This document shows, piece after piece, positions 1 through 64,000 of a stretch of DNA of 64,000 nt. Source of the DNA: Bacteroidales bacterium. GTDB lineage: Bacteria; Bacteroidota; Bacteroidia; Bacteroidales; P3. Location of the stretch: assembly GCA_024681475.1 (NCBI GenBank), contig JAILAT010000013.1:62001-126000 (forward strand), given 5' to 3'. The translations under genes and the position numbers were made by a program. Each line of letters begins with the position of its first letter. Within the stretch, counting starts at the first letter, position 1. The notes under the pieces were generated by a model. It did not search any database, was not told the origin of the DNA, and worked only from the letters and a program-made list of their open reading frames with translations.

Positions 1-771
1 CAGTGAATAACCTGCAAAATCGCCATATATCTGTAAGGAGTAGAACACAGCTGATAGCATACACGTTCCGCCATTGTACATCCCATAATCCGCAACGACC
101 TTATCCACATAGAGTCCCAGGCGATCTGCCAGCACTAATTTCAGGAACATACCCCATAGTAGGTACTTGAGGCCTTGTACCCCCTGCTGATAGTCAAACC
201 TGTGCCCTTTCTTTATTTGAGGAAGCAATTCGTCTGCTTTACTAATGGGACCGGAGAAAATCTGTGGGAAGAAACAAACAAATAGTGTATAGTCAACAAT
301 TGATTTTTCCGCTTTTGTTCGCTGAAAGTAAACATCAAACAAATATCCTACAGCTTGGAATGTAAAGAATGAAATACCAACGGGTATTGCCCAATTCAAC
401 CCATGTAGCTCATACCGTAATCCAACAATAGTTAACAACCGCCATATACTCTCATTTACAAAATTAAAATACTTGAACACCAATAGCGGCAATAATGACA
501 TCAAAGCAAAAAACCAAATATACCCTTTTCTTTTTTTTTCATTCACTGTTGCCGCTTCGCCATCAACTCGTAAAACTTGCCCCCCAAAGAATGTCACCAT
601 GGTAATACCAAGAAGCACAAGCGCAAAAGCAGGTTTCCAGTTCAAATAGAGCAAATAGCTCGTCAGTATAAGGAAAACCTTGCGCCACAGGTTGTATTTA
701 GTGGGAATCAACCAGTAAAACCCAAATATGAAAGGGAAAACGAGCCAAAAAATAAAGGAATTAAAAGTCAT
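1..771 (-). CDS. MBOAT-family polysaccharide O-acyltransferase, 3' part outside the window
   Basis: The first 257 codons are present and the reading frame runs off the left edge. The protein is hydrophobic with many membrane segments. It carries motifs of the AlgI/DltB-type MBOAT family: [17 protein letters not shown] near residues 132-148, [10 protein letters not shown] near 167-176, and the start of the DFAGYS block at the edge. Such proteins transfer acyl groups onto polysaccharides across the inner membrane. The ATG overlaps the stop codon of the upstream acetyltransferase gene by 4 bases, so the two are probably translationally coupled. The catalytic His lies in the missing part. Substrate unknown. 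Confidence 0.85.
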
Positions 772-1334
772 TTGCTAATCCCTTTCTTATTTAATAATGT
801 TTTATGTTCAAGGATTTGTTCATCTGTAAAACGCATCTTTATGACTTTTGCTGGAGATCCTACAACAACTGAATAAGCTGGGACATCTTTGGTCACAACA
901 GAACCTGCACCCACGACACATCCTTCCCCTAATTTAATACCATGGGAACCTCCCAAGATAATTGCGTTAGAGCCAACCCAGACATCATCTTCTATCAATA
1001 CTACCCCATCTTGTCCTTCTTCTTTATGGACTTCATCCATATACACTCCTACTTGGTTATAGATATGATTACCTCCATGAATGTGAACACCCGCCCCAAA
1101 CATAACATGATTGCCTATGATAATCTCTCCGTGAGCACTCTGTAGGACACACTTAGAACCTATATAGGTATGATAACCTATGGAGATATTTGAGTAAGAA
1201 AATATACAGTCATGTCCGATATATGAATTATTGCCATAAGATTTAAATAGCGTAACTTCATATTTTCTAATTAAATACTCGGACAAAGATTTCATCTTCT
1301 TACCTACTCTTCCAATAAATAAAAGCAATGCCAT
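768..1334 (-). CDS. hexapeptide-repeat (LbetaH) O-acetyltransferase, WcaF/maltose-acetyltransferase type
   Basis: 188 codons from the upstream ATG. A second ATG at 1295 (MKSLSEYL) would give 175 residues and may be the true start, because the first 13 residues look unlike the family. The body is left-handed beta-helix hexapeptide repeats, ending in the usual [20 protein letters not shown] and GSPAKVI signature. It has a His-containing loop ([10 protein letters not shown]) where the family's catalytic His is expected. It likely O- or N-acetylates a sugar of the repeat unit using acetyl-CoA. It is coupled to the MBOAT gene. Confidence 0.85.
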
Positions 1335-1368
1335 AAATCAATAAGATTACATTGTTTATACATTTACG

Positions 1369-2934
1369 TTATTGAGACGTTTTAACTCTACAGTTTATCA
1401 AACTATTAGAACCCTTATTATCAGTTGACTTGCAATTGATATCACAGCCCACAAACCTAATACCCCTTGGTTTTAAAACATAGCTTCTTGAATCTATTTC
1501 ACAGCATTTAAAAGAGCAGTCCAAATGAATAAATCCTGCCGCAATAATATTGTTGTTGGGTAATTCAGGTTGTATCCTTATCTGACAATTATCGAAGACT
1601 AATTTGGCGTATACATTATCCAAATCTGTCCCCCAAATAAAACCAGGTATTGATTTATTAATTGTAGTTGTTGAAATATCGCAATTAGTAAATAAATAAT
1701 AAGGAGTATGTGCATTAATGTCAATACGCTTACGGCCATCAAATTGTATTCCATTTCCTCCTGAAATAGTGCATTGATTGAAGATAATATTACCAGGTTC
1801 GCCTGTAGGAACGTTTGAAGTGTATAAGACCAACTGTTTCATTGTTGACCTATTGATAGTTATTCCTCCCGATGCTATTCCTACACCCTTATCAAAAATA
1901 CAATCCTCTAACGCGATATTCTCCCTATTTGATATATTGTCTTGTAATTGATAGCCACCTGAAGAGAAACAATAGTCTGGATAAGAATTTGACGTCTTGA
2001 ATCTTACAATCTGTACATTTTTCACTGCCTTGTTTTTATTGGGCTCAATATTTATTCCGAAGCAAGGTGGAGTGTATTCTGTTAATCCCATATTAATCGC
2101 TTTACAGTCTTCTATAAGAACATCGATAGCGTGAACAAGACTAAATCCATCTCTTCTATCATCATGAACTACGCAGTATCTTAATACGATATTCTTACTT
2201 GCATTAGAGTAATCATCTAACGAAGTCCCACTATCACCGGAAATGTAAAACCCATCTCCAGTACATAACGATGCTTGCAAGCCTGTAATCGAAATATTAC
2301 GTGCTCCATAAATATAAACACCAAATCCCCATTCACTCGTACTCCCGGCTATATAATTATGCTTTCCTACGTCACCTCTGACTTCACCACCTTCCCAAAT
2401 AACATTTTCTTTTCCCGCAATACTAACTATATTATACCTTTCTAGGTTATTACCTTCTATGCTAAGGACTGCGTTCAAGAAAACTTTTGTATTGCTGGCA
2501 ACAGAAAGACCAGTATTAAACTTTGATGATAACTCCAAACAATGATCTCTATCAATATACAGCGTCTGCCTCATCTTATCTGATTGTAGAATGTTTAAGT
2601 TTTTAATAATTTCATTGTCAGAAAGGCATGCTTGATCAAACCATGTATCTGAAATAACCTTTACATACCAAGTACCAGTAAGAGTAACGCCCAAGCAATC
2701 ATCAAAGGCTCCCTTAATCTTTGTATTATTTCCGAATATTGATCCATTGACAATTTTACCACCTTTCTTGAATACAATAGTTGTATTTTCTGGTAGTTTC
2801 AAAATCTCACCGTGTAAATCTATGAGTCCTTTAACACAATACTTTTGACTGGAGCACGCAGATAAACTTGGGCTGCATAACAAACCAAGAAGAGAAAAAC
2901 AAACGGCAACAATGGTATAGTAATGAGGCCTCAT
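1369..2934 (-). CDS. exported parallel beta-helix (pectate-lyase-like fold) lipoprotein
   Basis: 521 residues. The N-terminus is a lipoprotein signal: a basic start, a hydrophobic run, then a lipobox LSAC with Cys near residue 27. The rest has the short repeating pattern of a right-handed parallel beta-helix (blocks such as ISITGLQA, IVLRYCVVHDD, VLIEDCKAINMG, NVQIVRFKTS). This fold occurs in polysaccharide lyases, epimerases and tailspike-like hydrolases. I do not recognise catalytic residues well enough to assign a reaction. It sits among glycosyltransferase genes, so a role in trimming, epimerising or binding the polysaccharide outside the inner membrane is plausible. The tail is Cys-rich. 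Confidence 0.7.
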   Translation of the reverse strand: MRPHYYTIVAVCFSLLGLLCSPSLSACSSQKYCVKGLIDLHGEILKLPENTTIVFKKGGKIVNGSIFGNNTKIKGAFDDCLGVTLTGTWYVKVISDTWFDQACLSDNEIIKNLNILQSDKMRQTLYIDRDHCLELSSKFNTGLSVASNTKVFLNAVLSIEGNNLERYNIVSIAGKENVIWEGGEVRGDVGKHNYIAGSTSEWGFGVYIYGARNISITGLQASLCTGDGFYISGDSGTSLDDYSNASKNIVLRYCVVHDDRRDGFSLVHAIDVLIEDCKAINMGLTEYTPPCFGINIEPNKNKAVKNVQIVRFKTSNSYPDYCFSSGGYQLQDNISNRENIALEDCIFDKGVGIASGGITINRSTMKQLVLYTSNVPTGEPGNIIFNQCTISGGNGIQFDGRKRIDINAHTPYYLFTNCDISTTTINKSIPGFIWGTDLDNVYAKLVFDNCQIRIQPELPNNNIIAAGFIHLDCSFKCCEIDSRSYVLKPRGIRFVGCDINCKSTDNKGSNSLINCRVKTSQ

Positions 2935-2938
2935 AGAT

Positions 2939-4036
2939 CTATCCTAATAATCTTCTTATTTCCTCGACATAAACATTGGTCACAATATCCCTGTCAAACT
3001 CTCTTTCCATCTTAGCTCGGGCAGCCTGCCCCATCTCAACCTTTTCTTCGAGAGAGAGAGAAATGAACTTTTCTATCTTTTCAACTAGTGAGTCCACATT
3101 CTTAAGTTCAAAAGTATATCCTGAGACACCCTCATCTATTCCTTCGCGGCAACCAGGTATGTCTGATGCAATAGCAGGCCTACCCATGGCAGCATGCTCC
3201 AGTATTACATTCGTCATACCTTCATAGTAACTTGAATGAATTACAGCATGGGCCTTGGCTATGTATGGTTTCATGTCCAGTTGAACACCACCATATTTTA
3301 CAATGCCATTCTTTTCTAGTTTCACTATTTGATCCTTATACCCACCATCATCATCTACGAAACTACCGTAAATCACAAACTCGGTATTAGGATACTTCGC
3401 TTTTATTCGTTTAGCACATTCAAGGAACTCACCAATACCTTTGAATCCTACTATACGTCCAACAAAATTGAAACGAATAGGATTATCATCAACAGGATAA
3501 GGCTGGTAAGCAAATGTATCCAAATTAACACCAGATCCCGGAATGTCACGATAATGAACTTTGTTCTTTAGTAATTCATTGACATAATCCCTTTCTCGCC
3601 CATTTTGATACATCATACAAGAAGCGCCCTTAAATCCTGTGCGATACAGAATCCTTAGTATGAATTCTAACAATTTGTTATTATTCTCTACAAGACCTGC
3701 ATTATTTACTATATAAGGGATCTTCAACCATCTACATACCATACCTCCATATACTGAGCTCTTGGTTGTATAGGTAAGTACCACATTCGGCTTTAGCTCT
3801 TTTAGCAATTTGCGGTAAGCAAGAATAAGTTTCGCATCTTTGAATGCATTCTTACCCCTCCTGTCCAAATCTATATCCCAGAATTTACAGCCCCTCTGTG
3901 TAAAATAATCAATCTTTTTGCCATAAGGGCATACAAGATTAACATCATGTCCTAACTCGACTAGTTTCAGAATCAATTCACTTCTGAAATTGTAGAAGTT
4001 ATTGTCTCTATTAGATATAAGGGCAATTCTAGCCAT
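2939..4036 (-). CDS. glycosyltransferase family 4 (GT-B fold)
   Basis: 365 residues. The N-terminal half has a Rossmann-like start (MARIALISNRDNNFYNFR) and a conserved membrane-facing region. The C-terminal half has the donor-binding pattern FNFVGRIVGFKGIGEF and the EX7E region YEGMTNVILEHAAMGRPA. It probably adds one sugar of the repeat unit to the undecaprenyl-linked intermediate on the cytoplasmic face. It resembles enzymes often found beside the initiating sugar transferase in Bacteroides loci. Donor and acceptor cannot be read from sequence. Six bases separate it from the ATP-grasp gene upstream. Confidence 0.88.
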   Translation of the reverse strand: MARIALISNRDNNFYNFRSELILKLVELGHDVNLVCPYGKKIDYFTQRGCKFWDIDLDRRGKNAFKDAKLILAYRKLLKELKPNVVLTYTTKSSVYGGMVCRWLKIPYIVNNAGLVENNNKLLEFILRILYRTGFKGASCMMYQNGRERDYVNELLKNKVHYRDIPGSGVNLDTFAYQPYPVDDNPIRFNFVGRIVGFKGIGEFLECAKRIKAKYPNTEFVIYGSFVDDDGGYKDQIVKLEKNGIVKYGGVQLDMKPYIAKAHAVIHSSYYEGMTNVILEHAAMGRPAIASDIPGCREGIDEGVSGYTFELKNVDSLVEKIEKFISLSLEEKVEMGQAARAKMEREFDRDIVTNVYVEEIRRLLG

Positions 4037-4042
4037 AATACT

Positions 4043-5188
4043 TTATTTAAAGCTATTCCAATTCTCAATCACAGCATCCCAAGGGCCACGGTCTTCTTTA
4101 TCATAGATATAGACGCACTTAGCATCTTTGAAATCTCTCAGCCATTCAGCAAGGCTCACCATACCACCTTCCACACGCTTACCGTAGTCAATAACCTCAC
4201 TCATACTGGTAAATGGTTCAAACACTTTGCGGTCTGCAGGATCTATATAACCGTGCTCCATACCCTTTACCCAGAGGTAATCCAACGGCATACCGGCAAA
4301 CTTACAGGTGGGGTTCCAGGCAGAAGCTCTGAAGTTGGTTTCCATAAAGTAGTAGGTTCCATCCTTGTCTATCAAGAACTCCACTTCAAACACACCCTCA
4401 AAGCCTATCTCCTCAAACATAGCCTGGAGTTTCTTCTCCATCTCCTTGTCGGTGAACATGCAGACATCGTGGTAAGGGCTATAGTAACCTTGAATAAGGT
4501 ATTTCCACTTCATCTGGGTAATAATCTGCATCTCCTTGCCGTGATTGATAGTATAACCTTCCAGAGCCATCTCATTCTGCTTATCCACAAAGTGCTGAAT
4601 CATAATCAGCGGGCTCTCAATCTTCTGGATGGCTTCTTTCAGTTCCTGCTCGTTTTGGCAGATATATACATCAAACTTCCAGCTACCGGAGTTGGGAGAA
4701 ATGTCCTTGGTAATGATGGGATACCACAGGTTCTCAGGCAGAGGATCGTTCTTACCAATCACATAACTGTCAAGCACATTAAATCCATGCTTCTTGGCCA
4801 GTTGCTGAATCTGGTACTTATCCATGAACTCATTGATTCGTCCATTGCGACCAGCATTGTAGGTAATGAACTTGTCCTTCCACTCTTCATAGTGCAGATC
4901 AAAGTAGCCCACTGACTTGTCATCAGAGAACACGATGTAAGGCTTCTTACCAGTCTCTGCGGCCAAATTACCGTACTCTTTCATCAGCAGCTCGAAACCC
5001 TCCTCTACAGAGTCCACACGATGGAGTTTAGAGATATACTTACTACGTGTAGCCACCTCATACCGGCGCTTCACAGAGATATACACAGGATTAATACCAT
5101 TCTCGCCAAAGGCGCGAATCATATTCAAAGGGTTATAGTGCTCCAAAGCGAACACTATACACAGATGTCCGTTATAACTATTGTTCAT
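4043..5188 (-). CDS. ATP-grasp ligase
   Basis: 381 residues with an N-terminal Rossmann-like preATP domain (HLCIVFALEHYNPLNMIRAF) and an ATP-grasp core. The core includes the nucleotide-binding lysine region (YPIITKDISPNSGSWKFD), an IMIQHFVDK segment and the metal-binding strand FEVEFLIDKDGTYYFMETN. ATP-grasp ligases activate a carboxylate as acyl-phosphate and join it to an amine or thiol. Next to a PLP-enzyme homologue and a PIG-L deacetylase, it may couple an amino acid or other acid to an amino sugar. The substrate is inference. It is 3 bases from the upstream gene, so co-translated. Confidence 0.8.
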   Translation of the reverse strand: MNNSYNGHLCIVFALEHYNPLNMIRAFGENGINPVYISVKRRYEVATRSKYISKLHRVDSVEEGFELLMKEYGNLAAETGKKPYIVFSDDKSVGYFDLHYEEWKDKFITYNAGRNGRINEFMDKYQIQQLAKKHGFNVLDSYVIGKNDPLPENLWYPIITKDISPNSGSWKFDVYICQNEQELKEAIQKIESPLIMIQHFVDKQNEMALEGYTINHGKEMQIITQMKWKYLIQGYYSPYHDVCMFTDKEMEKKLQAMFEEIGFEGVFEVEFLIDKDGTYYFMETNFRASAWNPTCKFAGMPLDYLWVKGMEHGYIDPADRKVFEPFTSMSEVIDYGKRVEGGMVSLAEWLRDFKDAKCVYIYDKEDRGPWDAVIENWNSFK

Positions 5189-5191
5189 GTA

Positions 5192-6157
5192 TTATTGCTT
5201 GATTATATTTGCTAAGTAATCTAACTCTTCTTTTCCGTATCGCTGGTCAATAGTAATGGGAATCACATATCGTGAAATCCAATGCTCAAAGCTGTCTTTA
5301 GGTTGCTCATCGCAGATATAACTCCACCAATGACCTTGGAAATGTTTTGCCTCAAACAGACGTTTTATCAAGGCATCATCTTCCACAACCAAAGGGTAAA
5401 CCATTGGAATGGTTTCATCATCCATATATCTGGTAGGATCTATCTTATTGATGTCACCTAACAGTTGATGGGCGTATGCAAAGTTTTCTTTTCGTTTCTG
5501 CTGGTTGTGCGCATAGTCTTCTGCATCCATCAATGTTCTGGTCAGCTTTGACATCTTCATGCAATCCTCTGCATCAATGCGATGTTCATTCAGTCCACGA
5601 GCCTCATAGCCCTTTCCCTCGCAACCGTACTCAATGCGCATCAACAGGAATGCAGCTGTATCAGAGGAATAGCATTGAGGATAGTCATCAACAAACTTGT
5701 GCGCATCTTTACCTACAACATAACATCCATCTGGAGCCCCTACAAACTTACGGCAGCTATATACAGTCAAGGCACCCTCTACGGGTTTACAGAAAAAAGC
5801 CTGAGCACAATCCACAATAGCATGTCTGTAGGGTTTTGTCAGTTCCGCCATTCGCTCACTTGACATAATGCCATAGTAATTAACTACCAGTACGGCATCA
5901 TCATCCTTTGCCTTGAGATCAATGGGATTAAAGTTCTTATCCTGATGATAGAAGCACAACTCAACACCCTTCTTTTCAAAGGTTTCACGAATGGAATCAC
6001 ACTGATATATGGGTATCCATATGCGCCTACATCCTGTCACGCAGAATGCATGCCAAATACCCATACGGCCGGTATTCAGGCGGGCAATATCTGTATCTCC
6101 CTTATACCATTCCCTACCCATAGGCAGTTGCAGTTCTAAAAAGCTTCCTATCTCCAT
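5192..6157 (-). CDS. DegT/DnrJ-like PLP-dependent aminotransferase homologue, divergent
   Basis: 321 residues from the ATG at 6157. A longer start at 6208 would overlap the upstream sugar transferase by 44 bases and adds residues unlike the family. It shows fold-type-I PLP enzyme features: RLNTGRMGI near the N-terminus, the AIVDCAQAFF aspartate region, and YSCRKFVGAPDG holding the probable Schiff-base Lys. It is shorter than normal sugar aminotransferases (about 370 residues), and the segment after Lys lacks the usual GEGGA form. It may aminate an unusual substrate or be non-catalytic. It forms a compact unit with the ATP-grasp gene. Confidence 0.7.
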   Translation of the reverse strand: MEIGSFLELQLPMGREWYKGDTDIARLNTGRMGIWHAFCVTGCRRIWIPIYQCDSIRETFEKKGVELCFYHQDKNFNPIDLKAKDDDAVLVVNYYGIMSSERMAELTKPYRHAIVDCAQAFFCKPVEGALTVYSCRKFVGAPDGCYVVGKDAHKFVDDYPQCYSSDTAAFLLMRIEYGCEGKGYEARGLNEHRIDAEDCMKMSKLTRTLMDAEDYAHNQQKRKENFAYAHQLLGDINKIDPTRYMDDETIPMVYPLVVEDDALIKRLFEAKHFQGHWWSYICDEQPKDSFEHWISRYVIPITIDQRYGKEELDYLANIIKQ

Positions 6158-6164
6158 ACTTTTT

Positions 6165-6800
6165 CTAAGCTTGGGTATTGTTTTCACTTCCGTCAACAAT
6201 CTGGTCATCTGTCATCTTGGGCGCACGAACAGAATCGTCTGGTCTTTGGAATCCAAGGACAATGGCAAAAGTCTTATAGAATACCAACCAATCCAGTTTC
6301 AATGACCAGTTACGCACATAGTACAAGTCAAACATGGCCATTTCGCGACGGTTGCTCGACTCTCCTTCATGAACTGCTTCCCAGCCTGTTATGCCAGGGC
6401 GCATGGATTGACGCTCTATTTGTTCAGCCTCGGTCATCACCTTCATTTCTTCGGGGAGGATAGGTCTGGGACCAATGAAGGACATCTGACCCTTCAGAAT
6501 GTTCCATATCTGAAACAACTCATCCATATTGGTTTTACGTACAATCTTTCCCCACTTCTTAAGACGCACCTCATCCGGCAAGAGATTACCTTCAGCGTCC
6601 CGTTCGTTGGTCATAGAACGCAGTTTATACATCGTGAAGAGCTTGTTCTTATAACCAACACGAGTTTGTTTGAATATAGGTGAAGACTCGGGCGAAACAA
6701 TCTTCACGATGATCATACCGCAAAATAACACCAAGAATCCTGGCATAATCAGAACAAGAGCCAGAAGCAGGTCAAAAAGTCGCTTGATAAACTTTCCCAT
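6165..6800 (-). CDS. polyprenyl-phosphate sugar-1-phosphate transferase (initiating enzyme, PglC/WcaJ-C-terminal type)
   Basis: 211 residues, the size of small monotopic phosphoglycosyl transferases. One N-terminal hydrophobic re-entrant segment (RLFDLLLALVLIMPGF) precedes the catalytic domain. Family hallmarks are visible: PIFKQTRVGYKNKLF, MYKLRSM, TNMDELFQIWNILKGQMSFI, GPRPILPEE and RPGITGW. It would transfer a sugar-1-phosphate from a UDP-sugar to undecaprenyl phosphate, the first membrane step of repeat-unit assembly. It is followed by genes for deacetylation, acetylation and glycosyl transfer. Confidence 0.92.
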   Translation of the reverse strand: MGKFIKRLFDLLLALVLIMPGFLVLFCGMIIVKIVSPESSPIFKQTRVGYKNKLFTMYKLRSMTNERDAEGNLLPDEVRLKKWGKIVRKTNMDELFQIWNILKGQMSFIGPRPILPEEMKVMTEAEQIERQSMRPGITGWEAVHEGESSNRREMAMFDLYYVRNWSLKLDWLVFYKTFAIVLGFQRPDDSVRAPKMTDDQIVDGSENNTQA

Positions 6801-6802
6801 AG

Positions 6803-7489
6803 TTAATCAGTAATTCTTCTTAAAACGCACTGGAAAGCCTCCGCATAGTTTACACCAGCCTGACCACCACGATAGATAGCAATGCCAAGAATGCCTTCGT
6901 CACTACGAGGATGCGGATAAGGACGCATGACCCCACGATACATATGCATGGCCTTTATCTTAGCGTCCACACCATCCTTGCCTACTTCAATAAAGGTATT
7001 GGGTTCAAATTTATTTTCTCCACTTACAGACCATTCAGTTGAAGAAATCACTTCCATATACCAAAACTCTTTGATGGCCTTCACCTCAGGTCTGCGCTGG
7101 AACAGACGGATAGCAGCCTGACAGGCAATGGAAGTCTGGTGATGATCATCATTGGTGTCAGCCGGATGGTGCGTAATTATAATATCCGGTTGAGATTCAA
7201 CAATAGCCTTCTCAATAAACTGTACCAGTTTAAGATGAGGAACTGTATTCATCTCAATATTCGGGAATGTACCCTCATATTTCTTACTAACACCAAGGAA
7301 TCTGGTACTAGCGTCCATGTCATCGTTCAACTCCTCATCCGCAGGGCGGAAAGCACGTGCTTTGGCTCCTGTACACATAATACAGACATCTACAGTATCC
7401 CCATTGTTTGACCACTTGCGCATGGATGCGCCTGCGCCTAATGCCTCATCGTCAGGATGGGCAACTACTAAAAGGTATTTCATAATCAA
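6803..7489 (-). CDS. PIG-L/LmbE-family N-deacetylase
   Basis: 228 residues. The metal-binding signature [14 protein letters not shown] lies at residues 7-20, and the second motif ([15 protein letters not shown]) supplies the conserved His and Asp. These enzymes use zinc to remove N-acetyl groups from amino sugars free, lipid-linked or nucleotide-linked. The start overlaps the upstream acetyltransferase stop (ATGA-type overlap at 7486-7489), implying coupling. It is one of two PIG-L proteins in this locus, which suggests a free amine in the repeat unit or a deacetylation-reacylation step. Substrate unknown. Confidence 0.88.
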
Positions 7490-8115
7490 TTGTAAATATC
7501 TTCTTTATATCGAATGACTCTTGCCGGGTTTCCAACAGCTACTGCATTGTCGGGAATATCCTTTACAACTACAGTTCCTGCCCCTATTGTCACATTATTT
7601 CCAATTCTCACGCCTCCAATTATAGTAACATTTACCCCAAGTGTTACGTTGTCTCCAATAGTTGGTCTATTATCATTATCACCATCTTTTTTGTTACCAA
7701 TTGTTGTGAGATGGCGACATCTAAAATTGCGGCCTATGCTCTTAGCGTTTATCTCTGTTGAAAATGGGTGTGCGAAGTAGGCTCCACCTCCAATAATTGT
7801 TGATTTTGAAATAACAAAATATCGATCCCCAGGACGATACCACCCAATGCAATAGGATAGAATTGCTCCTATTCTGTGGTAGAACAACACTCTAAAATAA
7901 CGATTATTATGTAATGCGAAGAGAAGTCCCACTAAATATCCAATTTTAAGGTTCTCAGATTCTATTTCAACAATAACATCCTCATTAATTTCTTTTCTTT
8001 TACCACGTGAGCACAGTAAATAAACAAAGATGTGTGGGATGTATAGCCAGAAAAAAAGAACCGAGAAAACCAACCTGGCATAGTTTCGAATCTTTCTTTT
8101 TGTATTATCTTTCAT
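7486..8115 (-). CDS. serine-acetyltransferase-like hexapeptide acyltransferase with N-terminal membrane segment
   Basis: 209 residues. The first 35 residues are basic and hydrophobic ([22 protein letters not shown]), suggesting membrane association. The C-terminal half is a CysE-like left-handed beta-helix ([49 protein letters not shown]). In polysaccharide loci such proteins O-acetylate sugars rather than serine. It overlaps the neighbouring GT4 gene by 11 bases and the PIG-L gene by 4 bases. Confidence 0.85.
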
Positions 8116-9247
8116 AGTTTTGAGAGAAAATGCGTTTATATATTTTATCTACTTCAATTTCCGAATTGAAGAAACGTAATGCCGTCTGCTTACCTTTGTT
8201 TCCTATAATAGTAGCTTCATCATAGTGCTCAATAACCCACATAAGCTTTTCTGCCAAGTCACATTCGTCATTCGGTCGAGCTAAAATAACATCCTCTTTA
8301 TCAACAAGGTAATCACTCACATTACCAACATCTGTCATAACCACGGGTCTATTTGTCATTAGATACTCTCCTATTTTTGTTGCGAATCCGAATGCTTCTT
8401 GTTTTTGTTTTGGTCTTGCAAGTGCAAGAATTTTGGATTGTGAAAGCAATTCTGGCATTCTTGAAGAAGGAACCCTTCCCATTAGAACAACATCTTCCGA
8501 CAGGGCATTTTCATTTATTAAACATTTAACATCGTCTTCTGTTTTCTCATTTTCAAAAGGCCCAATAATAACCAACTTGAATTGAGGATATTCTTTTCTT
8601 ACTATTGAATACGCTTTCAGAAGATATGAAATACCATCTTTTGCCTCAGAGATAATACCACAATATGTAATCCAATTTTGAATTAACACACCATCTAAAT
8701 TATCAAAGCGATGAGGGTCTACAACCATATTTAGCGTTTCAACCTTTTGTTCATCAATGCCAAATTCATTTATATAATATTTTTTTAAAGATGGTGTAAT
8801 TACAAACAAACCACTTATTTGGCGTATTGCTTTACCATAAAAAATAAACAAAACATTTCCCACTAAACCATGGATTTTTCCGACAGCATTTGGATGTTCT
8901 GTATATTCGTGAAATACCCTTACTCCATTTTTCCCAACAAGAAAAAATAAACAATTTAATAATGCATAAACATACACTGGAATATCTGGTCGCATTTTGC
9001 GACGTAACTTAATCAATGAAATTATGGTACAAATATACTTGTTTTTAAAAATAGAATCCTCCCATAAATAATGAAAAGAAAAAATCTCAGTATACTTCTC
9101 AGATTTCTCTTTGTTTTTATTTGGAATCAAATAAAAAAAATGGACTTTAACACCCCTTTTAACAAGCTCCTGTCCAAATGCAAACAATCTATTTGTAGAA
9201 GCTGCTATGGGATTAAAACTACTTTCAACAACAAACAACTCTTTCAT
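8105..9247 (-). CDS. glycosyltransferase family 4 (GT-B fold)
   Basis: 380 residues. The start [20 protein letters not shown] is the usual GT-B beta-strand and loop. The donor side shows [35 protein letters not shown] and a late acidic pair in [17 protein letters not shown], matching the EX7E region. It probably acts on the cytoplasmic face during repeat-unit assembly. The DNA is A+T-rich. The 73 bases between it and the hydratase gene upstream contain no ORF or clear signal. Confidence 0.86.
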
Positions 9248-9320
9248 CTCGAACTGGTTTTCTTTGTGATATTACTGACGCAGATGCAATATCTTATTTA
9301 TTATTACATAGGCACACCTC

Positions 9321-9728
9321 TTATTCTATCAATTTTACAACTGCATTTCCGTCTATTAAAACTTCTCCCTTGTTATTTACACAAATTGTCTCCAGTGTAA
9401 TAATGGGTTTATCGTCTCGAATTTTAGTTATAGTTACTGTTGCTGTAACCTCTTCTCCAAGATAAACAGGTTTTTTAAAATTCAATGATTGACCTAAATA
9501 GATAGAGCCATTACCAGGCAATTTTGAACCAATTAGTCCTGAAAACAGAGAGGCTGTTAGATAACCATATACTATTCTTTTGCCAAAAGGGCTTTTACTA
9601 GCATATTCTTCATCCAAATGAATAGGGTTCTTATCTAGACTTATCTCTGAAAATTGGACCAATTCTTCAGAAGTAAATCTTTTCTTTAGCGATGCCGATT
9701 GTCCAACAAATAATTCACTTAATTTCAT
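9321..9728 (-). CDS. MaoC-type (R)-specific enoyl-CoA hydratase-like hot-dog protein
   Basis: 135 residues, a complete single hot-dog domain. The hydratase motif is visible as SLDKNPIHLDEEYA near residues 30-43, with the catalytic Asp and His spaced as in PhaJ-type hydratases, followed by the substrate-loop segment VYGYLTASLFSGLIG. These enzymes hydrate trans-2-enoyl-CoA to (R)-3-hydroxyacyl-CoA. It lies between an acyltransferase-like gene and a glycosyltransferase in a tightly packed locus, so a role in supplying a 3-hydroxyacyl group for sugar N-acylation is a reasonable inference. Confidence 0.85.
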   Translation of the reverse strand: MKLSELFVGQSASLKKRFTSEELVQFSEISLDKNPIHLDEEYASKSPFGKRIVYGYLTASLFSGLIGSKLPGNGSIYLGQSLNFKKPVYLGEEVTATVTITKIRDDKPIITLETICVNNKGEVLIDGNAVVKLIE

Positions 9729-9739
9729 GAATCACATTT

Positions 9740-10459
9740 TTATTGATTAGTTTTTACCTTGGCGGGACATCCCATGGCAACAACACCTGCAGGAATGTCT
9801 TTAGTAACCACTGCACCGGCTGCTATCACGGTTTTCTCGCCAATAATCACACCTGGTAACAACACCGCACCTTCTCCTATTGAAGCACCACGTTTGATTG
9901 TTGCTCCCTTATCATGCATTCCATCATAATCAGCCGCTCTTCCCATAGAGTTGTCGTCTGCACTCGACACACCTGGACCAACAAAAACATCATCTTCTAA
10001 TACTGCATTACCTGTGATATGTGTAAGATCCATCACCTTGGTATTATTACCAATCTTTGTGCCAAAGTTCACCGTCATGTTACGGCCAAGAATAACATTA
10101 TCGCCCAATTGGCAATTTTCTCTTATTGACACACCTTCACTTATTAGAGCATTCATTCCAACAGAAGTACCATAATAGACAATTGCATTAGGACCAATAA
10201 CACTATGGTCTCCAATAGAACATTTCTTTTCAAAAACAGGTTTTCTTGCCAAACCCGGTCCCTTGGGTTCTTTTCCTAAAAATGCATGAGGAAAAACCTC
10301 AACATTATTACCAATTACCACTCCTTCATTAATTACAGCAAAAGGGTGAATCACCACATTATCGCCTATAACGGCATCTTTTCTAATAATCACGTACTCC
10401 TCAATAGTTACTTCTTTTCCGATATGAGAAGTTTCAATTATGGCAGTCTTATTTATCAT
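9740..10459 (-). CDS. long hexapeptide-repeat acyltransferase (LpxA/LpxD/WbbJ-like)
   Basis: 239 residues made mostly of hexapeptide repeats from about residue 10 to 225 (VTIEEYVIIRKDAVIGDNV, VIGNNVEVFPHAFLG, GASIGEGAVLLPGVIIGEKT). It ends in VVAMGCPAKVKTN. The long helix and the FLGKEPKGPG insertion resemble N-acyltransferases that modify amino sugars, such as LpxA-like and WlbB-like enzymes, more than short acetyltransferases. It lies directly upstream of the MaoC-like gene and downstream of a PIG-L deacetylase, so it may add the acyl group made by the hydratase. That link is inference. Confidence 0.82.
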   Translation of the reverse strand: MINKTAIIETSHIGKEVTIEEYVIIRKDAVIGDNVVIHPFAVINEGVVIGNNVEVFPHAFLGKEPKGPGLARKPVFEKKCSIGDHSVIGPNAIVYYGTSVGMNALISEGVSIRENCQLGDNVILGRNMTVNFGTKIGNNTKVMDLTHITGNAVLEDDVFVGPGVSSADDNSMGRAADYDGMHDKGATIKRGASIGEGAVLLPGVIIGEKTVIAAGAVVTKDIPAGVVAMGCPAKVKTNQ

Positions 10460-10475
10460 TGTTTTCTGTTTTTAA

Positions 10476-11114
10476 TTATTCTATAATCATTCTAAGGGGA
10501 ACAAAACCCTCGGCATACCTAACCTTGTTAGCATACCCCCACATATTATTTCTCTGAATCACAGTATCGAACAAACGATTAAAACGATTATGGTCACCTT
10601 CGTAACAATTCAGTGAAGCAACTTTTTGATCCAATTCTTCTGAAATATCAAAAAATACAGTAGGCGTAAAACTATGTTCGAGTATGTACCCATTAGACTG
10701 GTACATCAGTACATTCTTACAATGACGTGAAGCTGTTTTACAGATACGTGAAGCCTCTACATGATCCTGATTCATATCATCATAATAATGCATGAATACA
10801 GTATCAATATTTAATTTGAAAATAATATCCTCAACCTTTTGCATCACTGGAGTAGAATAAAACAGTTGACAACACCTTTCCGGCTGGAAATCTGTTATTT
10901 CTTCAATCCCGAGAACTTTACAAGCATTTGCACTTTGGCGCAAACTGGGTTCGTAAGCCACCGTTATCTTCATGTTCTTGAAATCAGTCACATTATCTGT
11001 CAAAGTGAGCTTATAAACTTTCTTGCCCATTTTCACTAATTTTGCAGCTGTACCTCCTGCACCAAGTTCGGCATCATCAAAATGAGCACCAATAATTAAA
11101 ATATTATTCATCAT
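10476..11114 (-). CDS. PIG-L/LmbE-family N-deacetylase, second copy
   Basis: 212 residues from the first of two adjacent Met codons. The N-terminal motif IGAHFDDAELGAGG replaces the usual AHPDDE with AHFDDAE but keeps the metal-binding residues. The second motif is FMHYYDDMNQDHVEASR. It is distant in sequence from the PIG-L protein at 6803-7489, so it is not a recent duplication. It likely frees an amino group on a sugar intermediate that the adjacent acyltransferase could then modify. Only 16 bases separate the two genes. Confidence 0.85.
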   Translation of the reverse strand: MMNNILIIGAHFDDAELGAGGTAAKLVKMGKKVYKLTLTDNVTDFKNMKITVAYEPSLRQSANACKVLGIEEITDFQPERCCQLFYSTPVMQKVEDIIFKLNIDTVFMHYYDDMNQDHVEASRICKTASRHCKNVLMYQSNGYILEHSFTPTVFFDISEELDQKVASLNCYEGDHNRFNRLFDTVIQRNNMWGYANKVRYAEGFVPLRMIIE

Positions 11115-11239
11115 ATCTTTAAACTTTGAATTATTATTACACCATAAGATGCACCTTCTTCTAAACCGATAAGGAGCACATTTATATATAACTATATGTA
11201 TTTATTAGCTTCTCATAGAGCAATGACTAATAAAAGAAA
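11115..11239 (-). other. short intergenic gap
   Basis: 125 A+T-rich bases between the O-unit polymerase gene and the second PIG-L gene. I see no ORF, no clear hairpin with a T-run and no convincing promoter. Confidence 0.4.
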
Positions 11240-12481
11240 CTATGTGTTTTTTATGACTTTTTCTTTTAGTAAAAGAAATGAACAAGGGAATACAAAATAA
11301 GAGACAAACGCACCTGCTATAGGGAAATTATTATTAATCATAAGAAAGAAAACGGTTGCACCATAACAGAAAACATAATCTTTATTACGGTAAGTATGGG
11401 ATTCTGAAAACAACCTGATAAATGGAAGTAAAAAGAGACTAATAAGTAAGCCGCCAACTACGATACCAAATCGTGCAAGTGCATCCCAAAAAGTTGAGTG
11501 ATTACCGATGGCATTCTCTGTTAAATCCGTTCCTACGACTGCTCCTAGTATCGGGTGCTCAAAAAAAGTTTCCTTAGACATTTTTTTTACACCGCTGCGT
11601 GTGTCGACGTCTTCATCTACTTTTGTTCCAGTCTCAAAACTATACCTAATGCCTTGTAATCGCTCATATGTTCTTCCTTCTTCCGATAGGAAGTATGATA
11701 TACCATCTATTGCCGCAATGCCAACAACTTTATAAATTGGCGCAATCATTAACGCGACAATTACAAAAGGAGCAATTAGTTTCCTTTTTCTAGATAATAA
11801 TAAAAGAGCTGGCGAAACAAGTAAAAGAACAAATGCTGTGAAAAAATTGGAAAGAATAATTAAAACAGAGAAAACACAGAACAGAGAAACACACAACACG
11901 CGTACGGCCCTACTCAACTTTACACTAAAGAAAACATAAAATAATACAATAGCCAGCAAAAGGGTTGCATAGATAAAATTATAGCCTCCAACACCGGCCA
12001 TTAAATATTGCTGTGAATCCGCCATCTTATCTCCGGAAACATACACTATTCTAGCCGCATATGGATTGACAAGAAGTGTCGTTATTGTGGTTATTGAAAA
12101 GACAAAAAAGATAGGTATCGAAACGATAACCATATTTTTAAGAGTAGTCCAGTCCCTACACCTCCGATAGTAACAGAACAAGAAAAAAATGAATGGCATT
12201 TGAGAATGCTCCACCATATTATGCATCAAATCAGTTTTTCCAACAAGCAATGATTCAAGAATAATAATTGAAAAGCAAATCACATACAATACAAATGCAT
12301 TTTGCTCTTTGGAGCTAAAAAACTTCAGGTTTTTAATGACGACAACAAACCAGAACGCATAGCATGTTAACCATGTTAAGTTATAAAAAGGCAATAACGC
12401 AGACTGTGGTGCAACCCAAAGGATTATCCACAACAGTAAGACATAATCAACAATCTTAAAACTTCTAAAAAAACTCCACAT
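11240..12481 (-). CDS. wzy: O-antigen/capsule polymerase (Wzy-like)
   Basis: 413 residues, nearly all hydrophobic, with about ten to twelve predicted membrane segments. A larger polar loop lies around residues 265-325 (SEEGRTYERLQGIRYSFETG), typical of the periplasmic loop in Wzy and WaaL proteins. Sequence conservation in this family is poor, so the call rests on topology, length and the presence of a Wzx flippase and an initiating transferase in the same operon. It would join repeat units on undecaprenyl pyrophosphate in the periplasm. It is among the most A+T-rich genes of the window. A ligase role is less likely but not excluded. Confidence 0.75.
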   Translation of the reverse strand: MWSFFRSFKIVDYVLLLWIILWVAPQSALLPFYNLTWLTCYAFWFVVVIKNLKFFSSKEQNAFVLYVICFSIIILESLLVGKTDLMHNMVEHSQMPFIFFLFCYYRRCRDWTTLKNMVIVSIPIFFVFSITTITTLLVNPYAARIVYVSGDKMADSQQYLMAGVGGYNFIYATLLLAIVLFYVFFSVKLSRAVRVLCVSLFCVFSVLIILSNFFTAFVLLLVSPALLLLSRKRKLIAPFVIVALMIAPIYKVVGIAAIDGISYFLSEEGRTYERLQGIRYSFETGTKVDEDVDTRSGVKKMSKETFFEHPILGAVVGTDLTENAIGNHSTFWDALARFGIVVGGLLISLFLLPFIRLFSESHTYRNKDYVFCYGATVFFLMINNNFPIAGAFVSYFVFPCSFLLLKEKVIKNT

Positions 12482-12535
12482 TTACTCAATTATGCATTAA
12501 TAATTGCTCTCTAATTCAATGATGCAGCATGTGGC

Positions 12536-13681
12536 TTAAGAAACAACTGTATATATCGAGTTCAATATTGATTCATTGTCATAATCAAATTGCTGGGTCT
12601 CAATACGAAGGTTGTAATAAAGCTTTTTATCAGAAATAATCTCACGAATTGTCGAGGCTATCATTGATCTTTCAACAATAATTCCCCCTTCTCCTTTATT
12701 TATAAATTCTGGTGCACTCTCATAATTTACAGTCAGCACAGGAACACCAAGTAGTCTTGCCTCGGCAAACGTATGGTTAAATGTCTCGGACTCTGAGAGG
12801 CAAACCAACAGTTGGCTATTCTTAAGAAATGAATACGGATTAGATTGGTAACCCATTAAAAAGACCGTATTGCCCAACCCGTATTCCCTTATTTTTTTCT
12901 GAATCAAGTCATATTCTTCTGGAGTATTCTCCGTTTTTCCACCTATTATTAACCATTTAAAGAAACAACCAATTTCTTTTATTGAATGTGCCATGTCCGG
13001 AATCTCAGAAAAATGTTTTACTGGATCTACTCTACCAATAGAAATAAGGGTAAACGTGTTTTCTCCTGGTATAGAACACTCCTCCTCTGCGAGTCTATAA
13101 ACTCTATCTTTATTCAATAGATTATAAATAGCCAATGTTTTATCTTTGAGTTTTGGCATCACAGAAAGAAAGTTGTTCTTCGCCGTTTTAGAGACATTGA
13201 TAATAAAATCAAAGCGATTATAGATTTCTACTTCTGGTTTAATCTTATTCGCACTAATATAGCGACTGTATTCTGATCTCACCCATGCAATCTTTCTATT
13301 ATTTTTGAAATAAGATACAAGTTTTGTGGCATTTCCTTCTTGGAAGGCTATAATACAATCATATTTGTTTTTAGACAGGCTTTTTGCAATTCTTCTATAA
13401 TACAAAGAAGAAAAATCCATCCCCAACTTCCTAAAAACTCGAAACAGCTTCTTTAAAAATGTGAAACAGCCATGTTTTTTTCTTTCGAGACCATCCTTAT
13501 CTATCAATGGATTCAACACTTTGGCATATGGCTCCATTGCGGGTCGAAGAGCCCCTTGATTATTAATCGCATAAATACTCAATTCAAATCTCGAAAAATC
13601 GAAATTTGATATCATATTAATTAACGAGGTATTAGTACCTCCGATATCAAACGACGGAATAATAATTAGTATTCTTTTCAT
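12536..13681 (-). CDS. glycosyltransferase family 4 (GT-B fold)
   Basis: 381 residues. The N-terminus MKRILIIIPSFDIGGTNTSL is the typical GT4 start with the GGT loop. The donor half has ISIGRVDPVKHFSEIPDM and the acceptor/donor EX7E region SESETFNHTFAEARLLGVP, with a conserved YESAPEFI segment after it. It likely transfers a hexose or hexosamine to the growing repeat unit. The gene is A+T-rich and 15 bases from the WecF-like gene upstream. Confidence 0.88.
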   Translation of the reverse strand: MKRILIIIPSFDIGGTNTSLINMISNFDFSRFELSIYAINNQGALRPAMEPYAKVLNPLIDKDGLERKKHGCFTFLKKLFRVFRKLGMDFSSLYYRRIAKSLSKNKYDCIIAFQEGNATKLVSYFKNNRKIAWVRSEYSRYISANKIKPEVEIYNRFDFIINVSKTAKNNFLSVMPKLKDKTLAIYNLLNKDRVYRLAEEECSIPGENTFTLISIGRVDPVKHFSEIPDMAHSIKEIGCFFKWLIIGGKTENTPEEYDLIQKKIREYGLGNTVFLMGYQSNPYSFLKNSQLLVCLSESETFNHTFAEARLLGVPVLTVNYESAPEFINKGEGGIIVERSMIASTIREIISDKKLYYNLRIETQQFDYDNESILNSIYTVVS

Positions 13682-13696
13682 CGATTAATCTTAAAA

Positions 13697-14848
13697 CTAT
13701 TGTATATTCATTACTTCATATAATTTATTCTGTACGTCTTCCAAACTTCTATGATTATATCTCGACATATAAATTTGATAATTATGTTTGGCTTCATCTT
13801 GAGAAAGGCAGGACGATAAAGACGAAGAATCTAAATCATCTTCAATAGTATAAAAAATATATCCTAAATCATTCAGTTGACGTGATATGACACTATCTTT
13901 ATAAAGAAATACTTTTTTGCCAGTTCTTAGGCAGTACATCACATTGCCCATTCCTTGCTGTCTCATCATACCAAATACAGCATGTGAGATATTGTCAAAT
14001 AACTCAAAATACTTCTCGCGAGAAAGAAAATCCTTAAGCCAAATCACTCTGTCATCAGAAAAATGAGTTAATGCAATAAACTTATCTGCACCAGAAAACG
14101 CATCTCCATAACTTATCGGAACGACAATTTTTCTATTAGCATCAAAATCTATTGAGTATAGTGTTTCGAATATGTCTAGGTGATTATTTGTATAAGTGAG
14201 CGAATTCCCAACTAAGATATTCCCACATTGTTTCCTGTAATGGAAAGGAATATCTTGTCGAATCAAACCATAAGGAAATGGTTTAGCATGGAAAAAAGGG
14301 CATTGTTCTATCATTAAATCATAATCAATCGGAATACTTGGTATAAAATAATCTACTCTTTTTACGGCTTTTCTCCTTATCCACTCATAATTATTTTTAA
14401 TTATTTTTTGATACAATGATATATGAAAGCTTTCATGTTGTTTTATGTAATCCAAAGTTAGTTTCTTATACAATGGAATATTAAGCAAAGGGGTAGAATG
14501 GTATCGACCCAAATAAATATCATACCCCCAAGACCACCAAATAACTTTTGCTTTGTGCCTTACTAATCTAGAAAAAAAATAATTACGGCCCAATAGAGTG
14601 TGAAAAAAAACAATATCTATATCTTTTTTCCTCAGTTCTTTAATATAGTTGAATATACCATTGACTATATTAATTTTATCACTTTTCTTGATATATTTAA
14701 ATTTATAGTTCTTATTCTTTGTATAAAAAAAATAACGATTTTCTACATTAGATAGACTATCATAGAAGTCTGCTGTACTATCGAAGAACTTTTCATCAGG
14801 AAAAACATGAAAAATAGTTATTGTTTTATTCTCAGCCATGGTTGCCAT
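13697..14848 (-). CDS. WecF-like 4-acetamido-4,6-dideoxyhexosyl transferase (GT56 family)
   Basis: 383 residues, the length of WecF-type enzymes. Recognisable features are the start ITIFHVFPDEKFFD, the VIWWSWGYDIYLG segment (WGYD is characteristic) and the C-terminal block FGMMRQQGMGNVMYCLRTG. WecF moves Fuc4NAc from its dTDP donor onto the lipid-linked enterobacterial common antigen intermediate. The presence of rfbA and a DegT aminotransferase in the same operon fits a dTDP-4-amino-sugar donor. Family assignment is fairly firm; the exact sugar is inference. Confidence 0.75.
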   Translation of the reverse strand: MATMAENKTITIFHVFPDEKFFDSTADFYDSLSNVENRYFFYTKNKNYKFKYIKKSDKINIVNGIFNYIKELRKKDIDIVFFHTLLGRNYFFSRLVRHKAKVIWWSWGYDIYLGRYHSTPLLNIPLYKKLTLDYIKQHESFHISLYQKIIKNNYEWIRRKAVKRVDYFIPSIPIDYDLMIEQCPFFHAKPFPYGLIRQDIPFHYRKQCGNILVGNSLTYTNNHLDIFETLYSIDFDANRKIVVPISYGDAFSGADKFIALTHFSDDRVIWLKDFLSREKYFELFDNISHAVFGMMRQQGMGNVMYCLRTGKKVFLYKDSVISRQLNDLGYIFYTIEDDLDSSSLSSCLSQDEAKHNYQIYMSRYNHRSLEDVQNKLYEVMNIQ

Positions 14849-14909
14849 TTTATTTTATGTTTTATACGCCCAATAATTTTCATTATTCTATCCTTGACTC
14901 CAAGAAAAA

Positions 14910-15275
14910 CTAATCCTTATTGTTCTTGCCAAAAATGTATCCTAAAGCTAATGTTATTAACGGTGTGATGATACCCCAAAAGTCTATCACCTGACCATGC
15001 GTTGAAACCGGCTCGTGAAATAACATAAAGACAGTATATCCTGTCGCAATAAAAACAAGCAAAAATATCAGCAAACCAGCGATATTATTGGAAGAATGTT
15101 CCCGTGCGCCCCAAACACGTCCCAATAATCCCCGAGATTCTTTCTTCTCTTCCTTGGATATTTTTTGTGACTCCAAGTTTGAATCTATTATCTTCTTATT
15201 AACAGATGTGGGAAGATTAGGATTCAACTGGGTAGTACCTTCATTTATTTTCGGTTGCCGAATTTGGTTCTCCAT
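14910..15275 (-). CDS. small membrane protein of unknown function
   Basis: 121 residues. A polar, charged N-terminus of about 65 residues (with a run of Glu, Lys and Arg around 38-50) is followed by two hydrophobic segments: NIAGLLIFLLVFIATGYTVF and the stretch VIDFWGIITPLITLALGYIFG. It ends in GKNNKD, so both ends are probably cytoplasmic. The start lies 35 bases inside the upstream gene, suggesting coupled translation and a shared function. I do not recognise the family. The topology resembles small holin-like or membrane-anchor proteins, but nothing more can be claimed. Confidence 0.6.
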   Translation of the reverse strand: MENQIRQPKINEGTTQLNPNLPTSVNKKIIDSNLESQKISKEEKKESRGLLGRVWGAREHSSNNIAGLLIFLLVFIATGYTVFMLFHEPVSTHGQVIDFWGIITPLITLALGYIFGKNNKD

Positions 15276-15624
15276 TGCTAATGTTATCTCCTAAATACCA
15301 TGTATGGATGATGGTCTTATTGTTATTGTTCTGCATACCAATTATTTTGATATGTAGAAACAACTTACGGCCATTATAATTACCAATCTCTATGGGCTCA
15401 ATAAACTCCGTTCCTAAAGGATTATTAAAGTTTTGAATATTAATCTGCAACTCTTTCTTTTCATTCATATCTGCAGACATATCTTGTTTTCCATCCTCAG
15501 TGGTAACAAAACACAAACGGACAACCATACCTTCGGTCAGTGTAAAGACGGTATCGCCGTTGTTGAAACTTGTCACACATCCCGACTCAAGAATCTCATA
15601 TGAGCCTACTTTTATACTTTGCAT
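15241..15624 (-). CDS. small soluble protein of unknown function, paired with a membrane protein
   Basis: 127 residues, no signal peptide or membrane segment. It appears beta-rich (VGSYEILESGCVTSF, TVFTLTEGMVVRLCFVTTED, KKELQINIQNFNNPLGTEF, RKLFLHIKIIGMQ), suggesting a small beta-sandwich. Its 3' end overlaps the next gene by 35 bases. It lies between a sugar kinase and a WecF-like transferase but has no obvious polysaccharide role. I recall similar uncharacterised small proteins in varied bacterial genomes but cannot name the family with confidence. Confidence 0.6.
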   Translation of the reverse strand: MQSIKVGSYEILESGCVTSFNNGDTVFTLTEGMVVRLCFVTTEDGKQDMSADMNEKKELQINIQNFNNPLGTEFIEPIEIGNYNGRKLFLHIKIIGMQNNNNKTIIHTWYLGDNISNGEPNSATENK

Positions 15625-15642
15625 TTTAATAAATGTTTCTTA

Positions 15643-16665
15643 TTATCTTATTATTCTCCCAGAACCAGTTGAATTCATCAAGCTCTCGACTTCTGCCACT
15701 GACACCATATTGAAATCACCTTCAATTGTCTGCTTTAGGCAACTAGCTGCGACTGCAAACTCGAGAGCCTTCTGTGGTTCATCATATTTGGTCAGTCCAT
15801 ATATCAATCCTGCGCCAAACGAATCACCCCCGCCAATGCGGTCAACAATATGGATGGTATATTTGCGGCTTGTATAGACCCGTTGACCATCAAAAAGAAT
15901 AGCCGACCAATTGTTGTCACTGGCAGAAATAGATTCGCGTAAAGTAATGGCCACTTTCTTAAAATCAAATTTCTCATTCAACTGTCGAGCCACTGATGCA
16001 TAAGACTGCTCATCTAGTACACCACTATTCACGTCACCATTATCCGCTTTGATGCCAAAGACATCAGCAGAATCTTCTTCGTTAGCGATGCAGACATCCA
16101 CATAGTGGCAAAGTTTCGTCATCACTTCCTTGGCACGTTCTCGGCTCCAAAGTTTCTTGCGATAGTTAAGGTCGCAACTGATGGTGATACCCTTTGCCTT
16201 GGCCACTTTACATGCATCAAGACATATTGTGGCTAAAGAGTCACATAAAGCCGGAGTTATGCCCGTCCAATGGAACCATTCAACCCCCTCAAAAATAGCA
16301 TCCCAATCAAAATCTATCTGAGTGGCACATGCAATTGCTGAACCTTTTCTATCGTAGATAACTTTTGAAGGTCTCTGGCTAGCTCCTTTCTCCGCAAAGT
16401 AAATGCCTATTCGGTCACCTCCACGAGCCACTTTACTGGTGTCGACGCCATAGTGGCGTAGAGTATTGATGGCCGCATCGCCGAAGTCATTGTCAGGCAA
16501 TTTACTTACAAAGATTGAATTCAATCCATAATTTGCTAAAGAAACCGCCACATTTGCTTCGGCTCCAGCATATTCGACGTTCATTGCATCTGCCTGCAAA
16601 AAACGTTTATAAAACAGAGGAGAGAACTTCATCATAATCTCTCCAAAAGTCACTATTTTCTTCAT
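15643..16665 (-). CDS. PfkB-family sugar kinase, 2-keto-3-deoxygluconate kinase-like
   Basis: 340 residues. The start IVTFGEIMMKFSPLFYKRF and the GGAEAN-like block AGAEANVAVSLANYG are typical of KdgK. The ATP/anion-hole motif near the end is DRIGGGDSFGAGLIYGL, with the catalytic Asp in GGGD. KdgK phosphorylates 2-keto-3-deoxygluconate at C6. Here it is 2 bases from an HpcH/HpaI aldolase gene and near a CMP-sugar synthetase-like gene, so it may act on a ketodeoxy acid made for the polysaccharide instead of in catabolism. Enzyme class is firm; substrate is inferred. Confidence 0.85.
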   Translation of the reverse strand: MKKIVTFGEIMMKFSPLFYKRFLQADAMNVEYAGAEANVAVSLANYGLNSIFVSKLPDNDFGDAAINTLRHYGVDTSKVARGGDRIGIYFAEKGASQRPSKVIYDRKGSAIACATQIDFDWDAIFEGVEWFHWTGITPALCDSLATICLDACKVAKAKGITISCDLNYRKKLWSRERAKEVMTKLCHYVDVCIANEEDSADVFGIKADNGDVNSGVLDEQSYASVARQLNEKFDFKKVAITLRESISASDNNWSAILFDGQRVYTSRKYTIHIVDRIGGGDSFGAGLIYGLTKYDEPQKALEFAVAASCLKQTIEGDFNMVSVAEVESLMNSTGSGRIIR

Positions 16666-16667
16666 GT

Positions 16668-17441
16668 TTACTTGTTAAGCTGGAAACGCATACGCTCAAT
16701 ACGAGCCTCGTCCTCATTGGATAAACGAGTATAGTAGTTCTTCTTATTCAATAGCCAAAGCAACTCAAAATTCAAAGCTTTGTGAATGGCTTTTTTCAAA
16801 TGCTCCCCGTTGTTATCCATTGTAATAATCACTTTACGAGTCTCAAATCGCTCAGCCACATCGCTCATGCCTATCACAAATGGTATGCTCTCAATGCCGA
16901 TATTACCACCAAAGTTGGTTGTATGGCCTTCCGCTTTCGACATCTGTAAAAGGTCTCTAGTAGCATCAAACACCGGTTTGCTTTCAATATCTTTTCGGTC
17001 GATACCCATCGATGCTGAAAGGTCACTGCGACCTACTGTTACTGCATTCAAGAAACCGTTTCCAGCCTCGAGAATCTCCTTGTAGTTAGCGTGGCAAGTT
17101 TTGGTTTCGGCATTGATAATCCATTCTACGGAGTCAATTTCATTGCCATAAACACGCTTCGCGGCGGATGCAAACTTTCTCATCGCAAATGGAGTTTCAA
17201 TCATGGGAGCCATAATACCTGTAGCACCCAGCAATTTGCATTGCTGCATATCATGAACGGCCTCGCAACCACCTATTTTCGTAATGAAAGCCAAATCAGC
17301 TCGTATGACTAATTCTCTAAGACTGATTAATTCGTCCATTCTTGCACCTTCCGCCTCAAATTCAGCTTTGATGCCATATACTCCATAAACCTCCTTTAAT
17401 TCCAGAAGAGCGTTTAACATTTGTTTTTCTTCCCTGTTCAT
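16668..17441 (-). CDS. HpcH/HpaI aldolase / citrate lyase family protein
   Basis: 257 residues, a complete TIM-barrel class II aldolase of the HpcH/HpaI type. Visible elements are VYGIKAEFEAEGAR (substrate/phosphate loop), FITKIGGCEAVHDM, the metal-ligand-like segment GIMAPMIETP, and NAVTVGRSDLSASMG. Members make or cleave 2-keto-3-deoxy acids from pyruvate and an aldehyde. The location between a ketodeoxysugar kinase and an acylneuraminate cytidylyltransferase-like gene is unusual for a catabolic enzyme and suggests a biosynthetic aldol step. Confidence 0.85.
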   Translation of the reverse strand: MNREEKQMLNALLELKEVYGVYGIKAEFEAEGARMDELISLRELVIRADLAFITKIGGCEAVHDMQQCKLLGATGIMAPMIETPFAMRKFASAAKRVYGNEIDSVEWIINAETKTCHANYKEILEAGNGFLNAVTVGRSDLSASMGIDRKDIESKPVFDATRDLLQMSKAEGHTTNFGGNIGIESIPFVIGMSDVAERFETRKVIITMDNNGEHLKKAIHKALNFELLWLLNKKNYYTRLSNEDEARIERMRFQLNK

Positions 17442-17501
17442 AATATTCTTATTGATTATTATGTTTTGATTACTTGATATTAATTCAAAAACAATATTGC
17501 T

Positions 17502-18191
17502 TTAATCTAGCAAATCTTTTTTTTCAATTTGAGTTTTTATATACAATTGTTCGGCAATATAAAAGTCAAGTGGAGTATCAATGTCCACTGCCTCAATATC
17601 ACTTGTGATAACAAAATCCGGCTTCTTCCCAATAATGTTGTGATTCTTAATCAAATCTTCTCTCTTCACAACGGTTGTGCCAAAATTCAATGCAACAACA
17701 TCAGGTAGATTTTGTGAATTGGGGGCATTAAGTGGATCGTAATTCATTGCCTTACCATCCAACCATAAAAACTCCTTGATGGAAGAAACTGTTGAAACGC
17801 AATCGTGTTCACCTTTATCTTCTAAGAACTTTTTGATACATGCAGAAACTGTTTCTGGCTTCACGAATGGAGATGTACATGGGGTATATATAAAAACATC
17901 TGTATCTGTTACTTCGCCCAAGTGTTTAAAAAAATCACTTCCAGAACACTGTGATGAGGCATAGTATTCATCACGACGATGATAATTTACCTTGGTTCCT
18001 GCATATTCTTCCTCAACGAATTCTATCGCCGCTTCTGAATTTGTATTAACTATAATCTCATCTATTTCTGGCACCTGAAGCAACGATTTAATTTTCACTT
18101 CAAGAAGGGTGGTCCCTGCAAAAGGACGAAGGTTCTTGTCCTTTACTCTTTGTGAACCCTTACGAACTGGTATAACTGCTGTGATTTTCAT
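17502..18191 (-). CDS. acylneuraminate cytidylyltransferase-family protein (CMP-sugar synthetase-like)
   Basis: 229 residues, the usual length of the NeuA/KdsB-type catalytic domain. The nucleotide-binding signature IPVRKGSQRVKDKNLRPFAG lies at residues 6-25. Further conserved pieces are IIVNTNSEAA, the DVFIYTPCTSPFVKP core and the acidic end SDIEAVDIDTPLDF. These enzymes activate ulosonic acids (sialic, legionaminic, pseudaminic or Kdo) with CTP. No NeuB-type condensing synthase is present in the window, so the keto acid may come from one of the aldolase-like proteins nearby. Confidence 0.87.
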   Translation of the reverse strand: MKITAVIPVRKGSQRVKDKNLRPFAGTTLLEVKIKSLLQVPEIDEIIVNTNSEAAIEFVEEEYAGTKVNYHRRDEYYASSQCSGSDFFKHLGEVTDTDVFIYTPCTSPFVKPETVSACIKKFLEDKGEHDCVSTVSSIKEFLWLDGKAMNYDPLNAPNSQNLPDVVALNFGTTVVKREDLIKNHNIIGKKPDFVITSDIEAVDIDTPLDFYIAEQLYIKTQIEKKDLLD

Positions 18192-18251
18192 AAATTGATA
18201 TATTATTATTTAGTTATTATCTAAAGCTTTTTTTACCGACACGTAATCCCA

Positions 18252-18694
18252 TTAGAATTGAATACCACGAGTGATATCAAAGTCTATTTTCTTCATAGGA
18301 ACATGTATTTCGACATTTCGTAACACTTCAAGATTCTTTTGTGGGTAATGGTCTTTGTAATAGTCAATGAACTTACCGTGAACATACCTCTTGGAAATGA
18401 TAACATTATTATTCGGTGTGTCGAGATAATCGTTCACCGGAATTACGATAATACAATCTTGGTCAAACAGATCACCCAGTTTGATGATTATTGTCTTGTT
18501 TTGTTAAGCCGTATAGAGTCAACCTTCTTTCTTATGCTTTTAATTACCGCATAAATCACTGAAATGGTTACTCCACCAATCCATAGTAGCGGACAGTTAA
18601 TCTATGGAAAGATGACGACTACTATTGTGAGCAAGTTAGAAAGTGCGCCCATGGCAGAGTCAAAGTGTATTCCAAGCCGTTTTATCTTTTTCAT
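18252..18694 (-). pseudogene. broken membrane-anchored macro-domain (ThsA-macro-like) gene
   Basis: Read on the minus strand, an ATG at 18694 opens a frame encoding MKKIKRLGIHFDSAMGALS and a hydrophobic segment. An in-frame TAG (18602-18604) interrupts it, and the same frame then continues through a second hydrophobic segment (WIGGVTISVIYAVIKSI). At about 18490-18503 the coding moves to another frame that reads TIIIKLGDLFDQD, IIVIPVNDYLDT and ISKRYVHGKFIDYY, ending at 18252. This order (two membrane segments, then a GD-F / PVN-Y-DT / HGKFI domain) matches TM-anchored macro-like proteins of the ThsA_Macro type as I recall them. The domain is also cut short at its end, so the gene looks dead. 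Confidence 0.6.
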
Positions 18695-18829
18695 TAACTA
18701 CACATTTCCTTTTATTGTAGGTCAGATCACAGGAGACATGTAGAAGAATTGTAGAAAGGAAGAATATGGGAACATCGTCGAATGATTATCGAAGGACCAC
18801 CGAAATTAGGTGTCGTTGGAATGATCATA
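18695..18829 (-). other. gene-free stretch beside the macro-domain remnant
   Basis: 135 bases between the candidate transferase gene and the start of the macro-domain remnant. No supported ORF, promoter or terminator is visible. It is probably the upstream part of the inserted and decayed segment. Confidence 0.35.
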
Positions 18830-20482
18830 TTAAAGTGCATTCAGGTAGTCAAATACTTTCTGATATTTCCAAACAATCTCAATGTTCAAGCAATTGTTTT
18901 TTTCTATCGGGAATGTATAATGCCCGGTGACTTTCTTCATGAATTTGTAGCCTCTCTGTTCCCATGTTAAGGGGAATACCTTACCGTTGACTTTTACAAT
19001 CTCCAGCTTTGCGAAACCTGCGACATCATCCAATGGGTAGAATTCAAAACTATCAGCTTCGGTTCCAGACAAACGCATGGTACACTTCAGACTGCCTGCC
19101 TCTGTTTTTTTGTTGAGGCGCCAATGCGGTTTGCCGCCAAGCATAAATTTTGAACTGGCGGCAAAATAATCAACATCAAAGTCTTGATTGTCCTCAATAA
19201 CGTCATTAATCACCTCGTCATCACAGTTACGGCTTTCGAGAATTTGCCTCAAACGATCCGCTTCTTCAATCTCTGTCAAAATTGATTTAGGAAGGTTAAG
19301 CTTTTCAATATAAAAGACAAGATGTTTTTTGTATATCTCTGTTTCTGTCGGATTAGTCATGCGCCATTTCCAGTACGAATCTGAGAACATCAAATCGCCT
19401 GGGATAAGATAACAGAAGATATAATAATTAAGAGCCTTAATATCAGCAATATCAAGTGACATATAATCAGTATTACACATGAACGAAAAGTCCATTGTAT
19501 ACTTTGGCGAAATAACTGGACGTTTCCATAGTAAAGCTTTCAGCATAATTTGAGACTGAATTGCCACAAGCCGTTTGCACCCCAATATAAATGACGCTGG
19601 ATCATTATGTATTTCATTATTATCCAAGTGCTTATACACAAGTTGCATGGCGTGTGTCCTAACTCTGGCATTATCCCTCCCAAACAGTTTATCTCCCTCA
19701 TACATCAAATCATCATCAACATATTTTGTACTCTCAAAATTATGGGGCATAATTGCATGCAACTCGTTGCATCGAGCTATCTCACAATCGGGTTGATGAT
19801 TAATTAATTGCAATAAAGGTAAGTTTCTGTCCTTTCCAATTATCGCAAGTATCTCTTCATTACTAAAAATAGGGAAATCAGCATGATCACTTAAGAATTT
19901 TCCATACTTGTCTTCAGCATCATGTGACTCCCAAAAGACACCATCGGGATGAACAAAATAAAGAGTTTGTCTATAACCATGAGGTTTTCTTATAGCTGAA
20001 AAAGAATATGAAAATAATGGTATGTTTTCTTCTTTACACACTTTGCGAATACATCCAAAACATTCAAGACTACATAATACGCCTTCAATCTTTTCGCCTT
20101 TGTGATTATCTCGTATTATACTCAGTGTCGTTCTAAAGAAGGACTCCAATTCCTTGAACTCTCCTTCTGCTGTGGTCATCAGCATTTCCGTTCTCGAACC
20201 ACACGCTTTCTCCTTGTCTTCGAAAATTTTATCGGGTACAAAATACTGTTCAACGTCTTTAACTTCATCCAATGAGAACCTTCTCATCTCGAAATCACTA
20301 AAGAAGCGCTCATCAACAGCATCTTGGAGAAGTTTAAAGTTATTTTTGATATATTCATGACTGATGAGTGCCCAACCATTTTCCTTACAATGAAGCAAAT
20401 TTTTTAGATACCACCTTATCCGATATGAAATATGGTTATATTCTGTGTTAAAAACAATGGAGACAAACATATTATTCTTCAA
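18830..20482 (-). CDS. unassigned 550-residue protein, candidate glycosyltransferase
   Basis: 550 residues, soluble, no signal peptide. I do not recognise a firm family. The segment IEGVLCSLECFGCIRKVCKE near 160-180, then ENIPLFSYSFSAIRKPHGY and QTLYFVHPDGVFW, resembles an N-terminal sugar-transferase half. AIQSQIMLKALLWKRPVISP near residue 335 resembles the S-x-ALxxGKPV strand-helix of Kdo-transferase and KpsC/S-like enzymes. After about residue 450 a beta-rich domain follows (PHWRLNKKTEAGSLKCTMRL). Beside CMP-sugar synthetase-like and aldolase genes, it could be the transferase for the CMP-activated sugar. It overlaps the SDR gene by 11 bases. Confidence 0.6.
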   Translation of the reverse strand: MKNNMFVSIVFNTEYNHISYRIRWYLKNLLHCKENGWALISHEYIKNNFKLLQDAVDERFFSDFEMRRFSLDEVKDVEQYFVPDKIFEDKEKACGSRTEMLMTTAEGEFKELESFFRTTLSIIRDNHKGEKIEGVLCSLECFGCIRKVCKEENIPLFSYSFSAIRKPHGYRQTLYFVHPDGVFWESHDAEDKYGKFLSDHADFPIFSNEEILAIIGKDRNLPLLQLINHQPDCEIARCNELHAIMPHNFESTKYVDDDLMYEGDKLFGRDNARVRTHAMQLVYKHLDNNEIHNDPASFILGCKRLVAIQSQIMLKALLWKRPVISPKYTMDFSFMCNTDYMSLDIADIKALNYYIFCYLIPGDLMFSDSYWKWRMTNPTETEIYKKHLVFYIEKLNLPKSILTEIEEADRLRQILESRNCDDEVINDVIEDNQDFDVDYFAASSKFMLGGKPHWRLNKKTEAGSLKCTMRLSGTEADSFEFYPLDDVAGFAKLEIVKVNGKVFPLTWEQRGYKFMKKVTGHYTFPIEKNNCLNIEIVWKYQKVFDYLNAL

Positions 20483-21443
20483 ATTTGTTTATTTCACGCT
20501 CTTTTTTCATATCGCGAAGCATACTGATGTAATCATACTTCGGTTCATAGCCAAGTTCACTACGAGCATTATCTATGTTCATGATATATTGCGGAGCATT
20601 TGGCATCTCTGGAGAAAACAATATCTTGGATTTCTTTTCTCCACCAAAAACCTCGATCATTCCTTTGATTTGATCAAGCAATGTGATTCCTACTCCAGTC
20701 CCGATATTATAAAAACCATAATCCCTATCAACAAAACATGCTTTAAAAAACTCTTGACATAAGTCTTTCACATAAACCATATCCTTCGCACGATTCGGGT
20801 CTCCCCATACATGTATATCTTCACCTTTTTCTGCTTGGTCAATCAGGATCTTCCACGCTTGCTTTGTTATTACTCCGTTTTCGCAATAAACTTTATTGTG
20901 CCAAGAATAAATTGTGGGAAGTCTAAAGATAAACGTCCTCAAATTGTATATTGAATGATAATATTTCACACAATCCACAGCGGTGCACATTGTCGCAATA
21001 TAGAAAGATTTCGTGTCAGAATAATCCAATTCTGGTGTCATGTCTGGAAAGAGGACAGGATCCACTTCCGCTTTTTTCAAAAGATCACCAAATGTCTGAG
21101 CAAACAGTATACGGTTCACATTATTGGCGCGGCAGAACTCCAATACATTACATGTACCTGAAATATTTGTATCAATGTATTTCTGAGGGTCAAATCCCAC
21201 CATTCTTGCAGGCATAGTTGTAGCCAAATCAATGACACAATATATGTCTTTGGGAAGAATCTCAAATTTCTCTTTATTTCTGATGTCAATTTGATAAAAT
21301 GTAGAACGTTTCTCTATAAACCTACACGATTCAAGATCAGCAGTCAAGAGTTCAATATCATATTCTGTTCTACGCTCGAAAAAATAGTCCACTATATTAC
21401 GTCCTATTCCCCCGTTAGCTCCTAAAATCAATATTTTCTTCAT
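20472..21443 (-). CDS. NAD-dependent epimerase/dehydratase-like SDR with altered catalytic motif
   Basis: 323 residues with an extended-SDR fold. The NAD-binding motif GANGGIG is at residues 8-14. CVIDLATTMPA corresponds to the NxAA region, and a C-terminal substrate region includes DMVYVKDLCQEFF and YNIGTGVG. The usual catalytic YxxxK reads YIATM in SFYIATMCTAVDC, so the catalytic Lys is Met, and the usual Ser region reads FAQTFGDLL. Either the enzyme uses other residues or it binds without standard catalysis. Normal length and tight packing between functional genes argue against a dead gene. Confidence 0.75.
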   Translation of the reverse strand: MKKILILGANGGIGRNIVDYFFERRTEYDIELLTADLESCRFIEKRSTFYQIDIRNKEKFEILPKDIYCVIDLATTMPARMVGFDPQKYIDTNISGTCNVLEFCRANNVNRILFAQTFGDLLKKAEVDPVLFPDMTPELDYSDTKSFYIATMCTAVDCVKYYHSIYNLRTFIFRLPTIYSWHNKVYCENGVITKQAWKILIDQAEKGEDIHVWGDPNRAKDMVYVKDLCQEFFKACFVDRDYGFYNIGTGVGITLLDQIKGMIEVFGGEKKSKILFSPEMPNAPQYIMNIDNARSELGYEPKYDYISMLRDMKKEREINKFEE

Positions 21444-21455
21444 AACCTATATATA

Positions 21456-22052
21456 TTAAAGGTGGTTACTCCAATCAACTTCTTTTATCTTCTCTTGACG
21501 TTCAGGCGTTGGTCTTTCGCGCTCTCCGACTTTTTTACATGGAGAACCCACATATATTCCCCAAGGCTCTAAGTCTTTATTCACCAGGCTATTTGCTCCA
21601 ACGACAGCCCCTTCTCCAACTGTAACACCAGGTAACAATGTGCATCCAGCCCCAATATATGCGTCATCTTTCAAAATGATATCACCATAAAATGATTCAT
21701 GGCAGCCTTCAGGCACATGTTCAATAGCATAATATCCATTTAATTTGTAAGAAGATGTAAGAATTTTTGAGCCAGGACCAACAAAAACCCTATCGCCAAT
21801 AATTGCACTAGCGCCACCTTCAATAACTACATTCCAAGTTATTGTTGAATATTTACCTATCTTAAGTCCCGCACCTGCATCAATAAAAACAAAATCCATT
21901 ATCTGACAATGATTGTCAAGTTCTGCACGGTTTGCACGAATCATCTTGCATAAAGGATATAGTCTTACCCCCTCACCACAAAACTTTAAATCTTTACGAA
22001 TGTTTTCTCCCATAAATTGGAGACCTTCAAGCCTTAAATTATTATCTTCCAT
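21456..22052 (-). CDS. hexapeptide-repeat acetyltransferase (LbetaH)
   Basis: 198 residues. Repeats run from about residue 30 (CKMIRANRAELDNHCQIMDF) to 175, and the active-site loop (YAIEHVPEGCHESFYGDI) contains His. The signature GAGCTLLPGVTVGEGAVVGA is followed by NSLVNKDLEPWGIYVGSPCK. Likely an acetyl-CoA-dependent O- or N-acetyltransferase for a sugar precursor. It sits between the SDR and the RraA-like aldolase gene, so it may act on the unusual keto sugar or on the 4-amino sugar made by the nearby DegT protein. Confidence 0.83.
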   Translation of the reverse strand: MEDNNLRLEGLQFMGENIRKDLKFCGEGVRLYPLCKMIRANRAELDNHCQIMDFVFIDAGAGLKIGKYSTITWNVVIEGGASAIIGDRVFVGPGSKILTSSYKLNGYYAIEHVPEGCHESFYGDIILKDDAYIGAGCTLLPGVTVGEGAVVGANSLVNKDLEPWGIYVGSPCKKVGERERPTPERQEKIKEVDWSNHL

Positions 22053-22071
22053 GTTGATAAATATTTAATTG

Positions 22072-22782
22072 TTACATATTTTTCTGAATTTCATTTAATT
22101 TTCTCAACATCTTGTCGTCAATAAGCCCGCCTTCTAGATACTTTTTCTTGCAAACGGTATCAAAAGTGCTCATTTTTAGAGTATCCACACAATAGAACCA
22201 GATATCCTCTTGGAATTCAATGAACTCGAGCTTGGTAAGAAGTTTTTCATCTATTTTGTCCTTTGGTATCACAACAACACCACTATCATCACATACCATA
22301 ATACTTCCATCATACTTATCCTTTAATTCTAGCAACAATTCAGAATCAATTTCTGGACCGTTCGGACGATTAACACAACCAATTGGGCTTACTCCTTCCA
22401 ACCAAATAGGGTATTTTTCCTTAATAAGAGTATGCGCATCACGCAACTTGCCATTAATAACTATAGCCTTGGCTCGTTTATAAAGCATTATATACTTAGA
22501 CACCAAGTCACCAAAAACAGCACGATCACAATTAACATTATAGACGAATAGAATCTTGTCCTTAATGTCATCGCACTCTGCCAACTGCTTGTGAACCTCA
22601 TAGTTGCTATTGTTTATAGCATAGATAACCTTCACTTCTCCAGCCTTGAACATCTGTGCGTTCAAAGCATGGACTCCTTCAATCTGACCAGTTTTGCCCA
22701 ACACATCGGCAATCTCCGTGGTCGATATTTTGTTGGCCTCTATCAGTTCAAGGGCTTGTTGTTTAATAGTTTCTGTATCCAT
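22072..22782 (-). CDS. RraA/HMG-aldolase-family protein
   Basis: 236 residues of the RraA-like swivelling fold. The family signature is visible as AIVINGKLRDAHTL (the Arg-Asp pair is the substrate- and metal-binding site), and VMVCDD-type and VVVIPKDKIDE segments lie later. Members of this family include class II pyruvate aldolases acting on 4-hydroxy-4-methyl-2-oxoglutarate or 4-carboxy-4-hydroxy-2-oxoadipate; others inhibit RNase E. In a polysaccharide operon with an ATP-grasp gene 5 bases away, an aldolase-type role is more likely than RNase control. Reaction not proven. Confidence 0.8.
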   Translation of the reverse strand: MDTETIKQQALELIEANKISTTEIADVLGKTGQIEGVHALNAQMFKAGEVKVIYAINNSNYEVHKQLAECDDIKDKILFVYNVNCDRAVFGDLVSKYIMLYKRAKAIVINGKLRDAHTLIKEKYPIWLEGVSPIGCVNRPNGPEIDSELLLELKDKYDGSIMVCDDSGVVVIPKDKIDEKLLTKLEFIEFQEDIWFYCVDTLKMSTFDTVCKKKYLEGGLIDDKMLRKLNEIQKNM

Positions 22783-22787
22783 AATAG

Positions 22788-23993
22788 TTAGTAAATAATC
22801 CGGAAATTCCTTTCAACACTGTTAATCACCTCACGAAGTTTCTGCATGTTTTCAGAACAAACAATATAGAAACCAATACGCACCGAGTCATTCAAGGCAT
22901 TTTCAATAGTATCACCTATTTTGAAATTCAGGCGATAGTGTTTGATGTCTGGTTCGTTTTCGATGTAATCCAGGCCTTTTATTTCTCTCACCTTTCCACC
23001 ACCACCAGGGGTCTCAAAGAATTTCAATACCGCAGTACGGTCTTTATATTCAGGACGGAGCGAGAAATCCTCATCATGAACATTTCCTGTTGCACACTCT
23101 ACAAGATAGCGATATGTGTCATAACCGGTCATAAATTGTGTGATGCAGGAGGAAATCATATTACCACCACCACGAGCTGCGATTTCAATCAGATAGAACT
23201 CGCCGTCCTCATATTTGTATTCAGCATGAGTAAACCCAAACTGAAGGTTACTCTTCATTACAAAGGCATCATTGGTAGCTCTCAGTTTATCATAATCGAA
23301 ATTGGGGTTGTAGTGCGAGAATAACAATTCATTAGCAATACTCTTATTATGGGCAAAGTGCTTCTTTTCGCTAATCGCCATCGTATAATGGCCGTGTGGG
23401 GTCTTTACACCATCAATGGTGAACTCTGTTCCAACGATAAAACGCTCTGCCAAGACTGATTTATCAACACGGGAGAATGACATTGACTCATCAAAGTGTT
23501 TGCGAATATCCTCTTCGGTATCACAACGGAACACACCGTGACTGGCATTGCTATCAAGAGGCTTGATGATGATAGGGCGTTTGATTTCATTCAACAACGC
23601 AACCGCATCGTCAACCGCCTTACAGAACTTATATTCCGGATAGCGTAATCCATGCTTCTTGCTGAACTCACGCATCAGGAACTTATCCGTGAACAACGCA
23701 GCAGTATCTTCATCCAGTGTAGGGACATTAAAGGTCTTGCCCAATTCAGCAACAAGGTTCATAGCTATATCGCACTCATCGGACATAACTGCACTAATCT
23801 TCTGGTCGCGTCCGAACTCAATCACACGATCCTTATCAAAGATGTTTGAAACCAGACATAAATCCGCCTTCTTCATACCAGGAGCCTCAGGGTCAGGATT
23901 AACCACCATGGCTTTATGACCCATTTCCTGAATCTTTTCAATTAGCGGAACCTGCCATTGGGTTCCAGGGAGCACTAATACATTCTTGCTCAT
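22788..23993 (-). CDS. ATP-grasp ligase (PurK/carbamoyl-phosphate-synthase-like)
   Basis: 401 residues. The preATP Rossmann domain begins MSKNVLVLPGTQWQVPLIEK. The ATP-grasp core has PIIIKPLDSNASHGVF, the glycine-rich region LAERFIVGTEFTIDGV, and the metal site YLIEIAARGGGNMISS. It belongs to the broad group that joins carboxylates to amines. It is unlike the ATP-grasp protein at 4043-5188 in sequence, so the locus holds two separate ligases. It likely forms an amide or ester-type substituent on a sugar or its precursor. The substrate is unknown. Confidence 0.82.
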   Translation of the reverse strand: MSKNVLVLPGTQWQVPLIEKIQEMGHKAMVVNPDPEAPGMKKADLCLVSNIFDKDRVIEFGRDQKISAVMSDECDIAMNLVAELGKTFNVPTLDEDTAALFTDKFLMREFSKKHGLRYPEYKFCKAVDDAVALLNEIKRPIIIKPLDSNASHGVFRCDTEEDIRKHFDESMSFSRVDKSVLAERFIVGTEFTIDGVKTPHGHYTMAISEKKHFAHNKSIANELLFSHYNPNFDYDKLRATNDAFVMKSNLQFGFTHAEYKYEDGEFYLIEIAARGGGNMISSCITQFMTGYDTYRYLVECATGNVHDEDFSLRPEYKDRTAVLKFFETPGGGGKVREIKGLDYIENEPDIKHYRLNFKIGDTIENALNDSVRIGFYIVCSENMQKLREVINSVERNFRIIY

Positions 23994-24006
23994 ATTATGT
24001 GTTTTT

Positions 24007-25110
24007 CTAATTTACGATTAACTCAAGTATTCTTTCAACATCCCTTTCACATAACTCGTGGTGCATAGGTAAACAAATAACTTCATTAGCAATTCTGGTT
24101 GCCACTGGTAAATTCGAAGGTGCCGCACTTGGCAAACCACGATAAGTGCTGAATGTGCTTATCAATGGGAAGAAATATCGGCGACCGAGTACGCCATTAG
24201 CTTTCATCTTGAAATACAGCTCATCACGCGTCATTCCATAAACTTCAGCATTGATAAAGATAGGGAAGTAACTATAGTTGTGGCGCACACCAGGCATATC
24301 ATCAAAGAAACGGACACCCGGAACATTTCGCAAAGCCGCGCGATATTTGATAGCCACTTGATGGCGTTTCTCTATAGCCTCATCCACCTGCTTTAAATTC
24401 AACAGTCCATAAGCCGCCCGCACTTCGTCCATCTTGCTGTTGATACCCGGAGCGACAACATCTGTTTCATTTGCAAAGCCAAAGTTTTTTAGATAATCAA
24501 TCCTATTCTTTGTTGCTTCATCATGCACAACAAGCGCGCCTCCCTCAAGAGTATTATAAACTTTAGTGGCATGAAAACTCAGCGTTGCCATATCGCCTGC
24601 ATTCAAAACACTTTTACCATTTATCGCCACACCGAAAGCATGAGCTGCATCATAGATCACTCTCAAACCATACTTGTCTGCGATAGCCTGAATCGCCTCC
24701 ATATTCACAGGCTTTCCATAACAATGCACAGGCATTATGGCTGTGGTTTTGGGAGTTATGGCAGCCTCAATCTTATTAGGGTCAATGCCACAGGTGCTCT
24801 CCTCTATATCAACAAAAACTGGGCGACAACCATTCCACCAAATACTATGTGTGGTGGCCACAAAACTATAAGGCGTTGTGATGACCTCGCCAGAGATACG
24901 TAAAGCTTGTAATGCGGTAAGCAATGGCAATGTTCCGTTGGTAAACAAGCAAATATACGGAACTTTCAGATACTCAGCTAGAGCAGATTCCAATCGTTGA
25001 TGGAATTGTCCGCCATTCGTAATCCATTTACTAGCCCAAACATCCTTGAGCATCTCATTAAACTCATCGAGGTTGGGCAGCAACGGTGAGGTGACAGTTA
25101 TTTTATCCAT
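24007..25110 (-). CDS. DegT/DnrJ/EryC1-family sugar aminotransferase
   Basis: 367 residues, the standard length. The PLP lysine lies in LSFHATKVYNTLEGGALVV, and the cofactor-stacking Asp in VIYDAAHAFGV. The start TSPLLPNLDEFNEMLKDVW and SKWITNGGQFHQRLE fit VioA/WecE-like enzymes that aminate a 4-keto-6-deoxy nucleotide sugar using glutamate. With rfbA next to it and a WecF-like transferase downstream, a dTDP-4-amino-4,6-dideoxyhexose is a good guess. The ATG overlaps the flippase stop by 8 bases. Confidence 0.9.
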   Translation of the reverse strand: MDKITVTSPLLPNLDEFNEMLKDVWASKWITNGGQFHQRLESALAEYLKVPYICLFTNGTLPLLTALQALRISGEVITTPYSFVATTHSIWWNGCRPVFVDIEESTCGIDPNKIEAAITPKTTAIMPVHCYGKPVNMEAIQAIADKYGLRVIYDAAHAFGVAINGKSVLNAGDMATLSFHATKVYNTLEGGALVVHDEATKNRIDYLKNFGFANETDVVAPGINSKMDEVRAAYGLLNLKQVDEAIEKRHQVAIKYRAALRNVPGVRFFDDMPGVRHNYSYFPIFINAEVYGMTRDELYFKMKANGVLGRRYFFPLISTFSTYRGLPSAAPSNLPVATRIANEVICLPMHHELCERDVERILELIVN

Positions 25111-26566
25111 TTCGTTTAAAAAACTTATTTACAATCGGTAATGCTATCTGTTTAAGTTCTTTATACTCCTCCAATTTGGTCCATTCCAATAGTCCAAATG
25201 CTATTACGACTCCTACAACAATTTGGATAGGTAGTAGGATAAAAGGATTAAGAGGCATGAACGAAATGCCAAATACAGGCAGAGCAACCGCAAATGCCAC
25301 TCCTAATGAAGGAAGAATATCTTTTATTTGGTCTTTTGTGCTATATCCGATATATTTCCCAGAATAATAGGAATTCAACCAAAATCCAATGCATCCTCCT
25401 GTAATAAAACCGAGTACTAACATCCAGTAAATATTAAAAAAAATACCTGCCAATATTGGAAAAACTCCAATTATTATCTTAAGTATTTCTAATTTAAGAA
25501 ATAAGTCACTCCTTCCTTGAACTTGTAACATATTTAAATTAATAGAATGCAGAGGGTATAGAGCCATACTGAAACATACTAGTTGCATCATTGGAACACT
25601 AGGTAACCACTGTTCGCCTATTAACACAAGAATGAGCTGTTTAGCACAACCAGCCATAAAAAAAACGAGAACAAAAACCACCAAAACAGTTACCTTGATA
25701 ACAATACGATAACCATTTTTTAGACGATCTTTTTCATCCTGTATTTTACTCAGGGTTGGATAACTCACTTTTTGAACCACAGATGTTAGGTTTTTAGAAA
25801 CAAGATCCACATATTCCCTTCCCTTAGTATATTGTCCTAGAGTCTCTGCACTATAACACTTTCCTATTACAATCTGATTAACTTGCCCCCATATAGAATT
25901 TATAATACCTGATATCATCAATTTCCATCCAAAACCAAATAGCTCACGGAAACTATTCCATGAGAAGCAAAAGGAAGGCATCCATCGCCTATAAAACCAT
26001 AAACATATAGTATTGAATAATATCTTTGAAAGTTGCTGTCCGACTAAAGCCCAAACTCCATATCCCATCAATGCCATCGCAATACCAATCACACCACTAA
26101 TAACAGATGATATAACATTACATTTTGTTTGGGTCTTGAAATCAATCTCTTTTGTTAGGAGTGTTCGCTGTATTAAGCAGAATGCATTAAAGATCAAGTA
26201 GAAGGACATCACCTTTGTGAGTGGTATCAATTGTTCATCCTTAAAGAAATGAGCAATAAGGGGGGCTCCTAAATACATAACAAAGAACAAAAATACAGAA
26301 ACCACAAGATTAGTGATAAACATCGTGTTATTGTCAGATTCCGTAGCATCCTTCTTTCGTATCAATGCATTTGAAAAACCGCTGTCAATAATACCATCAA
26401 ATACGGCTATGAGTGCCATTATGATGCCTATCAAACCATATTCGGCAGGAGACAATAAGCGAGCTAATACGATACCTACCACAAAAGTGATACCATAACT
26501 AGCTATTGAGCCTCCGAAACTCCACCAGACGCCCTTGGTGGTTTGACTACGTAATGATTCTGACAT
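25103..26566 (-). CDS. wzx: polysaccharide repeat-unit flippase (Wzx/PST, MOP superfamily)
   Basis: 487 residues with about 12-14 membrane segments. The N-terminus GVWWSFGGSIASYGITFVVG followed by LARLLSPAEYGLIGI is the conserved PST/WzxC opening. It would move the undecaprenyl-linked repeat unit across the inner membrane for the Wzy polymerase. It starts exactly at the last base of rfbA's stop codon region (1-base contact), so the two genes are coupled. Confidence 0.92.
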   Translation of the reverse strand: MSESLRSQTTKGVWWSFGGSIASYGITFVVGIVLARLLSPAEYGLIGIIMALIAVFDGIIDSGFSNALIRKKDATESDNNTMFITNLVVSVFLFFVMYLGAPLIAHFFKDEQLIPLTKVMSFYLIFNAFCLIQRTLLTKEIDFKTQTKCNVISSVISGVIGIAMALMGYGVWALVGQQLSKILFNTICLWFYRRWMPSFCFSWNSFRELFGFGWKLMISGIINSIWGQVNQIVIGKCYSAETLGQYTKGREYVDLVSKNLTSVVQKVSYPTLSKIQDEKDRLKNGYRIVIKVTVLVVFVLVFFMAGCAKQLILVLIGEQWLPSVPMMQLVCFSMALYPLHSINLNMLQVQGRSDLFLKLEILKIIIGVFPILAGIFFNIYWMLVLGFITGGCIGFWLNSYYSGKYIGYSTKDQIKDILPSLGVAFAVALPVFGISFMPLNPFILLPIQIVVGVVIAFGLLEWTKLEEYKELKQIALPIVNKFFKRNG

Positions 26567-27486
26567 TATTCTGTCTTACCGAGAATGTTTATAGAGTTGA
26601 CTTCTTCCTTCATTTCATCGATCACTTTCAGTAGATACTGACCGTACTGATTCTTAATCATCGGTTTGGCCAACTCACGCATCTGTTCCTCGTTTATCCA
26701 CCCCTTTCTGTAAGCAATACCTTCCAGACAAGCTATTTTGAGACCCTGTCTCTTCTCAATGGTCTCAACGAATGTTGATGCTTCAGCTAGGCTGTCGTGG
26801 GTTCCAGTATCAAGCCAAGCAAATCCACGTCCTAACAGTTGTATTTTAAGCTCGCCGTCTTTAAGGAACTCTTGGTTAACGGTCGTGATCTCCAACTCAC
26901 CTCGTGCAGAAGGTTTGATGTGTTTTGCCACATCCACTACCTTATTTGGATAAAAGTAGAGGCCAACGACAGCATAGTTGCTCTTTGGTTCCTTTGGCTT
27001 CTCCTCTATGGAAAGACAGTTGCCTTGTTTGTCAAACTCAGCAACACCATAACGTTCAGGATCGGAAACCCAGTATCCAAAAACAGTTGCTTTCTTGTTT
27101 TCTTCAGCATCTTTTACAGCCCTTTTCAATAGTCCGGTAAAGCCACTTCCATAGAAGATGTTGTCGCCCAACACCAAACAAGCAGAATCATTTCCAATGA
27201 ACTTCTCTCCGATAATAAAAGCTTGTGCTAACCCGTCTGGACTAGGTTGTTCTGCATACTCAAAATGTACACCGTAGTCAGAGCCATCTCCTAATAAACG
27301 CTTGAATCCCGGCAAATCATGTGGAGTAGAAATAATCAAAATATCCCTTATACCCGCCAACATTAAAACAGAAATGGGATAATAAACCATCGGTTTATCA
27401 TAAATGGGTAATAATTGTTTGCTAACTCCTTTTGTAATTGGGTACAACCTAGTGCCGGAGCCTCCAGCTAAAACAATACCTTTCAT
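26566..27486 (-). CDS. rfbA: glucose-1-phosphate thymidylyltransferase
   Basis: 306 residues, close to the family's usual 290-300. The nucleotide-binding signature [19 protein letters not shown] is at residues 8-26. [14 protein letters not shown] and the product-binding [12 protein letters not shown] are also present. It forms dTDP-glucose from dTTP and glucose-1-phosphate. rfbB, rfbC and rfbD are not in this window, so the next step (4,6-dehydration) must be supplied from elsewhere. Confidence 0.95.
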
Positions 27487-27530
27487 TAGAACTCCTTTCT
27501 TAAGTATTTCACCTTACGTTAATAAATAAA

Positions 27531-28286
27531 TTAGATGTGTTCCTCCACACCACGAAAATGAACATTCAATTCGTGTAGATGCTCCAGAAGCGTTCCCAAG
27601 GGTGTACCTTCTGTCATCTTTGCAAAGGCATTGACATCCTTTGGGAAGCATTTTCCACCATAACCAAACTTACCATCAGGACCAGGAACATAAGTGTGAG
27701 TATCGTTGATATAACCAGAGAGAAGAATGCCAGTATGGACTTTGCGCCAGTCTGCGCCCATCTTTTCACAATACTCACGGCAGGCATTGAAATAAGTTAC
27801 CTTGTATGCACCAAACACGTTGTGCATATATTTTGTCAACTCAGCCTCAAGAGGAGTCATCACGGTAAACTTCTTGCCCACAAAAATCTTGGTAAGCAGC
27901 TCATGTGCTCCCGTGAACACCATAGTCTGCTTCTTGAAATCCTCGATGTGGGTGCGCTCGGTTAGAAACTCAGGCATATAGCACACCTGATGGCCGGTCT
28001 CCTTTGAAAGGCGGTCGCTGGTACCCGGAAGGATGGTAGTACGCACGAACACGGGGACATCGGGGAGCTTCTTAATCAGCTCCATCATAAGACGCAAATC
28101 CTGTGTGCCATCGTCTTCGGTGGGCACATGAATCTGCAAGAAAGCAATATCGATGTTGCTTAAATCATCATTATATCCCTTAGGAGGGTCACTGATAAAA
28201 AGTTTACATTCCGGGTTGTTATGTTCCAACCAATCTTTGAGGGCTCCACCGACAAAGCCACAACCAATTATTCCAACGTTAATCAT
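27531..28286 (-). CDS. short UDP-glucose/GDP-mannose dehydrogenase-family protein lacking the C-terminal domain
   Basis: 251 residues from the ATG at 28286; an upstream ATG at 28340 adds 18 non-family residues. The NAD motif GIIGCGFVGGAL opens the protein. FVRTTILPGTSDRL, PEFLTERTHIEDF and the catalytic Cys block GYGGKCFPKDVNAF are all present. Normal nucleotide-sugar dehydrogenases continue for another 150 or so residues with a UDP-binding domain; here the protein stops soon after the Cys block. The frame ends cleanly, so this may be a distinct short family. Whether it oxidises a nucleotide sugar is uncertain. Confidence 0.75.
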   Translation of the reverse strand: MINVGIIGCGFVGGALKDWLEHNNPECKLFISDPPKGYNDDLSNIDIAFLQIHVPTEDDGTQDLRLMMELIKKLPDVPVFVRTTILPGTSDRLSKETGHQVCYMPEFLTERTHIEDFKKQTMVFTGAHELLTKIFVGKKFTVMTPLEAELTKYMHNVFGAYKVTYFNACREYCEKMGADWRKVHTGILLSGYINDTHTYVPGPDGKFGYGGKCFPKDVNAFAKMTEGTPLGTLLEHLHELNVHFRGVEEHI

Positions 28287-28488
28287 TGTGATTATTTTTA
28301 TTATGTTATTTTTTTTCGCCTGTTCGGGCTCATGCTGCAATTCATTCGTTCATCATTTCAAGTTTTGATAACTGATGTTTTATATGTCAATATGCCAGTC
28401 AAGCTGCCTTTTGCAACAAAATTGCAATTATCATGATGTGCATGGTCGCTTCGGATCAAATCTTGGCTCAGAAAGGCAATGTAAATGA
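28287..28488. other. non-coding gap upstream of the HNH remnant
   Basis: About 200 A+T-rich bases with no supported ORF. The pieces ttttgcaa and ttgcaatt form a small palindromic cluster near 28411-28428. No clear promoter for either strand is visible. Confidence 0.35.
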
Positions 28489-28751
28489 ATGCCTTATACG
28501 GAAGAAGAACTTAATCGAATTCTTGCTAAAGGTGATAAGGTACGCGGTAAAGACCCCGATTTAATCGCAAAGATGCTTGCGGTAATGGGATTTATCGTCA
28601 CAGCTATGGTAAAGAAACTCCAATAGGTTGGGAAGTTGACCACTTAAATTCTAAAGAGTATGGTAGCACTAACTGTTGTAGGAACATGAAACCTCTGCAA
28701 AGTAGTGAGAATTCTAGAAAAGGTGCAACTTATCCATACAAGAAAAAGTAA
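28489..28751 (+). pseudogene. small HNH endonuclease gene with a one-base frameshift
   Basis: On the plus strand, against all its neighbours, an ATG at 28489 begins MPYTEEELNRILAKGDK and VRGKDPD. The frame then shifts by one base near the short T-run at 28560-28562. The continuing frame reads RKDACGNGIYRHSYGKETP, then GWEVDHLNSKEYGS and NMKPLQSSENSRKG, ending at 28751. The DH / N / NxxPLQ arrangement is that of small HNH nucleases. Adding one base in the T-run would restore about 87 residues. It may be a decayed mobile-element or toxin-like gene, or a sequencing error. Confidence 0.75.
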
Positions 28752-28768
28752 GTTTACTCTACCTAATT

Positions 28769-28799
28769 AATCGGTTGTGTTACAGCACAACCGATTTTC
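28769..28799 (+). terminator. rho-independent terminator after the HNH remnant
   Basis: An 11-base perfect stem (AATCGGTTGTG / CACAACCGATT, 28769-28779 with 28786-28796) has a 6-base loop, and a short T-rich tract follows. It lies 17 bases after the HNH stop codon on the plus strand. It may also work for minus-strand transcription from capE, though no strong T-run is seen on that side. Confidence 0.65.
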
Positions 28800-28808
28800 T
28801 TGGTCATT

Positions 28809-29855
28809 TTATACTAAATTGGGGATACCATTCAGCTCGTTCTGGATATACTCTAGGCTAGCTATCTTCACTTTAGTCTCTTCGAGGTTCAAGCGTTTCG
28901 TATTATCACTGTTAAACTCCTCGATTGTAGCACGTTTGATATCTCCTTCCTTGAAAAACTTGTCATAATTCAAGTCGCGGTTGTCAGCAGGTACAGCGTA
29001 GAAGTTACCCATATCAATTGCTTTAGCAGCTTCTTCCTTGGTGAGGAGAGTTTCGTACATTTTCTCTCCGTGCCTAATTCCTATTACTTTAATTTCTTCT
29101 TTCTTGCCACCGAACAACTCACAAACTGCTTCCGCTTGTGTTTGGATGGTACAAGCAGGTGCCTTCTGAACGAGAATATCACCATTTTTACCATTTTCAA
29201 AAGCAAACAATACCAAATCAACAGCCTCTTCGAGAGACATAATGAAACGAGTCATCTTAGGCTCAGTCAACGTAATGGGATTACCCTTACGGATCTGGTC
29301 AATCCAGAGCGGAATTACCGAACCGCGACTGCACATCACGTTGCCATAACGGGTGCAGCAAATCTTGGTGTCGCCACTCAGGCGACTCTTGGCTACGGCA
29401 ATCTTCTCCTCAATGGCTTTGGTGATACCCATAGCGTTGATGGGGTAGGCGGCCTTGTCAGTACTGAGGCAGATGACACACTTCACTCCAGCAGCGATGG
29501 CAGCATCCAATACATTGTCCGTACCAATCACGTTAGTTTTCACTGCTTCCATCGGGAAGAACTCGCAGCTGGGTACCTGCTTCAGGGCGGCGGCATGAAA
29601 CACATAATCAACGCCTTGCATAGCGTAGCGCAGCGTGCTCTTGTTACGCACGTCACCTATGTAGAACTTAATCTTGTTAGACACCTCGGGCATACGGGCT
29701 TGGAAATCGTGACGCATATCGTCTTGCTTCTTCTCGTCACGCGAGAAGATGCGGATCTCTCCAATGTCAGTACGGAGGAACCTGTTTAACACTGCATTAC
29801 CAAAACTACCTGTACCACCGGTGATAAGGAGTACTTTATTCTCAAAAACACTCAT
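28809..29855 (-). CDS. capE: UDP-N-acetylglucosamine 4,6-dehydratase/5-epimerase (CapE/WbjB/FnlA)
   Basis: 348 residues. NAD motif GGTGSFG at residues 13-19, CLSTDKAAYPINAMGITKA with the altered YxxxK region typical of this family, and TRYGNVMCSRGSVIPLW. It converts UDP-GlcNAc to a 4-keto-6-deoxy-L-sugar, the first step to UDP-L-FucNAc. It is the last of three genes (capG, capF, capE in transcription order) that together make UDP-N-acetyl-L-fucosamine. The 182 bases before it hold a scar of capF sequence. Confidence 0.93.
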   Translation of the reverse strand: MSVFENKVLLITGGTGSFGNAVLNRFLRTDIGEIRIFSRDEKKQDDMRHDFQARMPEVSNKIKFYIGDVRNKSTLRYAMQGVDYVFHAAALKQVPSCEFFPMEAVKTNVIGTDNVLDAAIAAGVKCVICLSTDKAAYPINAMGITKAIEEKIAVAKSRLSGDTKICCTRYGNVMCSRGSVIPLWIDQIRKGNPITLTEPKMTRFIMSLEEAVDLVLFAFENGKNGDILVQKAPACTIQTQAEAVCELFGGKKEEIKVIGIRHGEKMYETLLTKEEAAKAIDMGNFYAVPADNRDLNYDKFFKEGDIKRATIEEFNSDNTKRLNLEETKVKIASLEYIQNELNGIPNLV

Positions 29856-29894
29856 AACTATAATTATTCATTAATTGAACACCTATCTCACGTT

Positions 29895-30017
29895 TTAAAC
29901 TTGCTCAAAGAAAGTATCTGGATACGAAGTATCAAACACTTCGTTGTAATACATGAAGAAATGTCCTGTGGCCATTTCGACAGCGAGGCTGAAGAGAGTG
30001 ATGAGCAGAACTCTCAT
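29895..30017 (-). pseudogene. chimeric scar carrying a duplicated 3' end of capF
   Basis: A 40-codon minus-strand frame starts MRVLLITLFSLAVEMATG, which looks like the first strand of a glycosyltransferase. It then continues as MYYNEVFDTSYPDTFFEQV and stops. The second part closely matches the true end of capF (MYCNEVFNPERPDTFFEKV at 30038 onward). DNA similarity is also visible between about 29901-29955 and 30042-30098. It is best read as the leftover of a second capF copy, or of a deletion that fused a neighbouring gene start to a capF tail. Confidence 0.6.
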
Positions 30018-30037
30018 TTACTCTAAGAGGATTTTAA

Positions 30038-31243
30038 TTATACTTTTTCAAAGAATGTATCTGGTCTTTCCGGATTAAAAACCTCGTTACAATACATTAC
30101 CGTCACTAAGTCTTCGATTTCAGAGAGGTTAATGATGTTATGTGTATAGCCAGGGAGCATATGAATAGCTTGTATGTGGTCACCATCGACCTCCCACTCT
30201 AGTACTTTGTCCTCTGGGTCGTTGAGGTTGCGTTGTTGAATGAGTCCGTGACCTTTCACTACGATGAACTGCTCGAACTTAGTGTTGTGCCAGTGCTGAC
30301 CCTTGGTGATGCCCGGCTTGGAGATGTTAATACTCACCTGCCCTGCATTCAGCGTATGCACAAGCTCTGTGAAGGAGCCACGATCATCCACGTTCATCTT
30401 CAGTGGGAAGGCCGTCTTCTCATACGGCAGATAACTCAGATAGGTGCTGTACAGTTTCTTGGCAAAACTACCAGCAGGTATCTCCGGTATCATCAACGTC
30501 TTTGGTTGCTCGGCAAAGCTCTTGAGGTGCTCCACTATCTCACCTAAAGTAACTTTGTGAGTTACAGGACAATAGCGATATCGCCCATCCTCTTTTGGGA
30601 GCACCTCTAATCCCTCAAACTCACACTTATGAACCTTACCTTCCAGTGTAGCTATCATTTCATCCACCAAGTCATCAATATACAGCAGTTCCAATTCAAC
30701 GCTAGGGTCGTTCACTGTATAAGGCAGGTCGTTGGCAAAGGCGTTGCAGAATGTGGCAACTACACTGTTGTAGTTGGGGCGGCACCATTTGCCAAAGAGG
30801 TTCGGGAAGCGGTAAACGTGCACCTCGGCACCCGTCTCTTTACCATAATCCAAAAACAGGTCTTCACCGGCTTTCTTGCTGCGACCATACTCGCTGTTGC
30901 CAAAGCGGCCAGTCAACGATGCCTGCTGACTGCTGGAGAGCATCACTGGGCATGAATTATGGTGCTTCTTCAGTGTATCCAAAAGCGTACTCGCAAAGCC
31001 AAAGTTGCCCTGCAAAAACTCCTCCTGGTTCTGCGGACGGTTAACACCCGCCAAATTGAACACGAAGTCCGCCTCAGCGCACCATCTATCCAGCTCCTCG
31101 GGAGTATTCCTCAAATCATACTCAAAAATCTCTTCTATGGTCAGTTCGGGGAACCTCCTGTCCTTACCATCCTTTATATTCCTTAATATCCAGCACAGGT
31201 TCTTACCCACAAATCCCTTGGCACCTGTTACTAATAATTTCAT
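30038..31243 (-). CDS. capF: UDP-2-acetamido-2,6-dideoxyhexose C3-epimerase/reductase (CapF/WbjC/FnlB)
   Basis: 401 residues in two domains. The N-terminal SDR starts MKLLVTGAKGFVGKNL and has SEYGRSKKAGEDL as its YxxxK site. The C-terminal cupin (about 285-401) has GQHWHNTKFEQFIVV, whose His residues bind metal. CapF epimerises C3 through its cupin domain and reduces C4 using NADPH in the UDP-L-FucNAc pathway. It is 33 bases from capG. All key residues are present. Confidence 0.94.
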   Translation of the reverse strand: MKLLVTGAKGFVGKNLCWILRNIKDGKDRRFPELTIEEIFEYDLRNTPEELDRWCAEADFVFNLAGVNRPQNQEEFLQGNFGFASTLLDTLKKHHNSCPVMLSSSQQASLTGRFGNSEYGRSKKAGEDLFLDYGKETGAEVHVYRFPNLFGKWCRPNYNSVVATFCNAFANDLPYTVNDPSVELELLYIDDLVDEMIATLEGKVHKCEFEGLEVLPKEDGRYRYCPVTHKVTLGEIVEHLKSFAEQPKTLMIPEIPAGSFAKKLYSTYLSYLPYEKTAFPLKMNVDDRGSFTELVHTLNAGQVSINISKPGITKGQHWHNTKFEQFIVVKGHGLIQQRNLNDPEDKVLEWEVDGDHIQAIHMLPGYTHNIINLSEIEDLVTVMYCNEVFNPERPDTFFEKV

Positions 31244-31276
31244 AAAAATCCGTGTTATCCGTTAGATTCGTGTTCG

Positions 31277-32437
31277 TTAAAACTTCCTCCAAACCATCTT
31301 GTTCACCACCCCCACATAACTCTGGATTATCCTCACCACCTTGGTGCTTACATTCTCATCCACATAGTCTGGCACGGGAATGCCTGGCTTGGCATCCTTG
31401 ATCAACTCCACCGCCACATCGACACTCTGCAGGAGGCCCTTGGTGTCAATGCCACTGAGCACAAAGCAGCCTTTGTCGAGGGCTTCGGGTCGCTCGGTGC
31501 TGGTGCGGATGCACACAGCAGGGAAAGGATTACCAACGGAGGTGAAAAAACTGCTCTCCTCGGGCAGGGTGCCGCTGTCGGACACTACACAGAAGGCGTT
31601 CATCTGGAGGCAGTTATAATCATGGAATCCAAGTGGCTCGTGCTGAATCACGCGCTTGTCAAGAATAAATCCACTGGTCTCGAGGCGTTTCTTTGAGCGC
31701 GGATGACAGGAGTAGAGTATGGGCATATCGTATTTCTCAGCCATCTTGTTAACGGCATTGAATAGACTGAGAAAGTTCTTCTCCGTGTCGATATTCTCCT
31801 CACGGTGGGCAGAAAGCAGAATGTACTTGCCTTTCTCTAGCCCCAGACGCTCGTGAATATCGCTTGCCTCAATCTCTTTGAGATTGTTGTGGAGCACCTC
31901 GGCCATAGGAGAGCCTGTGACATAAGTGCGTTCCTTAGGCAGACCTGTATCAGCCAGGTAGCGACGTGCGTGCTCACTGTAAGCCATATTCACATCGCTT
32001 ATGATGTCCACAATACGGCGGTTGGTCTCCTCTGGCAGACACTCGTCTTTGCAGCGGTTACCCGCCTCCATGTGGAAGATGGGGATGTGCAGGCGCTTGG
32101 CACCAATGACGCTGAGGCAGCTGTTGGTATCGCCCAGCACCAGCACGGCATCGGGCTTCACCTCTACCATCAGCTGATAGCTTTTGGCAATGATGTTGCC
32201 CATGGTCTCGCCCAGGTCATTGCCCACGGCCTCCATATACACGTCTGGATCTGCCAACTTCAGGTCCTTGAAAAACACTCCGTTCAGGTTGTAGTCATAG
32301 TTCTGACCAGTGTGTGCCAGCAGACAGTCGAAATATCTGCGGCACTCGTTTATTACCGCCGCCAAGCGGATAATCTCAGGTCGAGTACCCACTATGATAA
32401 GAAGCTTCAGTTTTCCATTATCTTTAAACTTTGCCAT
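31277..32437 (-). CDS. capG: UDP-N-acetyl-6-deoxytalosamine 2-epimerase (CapG/WbjD/FnlC)
   Basis: 386 residues, a non-hydrolysing UDP-GlcNAc 2-epimerase family member. The start LKLLIIVGTRPEIIRLAAV, the HTGQNYDYNL block, HMEAGNRCKDECLPEETNRR and SDSGTLPEESSFF are characteristic. Next to capF and capE it most likely does the last step, converting the C2 configuration to give UDP-L-FucNAc. A general WecB role is less likely given the neighbours. It lies 12 bases from the epimerase gene upstream. Confidence 0.93.
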   Translation of the reverse strand: MAKFKDNGKLKLLIIVGTRPEIIRLAAVINECRRYFDCLLAHTGQNYDYNLNGVFFKDLKLADPDVYMEAVGNDLGETMGNIIAKSYQLMVEVKPDAVLVLGDTNSCLSVIGAKRLHIPIFHMEAGNRCKDECLPEETNRRIVDIISDVNMAYSEHARRYLADTGLPKERTYVTGSPMAEVLHNNLKEIEASDIHERLGLEKGKYILLSAHREENIDTEKNFLSLFNAVNKMAEKYDMPILYSCHPRSKKRLETSGFILDKRVIQHEPLGFHDYNCLQMNAFCVVSDSGTLPEESSFFTSVGNPFPAVCIRTSTERPEALDKGCFVLSGIDTKGLLQSVDVAVELIKDAKPGIPVPDYVDENVSTKVVRIIQSYVGVVNKMVWRKF

Positions 32438-32449
32438 ATTATGTTTTGC

Positions 32450-33493
32450 TTATCCGTAGTATTCTTTATACCACTCTGCAAAGCGTCTAAGTCCTTCGCA
32501 CAGGGTAATCTTGGGTGTAAATCCAAAATCTCTTTCTAGTGCCGTACTATCGGCGTAGGTGATTGGGACATCGCCAGGTTGCATGGGAACTAGCTGCTTG
32601 TGGGCCTCAAAGTCGTAGTCCTGCGGCAGCACATCAGCACGTAAAAGTTCCTCTTGCAAGGTCTGCACAAAGTCAAGGAGGTTTTCGGGTTGGCCTCCGC
32701 CGATGTTATATACAGTATAAGGAGGAATGGGTAGGCCATCCTCGCCTGCGCGTTTGGCTGGAGCCTTACCCATTACTCTTACTATACCTTCTATTATGTC
32801 GTCTACATAGGTGAAGTCTCTTTTGCAGTTGCCATAGTTATATATCTGGATGGTTTCACCACGGAGCAACTTGTTGGTGAAGCCAAAGTAGGCCATGTCG
32901 GGACGTCCAGCAGGGCCATAGACGGTGAAGAATCTGAGTCCAGTACTAGGGATGTTATATAGCTTGCTGTAGCAGTGGGCCATCAGTTCGTTGCTCTTCT
33001 TTGTTGCTGCATAGAGGCTCACGGGATTGTCTACTCTGTCGTCGGTGCTGAACGGAACCTTCTTGTTGCCGCCATACACGCTGGAACTACTAGCATAAAC
33101 CAAATGCTCTACTGGATTGTGACGACAGGCTTCAAGGATATTGTAAAAACCAATTATGTTGCTTTCGATGTAGACATCCGGATTGTCAATACTATAGCGT
33201 ACGCCTGCCTGGGCGGCCAGATTGACAACAATGTCAAATTTATGCTCGGTGAAAAGGCTTTCAACAAGTGCTTTATTGGCTATAGAACCTTTAATGAAAC
33301 TGTATCTATGCTTGGGATTGGCAGCAACTTTCTCATCAATTACCTTTAGACGATATTCTTTTAGAGACGGATCATAGTAATTGCTGAGGTTGTCAAGACC
33401 AACAATCTTGGTCGGCTCCTGACTTTCGAGAAGACGGAGAACAAGATTGGCACCAATGAATCCAGCGGATCCTGTAACAAGAATGCTTTTCAT
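32450..33493 (-). CDS. UDP-glucuronate 4-epimerase-like extended SDR
   Basis: 347 residues from the ATG at 33493; the longer frame from 33547 would overlap ugd by 53 bases. NAD motif GSAGFIG, LAAQAGVRYSIDNPDVYIES, the catalytic Ser/Tyr/Lys (ASSSSVYG and YAATKKSNE) and the RFFTVYGPAGRPDMAYF block are typical of UDP-GlcA 4-epimerases. It would give UDP-galacturonate from the product of the adjacent ugd. The start is 1 base from the ugd stop, so the genes are coupled. Confidence 0.9.
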   Translation of the reverse strand: MKSILVTGSAGFIGANLVLRLLESQEPTKIVGLDNLSNYYDPSLKEYRLKVIDEKVAANPKHRYSFIKGSIANKALVESLFTEHKFDIVVNLAAQAGVRYSIDNPDVYIESNIIGFYNILEACRHNPVEHLVYASSSSVYGGNKKVPFSTDDRVDNPVSLYAATKKSNELMAHCYSKLYNIPSTGLRFFTVYGPAGRPDMAYFGFTNKLLRGETIQIYNYGNCKRDFTYVDDIIEGIVRVMGKAPAKRAGEDGLPIPPYTVYNIGGGQPENLLDFVQTLQEELLRADVLPQDYDFEAHKQLVPMQPGDVPITYADSTALERDFGFTPKITLCEGLRRFAEWYKEYYG

Positions 33494-33494
33494 A

Positions 33495-34796
33495 TCAGTC
33501 GCGACGGAAAATATCTCTTGTATAGACTTTATCCTGCACATCATCAAGGCTGGTGTCGTAACGATTAGCTACTATGGCTTGGCTTTGCTCCTTAAACTTT
33601 TTCAAATCGTTCACCACTAAACTGCCAAAGAATGTGCTTCCGTCCTCCAACGTCGGTTCATAGATAATAACTTCTGCTCCTTTGGCCTTGATTCGTTTCA
33701 TAATACCTTGTATTGCACTTTGGCGGAAGTTATCACTATTGGATTTCATTGTCAGACGATACACTCCAACAATGCAATGATGTTCTTTACCTGCATCGTA
33801 AGCGCTGCTTGCCTCATAGTATCCGGCTTTTCTTAACACAGCATCAGCAATATAGTCCTTTCTGGTGCGATTGCTCTCGACGATAGCACTCATCATGTTC
33901 TGCGGGACATCCTCGTAGTTGGCAAGCAACTGCTTGGTGTCCTTGGGCAGGCAGTAGCCACCGTAACCAAAGCTTGGGTTGTTGTAGTGGGTGCCGATGC
34001 GGGGGTCGAGACCGATGCCGTCGATGATGGATTGGGTGTCCAAGCCCTTCATCTCGGCGTAGGTGTCGAGTTCGTTGAAATAGCTAACGCGCAGGGCGAG
34101 GTATGTGTTGGCAAAGAGCTTGACAGCCTCGGCTTCTTTCATACCTACGAAGAGCGTGGGGACATCAGTCTTGATGGCGGCCTCTTGCAGGAGTTTAGCG
34201 AAGACGTGGGCACGTTCGGTGAGCCAGTCGATATCAGTCAGGGCTTTGATGGCTTCGTTCTCTTCCTTGTACTCGGGACCTGGCATCATTTTAGGTATGC
34301 CGACAATGATGCGGCTGGGATAGAGGTTGTCGTAGAGGGCTTTGCTCTCGCGCAGGAACTCGGGACTGAAGAGCAAATTAAACTTCTTGACCCCTTGCTT
34401 CTGGTATTTGACGTACAGTGAGCGGGTATAGCCCACGGGGATGGTGCTCTTGATGACCATCACAGCATTGGGGTTGACCTTGAGGACTGCATCGATGACT
34501 GCCTCCACGGCGCTGGTGTCGAAGAAGTTCTTCTGACTGTCGTAGTTAGTGGGGGCCGCTATTACCACAAACTCTGCATCGCGATATCCGGATTCTTGAT
34601 CAAGGGTAGCTCGGATACTGAGGGGTTTGTTGGCCAAATAATCCTCTATATAGTCGTCTTGAATAGGCGACTTCTTGTTATTCACCAAGTCAACACGTTC
34701 GGGGACCACATCCACAGCGGTCACATCGTTGTGCTGTGCCAGCAGTGTGGCGATACTCAAGCCTACATAGCCTGTTCCTGCAACGGATATTTTCAT
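33495..34796 (-). CDS. ugd: UDP-glucose 6-dehydrogenase
   Basis: 433 residues with the full three-domain layout. The NAD motif is GTGYVGLS at residues 7-14, [14 protein letters not shown] and [15 protein letters not shown] lie in the middle, and the catalytic Cys is in [17 protein letters not shown]. The C-terminal UDP-binding domain is intact ([17 protein letters not shown]). It oxidises UDP-glucose to UDP-glucuronate. It is the first gene after the locus promoter, about 180 bases downstream of it. Confidence 0.95.
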
Positions 34797-34977
34797 AAAA
34801 ATGTGGAATAATGATTACGTATTTCTTTAACCTACAAAGGGTTGCGAATTGTAAAAGATGGTATTCATCCACGGCGAAAGCCTCCCCAGGCGTATTCTTG
34901 TTAAGCCTCCATTCTCGCCAATTCTCAATGCAGAATGCTGCTTTACAAGTTGTTTGGGGTCACTTTGCAATTCGATT
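34797..34977 (-). other. 5' leader of the polysaccharide operon
   Basis: About 180 bases between the predicted promoter and ugd. It has a small inverted repeat ATTCT/AGAAT near 34912-34930 and G+C-rich blocks (gcctccccaggc at 34881) that could fold. I see no gene for a UpxY/NusG-like antiterminator and no terminator with a T-run. Short ORFs here have no family features. Confidence 0.4.
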
Positions 34978-35010
34978 GCAAAATTACGTTTTTTTTTATT
35001 TACGACCAAA
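34978..35010 (-). promoter_or_regulatory. Bacteroidota-type promoter for the polysaccharide operon
   Basis: On the minus strand, TTTG (35010-35007) is followed after 20 bases by TAATTTTGC (34986-34978). This matches both elements of the Bacteroides primary-sigma consensus with ideal spacing. It points toward ugd and is the only clear promoter seen for the 34-kb operon. Confidence 0.65.
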
Positions 35011-35029
35011 TTTTTTTATGATAATTTAA

Positions 35030-35599
35030 TATAACAATAATTCAATAATATATAAATAGCCGAAATAAAGGGATTTACGGCACCAGAGATTCGCTTGTTT
35101 TTTTCCTCTTCAACGCTCTTATTGTGAGCATTTTTTCTTGGTATCTCACTTTGCAAACCAATTTTTTGACGTCAATTTGCTTGTCAAATTATATATGATG
35201 GAGGATTTTTTAATCATTGAGAGCGCGTACCTCCGGCACGCTGTCTAGTCGATGCAAAGGACCCCAGACTGCAAAAATCGACGTTTTTCTTGTCTGGGGT
35301 TATAGAGAGTAAGCCTCTCCGAGGCTATTAATAGAAGTTCTCATGAATCACTCGAGGGCGGTCTTTCTTCGTCTTCTTATTACTGCAATACTCCTCATCC
35401 TCAGTCAGATATGGGAATACCTTGGGGTTGTATGACTTGCAATTTGAGGATGAATCTACAAGGAGAAAATATTTTTTTAGTGGCACAATAATCTTTGGGG
35501 ATTGGAGTTATTTATTGTTGATCTGGGGATTTGAGGCGTTTTATTATTGATTTCATTTTTATACAGTTATATAATTATAATTTTTCAAACCGCACTTGT
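35030..35599. other. gene-free junction between the polysaccharide locus and core genes
   Basis: About 570 bases with no supported ORF on either strand. It holds the large hairpin at 35261-35300, a small one (AGCCTC/GAGGCT, near 35312-35326) and a GCTC/GAGC repeat near 35115-35129 followed by T-residues. I see no strong promoter for the receptor gene at 35600. The mix of nested palindromes and no genes could be an intergenic repeat element or a decayed mobile-element end. Confidence 0.4.
35261..35300. repeat. nested inverted repeat
   Basis: Nine-base arms ACCCCAGAC (35261-35269) and GTCTGGGGT (35292-35300) enclose a second, A5/T5 stem (35273-35277 with 35284-35288). The arrangement would fold as a two-step hairpin in RNA or as a cruciform. 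No long T-run follows, so it is not a simple terminator. Confidence 0.6.
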
Positions 35600-38251
35600 A
35601 TGCATAGAAAAACATTCAAATTCTGTCTTTTATTACTTCTGTTTTCTCTGGCGGTCACTACGCTTAGCGCGCAGCCGGGCGGTCCTGGCGGCCCGCCTCC
35701 AGGAGTGCAGCCCCGTGGCGAACGTCCTGACGGACGCCCTGGCGGATGGGACCGCAACATGCGGGACGCTCAGCAGCGTTCGCAGCAGGTGAAGCAAAAA
35801 AAGGTTCGTTCGGGTTCCACCTTCAAGGTGGTGGGCACGCTGATTGACAGCACGAAAAACGAGCCGCTGGCCTACTGCAACGTGGTGGTGCTCGACAAAA
35901 GCGACAGCTCTTTCGTGAAGGGTTCCAGCACGAACCTCTATGGTTATTTTGAAATCAACGACGTGCCCGCAGGCGAATATCTGCTACGCGTTTCGTATAT
36001 CAACTACACCACTCGCTACATTCCCCTCACCGTGGAGAACAATACTGCGATGGGCAACATCAATATGCGCCAGGGGGCGCAGGCCATGAAGGCTGTGCAG
36101 GTGAAAGCCTCGCGGCCGCTCTACGCACAGGACGGCGAGAAGGTCATCTACAACGTGGCCGACGACCCCTCCATCCAGACCGGCACGACCAACGACGCAT
36201 TGCAAAACGCTCCAGGAGTGGAAGTTGACGTGGAGGGCAACATCACCCTGCGCGGCGTGTCGAGCGTGGAGATATGGGTTAACGACAAGCCCTCGAAACT
36301 CACCGAAGAGAACCTCAAGACCTATCTGGAGAACCTGCCTGCCAACGCGTTGGACCGCATCGAGACCATCACCAATCCGTCGGCAAAATACGCCACTGAC
36401 GCAGAGGCGGTCATCAACATCATCACTTCGGCTCACGTGAAGAGCAACAAGTTCATCAGCTTCGGCCTCAACGGCAGCACGCAGCCCAACCTAAGTCCCT
36501 GGTTGTCATACATGTGGACCAAAGAGAAATGGAGCTTCAACATCTTCGCCAGCGGCCGCTATTCCTTCACCGACCGCAGTGCCCAGAGCTGGGCGGTGCG
36601 CCGCCAGGATGGCACGGTGGACGGCACCTTCGACACCATCATGAGCCAGACTGACACCGCCACGAGCAGCAGCCGCGCCTTCGGTTCGAACATCTTCACT
36701 TTCGTCAACTACGAGATTGACTCGTCGAGCGAAATATCCTTCCATGGAAGCGTCAACGGCTCGTGGTCCCGCAACATCTCGCACGACACGCTCGACCGCG
36801 ATTACTTCTTCCCCGGCATCGACAGCAGCTGGCACTACATCACTGGCGACAGCACACGCCGCAGCAACTACTTCGGAATGGGCGGCGTGGACTACACCAA
36901 GAAGTTCGACAACGAGGGCCACAACCTGCGCCTCGGTATCAACGGACGCATCTCGCGCAACAATTCCAAAGAGTGGTACGAGCGCGAATACACCACCTAC
37001 ACCGACCTCAACGAAAACCGCTATCTGCTTTCCGATCAGCATAGTAGAGGTGGCAGTTTCTTTGCCCGCTACAACCGTCCCTACAGCAAGCAGGGCGAGC
37101 TGAGCTACGGCCTCAATGTGGACCACTCCTATAACGACAACGACTATAGACGATTCTATTTCACCAGCGAGGACAATGTGGAAGAGACTCGCGACTCGCT
37201 GCGGTCCTACCACTTCAGCGGCCACGAGAACAACGTCAGCGCCGATGTCAACTGGACACACCGTTGGGGAGGCTTCACCCTCAGCTCGGGCTTGGGCATC
37301 GGCTTCAAGAATTTCGACTGGTATTACGTGACCGACATCGCTGCTCTGGCCGACGACAGCACCGTCAACGTGGTGACATACCGTCCCTCGATACATCTCT
37401 CCTACCGCACTGAGAACATGCACAACTTCAAGCTCAACTACAGCATGCGCATGAACCACCCTAGAGAGTCGCAGCTCACCTCGTTCCGCATCTACAACGA
37501 GGACAGCTACAGCACTGGCAACAGCGCGCTGAAGCCTTCCTACACTCACAATGCCGAGGCCGGATGGACCAAGTATTTCACCAACTTTGGCAACGTGGGC
37601 CTCGAAGCCTATGCACGTCTTTCCACCAACGAAATCAGCAACTTGGTCGATGCCGAGGAAGACGACTACCTGGGTCGCATCGTCAACTACTCCACCCCCT
37701 ACAACATGGGGTCGTCGTGGCGCTACGGCACCTCGCTCAACATGACCTATCGTCCCACGGGCTTTTTCAATGTACGCCTATACGCCAACCTCTACGACTA
37801 CGGCTACCACATGGAATACGACCGATACGATATGATGGGCAATGCCGTGCATCAGGTTGTCGACACCAGCAAACTCTCATGGAGCATGCGCGTCAACGCC
37901 TGGGCCAAACTGTGGAACCAGTATCAGGTGCACCTCTCTTTCAACTACAACTCCAAGACCATCGGTCTGCTCTCCTCGCAGAAAGAGCGCTATTCGCTCA
38001 ATATGGGTGTGCGCAGCGACTTCTTCAAGCGCAAGATGACCGTATACGTCAACATACAGGACCTCTTCAACTGGGGCAAGCGCATCGGTACCGGTTCGGC
38101 CAACACAAACCCCTACTATCTGACCAATTCCACCAACAAGGTGCTCAACAGCCGATACATCTCTGCAGGCGTCACATTCCGCTTCGGAAAAATGGAACTT
38201 GAGCGCAAAGCGCAGACCATTTCCGACGAGACTCTGGAGACAACAGAGTAA
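35600..38251 (+). CDS. TonB-receptor-like outer-membrane beta-barrel protein
   Basis: 883 residues from the ATG at 35600 (MHRKTFKFCLLLLLF), which opens a proper signal peptide ending LSAQ; an earlier in-frame ATG adds 23 residues that spoil it. A Gly/Pro-rich spacer follows, then a carboxypeptidase-regulatory-like beta-sandwich (VVGTLIDSTKNEPLAYCNV), a plug-like domain (QNAPGVEVDVEGNITLRG) and a long C-terminal barrel rich in alternating aromatic residues, ending near GVTFRFGKMEL. This is the OMP_b-brl_3 kind of receptor. It is separate from the polysaccharide operon. The ligand is unknown. Confidence 0.85.
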   Translation: MHRKTFKFCLLLLLFSLAVTTLSAQPGGPGGPPPGVQPRGERPDGRPGGWDRNMRDAQQRSQQVKQKKVRSGSTFKVVGTLIDSTKNEPLAYCNVVVLDKSDSSFVKGSSTNLYGYFEINDVPAGEYLLRVSYINYTTRYIPLTVENNTAMGNINMRQGAQAMKAVQVKASRPLYAQDGEKVIYNVADDPSIQTGTTNDALQNAPGVEVDVEGNITLRGVSSVEIWVNDKPSKLTEENLKTYLENLPANALDRIETITNPSAKYATDAEAVINIITSAHVKSNKFISFGLNGSTQPNLSPWLSYMWTKEKWSFNIFASGRYSFTDRSAQSWAVRRQDGTVDGTFDTIMSQTDTATSSSRAFGSNIFTFVNYEIDSSSEISFHGSVNGSWSRNISHDTLDRDYFFPGIDSSWHYITGDSTRRSNYFGMGGVDYTKKFDNEGHNLRLGINGRISRNNSKEWYEREYTTYTDLNENRYLLSDQHSRGGSFFARYNRPYSKQGELSYGLNVDHSYNDNDYRRFYFTSEDNVEETRDSLRSYHFSGHENNVSADVNWTHRWGGFTLSSGLGIGFKNFDWYYVTDIAALADDSTVNVVTYRPSIHLSYRTENMHNFKLNYSMRMNHPRESQLTSFRIYNEDSYSTGNSALKPSYTHNAEAGWTKYFTNFGNVGLEAYARLSTNEISNLVDAEEDDYLGRIVNYSTPYNMGSSWRYGTSLNMTYRPTGFFNVRLYANLYDYGYHMEYDRYDMMGNAVHQVVDTSKLSWSMRVNAWAKLWNQYQVHLSFNYNSKTIGLLSSQKERYSLNMGVRSDFFKRKMTVYVNIQDLFNWGKRIGTGSANTNPYYLTNSTNKVLNSRYISAGVTFRFGKMELERKAQTISDETLETTE

Positions 38252-38270
38252 CATAACGCAATGAATATCA

Positions 38271-38310
38271 ATACTGACCAAACTTTTTTCAAAAAAAGTT
38301 TGGTCAGTAT
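38271..38310. terminator. 19-base perfect hairpin, probable terminator, overlapping the tRNA-Gln promoter
   Basis: Bases 38271-38289 pair perfectly with 38292-38310 (arms begin ATACTGACCAAAC), leaving only two bases in the loop. The A/T tracts are inside the stem, so it can act on either strand. It lies 20 bases after the receptor stop. The -33 TTTG of the next promoter is inside its 3' arm. Confidence 0.6.
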
Positions 38311-38331
38311 TAAAAAAGTATGTACTTTTGC
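38299..38331 (+). promoter_or_regulatory. promoter of tRNA-Gln
   Basis: TTTG (38299-38302), a 20-base spacer, then TACTTTTGC (38323-38331): an exact match to the Bacteroidota consensus. It is about 95 bases before the tRNA. Confidence 0.7.
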
Positions 38332-38426
38332 ACCCGATTTCGAGAGGCCGAAAGCGCAAAATAAAGGGTTATTAAGAGTCCCTTACGCGACCCGACTACC
38401 CCGATGCGTTTCACAGGAAATCCCAT

Positions 38427-38497
38427 TGTCCTATGGTGTAATGGTAGCACATCTGACTCTGGATCAGCTTGTCTTGGTTCGAATCCAGGTAGGACAA
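38427..38497 (+). tRNA. tRNA-Gln (anticodon CTG)
   Basis: 71 bases folding as a tRNA. The acceptor arm is TGTCCTA (38427-38433) with TAGGACA (38490-38496) and discriminator A. The D-arm region is GTGTAATGGTAGCAC. The anticodon loop CTCTGGA gives CTG. The T-arm has GGTTCGAATCC. The weak first pair (U-A) is typical of glutamine tRNAs. CCA is not encoded. Confidence 0.92.
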
Positions 38498-38502
38498 CAA
38501 AG

Positions 38503-38529
38503 AAGCACTGATTTTCAGTGCTTTTTTTG
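38503..38529 (+). terminator. terminator after tRNA-Gln
   Basis: Stem AAGCACTGA / TCAGTGCTT (38503-38511 with 38515-38523), a 3-base loop and a T-run. It lies 5 bases after the tRNA end. Confidence 0.8.
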
Positions 38530-38576
38530 TGTTATTATTCCTACATTTTGTTTTTAAAAGCCAGGGCTGTCAGCAC

Positions 38577-40046
38577 TCAGGCGAAGAACTTGTTGTCGAA
38601 ATTGAGCAGGTAGACTTTGCTGGTGGCGCGCGTGATGGCGGTATAGAGCCAGCGTAGGAACTCCTTGTTGATCATGTCGTCGGTGAGGTAGCCCTGGTCG
38701 ATGAAGACCGTGGGCCACTGGCCGCCCTGCGTCTTATGGCAGGTGAGGGCGTAGGCGAACTTCACCTGCAACGCATTGTAATATGGATTGTTGCGCACCT
38801 CGTTGAGGCGCTGCGCCTTGGTGGGCAGGTCGGCGTAATCCTCCATGACGGCCTCGAAAAGGCGTTGCGACTCCTCGCGCGTCAAAGCCGGCGACTCAGA
38901 ATGCAGCGTTTCGAGCATGATTTTGCTCTCCAGCGGTTCCATGTCGGGGTAGTCGACGAAGCGCAAAGTAACATCCACGAAATGAAATCCGTAAAGCTCC
39001 TGAAAGTGACGTGCTGCCAGCACCTCCACGATGTCGCCGTTGGCAATGAAGCCCATGTCGGAGTCGTTGTCGAGCCAGAAATAGTTGTTTTTCACCACCA
39101 TGAGGTAGTCGCCGGTGTTGATTTCATCCTCGCGGAACAGCACACGGTTGCGGATGGACTGGTTGAAAAGGTTGGCGCGCTTGTTGGAGCGAGTGACGAA
39201 GACTACCTCGTCGAGGATGCCCGACCCGTACTCGCGGTTGAGCGTCTCCTCGAGGTCGGCGCCATCCAGACGCACCACGTCGGGCAAATTATCCACCTCG
39301 AAGAGCGGCAACTGGGGTTCGTCGTAGTCCTCCATCGTGGTGATTTGCTGACGGATAGCTGTGGCGGTGGCGAGGATGCCCGAGAGGCTGTCCTGGCGAA
39401 CCACCTCGGTCAGCTCTGCCTGGAAAATCTTCAGGTCGGCAATACTGTTGAGGTAATTTGCCGACAGCGCGGGGCTGTCGACGGAGCCCACCGGTGGCAG
39501 CTGCGCGCCATCGCCAATGAGCAGCAGGCGGCAATGGGACCCCTCCTTGACGTAATCAATAAGATCCTCCAACAGAGAGCGTTGCGACACAAACGAAGTG
39601 TCGGGCTGGTTGATGCCGATCATCGAAGCCTCGTCGACGATGAACAGCGTGTAGCTGTGCTTGTTCTGTGCGCGCACGCAGCGTATGTTGCCGACGCCGT
39701 CGGCCACGGTGGTATATATCTTTTTATGTATGGTGTAAGCCTTGCGGTGCGCGTAGCCCGAAAGTACCTTGGCGGCGCGTCCGGTGGGTGCCAGCAGCAC
39801 CGTCTTGATTTTCAGATGCGGAGCTGCCTGGATGAGTGCCGCCATGAGCGACGTCTTGCCCGTGCCGGCGTAGCCGCGCAGCAGGAATGTGGAGGTGGGG
39901 TCGTCGTCGAAGAGGAAACGCACCAGCTGGTCGCACGCCTCGCGCTGTCCATTGGTGGGCCGATGGGGGAAGAAAGAGAAGATGAAATCCTGGACACGCG
40001 GCATGGTGGTGACGTTCTTGTGACAATAAAAATAGAGACTTGCCAC
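38577..40046 (-). CDS. RecD-like superfamily 1 ATP-dependent DNA helicase
   Basis: 489 residues; an internal Met (MPRVQDFIFSFF, at 40004) could be the true start. Motif I is LRGYAGTGKTSLMA, motif II FIVDEASMIG, motif III LLIGDGAQLPPVGSV, and the C-terminal UvrD_C_2 motif ALTCHKTQGGQWP is followed by LYTAITRATSKVYLL. The N-terminal exonuclease-binding part of true RecD is absent, so this is a stand-alone helicase of the kind common in Bacteroidota. Likely role is DNA repair or replication. It is convergent with the tRNA gene. Confidence 0.88.
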   Translation of the reverse strand: MASLYFYCHKNVTTMPRVQDFIFSFFPHRPTNGQREACDQLVRFLFDDDPTSTFLLRGYAGTGKTSLMAALIQAAPHLKIKTVLLAPTGRAAKVLSGYAHRKAYTIHKKIYTTVADGVGNIRCVRAQNKHSYTLFIVDEASMIGINQPDTSFVSQRSLLEDLIDYVKEGSHCRLLLIGDGAQLPPVGSVDSPALSANYLNSIADLKIFQAELTEVVRQDSLSGILATATAIRQQITTMEDYDEPQLPLFEVDNLPDVVRLDGADLEETLNREYGSGILDEVVFVTRSNKRANLFNQSIRNRVLFREDEINTGDYLMVVKNNYFWLDNDSDMGFIANGDIVEVLAARHFQELYGFHFVDVTLRFVDYPDMEPLESKIMLETLHSESPALTREESQRLFEAVMEDYADLPTKAQRLNEVRNNPYYNALQVKFAYALTCHKTQGGQWPTVFIDQGYLTDDMINKEFLRWLYTAITRATSKVYLLNFDNKFFA

Positions 40047-40088
40047 CCAAGGGGACAGGTCTCTAAACTTGTTTTACCTTAATGGTTG

Positions 40089-40430
40089 TTATTCTTCGAC
40101 GGGGACGGTGGTGGCGTTCATCGCGTTGGCGGCGGTGGGAGCCGGAGTCTCAATCACGTCGGCGTTGAGGGTGCTCTTCTGGTTGTCAGCAGCCCGACCC
40201 GAGTGCATCGCGAAGGTCGAAACCAGGCAAAGCACGAGCAGCGAAGCGGCCAAAGTCCACGTAGCTTTCTCAAGGAAATCGGTAGTTTTGCGCACACCCA
40301 TAATCTGGTTGGGGGCGGAGAAGTTGGCGGCCAATCCGCCACCTTTGGAATTCTGTACCAATACGATGCCGGCCAACAAGACGGCGATGATAAGAATCAA
40401 AATCACCAAAACTAAGAAAAATACATTCAT
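40089..40430 (-). CDS. secG: protein translocase subunit SecG
   Basis: 113 residues. Two membrane segments (FFLVLVILILIIAVLLAGIV and TLAASLLVLCLVSTFA) flank the conserved cytoplasmic loop VLVQNSKGGGLAANF. It is the SecYEG accessory subunit that helps protein export. Bacteroidota SecG typically has a longer polar tail, as here. It follows a TPR-protein gene by 15 bases, likely in one operon. Confidence 0.9.
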   Translation of the reverse strand: MNVFFLVLVILILIIAVLLAGIVLVQNSKGGGLAANFSAPNQIMGVRKTTDFLEKATWTLAASLLVLCLVSTFAMHSGRAADNQKSTLNADVIETPAPTAANAMNATTVPVEE

Positions 40431-40445
40431 TTTATTTCTACTATT

Positions 40446-41105
40446 TTATTTATTATCAATTTTGTTTTTCAGCTCCTCAATTCGGGCTGCAAAAGTACTA
40501 CTTTTTTCTGGATTACGCGCAATTAATTTTTCATAGATAGCTATCGCCTTGTCGAATTTACCCTGTCGTTCAAACACAACTGCCAGAGTTTCAGTCTCTA
40601 ACGATTCGTCTTTGCGGATACTATTTTTGCCCAACACTTCGATGGGAGTGGTGCTCGCATGGCCCAAATCTTGCTCGTTGTAGTTGCCAGTTTCCAGAAA
40701 ATTGGACAGAATCACGCTCTTGGGAGCGGTCTTGAAAGAGACCTCCTGATAGGCGTTAATCTCCTTCATGATGTCGAACTCAGAATCGTTGTCGGCGGGC
40801 TGTTTGGCAGGCTTGGCGGGTTTCGTTTCGGGCTGAGGATCAGGCTGAACGATGGCGGCCACGAGCTCAACAGAGGAGAGCGCGCGGTTGAGCTTGTCCA
40901 TGTCGCCATGGAGATACAACGCCATGGCCGGCAGAAGGCGCGACTCCCAGTGGGGCGCGTCGACAGCCTTGTCGCTCAGCAAGTCCATGGCCTGCAGAAG
41001 CGAACAGTAGGGAAAATGGTTCCGCTCCATCTGTATGTCGGTTTTTTCAGCCAATGTGTATTGGTTGAAATGCGACAGCTTGAGATTAAACGCTGATTTA
41101 TCCAT
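40446..41105 (-). CDS. tetratricopeptide-repeat-containing cytoplasmic protein
   Basis: 219 residues from the ATG at 41105 ([14 protein letters not shown]); the upstream frame to 41198 is A+T-rich and unlike protein. Near the C-terminus, [20 protein letters not shown] with [20 protein letters not shown] is a clear TPR unit. The middle is low in complexity ([13 protein letters not shown]). It lies immediately before secG. A TPR gene next to secG is common in Bacteroidales as I recall. Its precise job is unknown. Confidence 0.75.
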
Positions 41106-41138
41106 ATTTTTGTAATTTTGGCTCCAAAATTTGAAAAT

Positions 41139-41147
41139 GCAAATGTA
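41139..41147 (-). promoter_or_regulatory. possible promoter (-7 element) for the TPR-secG genes
   Basis: TACATTTGC on the minus strand fits TAnnTTTGC and lies 34 bases before the ATG. A clear -33 TTTG at the right spacing is not seen, so the call is tentative. Confidence 0.4.
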
Positions 41148-41251
41148 CAAAAGTTTTTTCGAATGGAAAAATTTTATTTTATTTTCGCTCAATATCACAC
41201 TGGTTTACAGCGCAATAATTCTCAGCCGGAAAGTTTTAAAACTTTTTTGTA

Positions 41252-41282
41252 TTTGCGTTTCAAAAAATATGTGTACTTTTGC
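41252..41282 (+). promoter_or_regulatory. promoter of rpmH
   Basis: TTTG (41252-41255), an 18-base spacer and TACTTTTGC (41274-41282), 22 bases before the rpmH start. Spacing is slightly short of ideal. Confidence 0.6.
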
Positions 41283-41303
41283 ACTTTCAAAATCGAGAGA
41301 AAA

Positions 41304-41450
41304 ATGAAGAGAACATTCCAACCATCACGCAGAAAAAGAGCAAATAAGCACGGTTTCCGTCAGAGAATGTCGACAGCAAATGGCCGTAAAGTTTTGGCCG
41401 CACGTCGCAGAAAAGGCAGAAAGAAACTGACCGTATCGGACGAGAGATAA
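41304..41450 (+). CDS. rpmH: 50S ribosomal protein L34
   Basis: 48 residues: [20 protein letters not shown], then [20 protein letters not shown]. This is the standard L34 sequence and length, very basic. The start at 41304 is chosen because the family begins MKRT; the open frame extends upstream without homology. A terminator follows. It stands alone here instead of beside rnpA and dnaA. Confidence 0.96.
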
Positions 41451-41492
41451 GTGTTTGGATTTCTTGAATGAGAAATACCTTTTGCAAAGGAG

Positions 41493-41523
41493 AAAGAAGT
41501 ATTGCGGACAATACTTCTTTTTT
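41493..41523 (+). terminator. terminator after rpmH
   Basis: A 12-base stem (AAAGAAGTATTG / CAATACTTCTTT) with a CGGA tetraloop, followed by further T residues, 42 bases after the rpmH stop. Confidence 0.85.
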
Positions 41524-41572
41524 GTGTTTGTTGTGGGAAGAAGAGTGACGCCGCCCACCCTATCGTAAAAAC

Positions 41573-42997
41573 ATGAAAATGAGAAAGACACGTCAAGAAA
41601 TCATCCTCGAGGATGTGACCATCGCCGACGCCGGTGCCGAGGGCAAAGCCGTGGCACGCGTCGACGGCATGGTGGTGTTCGTTCCCTTCGTCGTTCCGGG
41701 CGACGTGGTGGACATCAAAGTGTTCAAAAAGAAGAAGAACTACGCCGAAGGCAAAGCCGTGGCGCTGAAACAGCCGTCGCCGCTGCGCCGCGAAGCGCAA
41801 TGTCCTCACTTCGGCCTCTGCGGCGGATGCAAATGGCAAACCACCGACTATGCCGCACAGCTGCGCTTCAAGCAACAACAGGTGAAAGACAACCTGGAGC
41901 GTCTGGGGCACATCGACACCTCGACGATGCACGACATCTGTGGCAGCGACAACCTCTTCTACTATCGCAACAAGCTGGAATTCACCTTCTCCACGAAACG
42001 ATGGCTGAACGATGGCGAGACACGCTCCGACGACGACCCCGGTGCGCTGGGATTCCACATCCCTACGGTGTTCGACAAGGTGCTGCCCATTGAGCACTGC
42101 GCGCTGCAACGCGACCCGTCGAACCGTATCCGCCTGGCTGTGCGCGACTATGCCCTGCAACACCAGCTGCCTTTCTACGACATCCGCAACCACACCGGCT
42201 TTCTGCGCAACCTGGTGCTGCGCAACACGGCAGCGGGCGAATGGATGGTGATCGTCGTGGTGGCCGAGGAAAGGCCCGAATGGCTCATGCCACTGCTGGA
42301 CTACCTGAAGGCTACATTCCCAGAAATCAGCTCGTTGCAATACATCGTCAACAGCAAGATGAACGACTCGTACACCGACCTCGAGGTGGTGACCTACAGC
42401 GGCAGCGCCTTCATCACCGAGACCATGCCACGCTACGGCGGCGGCACACCGCTACAATTCCGCATCGGCCCCAAGTCGTTCTACCAGACAAACTCGGAAC
42501 AGGCCTATAAACTATATAGCTATGCCGCTGATTTTGCGAAGCTTACTGGCGAAGAAACTCTCTACGACCTCTATACCGGCACAGGCACCATCGCCCAGTT
42601 TGTTGCGGCGCGTTGCCACAAGGTGGTGGGCATAGAATATGTGGAAGACGCCATAGAAGACGCACGTAAGAACGCAAAAATCAACGGTTTCGACAACTGC
42701 GAGTTCTTCGCCGGCGACATGGCCAAAGTGCTCACCGCCGACTTCATCGCCGAGCATGGACGTCCCGACGTGGTCATCACCGACCCGCCGCGTGCCGGAA
42801 TGCACGAAAGTGTTGTGCAGCAGCTGCTTGCCGCCGCGCCGCGCCGCATAGTATACGTCAGCTGCAACCCGGCCACGCAGGCGCGCGACCTGGCGATGCT
42901 CTGCAGTCGCTACCGTGTGACGCAGATTCAGCCTGTCGACATGTTTCCACACACACAGCACGTGGAAAATGTCGTGGCGCTGGAACTGCTGCCATAA
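41573..42997 (+). CDS. rlmD: 23S rRNA (uracil-C5)-methyltransferase, RlmD/RumA family
   Basis: 474 residues (or 472 from the second Met). The N-terminal TRAM domain (LEDVTIADAGAEGKAVARVD) is followed by four Cys of the iron-sulfur site (CPHFGLCGGCKWQ). The SAM-binding region has LYDLYTGTGTIAQFVA. The catalytic motifs DPPRAGMH and VYVSCNPATQARDL supply the nucleophile Cys. It methylates U in 23S rRNA at C5. Bacteroidota carry one or two homologues, so position specificity (1939 or 747) is not certain. Confidence 0.9.
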   Translation: MKMRKTRQEIILEDVTIADAGAEGKAVARVDGMVVFVPFVVPGDVVDIKVFKKKKNYAEGKAVALKQPSPLRREAQCPHFGLCGGCKWQTTDYAAQLRFKQQQVKDNLERLGHIDTSTMHDICGSDNLFYYRNKLEFTFSTKRWLNDGETRSDDDPGALGFHIPTVFDKVLPIEHCALQRDPSNRIRLAVRDYALQHQLPFYDIRNHTGFLRNLVLRNTAAGEWMVIVVVAEERPEWLMPLLDYLKATFPEISSLQYIVNSKMNDSYTDLEVVTYSGSAFITETMPRYGGGTPLQFRIGPKSFYQTNSEQAYKLYSYAADFAKLTGEETLYDLYTGTGTIAQFVAARCHKVVGIEYVEDAIEDARKNAKINGFDNCEFFAGDMAKVLTADFIAEHGRPDVVITDPPRAGMHESVVQQLLAAAPRRIVYVSCNPATQARDLAMLCSRYRVTQIQPVDMFPHTQHVENVVALELLP

Positions 42998-43106
42998 GTC
43001 AGCACCACAGACACTTAGCCTCCTGCCTGACGCTGTGGACGACATCGCTGCAAAGCAAAAAAATCATATTTTTTATTAAAAATAGATACAATTAAAAAAA
43101 AATTGC

Positions 43107-43115
43107 TACTTTTGC
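43107..43115 (+). promoter_or_regulatory. probable promoter of the T9SS-cargo gene
   Basis: TACTTTTGC matches the -7 element and lies about 110 bases before the ATG, in an A+T-rich stretch (43060-43226). No exact TTTG at -33. The remaining intergenic bases hold nothing else clear. Confidence 0.45.
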
Positions 43116-43226
43116 ATATTGTAACAAAGGCAGGCAAGAATGCCCGTATTGGCATTAGCTTGCTGATAAACAATGAGATAATAAAGAAATAATAAAAATA
43201 ATAACATTAACTAATTCTATCGAGAG

Positions 43227-44732
43227 ATGAAAAAAAGAGTATTCTGGATGTTATTAGCTGCAATGGTGATGCCTTTTGCAGTGAACGCACAGAGCAATGC
43301 CGGCACTCACATTGACACCACCGTCGATGCTTGCGGCACCTACACTTGGAATGTAAATGGAACGACCTACGCCAACTCGGGTGTCTACACTCAGGTGATT
43401 GGCGACTCGCTCTTTATCCTTGACCTGACCATCCGTCCTTCGTATAACACGAACGACAACGTGACGGCAGGCTGCAGCTACACATGGGGCGGCACCACCT
43501 ATACCCAGTCGGGTGTCTACACACACCAGTTTTCCAGCATTTATGGCTGCGACAGCAACGTTACGCTGACGCTGACCATTGCGCCGGCCAACTACGCCAC
43601 ATACACTGTGACGGCATGCCACGACTATACGTGGAAGGGTACCACCTATACCGAGTCGGGCACCTACAACGTCACCGACGATTCGCAGGCCTGCGACTCC
43701 AGTCTTACGTTGAACCTCACCATCCTGCCCAGCGTTTCGGCAGTCTACACCGCCAACGCTTGCGAGCAGTATGTGTGGAAAGGCCAGACCTACACCGCGT
43801 CGGGCACCATCAACATCACCGACACCACCCACTCGGGTTGCGACTCGCTGCTGACGCTGAATCTCACCATCCGCCAGCCCGAGCAGAAATACAGAGACAC
43901 CACTGTGACGGGTTGCGAATACGGCGTATTCCGTTTCCTCAACACCTCCCCGAACTTCTATATCTATGAGAATGGTTTCGACACCACCTCGTGGACCTAT
44001 TTCCACTCCACAGCCGCGCTGCGCAACACCTTCCACCCGCGCACCATGGAGCGCTGCTTCGACAGTGTGATCCGCGTTCACTTTATCATCAACGACATCA
44101 AGAACACACAGATCCAGGCCATGGCCTGCGACATCTATTCTGACACCATCGGCGGCGAGCTTCGCACTTACAACTACTCGACAATCGACACCATCAAGAT
44201 TGGCCGCGCTGCCAATGGCTGCGACTCCAACGTCATTGTCAACCTCACCATCCGCAAATCGCCCGTCATCACCATCGACGGTGATCTGCGCGTCACGCCA
44301 GGCTCGAGTGCCACGCTGACCGCCAAGTCCGACCAGAGCAACACCAGCTTCGTATGGATGAACAACTCCACATCGTCGAGCATCACGCTGAACAACGTGA
44401 CCAGCAACACCGATGTGAGCGTCACCGGCACCAACACCACTACGGGTTGCTCCAACACCGCCCACGTCACTGTGATGGCCAACGTCGGCATCAACGAGGC
44501 TGACGCCAACCTCATCCAGCTCTACCCGAACCCCACCTCGGCCATGGTGAACATCGCCAGCGAGGAGGCCGTGCAGAGCGTGAGCATCTTCAACCTCAAC
44601 GGTCAGCAAGTGATGCAAGCCGGCAATGTTAACAACATCAACCTGCAGAGCTTGGCCAATGGCACCTATGTGGTGCGCGTGACCCTGCAGAGCGGCGCCA
44701 CTGCCACCCGCAGAGTGGTTGTGTCAAGATAA
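43227..44732 (+). CDS. secreted repeat protein with T9SS C-terminal sorting domain
   Basis: 501 residues. A signal peptide (MLLAAMVMPFAVNAQ) is followed by four tandem units of about 45 residues, each shaped like C-x-Y-T-W-x-G-T-T-Y-x-x-S-G-x-Y ... C-D-S-x-x-x-L-x-L-T-I, then a fifth diverged Cys-containing unit near 228. A type A sorting domain closes the protein (IQLYPNPTSAMVNI, VSIFNLNGQQVMQAG, ANGTYVVRV). It should pass the inner membrane by Sec and the outer membrane by T9SS and be anchored or released. No enzyme motif seen; an adhesin or surface-layer role is a guess. Confidence 0.82.
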   Translation: MKKRVFWMLLAAMVMPFAVNAQSNAGTHIDTTVDACGTYTWNVNGTTYANSGVYTQVIGDSLFILDLTIRPSYNTNDNVTAGCSYTWGGTTYTQSGVYTHQFSSIYGCDSNVTLTLTIAPANYATYTVTACHDYTWKGTTYTESGTYNVTDDSQACDSSLTLNLTILPSVSAVYTANACEQYVWKGQTYTASGTINITDTTHSGCDSLLTLNLTIRQPEQKYRDTTVTGCEYGVFRFLNTSPNFYIYENGFDTTSWTYFHSTAALRNTFHPRTMERCFDSVIRVHFIINDIKNTQIQAMACDIYSDTIGGELRTYNYSTIDTIKIGRAANGCDSNVIVNLTIRKSPVITIDGDLRVTPGSSATLTAKSDQSNTSFVWMNNSTSSSITLNNVTSNTDVSVTGTNTTTGCSNTAHVTVMANVGINEADANLIQLYPNPTSAMVNIASEEAVQSVSIFNLNGQQVMQAGNVNNINLQSLANGTYVVRVTLQSGATATRRVVVSR

Positions 44733-44753
44733 TTCATCCTCAGAATAAAAACT

Positions 44754-44783
44754 AAAGCGTTCGGTCTCCGAGCGCTTTTTTTA
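44754..44783 (+). terminator. terminator after the T9SS-cargo gene
   Basis: An 11-pair stem (AAAGCGTTCGG / CCGAGCGCTTT with one G-T pair), a 3-base loop and a T-run, 21 bases after the stop. Confidence 0.85.
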
Positions 44784-44804
44784 TAGACAAACTCATCATC
44801 GACA

Positions 44805-45851
44805 ATGACACATCAGGCACGACACCTCTACGCTGCGCTCTCCCTTGCGCTCGGCACACTGCTGTTCGCCGGATGCCGCACGGCTGGCGACACACCCATC
44901 AAACTCGTTGGCGAAGCACAAGGCACTTTCTATAACATCACCTATTACGACAGTGAACAGCGCGACCTGCAGGGTGCCATCGATTCACTGCTCGCCGACT
45001 TCGACCTGACGGCATCGCTGTGGGTCGACAGCTCGTTGCTGTGCCGTGTGAACCGCAACGAAGACAGCGTACTCAACGCCCTTTTCAGCGACCTGCTGGA
45101 GAAATCCATCATGATGAACCAATTCACCGAGGGCTGCTTCGACTGCCGCGTAGGACAGCTGGTGCGAAGCTACGGCTTCGGCAACGGCCCCCGTACCGCA
45201 CTCAGCGACAATCAGATAGATAGTCTGCTAGCCATCTGCCAACAGCCCGTGGCCATGGTGGAGACCCAAGAGGGCATTGTGCTACGCAAAGCCAACCCCG
45301 CCACCGCCTTGGACTTCAATGCCATAGCACAAGGCTATGCGGTGGATATGGTCTGCAGATTTTTGGAGCAGCGAGGCATCAGCAACTACCTGGTGGATAT
45401 CGGCGGCGAAGTGGTGGCCCACGGATGCAAAGCCGACAGCAGCCTCTGGCTGGTGGGCATCGAGCGGCCTGCCGACAATCGCTACAGCGCACCGGAGATT
45501 GAAAAGGCCATCACCCTGAAGGACTGCTCTGTGGTAACCTCGGGCAGCTACCGCAAATACTACCAAAAAGACGGCCTGCGCTATTCCCACACCATTGACC
45601 CTTCCACCGGACGACCCGTGCAGCATACGCTGCTCAGCGTATCGGTTGTCGACACCGCCGCGTGGCGCGCCGACGCGCTGGCCACGGCATTCATGGTGAT
45701 GGGGTTGGAACGCGCCCAGACTTTCATCGCCGCGCATCCCTACGATAGCGGCACACAAGCGGTATTCTTCATCTACAGCACCCCCGACGGCTATGCCACA
45801 TACGCCACGCCAGCCTTCGAGAAGCTGATACTACAGGACGAGAAACAATAA
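44805..45851 (+). CDS. apbE: FAD:protein FMN transferase lipoprotein
   Basis: 348 residues. The lipoprotein signal ends in LFAGC (Cys near 25). ApbE features follow: GEAQGTFYNITYY, the Gly-rich LDFNAIAQGYAVDMVC, NYLVDIGGEVVAHG, and the metal/active-site block RYSHTIDPSTGRPVQ with the late ADALATAFMVMG. It attaches FMN to Thr or Ser of flavoproteins such as NqrB/C and RnfD/G subunits, on the periplasmic side. It stands before yicC with 28 bases between. Confidence 0.93.
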   Translation: MTHQARHLYAALSLALGTLLFAGCRTAGDTPIKLVGEAQGTFYNITYYDSEQRDLQGAIDSLLADFDLTASLWVDSSLLCRVNRNEDSVLNALFSDLLEKSIMMNQFTEGCFDCRVGQLVRSYGFGNGPRTALSDNQIDSLLAICQQPVAMVETQEGIVLRKANPATALDFNAIAQGYAVDMVCRFLEQRGISNYLVDIGGEVVAHGCKADSSLWLVGIERPADNRYSAPEIEKAITLKDCSVVTSGSYRKYYQKDGLRYSHTIDPSTGRPVQHTLLSVSVVDTAAWRADALATAFMVMGLERAQTFIAAHPYDSGTQAVFFIYSTPDGYATYATPAFEKLILQDEKQ

Positions 45852-45879
45852 AAAAAGGTAATAATATAATAATACAGAT

Positions 45880-46755
45880 ATGAAATCCATGACAGGCTTC
45901 GCCAAGAAGCAATGCACACTCCGCAACAAGCGGCACATCATAGAAATCAAGACCCTCAACAGCAAGCAGCTGGACCTCAATGTCAAGGTGACAGCGACCT
46001 TGCGCGACAAAGAGTTGCCCATCCGCACATTGCTCAACCGACTGGAACGCGGCAAGATAGACTGCTACATCACCGAAGAGGTGAGCGAGGAGACCGGCGG
46101 CCAGCTGAACAGCGCCCTGCTGTCGGCGCGCTACGCAGCGCTGATGGAATGCTGCCACGGCCTGGACCGCGGCAACGAGATATCGCCCAACGCGCTGATG
46201 CAGGGCATCCTGTCGCAGCCCGAAGTGTGGCAAAGCACTACCGAGGAAAGTCTCACCGACGAGGAATGGAACACCCTGGCCAAAGCCATCGACGAAGCCA
46301 TCGACGAGGTGGACAACACGCGTAGCCACGAAGGTGCCGTGCTTCGCAACGATTTTGTGAAGCACATCGACCTGATAGAGTCCAAGATGCTACAGCTGCC
46401 GAACTATGAACCTGAGCGAGTGGAGATCGCCAAGGAGCGCATCCGCCAGTGGCTGCGCGACAGTGGCATCAAGGATGCCGACGAGAACCGTTTCGAACAG
46501 GAGCTCATCTATTACCTCGAGAAGTTGGACATCACCGAGGAGAAGGTGCGCCTGGCCAAACATATCGACTACTTCCGCGAGGTGATGGACCATGAGCCCA
46601 GCTGCGGCAAGAAGTTGACGTTCATTGCCCAAGAGATGGGCCGCGAAATCAACACCACCGGTTCCAAAGCCAACCATGTGGAGATACAACGTCTGGTGGT
46701 GGAGATGAAAGACGAGCTGGAGAAAATCAAGGAACAGCTGGGGAACATTCTCTGA
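45880..46755 (+). CDS. YicC-family endoribonuclease-like protein
   Basis: 291 residues. The start MKSMTGFAKKQ is the family's hallmark. The C-terminal DUF1732 block is present (KKLTFIAQEMGREINTTGSK and ANHVEIQRLVVEMKDELEKI). YicC proteins are Mn-dependent endoribonucleases that act in RNA decay. In many bacteria gmk follows; here a terminator and convergent gene follow instead. High confidence in family; role in this organism not shown. Confidence 0.93.
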   Translation: MKSMTGFAKKQCTLRNKRHIIEIKTLNSKQLDLNVKVTATLRDKELPIRTLLNRLERGKIDCYITEEVSEETGGQLNSALLSARYAALMECCHGLDRGNEISPNALMQGILSQPEVWQSTTEESLTDEEWNTLAKAIDEAIDEVDNTRSHEGAVLRNDFVKHIDLIESKMLQLPNYEPERVEIAKERIRQWLRDSGIKDADENRFEQELIYYLEKLDITEEKVRLAKHIDYFREVMDHEPSCGKKLTFIAQEMGREINTTGSKANHVEIQRLVVEMKDELEKIKEQLGNIL

Positions 46756-46814
46756 GAGTGCCGCTTGGGCTTATAGGTCCTATAAAGTCTTATAGGTTCT
46801 CTTGGTTGAAGGCA

Positions 46815-46848
46815 AAAAAAAGAAGGTGCGGATGCACCTTCTTTTTTT
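46815..46848. terminator. bidirectional terminator
   Basis: A 15-base perfect stem (AAAAAAAGAAGGTGC pairing with GCACCTTCTTTTTTT) with a GGAT loop. It has A-run and T-run on the two sides, so it can stop both the plus-strand yicC message and the minus-strand cargo gene that ends at 46870. Confidence 0.88.
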
Positions 46849-46869
46849 GTATGATTCCTAATCTATCGA

Positions 46870-49467
46870 TTAGCGAACGATCAGTTTCTCAACTTTGCTG
46901 AACTTGTCGTTGGAGATGCGAACGAAGTAAGCACCCTTGGCAAGACCAGAGACGTTGACGTTGGCACCCATCTCGGCGTTGAACGAGTTGGAGAGAACCG
47001 TACGGCCGCTCATGTCGATGATAGCATAGGTAGCCATGCCCGTAGCACCCTTAACGGCGATGTGGACGTTAGAGGTAGCGGGGTTGGGCTGCAGATTCAG
47101 GGAGATACCCGTCACCTTGTCGATGCCGACGAAAGGCTTGAAGGTGCAACGGAGGGTATGATTTGCCTGGACGTTAGCAACCGTCACGAGAGCATAAGCA
47201 GCACCGTCGCTACCGATGTTGATGGTAACGTAGTCCTCGTTCTCGGTCACATCAGTACCATCCAGATAGATTCTGTCGACCTCATAGCCCTCTTCACCAA
47301 CTGCATAGTAGGAGTGAGTCGAACCGAGAGCGCAGCTGTCGACCTCGCCGCAGAGGCTAGCGTAGGTAACGGCATCCTCGAACTCGCCGTTCTCACCGCA
47401 CTCGAAGTTGATGGCGCGTTTCTCGACGAAGAAGTCAGGACCAACAATCAGACGAATCATAGGAGCGTTGCCGTCGTTCAGGAAGCGGCCACGGCCCAGA
47501 TAAGGATCGTAAACAATGTAGGTGGAGTAGTAGTTGTCGGGACCGTTGGTGTAGGTATAGGCCTCCATGCCGGGCTCGTCGCTGAAGTAGACAGCGGTGG
47601 AGTCCTCAAGGCTGTAGTAGAAGCCCTGGGTCCAGCGAGCGGCGCAGAACTGAGCCTCTTCAACCAGCTGATAACCAACACGGTAGCTCTTTCTCGGCTC
47701 CAGAACGGGGTGCTCGGGGAAGGGGATGAAAACGGTGTTGTAGTTGCCGAAAGTGGAGTAGGTCAGGTTGGTGAAGTCGTTGCCAGTTATCACGTCGTTG
47801 TTGGTCACCGTGTAGGTGGAAGCGCCGGTAGGCACCGTGATCTGCGACAGATAGGTCTCGTTGTCATCAGGATCGATGAAAACGGTATCTCTTCTCAGCA
47901 CAGCCTCAATCTGGGTACCGGCAGCGTTCATACCGTTGCGTGTAGCGACAACCATTTCCATACCGAGGATTCTCCAACCAGCGGGGATATTGTTGCCAGT
48001 CACATAGGAAACGCTCGAGCCGTAGCCAGCCTGGTTCCACTGGACATCATCGGGCTCGGTGGAAAATACACTCTCACCAACCATACCAACGGTATAGTAG
48101 GAGAACTTGCGGACAATACCATTGTCGCGAGCCCAGGTAGCGCTGGGGTGATTGCCGAGACGGGCATCCTGAGCGGTGTGGTTCACCTCGTAAGGAATGG
48201 TGCGGAACGTGTCAGCGAGAGCATCGCTGGTGAGGATGCCGCGATAGAAGGCAAGACCCGTGTTCTCGGTGGGCAGGCAAGCGTAGCTGCCGGTACCAGC
48301 GTAAGGAGTGGGCAGCGAGGGGTTCTGGCCGAAACCATTGTTGCCATACCAGTTGAGGGGGTCGATAGCCAGAGTCACAACCGTCTGAGCATCGGGAACC
48401 ATCGTGCCGATGTTGTAGTTGGTCAGAGCGGTGAAGTCGGTAGCTTCGGGGAGACGAGTCTCAACGGTAGCAGTCACATTGGTCTGGGAATTGACACCAT
48501 CGTTAGTCAGTTCAAGAGCCCAAACAACGGGAACCTGGAGACCCTGAGGCATCAGGCCATAGAAACCCTCGAAGTAGGAAGCCTCGACAATGTTGAGGTG
48601 GTTCTGGGGAGGAACAGTCAGAGCGTAGTCGTCGATCATCCACCAGTAGCCGCCGTCATTATGGCTCTCAGTCCAACGGATACGGACATAAAGGCTGCTG
48701 ACACCGGCGCAGGAAGCGGGCAGTGTGGTGCGGACCCAAGCGCGGCTGTTGGTGTTGCCGGACATATCGATGTTACGGGCGTTGATTTCAAGAGCGCTCC
48801 AGTTGGTGCCGTCGGTGCTATAGTCGATATAGCAACGGTCGTAGTTGAAGCAACGATAGTACTGATAGAACTCCACGCGAACGAGGGGAGCGCTGGCAGT
48901 GCTGACAGGGGGGAAAGCCACATAAGCATCCCAGTTGCCGGTAGCACCGGTGCCACCCCAACCAGCGTACTGGTCGATCAGGGACATCAGCATGAAACCG
49001 TCCATTGGCGTAGCAGAGTTCATGTAAGTTGTCTGAGCGTTACCCCAAGTGTTCCACTGGTAGTTCACCAAAGCAGGGTAGTTGCCTGCCTGGAAGAGAG
49101 CGCTGAAAGTAGTCATCGTGGTATCGGCGATACGATGCCAGGTGAAAGGATAGCCCGAAATGGTGTGCTCGGGGGATTCAATTTCAGCAGCGGGATAGGT
49201 CTGACGGTTGGTACCGGCGATAGTCACGCCAGCGCCAATGGAACCTGTGGTGAAAGCCTGGCTGGCTTCCTCGGCTGCACTGAAGGTGCAAGTGTAGAGC
49301 TCACCATCTTTGGTGAAGATAGATCCTTTGTATCCAGCGTCGGATACTGCGATGTCATTCGTGCGCTGGACATCGACGTGCTGAGCTTTCTTAGCCGTCA
49401 TGCTGGTCTGTGCGAATGCCAAGGTGGCAAACAGCGCGAAACCAAGAACCATAATTGTTTTTTTCAT
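46870..49467 (-). CDS. large secreted protein with T9SS C-terminal sorting domain
   Basis: 865 residues. The signal peptide is MKKTIMVLGFALFATLAFAQ. Around residues 195-290 a beta-sandwich-like segment (VRVEFYQYYRCFNYDRCYID, YVRIRWTESHNDGGYWWMID) resembles the MAM/cleaved-adhesin type domains seen in gingipain-like proteins. The end has LNLQPNPATSNVHIAV, YAIIDMSGRTVL and AKGAYFVRISN, a type A sorting domain. No protease or glycosidase motif recognised. It has its own promoter and terminator, so is expressed alone. An adhesin-like role is possible. Confidence 0.8.
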   Translation of the reverse strand: MKKTIMVLGFALFATLAFAQTSMTAKKAQHVDVQRTNDIAVSDAGYKGSIFTKDGELYTCTFSAAEEASQAFTTGSIGAGVTIAGTNRQTYPAAEIESPEHTISGYPFTWHRIADTTMTTFSALFQAGNYPALVNYQWNTWGNAQTTYMNSATPMDGFMLMSLIDQYAGWGGTGATGNWDAYVAFPPVSTASAPLVRVEFYQYYRCFNYDRCYIDYSTDGTNWSALEINARNIDMSGNTNSRAWVRTTLPASCAGVSSLYVRIRWTESHNDGGYWWMIDDYALTVPPQNHLNIVEASYFEGFYGLMPQGLQVPVVWALELTNDGVNSQTNVTATVETRLPEATDFTALTNYNIGTMVPDAQTVVTLAIDPLNWYGNNGFGQNPSLPTPYAGTGSYACLPTENTGLAFYRGILTSDALADTFRTIPYEVNHTAQDARLGNHPSATWARDNGIVRKFSYYTVGMVGESVFSTEPDDVQWNQAGYGSSVSYVTGNNIPAGWRILGMEMVVATRNGMNAAGTQIEAVLRRDTVFIDPDDNETYLSQITVPTGASTYTVTNNDVITGNDFTNLTYSTFGNYNTVFIPFPEHPVLEPRKSYRVGYQLVEEAQFCAARWTQGFYYSLEDSTAVYFSDEPGMEAYTYTNGPDNYYSTYIVYDPYLGRGRFLNDGNAPMIRLIVGPDFFVEKRAINFECGENGEFEDAVTYASLCGEVDSCALGSTHSYYAVGEEGYEVDRIYLDGTDVTENEDYVTINIGSDGAAYALVTVANVQANHTLRCTFKPFVGIDKVTGISLNLQPNPATSNVHIAVKGATGMATYAIIDMSGRTVLSNSFNAEMGANVNVSGLAKGAYFVRISNDKFSKVEKLIVR

Positions 49468-49580
49468 CGTAATTGAATTTTGGTTATTAATAAAAAATTA
49501 TTTCCATGTTTTGCACAAAACCCTATCATACAGCGAAATGAATACGCCTTTGACGGAGCATTGCACATTGTTTTCAATTT

Positions 49581-49612
49581 GCAAATATACTACATTTATT
49601 TGGTACGGCAAA
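49581..49612 (-). promoter_or_regulatory. promoter of the large T9SS-cargo gene
   Basis: On the minus strand, TTTG (49612-49609), a 19-base spacer and TATATTTGC (49589-49581), about 115 bases before the ATG. Good match to consensus. Confidence 0.65.
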
Positions 49613-49792
49613 TTTTTTTTGACAATTTTTGATTTTTTTTGATTTTTTTTGATTTGCCACATAATAAAGTTGCCGCTGGCGAGTTACGTCAATAAAGCGC
49701 AGTGGAGAGGCAATTAATACTATGTACGCGCGCGAACAATTTTAGTTTTTATGCAAGAGCCGTCCTCGCACGGCGATGGTAACGAACGAACA
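49613..49792. other. divergent intergenic region
   Basis: It has three short tandem copies of a GATTTTTTTT unit near 49629-49653 and then sequence leading into the TPR lipoprotein gene. No clear plus-strand promoter with both elements is visible. Confidence 0.35.
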
Positions 49793-51499
49793 ATGAGACA
49801 AATAAAAAGCACAACAGTCCTATTGGCCACCGTGATGATGCTGACGTTGACCACCGGCTGCGGCAGCAAGAAAGAGGTGGCACAAGGCGACAAAGCCTAC
49901 CGGCGGGCACCCATAGTGGAGACCACCGACGAGGCGGTGAAGAACGACGCCCTGATGATTGCCGCCAAGATGGCCGGCGAGCTGGGCGACAGCAAAGCCG
50001 CCATTGCCAAATACCGCCAGGTGCTGGCACACGACCCCCACTACAGCGCTGCGCACTACGAAATGAGCCAGCTGATGGCCAAAGACGGCCAGCTGGACAG
50101 TGCCTTGGTACACGCCCGCAAGGCGGTGGACGAAGGAGGGAAAAATGTGTGGTACAAGTTGCAACTAGCCCTGATACACAAGCACATGGGCGATTACCCC
50201 AAGAATGTAAAGGTATGGGAAAGCATCGTCAAGGAGAACCCCGATGTGCTGGAATACTACTACGAACTTTCGAATGCCTACCTGTTGAACAATGAGCTGG
50301 AGAAAGCCGTAGGTGCCCTCAACCGCGTGGAGAAACGTGTGGGAGTCACCGAAGAGGTGTCACTGCAGAAATCCAAACTGTGGAAAGCCGCCGGCAAGAA
50401 CGACCGCGCCGATCAGGAAATCGAGGCACTGGCCGAAGCACTGCCCGGCGAGACCAAGTACAACGCCATGCTGGCCGAAAACGCCATGAAATCAAAGCAA
50501 TACGACAAAGCGAAGAAATACTACGACCGCATCCTTGCCTCCGACCCCAACGACGAATACATCTACTTCTCGCTGGCACAATACTACAAAGAGACACGCC
50601 AGCCCAACAAGGCCTACGAGGCACTTAAGAAAGGCTTCGAACAGCCCAGCAGTCTCAGCACCTCAAACAAACTGCGCATTCTAGGCACCTTCTACACGCA
50701 ACAGGAGTTCGCCACCCCCGACAGCAAGCTCATCGAACTGATGGAGAGCGCCTTGCGCAACAACGACGACAGTGTGGCCTACGCCAATGTCTACGGCGAC
50801 GTGCTGATGCAACAGAAACGCTATCCCGAAGCGGCGCGCCAATATGCGCTGGCGCTCAGTGTCGACAGCAGCCAGTATGGCGTGTGGGAGTCGATGCTCA
50901 TCTGCGAGAGCGCCACAGCCGACTACTACGCCATGCTAGGCGACACCACCAACCGCAACCTCCACGCCACCCGCCTGGTAGATTACGCCAAGCGCGCCCA
51001 GCATCTCTTCCCCGTCCATCCCCTCCCCTACTATCTGCAAGGCTACCAGGCCTTTATACACGAAGACTACAGCACAGCCATCGACATGCTGAGCCAATGC
51101 GAGGGCCTAGGGTTCACCAACGGTTATCTGGAGAGCGAGACCTATCTGCTGATGGCCGAAAGCCTCCACGCCACAGGCCAGAACGTCAAGGCTTTCCCCT
51201 ACTACGAAAAATATCTGGAGCGGGTGCCGACCGACTACATGGAGATGAACAACTACGCCTACTATCTGGCACTGGAGAATACAGACCTCGACAAAGCACT
51301 GTCGCTGGCCAAAACAGCTGTGGAGCACCTGCCAGACAACCCCTATTGCCTGGACACCTACGCATGGATACTGCACCTGCAGGGCAACGACCGTGAAGCC
51401 ACAATACAGATAGAGAAAGCCCTGAAAAACAGCAAAGAAATCAGCGACGACGAGCGCGAACACTACCGCGTCATCACCGGCAAAGAGTGGAGCCACTAA
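49793..51499 (+). CDS. TPR-repeat lipoprotein
   Basis: 568 residues from the ATG at 49793; the earlier ATG adds 14 residues before the signal. The lipobox is TLTTGC (Cys near residue 20). TPR units are spread along the protein, for example AAIAKYRQVLAHDPHYSAAH, ALVHARKAVDEGGKNVWYKL and AKKYYDRILASDPNDEYIYF. It likely acts as a periplasmic or outer-membrane scaffold. It is followed by a DUF4292-like lipoprotein gene, a pairing I recall from other Bacteroidales; the shared role is not established. Confidence 0.83.
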   Translation: MRQIKSTTVLLATVMMLTLTTGCGSKKEVAQGDKAYRRAPIVETTDEAVKNDALMIAAKMAGELGDSKAAIAKYRQVLAHDPHYSAAHYEMSQLMAKDGQLDSALVHARKAVDEGGKNVWYKLQLALIHKHMGDYPKNVKVWESIVKENPDVLEYYYELSNAYLLNNELEKAVGALNRVEKRVGVTEEVSLQKSKLWKAAGKNDRADQEIEALAEALPGETKYNAMLAENAMKSKQYDKAKKYYDRILASDPNDEYIYFSLAQYYKETRQPNKAYEALKKGFEQPSSLSTSNKLRILGTFYTQQEFATPDSKLIELMESALRNNDDSVAYANVYGDVLMQQKRYPEAARQYALALSVDSSQYGVWESMLICESATADYYAMLGDTTNRNLHATRLVDYAKRAQHLFPVHPLPYYLQGYQAFIHEDYSTAIDMLSQCEGLGFTNGYLESETYLLMAESLHATGQNVKAFPYYEKYLERVPTDYMEMNNYAYYLALENTDLDKALSLAKTAVEHLPDNPYCLDTYAWILHLQGNDREATIQIEKALKNSKEISDDEREHYRVITGKEWSH

Positions 51500-51528
51500 G
51501 CACCCAAACACCCGAAAAAGCGAGCATC

Positions 51529-52302
51529 ATGAAAAACAGATACATACCCCTACTCCTCATCTTCGGCGCACTGCTGCTTACAGGCTGCCACGTCCACAAG
51601 AAGACTGTGCATACCGACAAGCCTGGAGCGGGCACCGTGACGCCAACACCTCCAGCAACAAAATACCAGCTGAAAGATATCAAAAACATTGAATACCAGA
51701 CACTCAGCTGCAACTACAGTTGCACTGTGGAGGGATTCAACGTCAGTGGACAGATGCGCATCATGCACGACAGCATCATCTGGCTGAGCATCAACAAGAT
51801 ACTGGAGGTAGGCCGCATCAAGCTGACACCCACCAAGGTGGAAGGCTACATCAGCATTCTGAACAAATACTACAGTGGCGACTACGCATCGCTGAGCAAA
51901 CGTTGGGGCATCGACATCGACTACGCAACCTGCGAAGCCGTGCTGACAGGCAACATGCCTCCTAACTGCACGCTGGCCAAGAACGCCGACGTGAAGAACG
52001 ACAGCATACTTTTCAACGTCAACCAGCGTGGCGCCAGCCAGCGCCAGATAGCCCTCCGCGTGCCACGCAACACAATGAAGATAAACCGTCTGGAGCTGAA
52101 ATCGCCCTCGGTGGGACAGCACTTGGCATGCCAATACAGCAAGATGCTGATAGCCGACGAACAGGCCCTTCCCGGCTACATAGATGTCAATCTGAAATGC
52201 CGCCGCGGCACCATCATCACGGGCATCACCATCAGCAAGCCCAAACTGAACGTCAGCCAAAGCTACCCGTTCAAAATCCCCTCGCGGGCCAAACCCTTGT
52301 AG
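51529..52302 (+). CDS. DUF4292-like lipoprotein
   Basis: 257 residues from the ATG at 51529, which opens a lipoprotein signal (MKNRYIPLLLIFGALLLTGC). The body is beta-rich (SCNYSCTVEGFNVSGQMRIM, DSIIWLSINKILEVGRIKLT) and resembles LolA/LolB-type half-barrels and the DUF4292 family. The usual neighbour order in Bacteroidales is TPR protein, then DUF4292, then an EnvC-like murein hydrolase activator; the last is missing here. It may take part in lipoprotein or envelope transport. Moderate confidence in family. Confidence 0.7.
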   Translation: MKNRYIPLLLIFGALLLTGCHVHKKTVHTDKPGAGTVTPTPPATKYQLKDIKNIEYQTLSCNYSCTVEGFNVSGQMRIMHDSIIWLSINKILEVGRIKLTPTKVEGYISILNKYYSGDYASLSKRWGIDIDYATCEAVLTGNMPPNCTLAKNADVKNDSILFNVNQRGASQRQIALRVPRNTMKINRLELKSPSVGQHLACQYSKMLIADEQALPGYIDVNLKCRRGTIITGITISKPKLNVSQSYPFKIPSRAKPL

Positions 52303-52322
52303 AACAACTCCAAACCATTAAT

Positions 52323-53078
52323 ATGATGAAAAAGATTCTTCTAACCCTCATCGTGCTGCTGCTCGGCGGCAGTGCCTGGAGCCAGAACCATCAGTATGTG
52401 CCCGACTCGGCGGCGCTGGTGGTCGACGGCTATTTGAAACTCCTCAATTTCAAGGCTGTAAAACCCGACAGTATGCTCTACATCGAGAGCTATATCTACA
52501 ACCGATCATACCCCGAGGACACCATCGTCATGAAACGCTGGCACGTGGAGCCCTACTACAACCGTGTGGAAGTGTGGCACAAAGACACGCTGCAGGATGC
52601 CCTGCACGGCAACGCCAAGGATGTGTTCCGCTGGTACAACCAGGAAAAGAAAGCATGGCAAGACCTCTCATTGGCAGGCTATTATGATCACCTCTACGCC
52701 TACGATTACCGCGGGCCACTCAACGAATGGCGCACCGACGGCAGCGAGCTGTTCTACCAAGGCGTGTGGAACTACAACCACCATGAAGCCTATCGCATCT
52801 TCGTGAAGTCGCCCAGCCGCTACGACCGCTACTATTTGTTTGAAAAAGAGACAGGTCTGCTTTTCCTTATCGACGAGCAGGAGGGGCACAACCCCGACAT
52901 GGACACCCACAACGACACGCGTGTGGACTGGCGCGCCATACACGAATACACGCCGCTGGACCTCGTGGTGTTCCCCACCATCGAGAGCTACCAGAAGGAC
53001 AACGAGATCACGCTCATCTTCCACAAGATGAAGTACATACCCATTGACATGAGCCTCTTCATAAACGACAAACGATGA
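52323..53078 (+). CDS. secreted protein of unknown function
   Basis: 251 residues from the ATG at 52323. A signal peptide is clear (KKILLTLIVLLLGGSAWSQ). The mature part is rich in Tyr, Asp and Trp (YLKLLNFKAVKPDSMLYIES, WHVEPYYNRVEVWHKDTL) with no recognised domain; it appears beta-rich. It overlaps tadA by 4 bases (ATGA), so it is in the same operon as the two lipoprotein genes. The spacing suggests the three exported proteins are made together. Confidence 0.65.
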   Translation: MMKKILLTLIVLLLGGSAWSQNHQYVPDSAALVVDGYLKLLNFKAVKPDSMLYIESYIYNRSYPEDTIVMKRWHVEPYYNRVEVWHKDTLQDALHGNAKDVFRWYNQEKKAWQDLSLAGYYDHLYAYDYRGPLNEWRTDGSELFYQGVWNYNHHEAYRIFVKSPSRYDRYYLFEKETGLLFLIDEQEGHNPDMDTHNDTRVDWRAIHEYTPLDLVVFPTIESYQKDNEITLIFHKMKYIPIDMSLFINDKR

Positions 53079-53521
53079 GCATTTTCGACAACGAAGACGA
53101 ATACTACATGCAGCAGGCCCTGCAGGAGGCCCGCACCGCCTTGGAGGAGGATGAGATACCGATAGGCGCCGTGGTGGTGAGCAACGGACGCATCATCGCC
53201 CGCGCGCATAACAACACGGAGCGTCTCGCCGACGTCACAGCCCACGCCGAGATGATTGCCTACACCGCAGCCGCCAATGCCCTGGGTGCCAAATACCTCA
53301 CCAACTGCACGTTATACGTCACCGTCGAGCCTTGCGCCATGTGTGCAGGCGCAGCAGGATGGACACAGATTGGGCGCATCGTCTATGGCGCCCCCGATGC
53401 CAAACGGGGATTTGAAAAGCTGGGGCACGCCATGCTGCACCCCAAGACACAAGTCACCTCTGGCGTGCTGGCCGACGAATGCGAGGCGCTGATGAAACAG
53501 TTCTTTCAAGCCAAACGATAA
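53075..53521 (+). CDS. tadA: tRNA adenosine(34) deaminase
   Basis: 148 residues. The zinc and catalytic motif HAEMIAY lies near residue 57 and the second zinc motif PCAMCAGA near 87. It converts A34 of tRNA-Arg(ACG) to inosine. Full length, normal spacing. The start overlaps the stop of the secreted-protein gene. Confidence 0.95.
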   Translation: MSIFDNEDEYYMQQALQEARTALEEDEIPIGAVVVSNGRIIARAHNNTERLADVTAHAEMIAYTAAANALGAKYLTNCTLYVTVEPCAMCAGAAGWTQIGRIVYGAPDAKRGFEKLGHAMLHPKTQVTSGVLADECEALMKQFFQAKR

Positions 53522-53629
53522 TTTGACAACCCACATACAGCCAAAACAAGGAGACCGCAACCCCCGGCACGCAATCCAGAATATGAAAACGACAATCAAC
53601 AACGACACAAACAATTAAATATCAAAAGT

Positions 53630-54520
53630 ATGAAACCTACATTATTAGTATTGGCCGCTGGCATGGGCAGCCGCTACGGTGGACTGAAACAGATGGACGG
53701 CGTGGGCCCGAACGGTGAAATCATCATGGACTATTCCATCACCGATGCCATCCGTGCCGGCTTCGGCAAGGTGGTCTTCGTCATCCGCCACAGCTTCGCC
53801 GACGAGTTCAAAGCCAAAATCAACGCCGAGCATTTCGGCAACCGCATCGCTGTGGAATTTGTGTATCAGGAGCTTGACAATCTCCCCGCCGGCTTCAGCG
53901 TTCCCGAAGGTCGCGAGAAACCCTGGGGTACAAACCACGCCATCCTGATGGCCAAAGACGCTATCCATGAACCCTTTGCCGCCATCAACGCCGACGACTT
54001 CTACGGCCGCGACGCATTCCAGGTTTGCGCCGACTTCTTGCGCAGCGTGGAAGGCAAACGTGGCGAATACTGTATGGTGGGCTACCGCTTGGAGAACACC
54101 CTCTCGGAGAACGGCACCGTGTCGCGTGGCGTATGCAACACCACCGCCGACGGCAAGCTGATAGGCATGACCGAGCGCACCAGCATCGGCCGCACCGCCA
54201 ACGGCATTGAATACAAGGACGACGACGGCTCGATGCACCCACTGGCTGGCGACAGCATCGTGTCGATGAACCTTTTTGGCTTCACGCCCGACTATTTCGA
54301 ATACAGCGAGGCGCTTTTTGTCGATTTCCTGCGTGCCCGTGGCGGCGAGCTGAAGTCGGAATACTACATCCCCTACGCCGTCAACACCTTCTTGGGCGAC
54401 GGCCGCGCCACGATGAAAGTGCTGCAAACCAGCGCCAAATGGTTTGGCGTGACCTACAAGGAAGACCGTCCGATGGTGGTGGAGCAGCTGCGCAAGCTGC
54501 ACGAGCAAGGCGAATACTAG
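53630..54520 (+). CDS. sugar-phosphate nucleotidyltransferase-like protein
   Basis: 296 residues with a nucleotidyltransferase fold. The start LLVLAAGMGSRYGGLKQMDG is the signature, with Lys at the phosphate site; NADDFYGRDAF is the metal-binding region. These proteins resemble UTP-glucose-1-phosphate uridylyltransferases and related N-terminal domains of unknown sugar specificity, found commonly in Bacteroidota. The promoter is not clear in the 108 bases before it. No direct link to the polysaccharide locus 20 kb away can be shown. Confidence 0.8.
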   Translation: MKPTLLVLAAGMGSRYGGLKQMDGVGPNGEIIMDYSITDAIRAGFGKVVFVIRHSFADEFKAKINAEHFGNRIAVEFVYQELDNLPAGFSVPEGREKPWGTNHAILMAKDAIHEPFAAINADDFYGRDAFQVCADFLRSVEGKRGEYCMVGYRLENTLSENGTVSRGVCNTTADGKLIGMTERTSIGRTANGIEYKDDDGSMHPLAGDSIVSMNLFGFTPDYFEYSEALFVDFLRARGGELKSEYYIPYAVNTFLGDGRATMKVLQTSAKWFGVTYKEDRPMVVEQLRKLHEQGEY

Positions 54521-54532
54521 CCCCACACCCGC

Positions 54533-55720
54533 GTGGAGACAATGGATCGATATGACAATATAATATTGTTTGCGCGCACACACGCGAAGGAAGACCCGTT
54601 GCGACTGCTGCTGAGACAAGACGCATACCCCGACGTGGATATGCGTCTTGTCGCGCAACAGATTGAGGGTCTGCAACAAAGCGCCCGCAAGTGGCCCTTC
54701 CTGGCTGCCTGCGAAAGCATCATGTATCCCCCGAAGCTGAATCGCGAGCAGAGCTCGTCGGAGACAACAGCACGCCACAAAACGACGCTGCTGCCTGCAG
54801 GCCGGCTGCGCATCGCCGACCTGACGGGCGGCATGGGCGTGGACAGTCTCATACTGGCACAACAGGCTGGGAGCCATGTGGACTACTGCGAACAGGACGA
54901 GTCGCTCTGCGCGCTGATGGAGCACAACAGCAAAGCTCTAGGAATTAGCAACATCACAATCAATCAAGGTGACAGCATGACCTGGCTGGCCAACTGGCAA
55001 GAGCACTTCGACGTGCTCTACATCGACCCGGCGCGGCGTGGCGTCCATGGCGCCAAGGTGTGTGCCTTCGAAGAGTGCACACCCAACATCCTGGAGCACA
55101 AAAAGATGCTTATGGAGCGAGGCAGCATGCTGATTGTCAAGGCATCGCCCATGATAGACCTACAGCTAGGATGCGCCCAACTGGAGCACGTGGCGGCGGT
55201 ACACATCGTCGCCGTGGAAGGCGAGTGCAAGGAGGTGCTTTTCATCTGCCAGGCCGATGCCACCGGAGAGCCCACCATACACTGCGTCGATTTGCCTGAC
55301 ACAAAAACATTTAGCTTCCTGCGCAGCGAAGAGACTGTCGCCGAAGGGCTCTACAGCGACCACGTGGGCAGGTGGCTCTACAAGCCCCATGCGGCACTGA
55401 TGAAAGGAGCGCCCTACAAACTTCTGTCTCAGCGTTATGGCGTAGCCATGCTGGGACGCAACACACACCTCTATACCAGCGACAGCGCCGTGGAAGATTT
55501 CCCCGGACGCCGATTCCGCGTGCTGCAACCGCTGAAGCTCAACAAGAAAGCCGCAGCGGCAGCCCTCCCCGAAAAGAAAGCCCATGTCGTCACTGCCAAC
55601 TACCCTGTTGATGCCGCCGCCTTGCAGAAGCAGCTGGGTCTCAGCGAGGGCGGCGACCTCTTCGTCATCGCTGCCACCGTCGGCAGCATCCGTGGCGGAT
55701 GGCTGTGCGAGAAAGCATAG
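54533..55720 (+). CDS. class I SAM-dependent methyltransferase with THUMP-like domain
   Basis: 395 residues. The SAM motif is IADLTGGMGVDSLILA near residue 98. DVLYIDPARRG with Asp-Pro-Ala-Arg is the active region of the family. The C-terminal part (about 310-395, RVLQPLKLNKKAAAAALPEK) is like a THUMP-like domain. Such proteins are likely RNA methyltransferases. It lies 12 bases after the nucleotidyltransferase gene, so the two are co-transcribed. Target unknown. Confidence 0.82.
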   Translation: METMDRYDNIILFARTHAKEDPLRLLLRQDAYPDVDMRLVAQQIEGLQQSARKWPFLAACESIMYPPKLNREQSSSETTARHKTTLLPAGRLRIADLTGGMGVDSLILAQQAGSHVDYCEQDESLCALMEHNSKALGISNITINQGDSMTWLANWQEHFDVLYIDPARRGVHGAKVCAFEECTPNILEHKKMLMERGSMLIVKASPMIDLQLGCAQLEHVAAVHIVAVEGECKEVLFICQADATGEPTIHCVDLPDTKTFSFLRSEETVAEGLYSDHVGRWLYKPHAALMKGAPYKLLSQRYGVAMLGRNTHLYTSDSAVEDFPGRRFRVLQPLKLNKKAAAAALPEKKAHVVTANYPVDAAALQKQLGLSEGGDLFVIAATVGSIRGGWLCEKA

Positions 55721-55756
55721 AAAAAAAAGCCTTAAAGCGTCCCGAAAAATGTCGGC

Positions 55757-55777
55757 CGATGCCACAGAAAAGCATCG
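55757..55777 (+). terminator. possible terminator or hairpin after the methyltransferase gene
   Basis: Stem CGATGC / GCATCG with a 9-base loop; no long T-run follows (ctcaaaaaac), so a weak case. Confidence 0.3.
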
Positions 55778-55813
55778 CTCAAAAAACTTTTTAAAAAGAA
55801 ATCAACAAAAAAA

Positions 55814-55846
55814 TTTGGCCAGAATAAAAATTGTTTGTAATTTTGC
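55814..55846 (+). promoter_or_regulatory. promoter of the rplM-rpsI operon
   Basis: TTTG (55814-55817), a 20-base spacer and TAATTTTGC (55838-55846): exact match to consensus. It implies a 5' leader of about 170 bases before rplM. Confidence 0.7.
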
Positions 55847-56023
55847 AACCTCTAAAAGTGGTGTGCGAAGAGATGATTTACCCGTTCAATATCTTCGCTA
55901 CCAGACAGATAGCTTATTGCATAACTAGTCCGTCAAGTTGCGCAATGGGTCGGAAGTCTAGAGAAAAAAGGAATCGGACACTGTGAAGTGTCGAAAAAAT
56001 GAACATCATCGTAAAAAGAAAAA
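55847..56023 (+). promoter_or_regulatory. leader RNA of rplM, possible autoregulatory site
   Basis: A 170-base leader with small hairpins: ATTGC/GCAAT around 55916-55946 and GACACT/AGTGTC (55977-55982 with 55987-55992, GTGA loop) close to the start codon. Ribosomal operons often use leaders for feedback; no known family can be assigned here. Confidence 0.45.
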
Positions 56024-56479
56024 ATGAACACATTAAGCTACAAAACAGTATCGGCCAACAAGAACACTGTTCAGAAAGAATGGGTCTTGATTGATGCAGA
56101 GAATCAGACTGTAGGACGCTTGGCCACCCGCGTTGCCAACATCCTCAGAGGCAAGACGAAACCTTGCTACACCCCGCACGTTGACTGCGGTGACAATGTT
56201 ATCATTATCAATGCTGAGAAGGTTGTTTTCACTGGCAAGAAAATGACGGACAAGATTTACCAGCGCTACACGGGCTATCCTGGCGGACAGCGTGAGACGA
56301 CACCCGAGAAGGTGTTGGCATCGCATCCTGAGCGCGTGCTGGAGCACGCCATCAAAGGTATGCTGCCCAAGAACCGCTTAGGCGCACAGATGTATCGTAA
56401 CCTGCACGTCTATGCCGGCCCCGAGCATCCGCACCAAGGACAGAACCCCAAACTTATCAATATTAACGACATAAGATAA
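56024..56479 (+). CDS. rplM: 50S ribosomal protein L13
   Basis: 151 residues, normal length. Conserved blocks WVLIDAENQTVGRLATRVAN, GDNVIIINAEKVVFTGKKM, and GMLPKNRLGAQMYRNLHVY are present. It is followed by rpsI after 5 bases, the standard pair. Confidence 0.97.
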   Translation: MNTLSYKTVSANKNTVQKEWVLIDAENQTVGRLATRVANILRGKTKPCYTPHVDCGDNVIIINAEKVVFTGKKMTDKIYQRYTGYPGGQRETTPEKVLASHPERVLEHAIKGMLPKNRLGAQMYRNLHVYAGPEHPHQGQNPKLININDIR

Positions 56480-56484
56480 TAGCA

Positions 56485-56871
56485 ATGGAAGTAATCAACA
56501 CCATAGGTAGAAGAAAAACCGCTGTTGCCCGCGTGTATATGACCCCGGGTACCGGTAAAATCATCGTCAACAAACGCGATTATAAAGAATATTTCCCCAC
56601 TGGTCCGCTGCAGTTCATCGTCAACCAGGCCTTCCAGATTGTTGACCAAGAGGGCAAATGGGATGTGAAAGCCAACCTCGACGGTGGCGGAATCACCGGC
56701 CAGGCCGAGGCACTGCGTATGGCCATCGCCCGCGCACTGTGCGAGAACAACCAGGAGGATCGTCCTGCACTGAAAGCCAAGAGCTTGCTGATGCGTGACC
56801 CGCGTATGGTTGAGCGTAAGAAAGCTGGCCAGCCCAAGGCCCGTAAACGCTTCCAGTTCAGCAAACGTTAA
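56485..56871 (+). CDS. rpsI: 30S ribosomal protein S9
   Basis: 128 residues. The start EVINTIGRRKTAVARVYMTP and the basic tail ending RKRFQFSKR are typical; the C-terminal Lys/Arg contacts the P-site tRNA. Complete. Confidence 0.97.
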   Translation: MEVINTIGRRKTAVARVYMTPGTGKIIVNKRDYKEYFPTGPLQFIVNQAFQIVDQEGKWDVKANLDGGGITGQAEALRMAIARALCENNQEDRPALKAKSLLMRDPRMVERKKAGQPKARKRFQFSKR

Positions 56872-57085
56872 CAGTCGGCGCCTGCTGGACGCCATGCGGG
56901 ACGACCTGAGCACCCTTGGTGCACTACAGGGGCACCGCAAGGCGGAGCAAAAGAAAGACAGTTTAGTATCCAAATTGCAGAGACTCTGTCTGGTTGCCAG
57001 TTCGGCCGCATAATAGCGGCGAAAAACCAGACCCGAAGGACTACCCTGCAATTGGTAACAAGGAAAGTAAACAAAAATAAAAACA
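56872..57085 (+). promoter_or_regulatory. structured leader RNA before rpsB, probable S2 autoregulatory element
   Basis: 214 bases with clear RNA structure and no ORF. AATTGCAG (56973-56980) pairs with CTGCAATT (57046-57053). Inside, GTCTGGTT (56988-56995) pairs with AACCAGAC (57025-57032) and caps a GCCGC/GCGGC hairpin (57005-57020). Further upstream CCTTG and GTG (56914-56921) pair with CAC and CAAGG (56933-56942). The closing helix ends about 30 bases before the ATG, which fits feedback control of S2 synthesis. The sequence does not match a leader I can name. Confidence 0.6.
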
Positions 57086-57919
57086 ATGACAGAATTAAAA
57101 TTCGAAGAATTACTGGACGCAGGTTGCCACTTTGGTCACCTGAAAAGAAAATGGAATCCCAAGATGGCTCCCTACATCTTCAAGGAGCACAACGGTATTC
57201 ATGTGATTGATTTGCAGAAAACCATCGTCAAGGCTGACGAGGCTGCCGCTGCCATCAAGCAGATCGCCAAGTCGGGCAAGAAGGTGCTTTTCGTGGCCAC
57301 CAAGAAGCAGGCCAAAGACGTCGTCTCCGAGCTGGTGAAGCCCGTTGACATGCCTTTCGTCACCGAGCGTTGGCCTGGTGGTATGCTGACCAACTTCAGC
57401 ACCATCCGCAAAGCCGTCAAGAAGATGAACAACTTGGATGCACTGATGCACGACAAAGATTTCAACAATCTGTCGAAGCGCGAGCGTCTGCAGGTGCAGC
57501 GTGAGCGTGCCAAGCTGGACAAGAACCTGGGCAGCATCGCCGACCTGACCCGTCTGCCGAGCGCTCTGTTCGTGGTGGACATCAACAAGGAGCACATTGC
57601 CGTTGCTGAGGCTCGCCGTCTGAACATCCCCACTTTCGCTATCGTTGATACCAATACGAACCCTGATCTGATTGATTTCCCGATTCCTGCTAACGATGAT
57701 GCATCGAAATCAATCGCCGCCATCGTGAAATACATGGTGGAAGCCATTCAGGAAGGTCTGAACGAGCGTATGCTGGACAAAGAGAACCACGCTGAAGAAG
57801 AGGTTGTTGACGAGGTAGAAGTTACCGAGAACGACAACGAGCCTAAGGCTGAGACCCGCGAGGATGGCCGTCCGCGCCGTCCGCGTCGCAACGCAGCGCC
57901 CAAGAAAAGCGAAGAGTAA
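57086..57919 (+). CDS. rpsB: 30S ribosomal protein S2
   Basis: 277 residues. Core blocks LLDAGCHFGHLKRKWNPKM, RWPGGMLTNFSTIRKAV and VDTNTNPDLIDFPIPANDD are present. A charged tail of about 45 residues beyond the usual core (EEEVVDEVEVTEND, then RPRRPRRNAAPKK) is typical of Bacteroidota S2. Followed by tsf. Confidence 0.97.
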   Translation: MTELKFEELLDAGCHFGHLKRKWNPKMAPYIFKEHNGIHVIDLQKTIVKADEAAAAIKQIAKSGKKVLFVATKKQAKDVVSELVKPVDMPFVTERWPGGMLTNFSTIRKAVKKMNNLDALMHDKDFNNLSKRERLQVQRERAKLDKNLGSIADLTRLPSALFVVDINKEHIAVAEARRLNIPTFAIVDTNTNPDLIDFPIPANDDASKSIAAIVKYMVEAIQEGLNERMLDKENHAEEEVVDEVEVTENDNEPKAETREDGRPRRPRRNAAPKKSEE

Positions 57920-57928
57920 ATAATCAAA

Positions 57929-57957
57929 GGGGACTCCGTCAACGACACAGAGTCCCC
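57929..57957 (+). other. hairpin between rpsB and tsf
   Basis: An 8-base perfect stem GGGGACTC/GAGTCCCC with a 13-base loop and no T-run. It may protect the rpsB end or tune tsf expression. Confidence 0.5.
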
Positions 57958-57985
57958 ATAATAAAAGAATAAGGAGAATAATACT

Positions 57986-58975
57986 ATGGCAAATATCACT
58001 GCACAACAGGTTAACCAACTGCGCCAACTTACAGGTGTCGGAATGATGGACTGCAAGAAAGCCCTCGTGGAATGCGACGGCGACGTGGAGAAAGCCATTG
58101 AGCTGCTGCGTCAGAAAGGCCAGAAGATGGCCGCCAAACGTGCTGACCGCGACGCCAATGAAGGTTGCGTGCTGGCCAAGAGCGCAGGCAACTACGGCGC
58201 CATCGTGATGCTGAGCTGCGAGACCGACTTCGTGGCCACCAACGCCGATTTCATCGCTTTCACCACCAGCATTCTGGATAGTGCTATGGCCAAGCGCCTC
58301 ACCACCAAGGAGCAGGTGCTCGACATGGACCTCAACGGCCGCAAGGTGAGCGACTGCATCACCGACCAGATTGCCAAGATTGGTGAGAAGATCGAGCTGG
58401 CACACTTCGAGGCTATCGAGGCCGAGGCTGTGTACGCTTACATCCACCCGGGCAACCGTATGGCTTCCATCGCCGGCATGAACAAGGCTGGATTTGACGA
58501 GGTTGGCCACAACGTAGCTATGCAGATTGTTGCTATGCGTCCCGTGGCTCTCGACGAGAACAGCGTGCCGCAGAGCGTGATAGACAGCGAATTGAATGTG
58601 TACCGCGAGAAGACGAAAGAGGAACTGGTGCAGAAAGCCGTCGATGCTGCTTTGAAGAAAACCGGCATCAACCCCGCACACGTCGACAGCGAGGACCACA
58701 TCAACTCGAACATGGCCAAGGGTTGGATCACCGAGGAACAGGGCAAGACCGCCCGCGAAATCAAGGCTAACGTTGGCGCCGAGACCTTAGCTTCGCTGCC
58801 CGAGGCAAAGATTGAGAACATTGCCAAGGGCCGTCTGAACAAATTCTTCCAGGAGAACACCCTGATGAATCAGGAGTACATCATGGAGAGCAAGGTGAGC
58901 GTGAAGGATTTCATCGCCCGCACGGACAAAGAGCTGAAGTGCACTGGTTTCAAGCGTCTTGAGCTGGGTGCCTAA
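57986..58975 (+). CDS. tsf: translation elongation factor Ts
   Basis: 329 residues. The N-terminal UBA-like domain and EF-Tu contact motif (LRQLTGVGMMDCKKALVECD) are clear, and SCETDFVATNADFI is in the core. The length is above the 280-290 of Gram-negative model species because of an insertion in the core, normal for this phylum. It recycles EF-Tu-GDP. Confidence 0.97.
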   Translation: MANITAQQVNQLRQLTGVGMMDCKKALVECDGDVEKAIELLRQKGQKMAAKRADRDANEGCVLAKSAGNYGAIVMLSCETDFVATNADFIAFTTSILDSAMAKRLTTKEQVLDMDLNGRKVSDCITDQIAKIGEKIELAHFEAIEAEAVYAYIHPGNRMASIAGMNKAGFDEVGHNVAMQIVAMRPVALDENSVPQSVIDSELNVYREKTKEELVQKAVDAALKKTGINPAHVDSEDHINSNMAKGWITEEQGKTAREIKANVGAETLASLPEAKIENIAKGRLNKFFQENTLMNQEYIMESKVSVKDFIARTDKELKCTGFKRLELGA

Positions 58976-59011
58976 ACCCTCAAACCATTGAACGAATCGC
59001 TATTTGAAATG

Positions 59012-59045
59012 AAAGCGGTTGTGCTGAAGCGCAACCGCTTTTTTT
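59012..59045 (+). terminator. terminator after tsf
   Basis: A long stem (AAAGCGGTTG and CAACCGCTTT, extended by a G-T and two G-C pairs around a TGAA loop) followed by T residues, 37 bases after the tsf stop. Confidence 0.85.
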
Positions 59046-59058
59046 GAAAGAAGGACCG

Positions 59059-59736
59059 ATGTCGAAGAAGAGCAAGAAGAAATATTACGTAGTGTGGCAA
59101 GGCCAAAAGCCGGGCATCTATGAGACATGGGAAGAATGCAAGGCGCAGACACAAGGTGTAAACGGCGCCAAGTACAAATCCTACGACACCCTTGAGAGTG
59201 CCGAGGAGGCCTACAAGCTGGGCTGGCAGATGGCAGCCAGCATGGCCGCGCCATCGGAAAGCCCGTCGAGCATCCTGACTGTCAACGACGAAGGCATGAC
59301 GGTGGTACGTCCCCAGGCAGGTGTCGAACCGCCTGTTCTCAACGCCATTGCCGTCGACGCTGCCTGCAGCGGCAATCCGGGCGTCATGGAATATCAAGGT
59401 GTATTCATCGCCACACGGACACGTCTGTTTCATTTCAAAGCACCTCTGGGCACCAACAATATCGGCGAATTTCTGGCCATCGTACATGGTCTCGCCTACA
59501 TAAAGAAGCATCATCTGGAACAGATGATTCTCTACTCCGATTCGGTCAACGCCATGAAGTGGGTTGCCGAGAAATGTTGCCGCACCAAACTGCCGCTTAC
59601 TCCCGAGACGGAGCAACTCTACGACGTCATCCGCCGCGCCGAAGCCTGGCTGCACAACAACACCTATACCACCGAGATACGCAAGTGGGACACTGAAAAA
59701 TGGGGCGAGATTCCCGCCGACTTCAACCGCAAATAG
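59059..59736 (+). CDS. viroplasmin-domain ribonuclease H
   Basis: 225 residues from ATG 59059 (MSKKSKKKYYVVW); an ATG 15 bases earlier lies in the terminator T-run and is less likely. The N-terminal viroplasmin/HBD domain (YYVVWQGQKPGIYETWEECK) binds RNA-DNA hybrids. The RNase H fold follows with all four acidic residues: Asp in AVDAACSGNPG, Glu in NIGEFLA, Asp in LYSDSVNAM, Asp in the final KWDTEKWGEIPADF. It cleaves RNA in hybrids. Confidence 0.9.
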   Translation: MSKKSKKKYYVVWQGQKPGIYETWEECKAQTQGVNGAKYKSYDTLESAEEAYKLGWQMAASMAAPSESPSSILTVNDEGMTVVRPQAGVEPPVLNAIAVDAACSGNPGVMEYQGVFIATRTRLFHFKAPLGTNNIGEFLAIVHGLAYIKKHHLEQMILYSDSVNAMKWVAEKCCRTKLPLTPETEQLYDVIRRAEAWLHNNTYTTEIRKWDTEKWGEIPADFNRK

Positions 59737-59758
59737 TGCACCCCTACCCCACAGCAGT

Positions 59759-60655
59759 ATGAATACCCGAGAGATGCATATCCCATCGAACAAAGTGCGC
59801 GACATCGAGCGCTACATGCTCTACGAACTGGCTGCACAGTATCCCGAGGGCGAAATCCGCACCTTCATCAGAATATTGTTCGACGCTTATCTGGGCTGGG
59901 ACACCACACAGCTGCTGATGCACCGCGAAGAAAGTATCAACCAGTCGGACCTGCTGAAGTTCCACTGGGCCACCGAGGCGCTAAAACAGCGTCGCCCCAT
60001 ACAGCACATCGTGGGCTGGGCCGATTTCTGTGGGCTACGGATAAAGGTGACACCCGACACGCTGATTCCCCGTCCCGAGACAGAAGAAATCGTCGAGTGG
60101 ATCATCAAAAACAAAACAAACAGACAGCACATCATCGATTTGTGTACCGGCAGTGGATGTATAGCCATCGCGCTGAAACAGAGAATACGCGAAGCCGACA
60201 TCTGGGCCATGGACATCTCCGAAAAAGCGTTGCGCGTGGCGCAAGAGAATGCACAAACCCATAACACCGGCATCCACTTCCTGCAAGGCGACTTGCTGAA
60301 GCCTGGCACGTGGCGCCCATTGCACGAGAGTCAGCAAACGCCCTGCACTTTCGACCTGATTGTCAGCAACCCGCCATACATCCGTGAGGCTGAGCGTGCT
60401 GCCATGGACGCCAATGTCAAAGACTATGAACCTGCGCTTGCGCTCTTCGTCCCCGACAGCGACCCCCTGCGTTTTTACAGAGCCATTGCCGAATTCGCCC
60501 AGCAGCACCTCAGCGATGAAGGTACCATCGTTGCCGAAATCAACGAAGCCCTCGGCAGTGAGACAATTCAATTATTTGAAAAATACGGCTTTGCGACAAC
60601 CATTCACGAAGATTTCCGAGGCAATCCGCGGATGCTGGAGGCAGAGAAGAGTTAA
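59759..60655 (+). CDS. prmC: peptide chain release factor N5-glutamine methyltransferase
   Basis: 298 residues from ATG 59759; a Met at 59774 is possible. The SAM motif is IIDLCTGSGCIAIAL, and the catalytic motif LIVSNPPYIREAE contains NPPY. It methylates the GGQ Gln of release factors RF1 and RF2. Normal length and order of domains. It begins 22 bases after the RNase H gene and converges with dtd. Confidence 0.93.
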   Translation: MNTREMHIPSNKVRDIERYMLYELAAQYPEGEIRTFIRILFDAYLGWDTTQLLMHREESINQSDLLKFHWATEALKQRRPIQHIVGWADFCGLRIKVTPDTLIPRPETEEIVEWIIKNKTNRQHIIDLCTGSGCIAIALKQRIREADIWAMDISEKALRVAQENAQTHNTGIHFLQGDLLKPGTWRPLHESQQTPCTFDLIVSNPPYIREAERAAMDANVKDYEPALALFVPDSDPLRFYRAIAEFAQQHLSDEGTIVAEINEALGSETIQLFEKYGFATTIHEDFRGNPRMLEAEKS

Positions 60656-60656
60656 A

Positions 60657-61115
60657 TCAGAAGTCACGCTCGTGCGAATCCACGATGATGGTCACAGGGC
60701 CATCGTTGACCAACGCCACCTTCATATCGGCACCGAACACACCTGTCGCAACTGGCAGGCACGCTGTTTTCTCCAAAGTATCTACAAAAGAATTATATAG
60801 CGGCACCGCCACCTCGGGGCGCGAAGCCCTGATATAGCTGGGACGATTGCCCTTCTTGGTAGAGGCCATCAAGGTAAACTGGCTGACAACCAGCAGCTGC
60901 GCTCCTGGTACAGCCGTAATGGGATTATTCATCACTCCATTCTCGTCGTCGAAAACACGCAGATTGGAAATCTTGTTGCAGAGGTATTCCACATCCTCGG
61001 CGCCGTCGCGATCCTCGATGCCCACCAGAATGAGAAGGCCCATCCCTATTTGGGAATGGACAGTGCCGCAGATGGTCACGGAGGCCGATGTAACACGTTG
61101 AACTACAACTCGCAT
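60657..61115 (-). CDS. dtd: D-aminoacyl-tRNA deacylase
   Basis: 152 residues, the standard length. MRVVVQRVTSASVTICG at the start, SQFTLMASTKKGNRPSY with the active-site block, and NDGPVTI near the C-terminus (the cross-subunit Gly-Pro motif). It removes D-amino acids mis-attached to tRNA. The stop is 1 base from the prmC stop on the other strand, a tight convergent pair. Confidence 0.95.
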   Translation of the reverse strand: MRVVVQRVTSASVTICGTVHSQIGMGLLILVGIEDRDGAEDVEYLCNKISNLRVFDDENGVMNNPITAVPGAQLLVVSQFTLMASTKKGNRPSYIRASRPEVAVPLYNSFVDTLEKTACLPVATGVFGADMKVALVNDGPVTIIVDSHERDF

Positions 61116-61126
61116 AATATCAGTAC

Positions 61127-63514
61127 TTATTCAACAATAGTCAACTTGGCAAATTTGAGAAGCAGCTGTTTCTCGCCTACCGTATCGAAGAAGATGAGCG
61201 CCTTGCGGCTGTCGGCCGAGCCTTCGATGCTGAGCACCTTGCCGAGTCCGAACTTGGCATGGCTGACGCGCTGGCCCACCTGAATGGCGTTGATTTGCTC
61301 CATGCTATTGGCCATGGTAGGGCCACTCACCTTGCTGACGGGCTTGAGGTTACGGTGCTGCGGAGCCGACGGTGACGGAGACTGTGCCGGAGTGGTCGAC
61401 TCCTTCTTCTTGTACGTCGGGCGGTCGTCATCGAAAGAGGCTGCCTTGCGGCCAAATGCCGACGGGAAGGAGCCCGCCTTGGGGAACGACGACTTCTTGG
61501 GGGCGCGCTTCTGATGAAGATAGATGGGGTCTATCTCCTCAAGGAAACGGCTCACCTCTTGGAACGAGGTGTTGCCGTACTGATTGCGCATGATGGCATA
61601 GGACAGTGTCAGCTGTATCTCGGCACGCGTCACCGCCACATAGAAGAGGCGGCGTTCTTCCTCCAACTCTGCACGCGAAGAGATGGAAAGCATAGAGGGA
61701 AACAGGTTTTCCTCCATGCCGACGACGAAAACATAAGGGAATTCGAGACCCTTCGCAGCATGGATAGTCATCAGCGACACCTTGTCGGCATCCTTGTCCT
61801 TCTCCTTGTCCTCGGAAGTGAACAGCAGCACCTGTTGGAGGAACATGTCGAGCGTCCGCAACTTGTTGTCGCTCTGAGGCTCCTCATTACCCTCCTCATA
61901 ACCTTCGGGTGTCACCGTGTCCTCAGACTCCACAAAGTCCTTGATACCGCTCAACAACTCCTCGACATTGTCGATACGGTCCTGATGTTCAGGGTCGTCG
62001 TCTTCGCGATAGGCATTGATGAGTCCCGAGGCACGCACAATCTGTTCTCCCAACTCGAAAGCGTCGACCTCATAAAGCTTGGCCGTGAAGAGCTTGATCA
62101 TCAGCATGAAATCGTTGATGCGGTTGGCCACACCACGGTTGATGTCGAGACCGAAATCGGCCAGGTGCTCCATCACCGTCCAGATGCTGATGCCGTTGTC
62201 GGAGGCGGCGAGTTTGAGTTTCTCGAAGGTGGTCTGTCCGATGCCACGTGCCGGATAGTTGATGATGCGCTCCAACGACTCGTCGTCGTGATTGTTGATA
62301 GCCAGACGCATATAGGCCAGCACATCCTTGATTTCCTTGCGGCCATAGAACGAGATGCCAGCGTAGATGCGATAGGGGACGTTCTCGCGCCGCAGCGCCT
62401 CCTCGAGGGCACGGCTCTGACGGTTGGTGCGGTAGAGTATGGCGAAATCGCGATAGTCGCGGTTCTCGCCCAGATGGCTCTGCAGGATGGCATCGACCAC
62501 CTGCTTGCCCTCGTCGTTCTCGTCGCTGCACTGCAGGACATTGATGAGGTTGCCTTGGGCGTTATCGGTCCATATCTCCTTAAAGATCTGCTCCTTGTTG
62601 TTGGAAATGACCGCATTGGCGGCATTGACTATGGTCTTCGTGCTACGATAGTTCTGCTCCAATTTGAAGAGCTGCACATTGGGGTAGTCGCGCTTGAAGT
62701 TAAAGATATTCTGAATGTTGGCGCCACGGAATGCGTAGATGCTCTGCGCATCGTCGCCCACAACACAGATGTTCTGGTGACGTGCTGCCAGTTTCTTGAC
62801 AATCAGATACTGAGCGAAGTTGGTGTCCTGATACTCGTCGACGAGGATGTAACGGAAACGGTTCTGGTATTTCAGCAGCACCTCGGGGAAGTCGCGCAGC
62901 AGGACGTTGGTGTTGAACAGCAAATCGTCGAAATCCATGGCCATGGCCACACGCAGGCGGGTGTTGTAGATGTGGTATATCTGGCCTATCATGGGCTTGT
63001 GGGCCGCCACGTCAGACTCCTGGATCTCAGGATTGTTGGCATAGTCGACAGGTGAAATGAGGCTGCTCTTCGCCATCGAGATGCGGCTGAGCACATAGCC
63101 GGCATTGTAGACCTTAGGGTCGAGGTTCTGGCTCTTCACAATGTCGCGAATCAGCTTTTTGCTGTCGTCATTGTCGTATATGGTGAAATTGCTGATATAG
63201 CCTATTTTGGTAGCTTCAGCACGGAGAATCTTGGCGAAGACGGAGTGAAATGTGCCCATCCAGAGATTGCGGGCCTCGGGGCCGACGAGTTGCATGATAC
63301 GCTCCTTCATCTCTGCAGCCGCCTTGTTAGTGAAGGTGAGCGAGAGGATGTTGAACGGGTCGACGCCCTTCTCCAACAGATGGGCAACACGATAGGTCAG
63401 CGTACGTGTCTTGCCGCTGCCAGCGCCAGCGATAATCATGACAGGGCCTTCGGTGCAGGCCGCCGCATCGCGCTGGGCGTCATTCAGTTGCATTAACAAT
63501 GGCGTATAGTTCAT
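61127..63514 (-). CDS. uvrD: UvrD/PcrA-type superfamily 1 DNA helicase
   Basis: 795 residues. Motif I is IAGAGSGKTRTLTYRV near residue 30, motif II VDEYQDTNFAQYL, motif III VVGDDAQSIYAFRGANIQNI, and motifs V and VI LMTIHAAKGLEFPYVF and RRLFYVAVTRAEIQL. The C-terminal 150 residues include a low-complexity linker and a Tudor-like end (VGQRVSHAKFGLGKVLSIEG), as in PcrA. It unwinds DNA in repair and removes RecA or stalled polymerase. In an operon with dtd 11 bases downstream. Confidence 0.94.
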   Translation of the reverse strand: MNYTPLLMQLNDAQRDAAACTEGPVMIIAGAGSGKTRTLTYRVAHLLEKGVDPFNILSLTFTNKAAAEMKERIMQLVGPEARNLWMGTFHSVFAKILRAEATKIGYISNFTIYDNDDSKKLIRDIVKSQNLDPKVYNAGYVLSRISMAKSSLISPVDYANNPEIQESDVAAHKPMIGQIYHIYNTRLRVAMAMDFDDLLFNTNVLLRDFPEVLLKYQNRFRYILVDEYQDTNFAQYLIVKKLAARHQNICVVGDDAQSIYAFRGANIQNIFNFKRDYPNVQLFKLEQNYRSTKTIVNAANAVISNNKEQIFKEIWTDNAQGNLINVLQCSDENDEGKQVVDAILQSHLGENRDYRDFAILYRTNRQSRALEEALRRENVPYRIYAGISFYGRKEIKDVLAYMRLAINNHDDESLERIINYPARGIGQTTFEKLKLAASDNGISIWTVMEHLADFGLDINRGVANRINDFMLMIKLFTAKLYEVDAFELGEQIVRASGLINAYREDDDPEHQDRIDNVEELLSGIKDFVESEDTVTPEGYEEGNEEPQSDNKLRTLDMFLQQVLLFTSEDKEKDKDADKVSLMTIHAAKGLEFPYVFVVGMEENLFPSMLSISSRAELEEERRLFYVAVTRAEIQLTLSYAIMRNQYGNTSFQEVSRFLEEIDPIYLHQKRAPKKSSFPKAGSFPSAFGRKAASFDDDRPTYKKKESTTPAQSPSPSAPQHRNLKPVSKVSGPTMANSMEQINAIQVGQRVSHAKFGLGKVLSIEGSADSRKALIFFDTVGEKQLLLKFAKLTIVE

Positions 63515-63549
63515 TGTCTAGTCGTATCGAGTATCTTTCTAATTGTTAT

Positions 63550-64000
63550 TCAATCGGTTATTCGGACACCTTGCAGCTTTGCGAAGGCATCGTAGACTTG
63601 CACTGCCAGAGAACGGCGCACCTCGAAGGAGAGTTCGCAATCCATCTCAAAGCGCTGCTCCAAAGGCTGCAGGTCATATTGTTTGAGCAGGCGCATCACA
63701 TCGTTCATCAGCGGATATTCGAACATTAGCCGATAACGCAGATTCACCGTCTTCTCAAGTATGGTCGCCTTGTCCAGTGCGTCGCGGGCCGCAGTGCGGT
63801 AGGCGTTTATCAATCCACTGACACCCAGCTTAATGCCGCCGAAGTAGCGCACCACTATGACCAACGTGTCAGTCAAATCCTTCGACATCAGCTGGCCGTG
63901 GATAGGCTTGCCGGCCGTACCCGAGGGTTCGCCGTCGTCGTTGGCGCGCCACGCCGCCTTGTCGGCACCGAGGATGTAGGCATAGCAGTGGTGACGGGCG
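63550..64000 (-). CDS. YigZ/IMPACT-family protein, 5' end outside the window
   Basis: The last 150 codons are in the window; the frame continues to the right edge with no start. Conserved IMPACT pieces are HHCYAYILGADKAAWRANDD, GEPSGTAGKPI and VIVVRYFGGIKLGVSGLINA. A C-terminal DUF1949-like segment follows. YigZ/IMPACT proteins are conserved and may bind ribosomes or translation factors; the role is unclear. It is followed by uvrD after 35 bases. Confidence 0.88.
   Translation of the reverse strand, partial: ARHHCYAYILGADKAAWRANDDGEPSGTAGKPIHGQLMSKDLTDTLVIVVRYFGGIKLGVSGLINAYRTAARDALDKATILEKTVNLRYRLMFEYPLMNDVMRLLKQYDLQPLEQRFEMDCELSFEVRRSLAVQVYDAFAKLQGVRITD

Follow-up and report, generated by a model that had tools for sequence, protein, structure and literature searches.

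How does a surface-sugar gene cluster supply a CMP-ulosonate synthetase with its sugar acid when its genome contains no match to the synthase NeuB? To our knowledge, no biosynthetic route to a CMP-ulosonic acid has been proven that does without a PEP-dependent synthase. An initial annotation of the window, by which we mean the whole stretch of 64,000 nucleotides analysed here, had suggested that aldolases take the place of such an enzyme. The seven genes that it named are all intact minus-strand open reading frames between 15643 and 23993, and 2 bases do separate the HpcH/HpaI gene from the KdgK-like gene. The Pfam scan covered the window except for the ORFs at 1369-2934, at 25103-27486 and all those beyond 34796. 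The features of interest, including a GT99-like gene that was missed in the first pass and lies a short way upstream of the gene for the NeuA-like protein, are the following.

15643..16665, minus strand: KdgK-like PfkB sugar kinase (2-keto-3-deoxy acid kinase; PfkB, 119 bits; PDB 2afb)
16668..17441, minus strand: divergent protein of HpcH/HpaI type, proposed to be a pyruvate aldolase (Pfam, 41.9 bits against a cut-off of 25)
17502..18191, minus strand: NeuA-like CMP-ulosonate synthetase (CTP_transf_3; PF02348, 55.3 bits)
18192..18829, minus strand: remnant of a broken gene, flanked by the GT99-like gene and NeuA (stops throughout frame 1; no ORF of 90 aa)
18830..20482, minus strand: divergent GT99-like (beta-Kdo-transferase-like) glycosyltransferase (PF21912, 33 bits, cut-off 27)
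20472..21443, minus strand: SDR epimerase/dehydratase (PF01370; best NCBIfam match dTDP-glucose 4,6-dehydratase, 72.8 bits against a cut-off of 365)
21456..22052, minus strand: hexapeptide (LbH) acetyltransferase (PF00132)
22072..22782, minus strand: RraA-like protein, second aldolase candidate (PF03737, 61.2 bits)
22788..23993, minus strand: ATP-grasp ligase, LAL_C2 type (PF13535, PF18603)
24007..25110, minus strand: DegT/DnrJ sugar aminotransferase (PF01041; 63% identical to the copy in locus L068)

Proteins of the cluster

The KdgK-like protein has a KDG kinase as its best PDB match (2afb, E 1e-117) and contains the GxGD-type motif of these kinases, as GGGD within DRIGGGDSF. It also matches the kinase half of NF041633 at 588 bits, short of the cut-off of 700 for the fusion. 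The protein next to it falls in the HpcH/HpaI fold family, and the NCBIfam scan gave no match for it. Its residues E112 and D140, which we take to be metal ligands, align with the Glu and Asp of YfaU and are invariant in all 31 rows of an alignment made up of the window protein and 30 of 31 compared loci (L034, a split match, was excluded). By extrapolated residue mapping, the stretch corresponding to the catalytic Asp-Glu-His has the sequence KAEFEAEG, and the pyruvate-binding Arg70 of HpaI seems to be replaced by Lys55, again in 31 of 31 rows. On this mapping, the window protein would not be a canonical HpaI. Fold scores did not separate aldolases from pyruvate kinases, and the Foldseek TM was only 0.60. 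We propose that it is a putative class II pyruvate aldolase with an atypical active site; both this site and the fold scores count against the pathway model given below.

The NeuA-like gene lies 60 bp upstream of the HpcH gene. The best NCBIfam match of its product is PseF (56.6 bits against a cut-off of 205.7), and its closest PDB entry is PpNeuA (9t4z, E 5e-14). The alignment retains the stretches RKGSQRVKDKN and DIDTPLDF, which correspond to the N-terminal RxGSxxxxxKN-type motif and the DID stretch expected of a CMP-ulosonate synthetase.

The GT99-like protein (550 aa) resembles the GT99 beta-Kdo transferase WbbB at both ends: it has the N-terminal PF21912 domain, and its C-terminal half matches WbbB (5fa0, E 6e-10), with the conserved His of WbbB aligned with H277. 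The retaining beta-Kdo transferases of GT99 use a nucleophile, Asp232, in a QxxxD motif and a base, Glu158. Unlike in WbbB, this motif was not found at a suitable place in the window protein, where the pattern occurs only at residues 53 and 541 and nowhere between 54 and 540; this counts against the pathway model given below, as does the gene remnant that parts the GT99-like gene from NeuA. A PDB search with only the first 267 residues gave no match, a single-sequence model of the protein had a pLDDT of 35, and 393 genomes yielded one other homologue at E 1e-30. The gene fits a CMP-ulosonate donor. A passage of PMC12887879 remarks that transferases of the retaining, Kdo-like kind may not adapt easily to the common ulosonic acids, sialic acids included, a remark that has no bearing either way on a shorter sugar.

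The NeuB/KdsA-dependent pathways for sialic, pseudaminic and legionaminic acid and Kdo use a CMP-synthetase from the Pfam family found here, and the GT99-like transferase is a further shared feature. The cluster differs from them in the aldolase-type genes beside the synthetase and in the lack of a NeuB match: NeuB (PF03102) was found neither in the window by tblastn nor in its genome. This absence is weakened because the genome is 87% complete; the other four family genomes searched, each 99-100% complete, have no NeuB either. The same argument fails for KdsA, which the initial annotation had also reported missing. No PF00793 (KdsA/DAHP synthase) gene was found in the window's genome, but 39 of 41 family genomes carry one, including all 33 of good quality. 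Given the 87% completeness, the missing PF00793 gene says nothing, and we rejected it as evidence.

Relatives of the genes in other genomes

Matches to the NeuA-like protein at E 1e-20 or better, which are the nearest kin of the window gene and not all NeuA genes, formed 18 loci in 16 of the 393 genomes (two of the matches, in G008 and G057, span one stop codon). Counts of NeuA, aldolase, KdgK, NeuB and ThDP genes, here and below, were re-checked by tblastn, which also covers the genes that lists of longest ORFs hide (NeuA in L059; HpcH in L010, L012 and L029). An HMGL-, HpcH- or RraA-type gene is adjacent or one gene away at 11 of the 18 loci (HMGL at 7, HpcH at 3 with the window included, RraA at 1), whereas NeuB is adjacent at only 2 and WaaA at 3. 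L066 combines NeuA with a canonical HpcH. All nine of the genomes without a NeuB match have an aldolase-type gene at the NeuA-like locus. Thus, the idea that aldolases stand in for NeuB gains support from the company that these genes keep, but seven of the 18 loci have no aldolase-type gene, which counts against it. In a tree, the window gene belongs to no starred set and groups weakly (81/78) with NeuA genes that lie beside a 515-aa HMGL protein.

This HMGL protein was found at E 1e-60 or better in five of the 393 genomes, and in all five a CMP-synthetase gene follows directly. In two of them, L061 (NeuA-like) and L088 (KdsB type), an overlapping KdgK gene comes next; the type assigned to the 251-aa gene in L088 comes from phmmer and a custom HMM. 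These two loci therefore have an aldolase, a CMP-synthetase and KdgK in a row, as the window does. They differ from it in that the aldolase is an HMGL (DRE-TIM) protein, a relative of 4-hydroxy-2-oxovalerate aldolase, rather than HpcH, and L088 differs further in its KdsB-type synthetase. The exact trio of HpcH, KdgK and NeuA was seen once, in the window, which counts against the idea; the same plan with other aldolases occurs in other bacteria.

The HpcH subfamily itself points elsewhere. We compared the window with 31 loci from genome contigs and 10 other family genomes that carry HpcH, with flanks of at most 10 kb that frequently end at a contig end. A ThDP enzyme (YerE/acetolactate-synthase-like) is nearby in 37 of these 41 loci; it lies within 3.4 kb of HpcH in 27 of the 31 contig loci (the others are L008, L018, L025 and L032, and the contig of L018 stops just past HpcH) and adjoins it in all ten family genomes. 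One such enzyme matches PDB 8rph (356 bits) ahead of the acetolactate synthases. Genes for CDP-3,6-dideoxyhexoses often accompany these loci, with RfbH in 20 of 31 (tblastn, 1e-25). Close to HpcH we also found KdgK (4/31), a HAD phosphatase (9/31) and an AroB-like sugar-phosphate cyclase (7/31; TIGR04425 above cut-off in two of three scanned), and each of these either acts on a 2-keto-3-deoxy acid or would be compatible with one. By contrast, a NeuA-type gene was found in the flanks of none of the 41 loci, and in L021 a KdsB-type gene lies at a distance of about 6 kb. Because ThDP genes are so frequent and NeuA-type genes absent in this set, the usual role of the subfamily probably lies in producing the 4-hydroxy-2-oxo acids that branched sugars require, by the logic of erwiniose and caryophyllose. 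This tells against aldolases in place of NeuB. PMC12247030 describes such an acid as the building block of these pathways and reports that their ThDP enzyme ErwE, of the kind found with the window's HpcH subfamily, prefers 4-hydroxy-2-oxo acids and does not use pyruvate. Four loci (L004-L007) share the HpcH-KdgK pair of the window, and their KdgK is 69-71% identical to that of the window, against 41% for the KdgK of L061. The window has NeuA and the GT99-like gene instead of a ThDP ligase, RfbF, RfbG and RfbH: tblastn of the window with ThDP (L005/L022) and RfbF queries gave no match, and RfbG and RfbH queries gave only weak paralogue matches to the SDR and DegT genes.

The second candidate aldolase has relatives of its own. 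R114-D115 of the RraA-like protein, a conserved Arg-Asp pair that we take to be active-site residues, aligns with the RD of 3noj, a 4-carboxy-4-hydroxy-2-oxoadipate aldolase. Locus L068 carries DegT, ATP-grasp, RraA, GT99 and NeuA at 63, 49, 47, 51 and 30% identity to the window, and tblastn of its flank found no HpcH, KdgK or NeuB; its genome also lacks NeuB. This set has neither HpcH nor KdgK, which counts against the model below, and so either RraA is itself the aldolase of the cassette or it acts for a different residue. RraA, ATP-grasp and DegT probably contribute to a second, N-acylated residue, or else RraA is the cassette's older aldolase.

A model for the pathway and its rivals

We favour, with modest confidence, a model in which NeuA, HpcH and KdgK (15643-18191), together with the GT99-like transferase, make and place a 3-deoxy-2-ulosonic acid without NeuB. 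The model starts from the genes, their families, their synteny and the lack of a NeuB match in the genome. Every reaction, the identity of the sugar and the place of the kinase are what we infer from them. HpcH would build a 4-hydroxy-2-oxo (2-keto-3-deoxy) acid by adding pyruvate to a small aldehyde, and KdgK would phosphorylate either this acid or a precursor. NeuA would link the acid to CMP, and its transfer would fall to the GT99-like enzyme. The HpcH-KdgK cassette would have come from branched-sugar pathways, where an acid of the same kind would serve a YerE/ErwE-like ThDP ligase as donor; in the window, CMP activation would have replaced the ThDP step. One point against this model is that CMP activation needs no kinase.

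The context of the HpcH subfamily suggests another explanation, namely that HpcH-KdgK was transplanted here as one half of a branched-sugar (YerE/ErwE-type) pathway, is idle or feeds a ThDP enzyme that did not come into the assembly, and has nothing to do with NeuA. A ThDP gene near 37 of 41 other HpcH loci, including all four with an HpcH-KdgK pair, would agree with this, as would the gene remnant and the 87% completeness of the genome. However, HpcH and KdgK are both intact, NeuA lies 60 bp away, neither the window nor, in a search run without a positive control, the genome has a ThDP match, and the row of aldolase, NeuA or KdsB, and KdgK recurs with another aldolase. We find this explanation unlikely. 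It is somewhat less probable still that the substrate of NeuA is Kdo, or some other ulosonic acid, made elsewhere by a PEP-dependent synthase while the aldolases do other work. WbbB uses CMP-Kdo according to PMC9587256, WaaA adjoins NeuA-like genes in L063, L065 and L067, and relatives carry PF00793 genes; yet NeuB is in none of the five family genomes searched, aldolase-type genes recur beside NeuA, and a Kdo maker would already have CMP-Kdo, which would make a dedicated synthetase redundant. Least probable, and in our view very doubtful, is that the CMP sugar owes its aldol step to RraA instead of HpcH, and that HpcH-KdgK was a later addition for another residue. The set conserved in L068 speaks for it, but HpcH directly follows NeuA, the position of RraA beside ATP-grasp and DegT fits an N-acyl group, and NeuA is the least conserved member of the set, as if its substrate had changed.

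Aldolases as a possible general route to ulosonic acids

Beyond our model for the window, we tentatively suggest, at somewhat less than even confidence, that bacteria have a general way of making CMP-activated 3-deoxy-2-ulosonic acids that needs neither NeuB nor KdsA. Any of three unrelated pyruvate aldolases (HpcH/HpaI, HMGL/DRE-TIM or RraA) would stand in for the PEP-dependent synthase, in many cases accompanied by a KDG-type kinase or a phosphatase, and surface glycans would as a result contain shorter ulosonic acids, such as ones of KDG size. The product of the aldol step would be a shared block that goes to CMP, a ThDP ligase, a cyclase or a transaminase, depending on the neighbouring gene. 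Judged by titles and abstract openings, the papers that literature searches returned do not describe such a pathway, and HpcH genes may have been mentioned earlier in papers on YerE-like enzymes (Steitz 2022; Krug 2024); the words aldolase, NeuB and HpcH are absent from the part of PMC13171606 available. Klebsiella K38 was considered as an earlier example of a 3-deoxy pentulosonic acid and rejected, because PMC6856556 gives another sugar for K38.

The window, L061, L088, L064 and L066 are loci where an aldolase-fed route is testable. If it is true, NeuA-like genes without NeuB, which are usually annotated as sialic-acid genes, would indicate different, unrecognised acidic sugars, and a common building block would tie branched sugars to ulosonic acids.

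Gene content of the window locus

The initial annotation had proposed that a CMP-activated keto-sugar is made here by a pyruvate-type aldolase instead of a NeuB-type synthase. The seven genes that it named are all real and intact, lie on the minus strand, and keep their coordinates; two neighbouring features had been overlooked.

Core of the window locus and added features
15643-16665, minus: KdgK-like kinase
16668-17441, minus: HpcH, putative aldolase
17502-18191, minus: NeuA-like CMP-sugar synthetase
18192-18829, minus: remnant of a broken gene, rich in stops, that separates NeuA from the GT99-like gene (overlooked)
18830-20482, minus: GT99-like gene (overlooked)
25103-27486: putative flippase and RmlA-type gene (outside the Pfam scan)

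Pfam also identified a UDP-sugar dehydrogenase, SDRs of the Polysacc_synt_2 and Polysacc_synt_C types, a UDP-GlcNAc 2-epimerase type gene, a DegT aminotransferase, glycosyltransferases, a sugar-1-phosphate transferase and two PIG-L deacetylases. This gene set is that of a surface-polysaccharide locus. GC content is 34-47% to about position 36000 and 51-56% thereafter. Directly downstream of KdgK, within the locus, are two small genes (14910-15624, minus) encoding a DUF6864 protein and an overlapping unknown protein. A UDP-sugar dehydrogenase at 27531-28340 (minus) is partial, its Pfam match starting inside the N-terminal domain; a complete one lies at 33495-34796.

Usual partners of the HpcH subfamily

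Scanning genome_contigs with a two-row alignment (A1) gave 31 loci carrying the window's HpcH subfamily. The closest matches come from Bacteroidales bins; of the top five, four are rumen or reticulum bins by title or code (RUG and RUI denoting rumen). A YerE/acetolactate-synthase-like ThDP enzyme lies within 3.4 kb of HpcH in 27/31 loci by phmmer, and tblastn gave the identical count. phmmer also found the CDP-3,6-dideoxyhexose genes RfbF (18/31), RfbG (19/31) and RfbH (19/31), an SDR (18/31), a HAD phosphatase (9/31), an AroB-like cyclase (7/31) and KdgK (4/31; L004-L007). In L022, RfbH, RfbG and RfbF exceed their NCBIfam cut-offs; of three cyclases scanned against TIGR04425, those of L027 and L020 are over the cut-off and that of L017 slightly under. 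Against the PDB, a ThDP example matched 8rph first and 5ahk next, both presumably YerE-like enzymes, ahead of the remaining acetolactate synthases. Within the window's taxonomic family, HpcH occurs in 11 of 190 genomes, and a ThDP gene adjoins it in 10/10 besides the window's own (the same by tblastn). The 41 other HpcH loci are mutually distinct.

A review (PMC12247030) describes ErwE as joining CDP-4-keto-3,6-dideoxyglucose with an alpha-keto acid that carries a hydroxy function; pyruvate is not used, and the enzyme favours donors that are longer and functionalised, among them 4-hydroxy-2-oxobutanoate, -pentanoate and -hexanoate. There, the caryophyllose-linked MMAR_2332 has a similar preference. 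Caryophyllose, given elsewhere as 3,6-dideoxy-4-C-(D-altro-1,3,4,5-tetrahydroxyhexyl)-D-xylo-hexopyranose (PMC5706390), has a branch that would match the product expected from a decarboxylated 2-keto-3-deoxy acid. Taken together, the ThDP neighbours, these donor preferences and this branch point to 4-hydroxy-2-oxo acids as the probable products of the HpcH subfamily. Such a product fits the phosphatase, cyclase and KDG kinase partners, and the HAD phosphatase and aminotransferase of L008.

In L008 (10001-12609), that HAD phosphatase and the aminotransferase, of class I/II, follow an HpcH 73% identical to the window's, with no ThDP enzyme seen; the aldol product may there be converted to an amino acid. 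The seven loci pairing HpcH with the AroB-related sugar-phosphate cyclase (L012, L017, L020, L023, L024, L027, L028) all have the ThDP enzyme, and six have an SDR, a set that suggests a dideoxy sugar bearing a carbocyclic branch.

Among these HpcH loci the window stands apart: it retains HpcH-KdgK, its KdgK being 69-71% identical to those of L004-L007, but NeuA lies upstream of HpcH at a distance of 60 bp. No NeuA-type gene was found in the examined flanks of the 41 other HpcH loci (phmmer, a home-made HMM and tblastn); in L021, about 6 kb separate HpcH from a KdsB-type gene. Within the window, tblastn gave no match to ThDP or RfbF and only weak paralogue matches to RfbG and RfbH; ThDP also had no match in the window's own genome (63 contigs, 2.38 Mb, 87% complete).

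Aldolase-type genes beside NeuA-like genes

The window's NeuA protein matched 18 places in 16/393 genomes (1e-20), and we compared the flanks of 17 loci besides the window. An HMGL-type aldolase gene is adjacent to, or one gene from, the NeuA-like gene in seven (L054, L055, L056, L058, L060, L061, L062). HpcH is adjacent in L066 and one gene away in L064; RraA is one gene away in L068. NeuB adjoins in L069 and L070, and WaaA in L063, L065 and L067; in these last three a NeuA-type enzyme may take the place of KdsB. At L057 and L059 a SIS-CBS gene of the KdsD type is beside or one gene from NeuA, with no aldolase seen. tblastn with HpcH, canonical HpcH, RraA, HMGL and NeuB queries confirmed this pattern. 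L066 has an HpcH related to HpaI/GarL (169.8 and 160.9 bits, under curated cut-offs), and that genome has NeuB on a different contig. NeuB was not found in 9 of the 16 genomes with NeuA-like loci, and all nine carry an aldolase-type gene at a NeuA-like locus; in the remainder, NeuB is clear in four and a weak model match only in three (E 1e-5 to 3e-4).

Two arrangements deserve separate mention. L058 (7086-11799) has, in a row, a KdsD-like SIS-CBS gene, the NeuA-like gene, a KdsB-type synthetase, an HMGL aldolase and a HAD phosphatase, possibly for a Kdo-like sugar made with an aldolase. In L054 and L056, the NeuA-like gene adjoins a 4-hydroxy-2-oxovalerate-aldolase relative of 346 aa and a ThDP enzyme divided between two genes.

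HMGL515, the 515-aa 4-hydroxy-2-oxovalerate-aldolase relative of L061, is present in 5/393 genomes (1e-60). A CMP-synthetase gene directly follows it in all five, NeuA-like in four and KdsB-type in L088. KdgK comes next in L061 and L088, with a few-base overlap, and these two KdgK are 56% identical. Counting the window, aldolase, CMP-ulosonate synthetase and KdgK occur together three times; the aldolases belong to two families and the synthetases are of two types. This recurring triad is the best support for an aldolase-fed CMP-sugar.

Possible roles of HpcH and RraA in the window

RraA is the other candidate aldolase. L068 shares with the window DegT (63% identical), ATP-grasp (49%), RraA (47%), GT99 (51%) and NeuA (30%). 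HpcH and KdgK have no match in L068, its genome has no NeuB, and no counterparts of the window's SDR and LbH acetyltransferase lie between its set genes. RraA may be the aldolase that this cassette had first, or it may act on an N-acylated sugar together with ATP-grasp and DegT; for the window we lean towards the latter.

We think it somewhat probable that the window encodes an aldolase-fed CMP pathway with HpcH, KdgK, NeuA and the GT99-like enzyme as its core. Compared with the initial proposal, the emphasis moves to re-use: the HpcH-KdgK pair would be a branched-sugar module turned to CMP activation. Our assignments of the sugar, the aldehyde, the kinase's step and the donor used by the GT99-like enzyme are putative. 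Beyond the window, a general aldolase-fed route to CMP-ulosonates may exist, a view we hold more tentatively, at slightly less than even chances.
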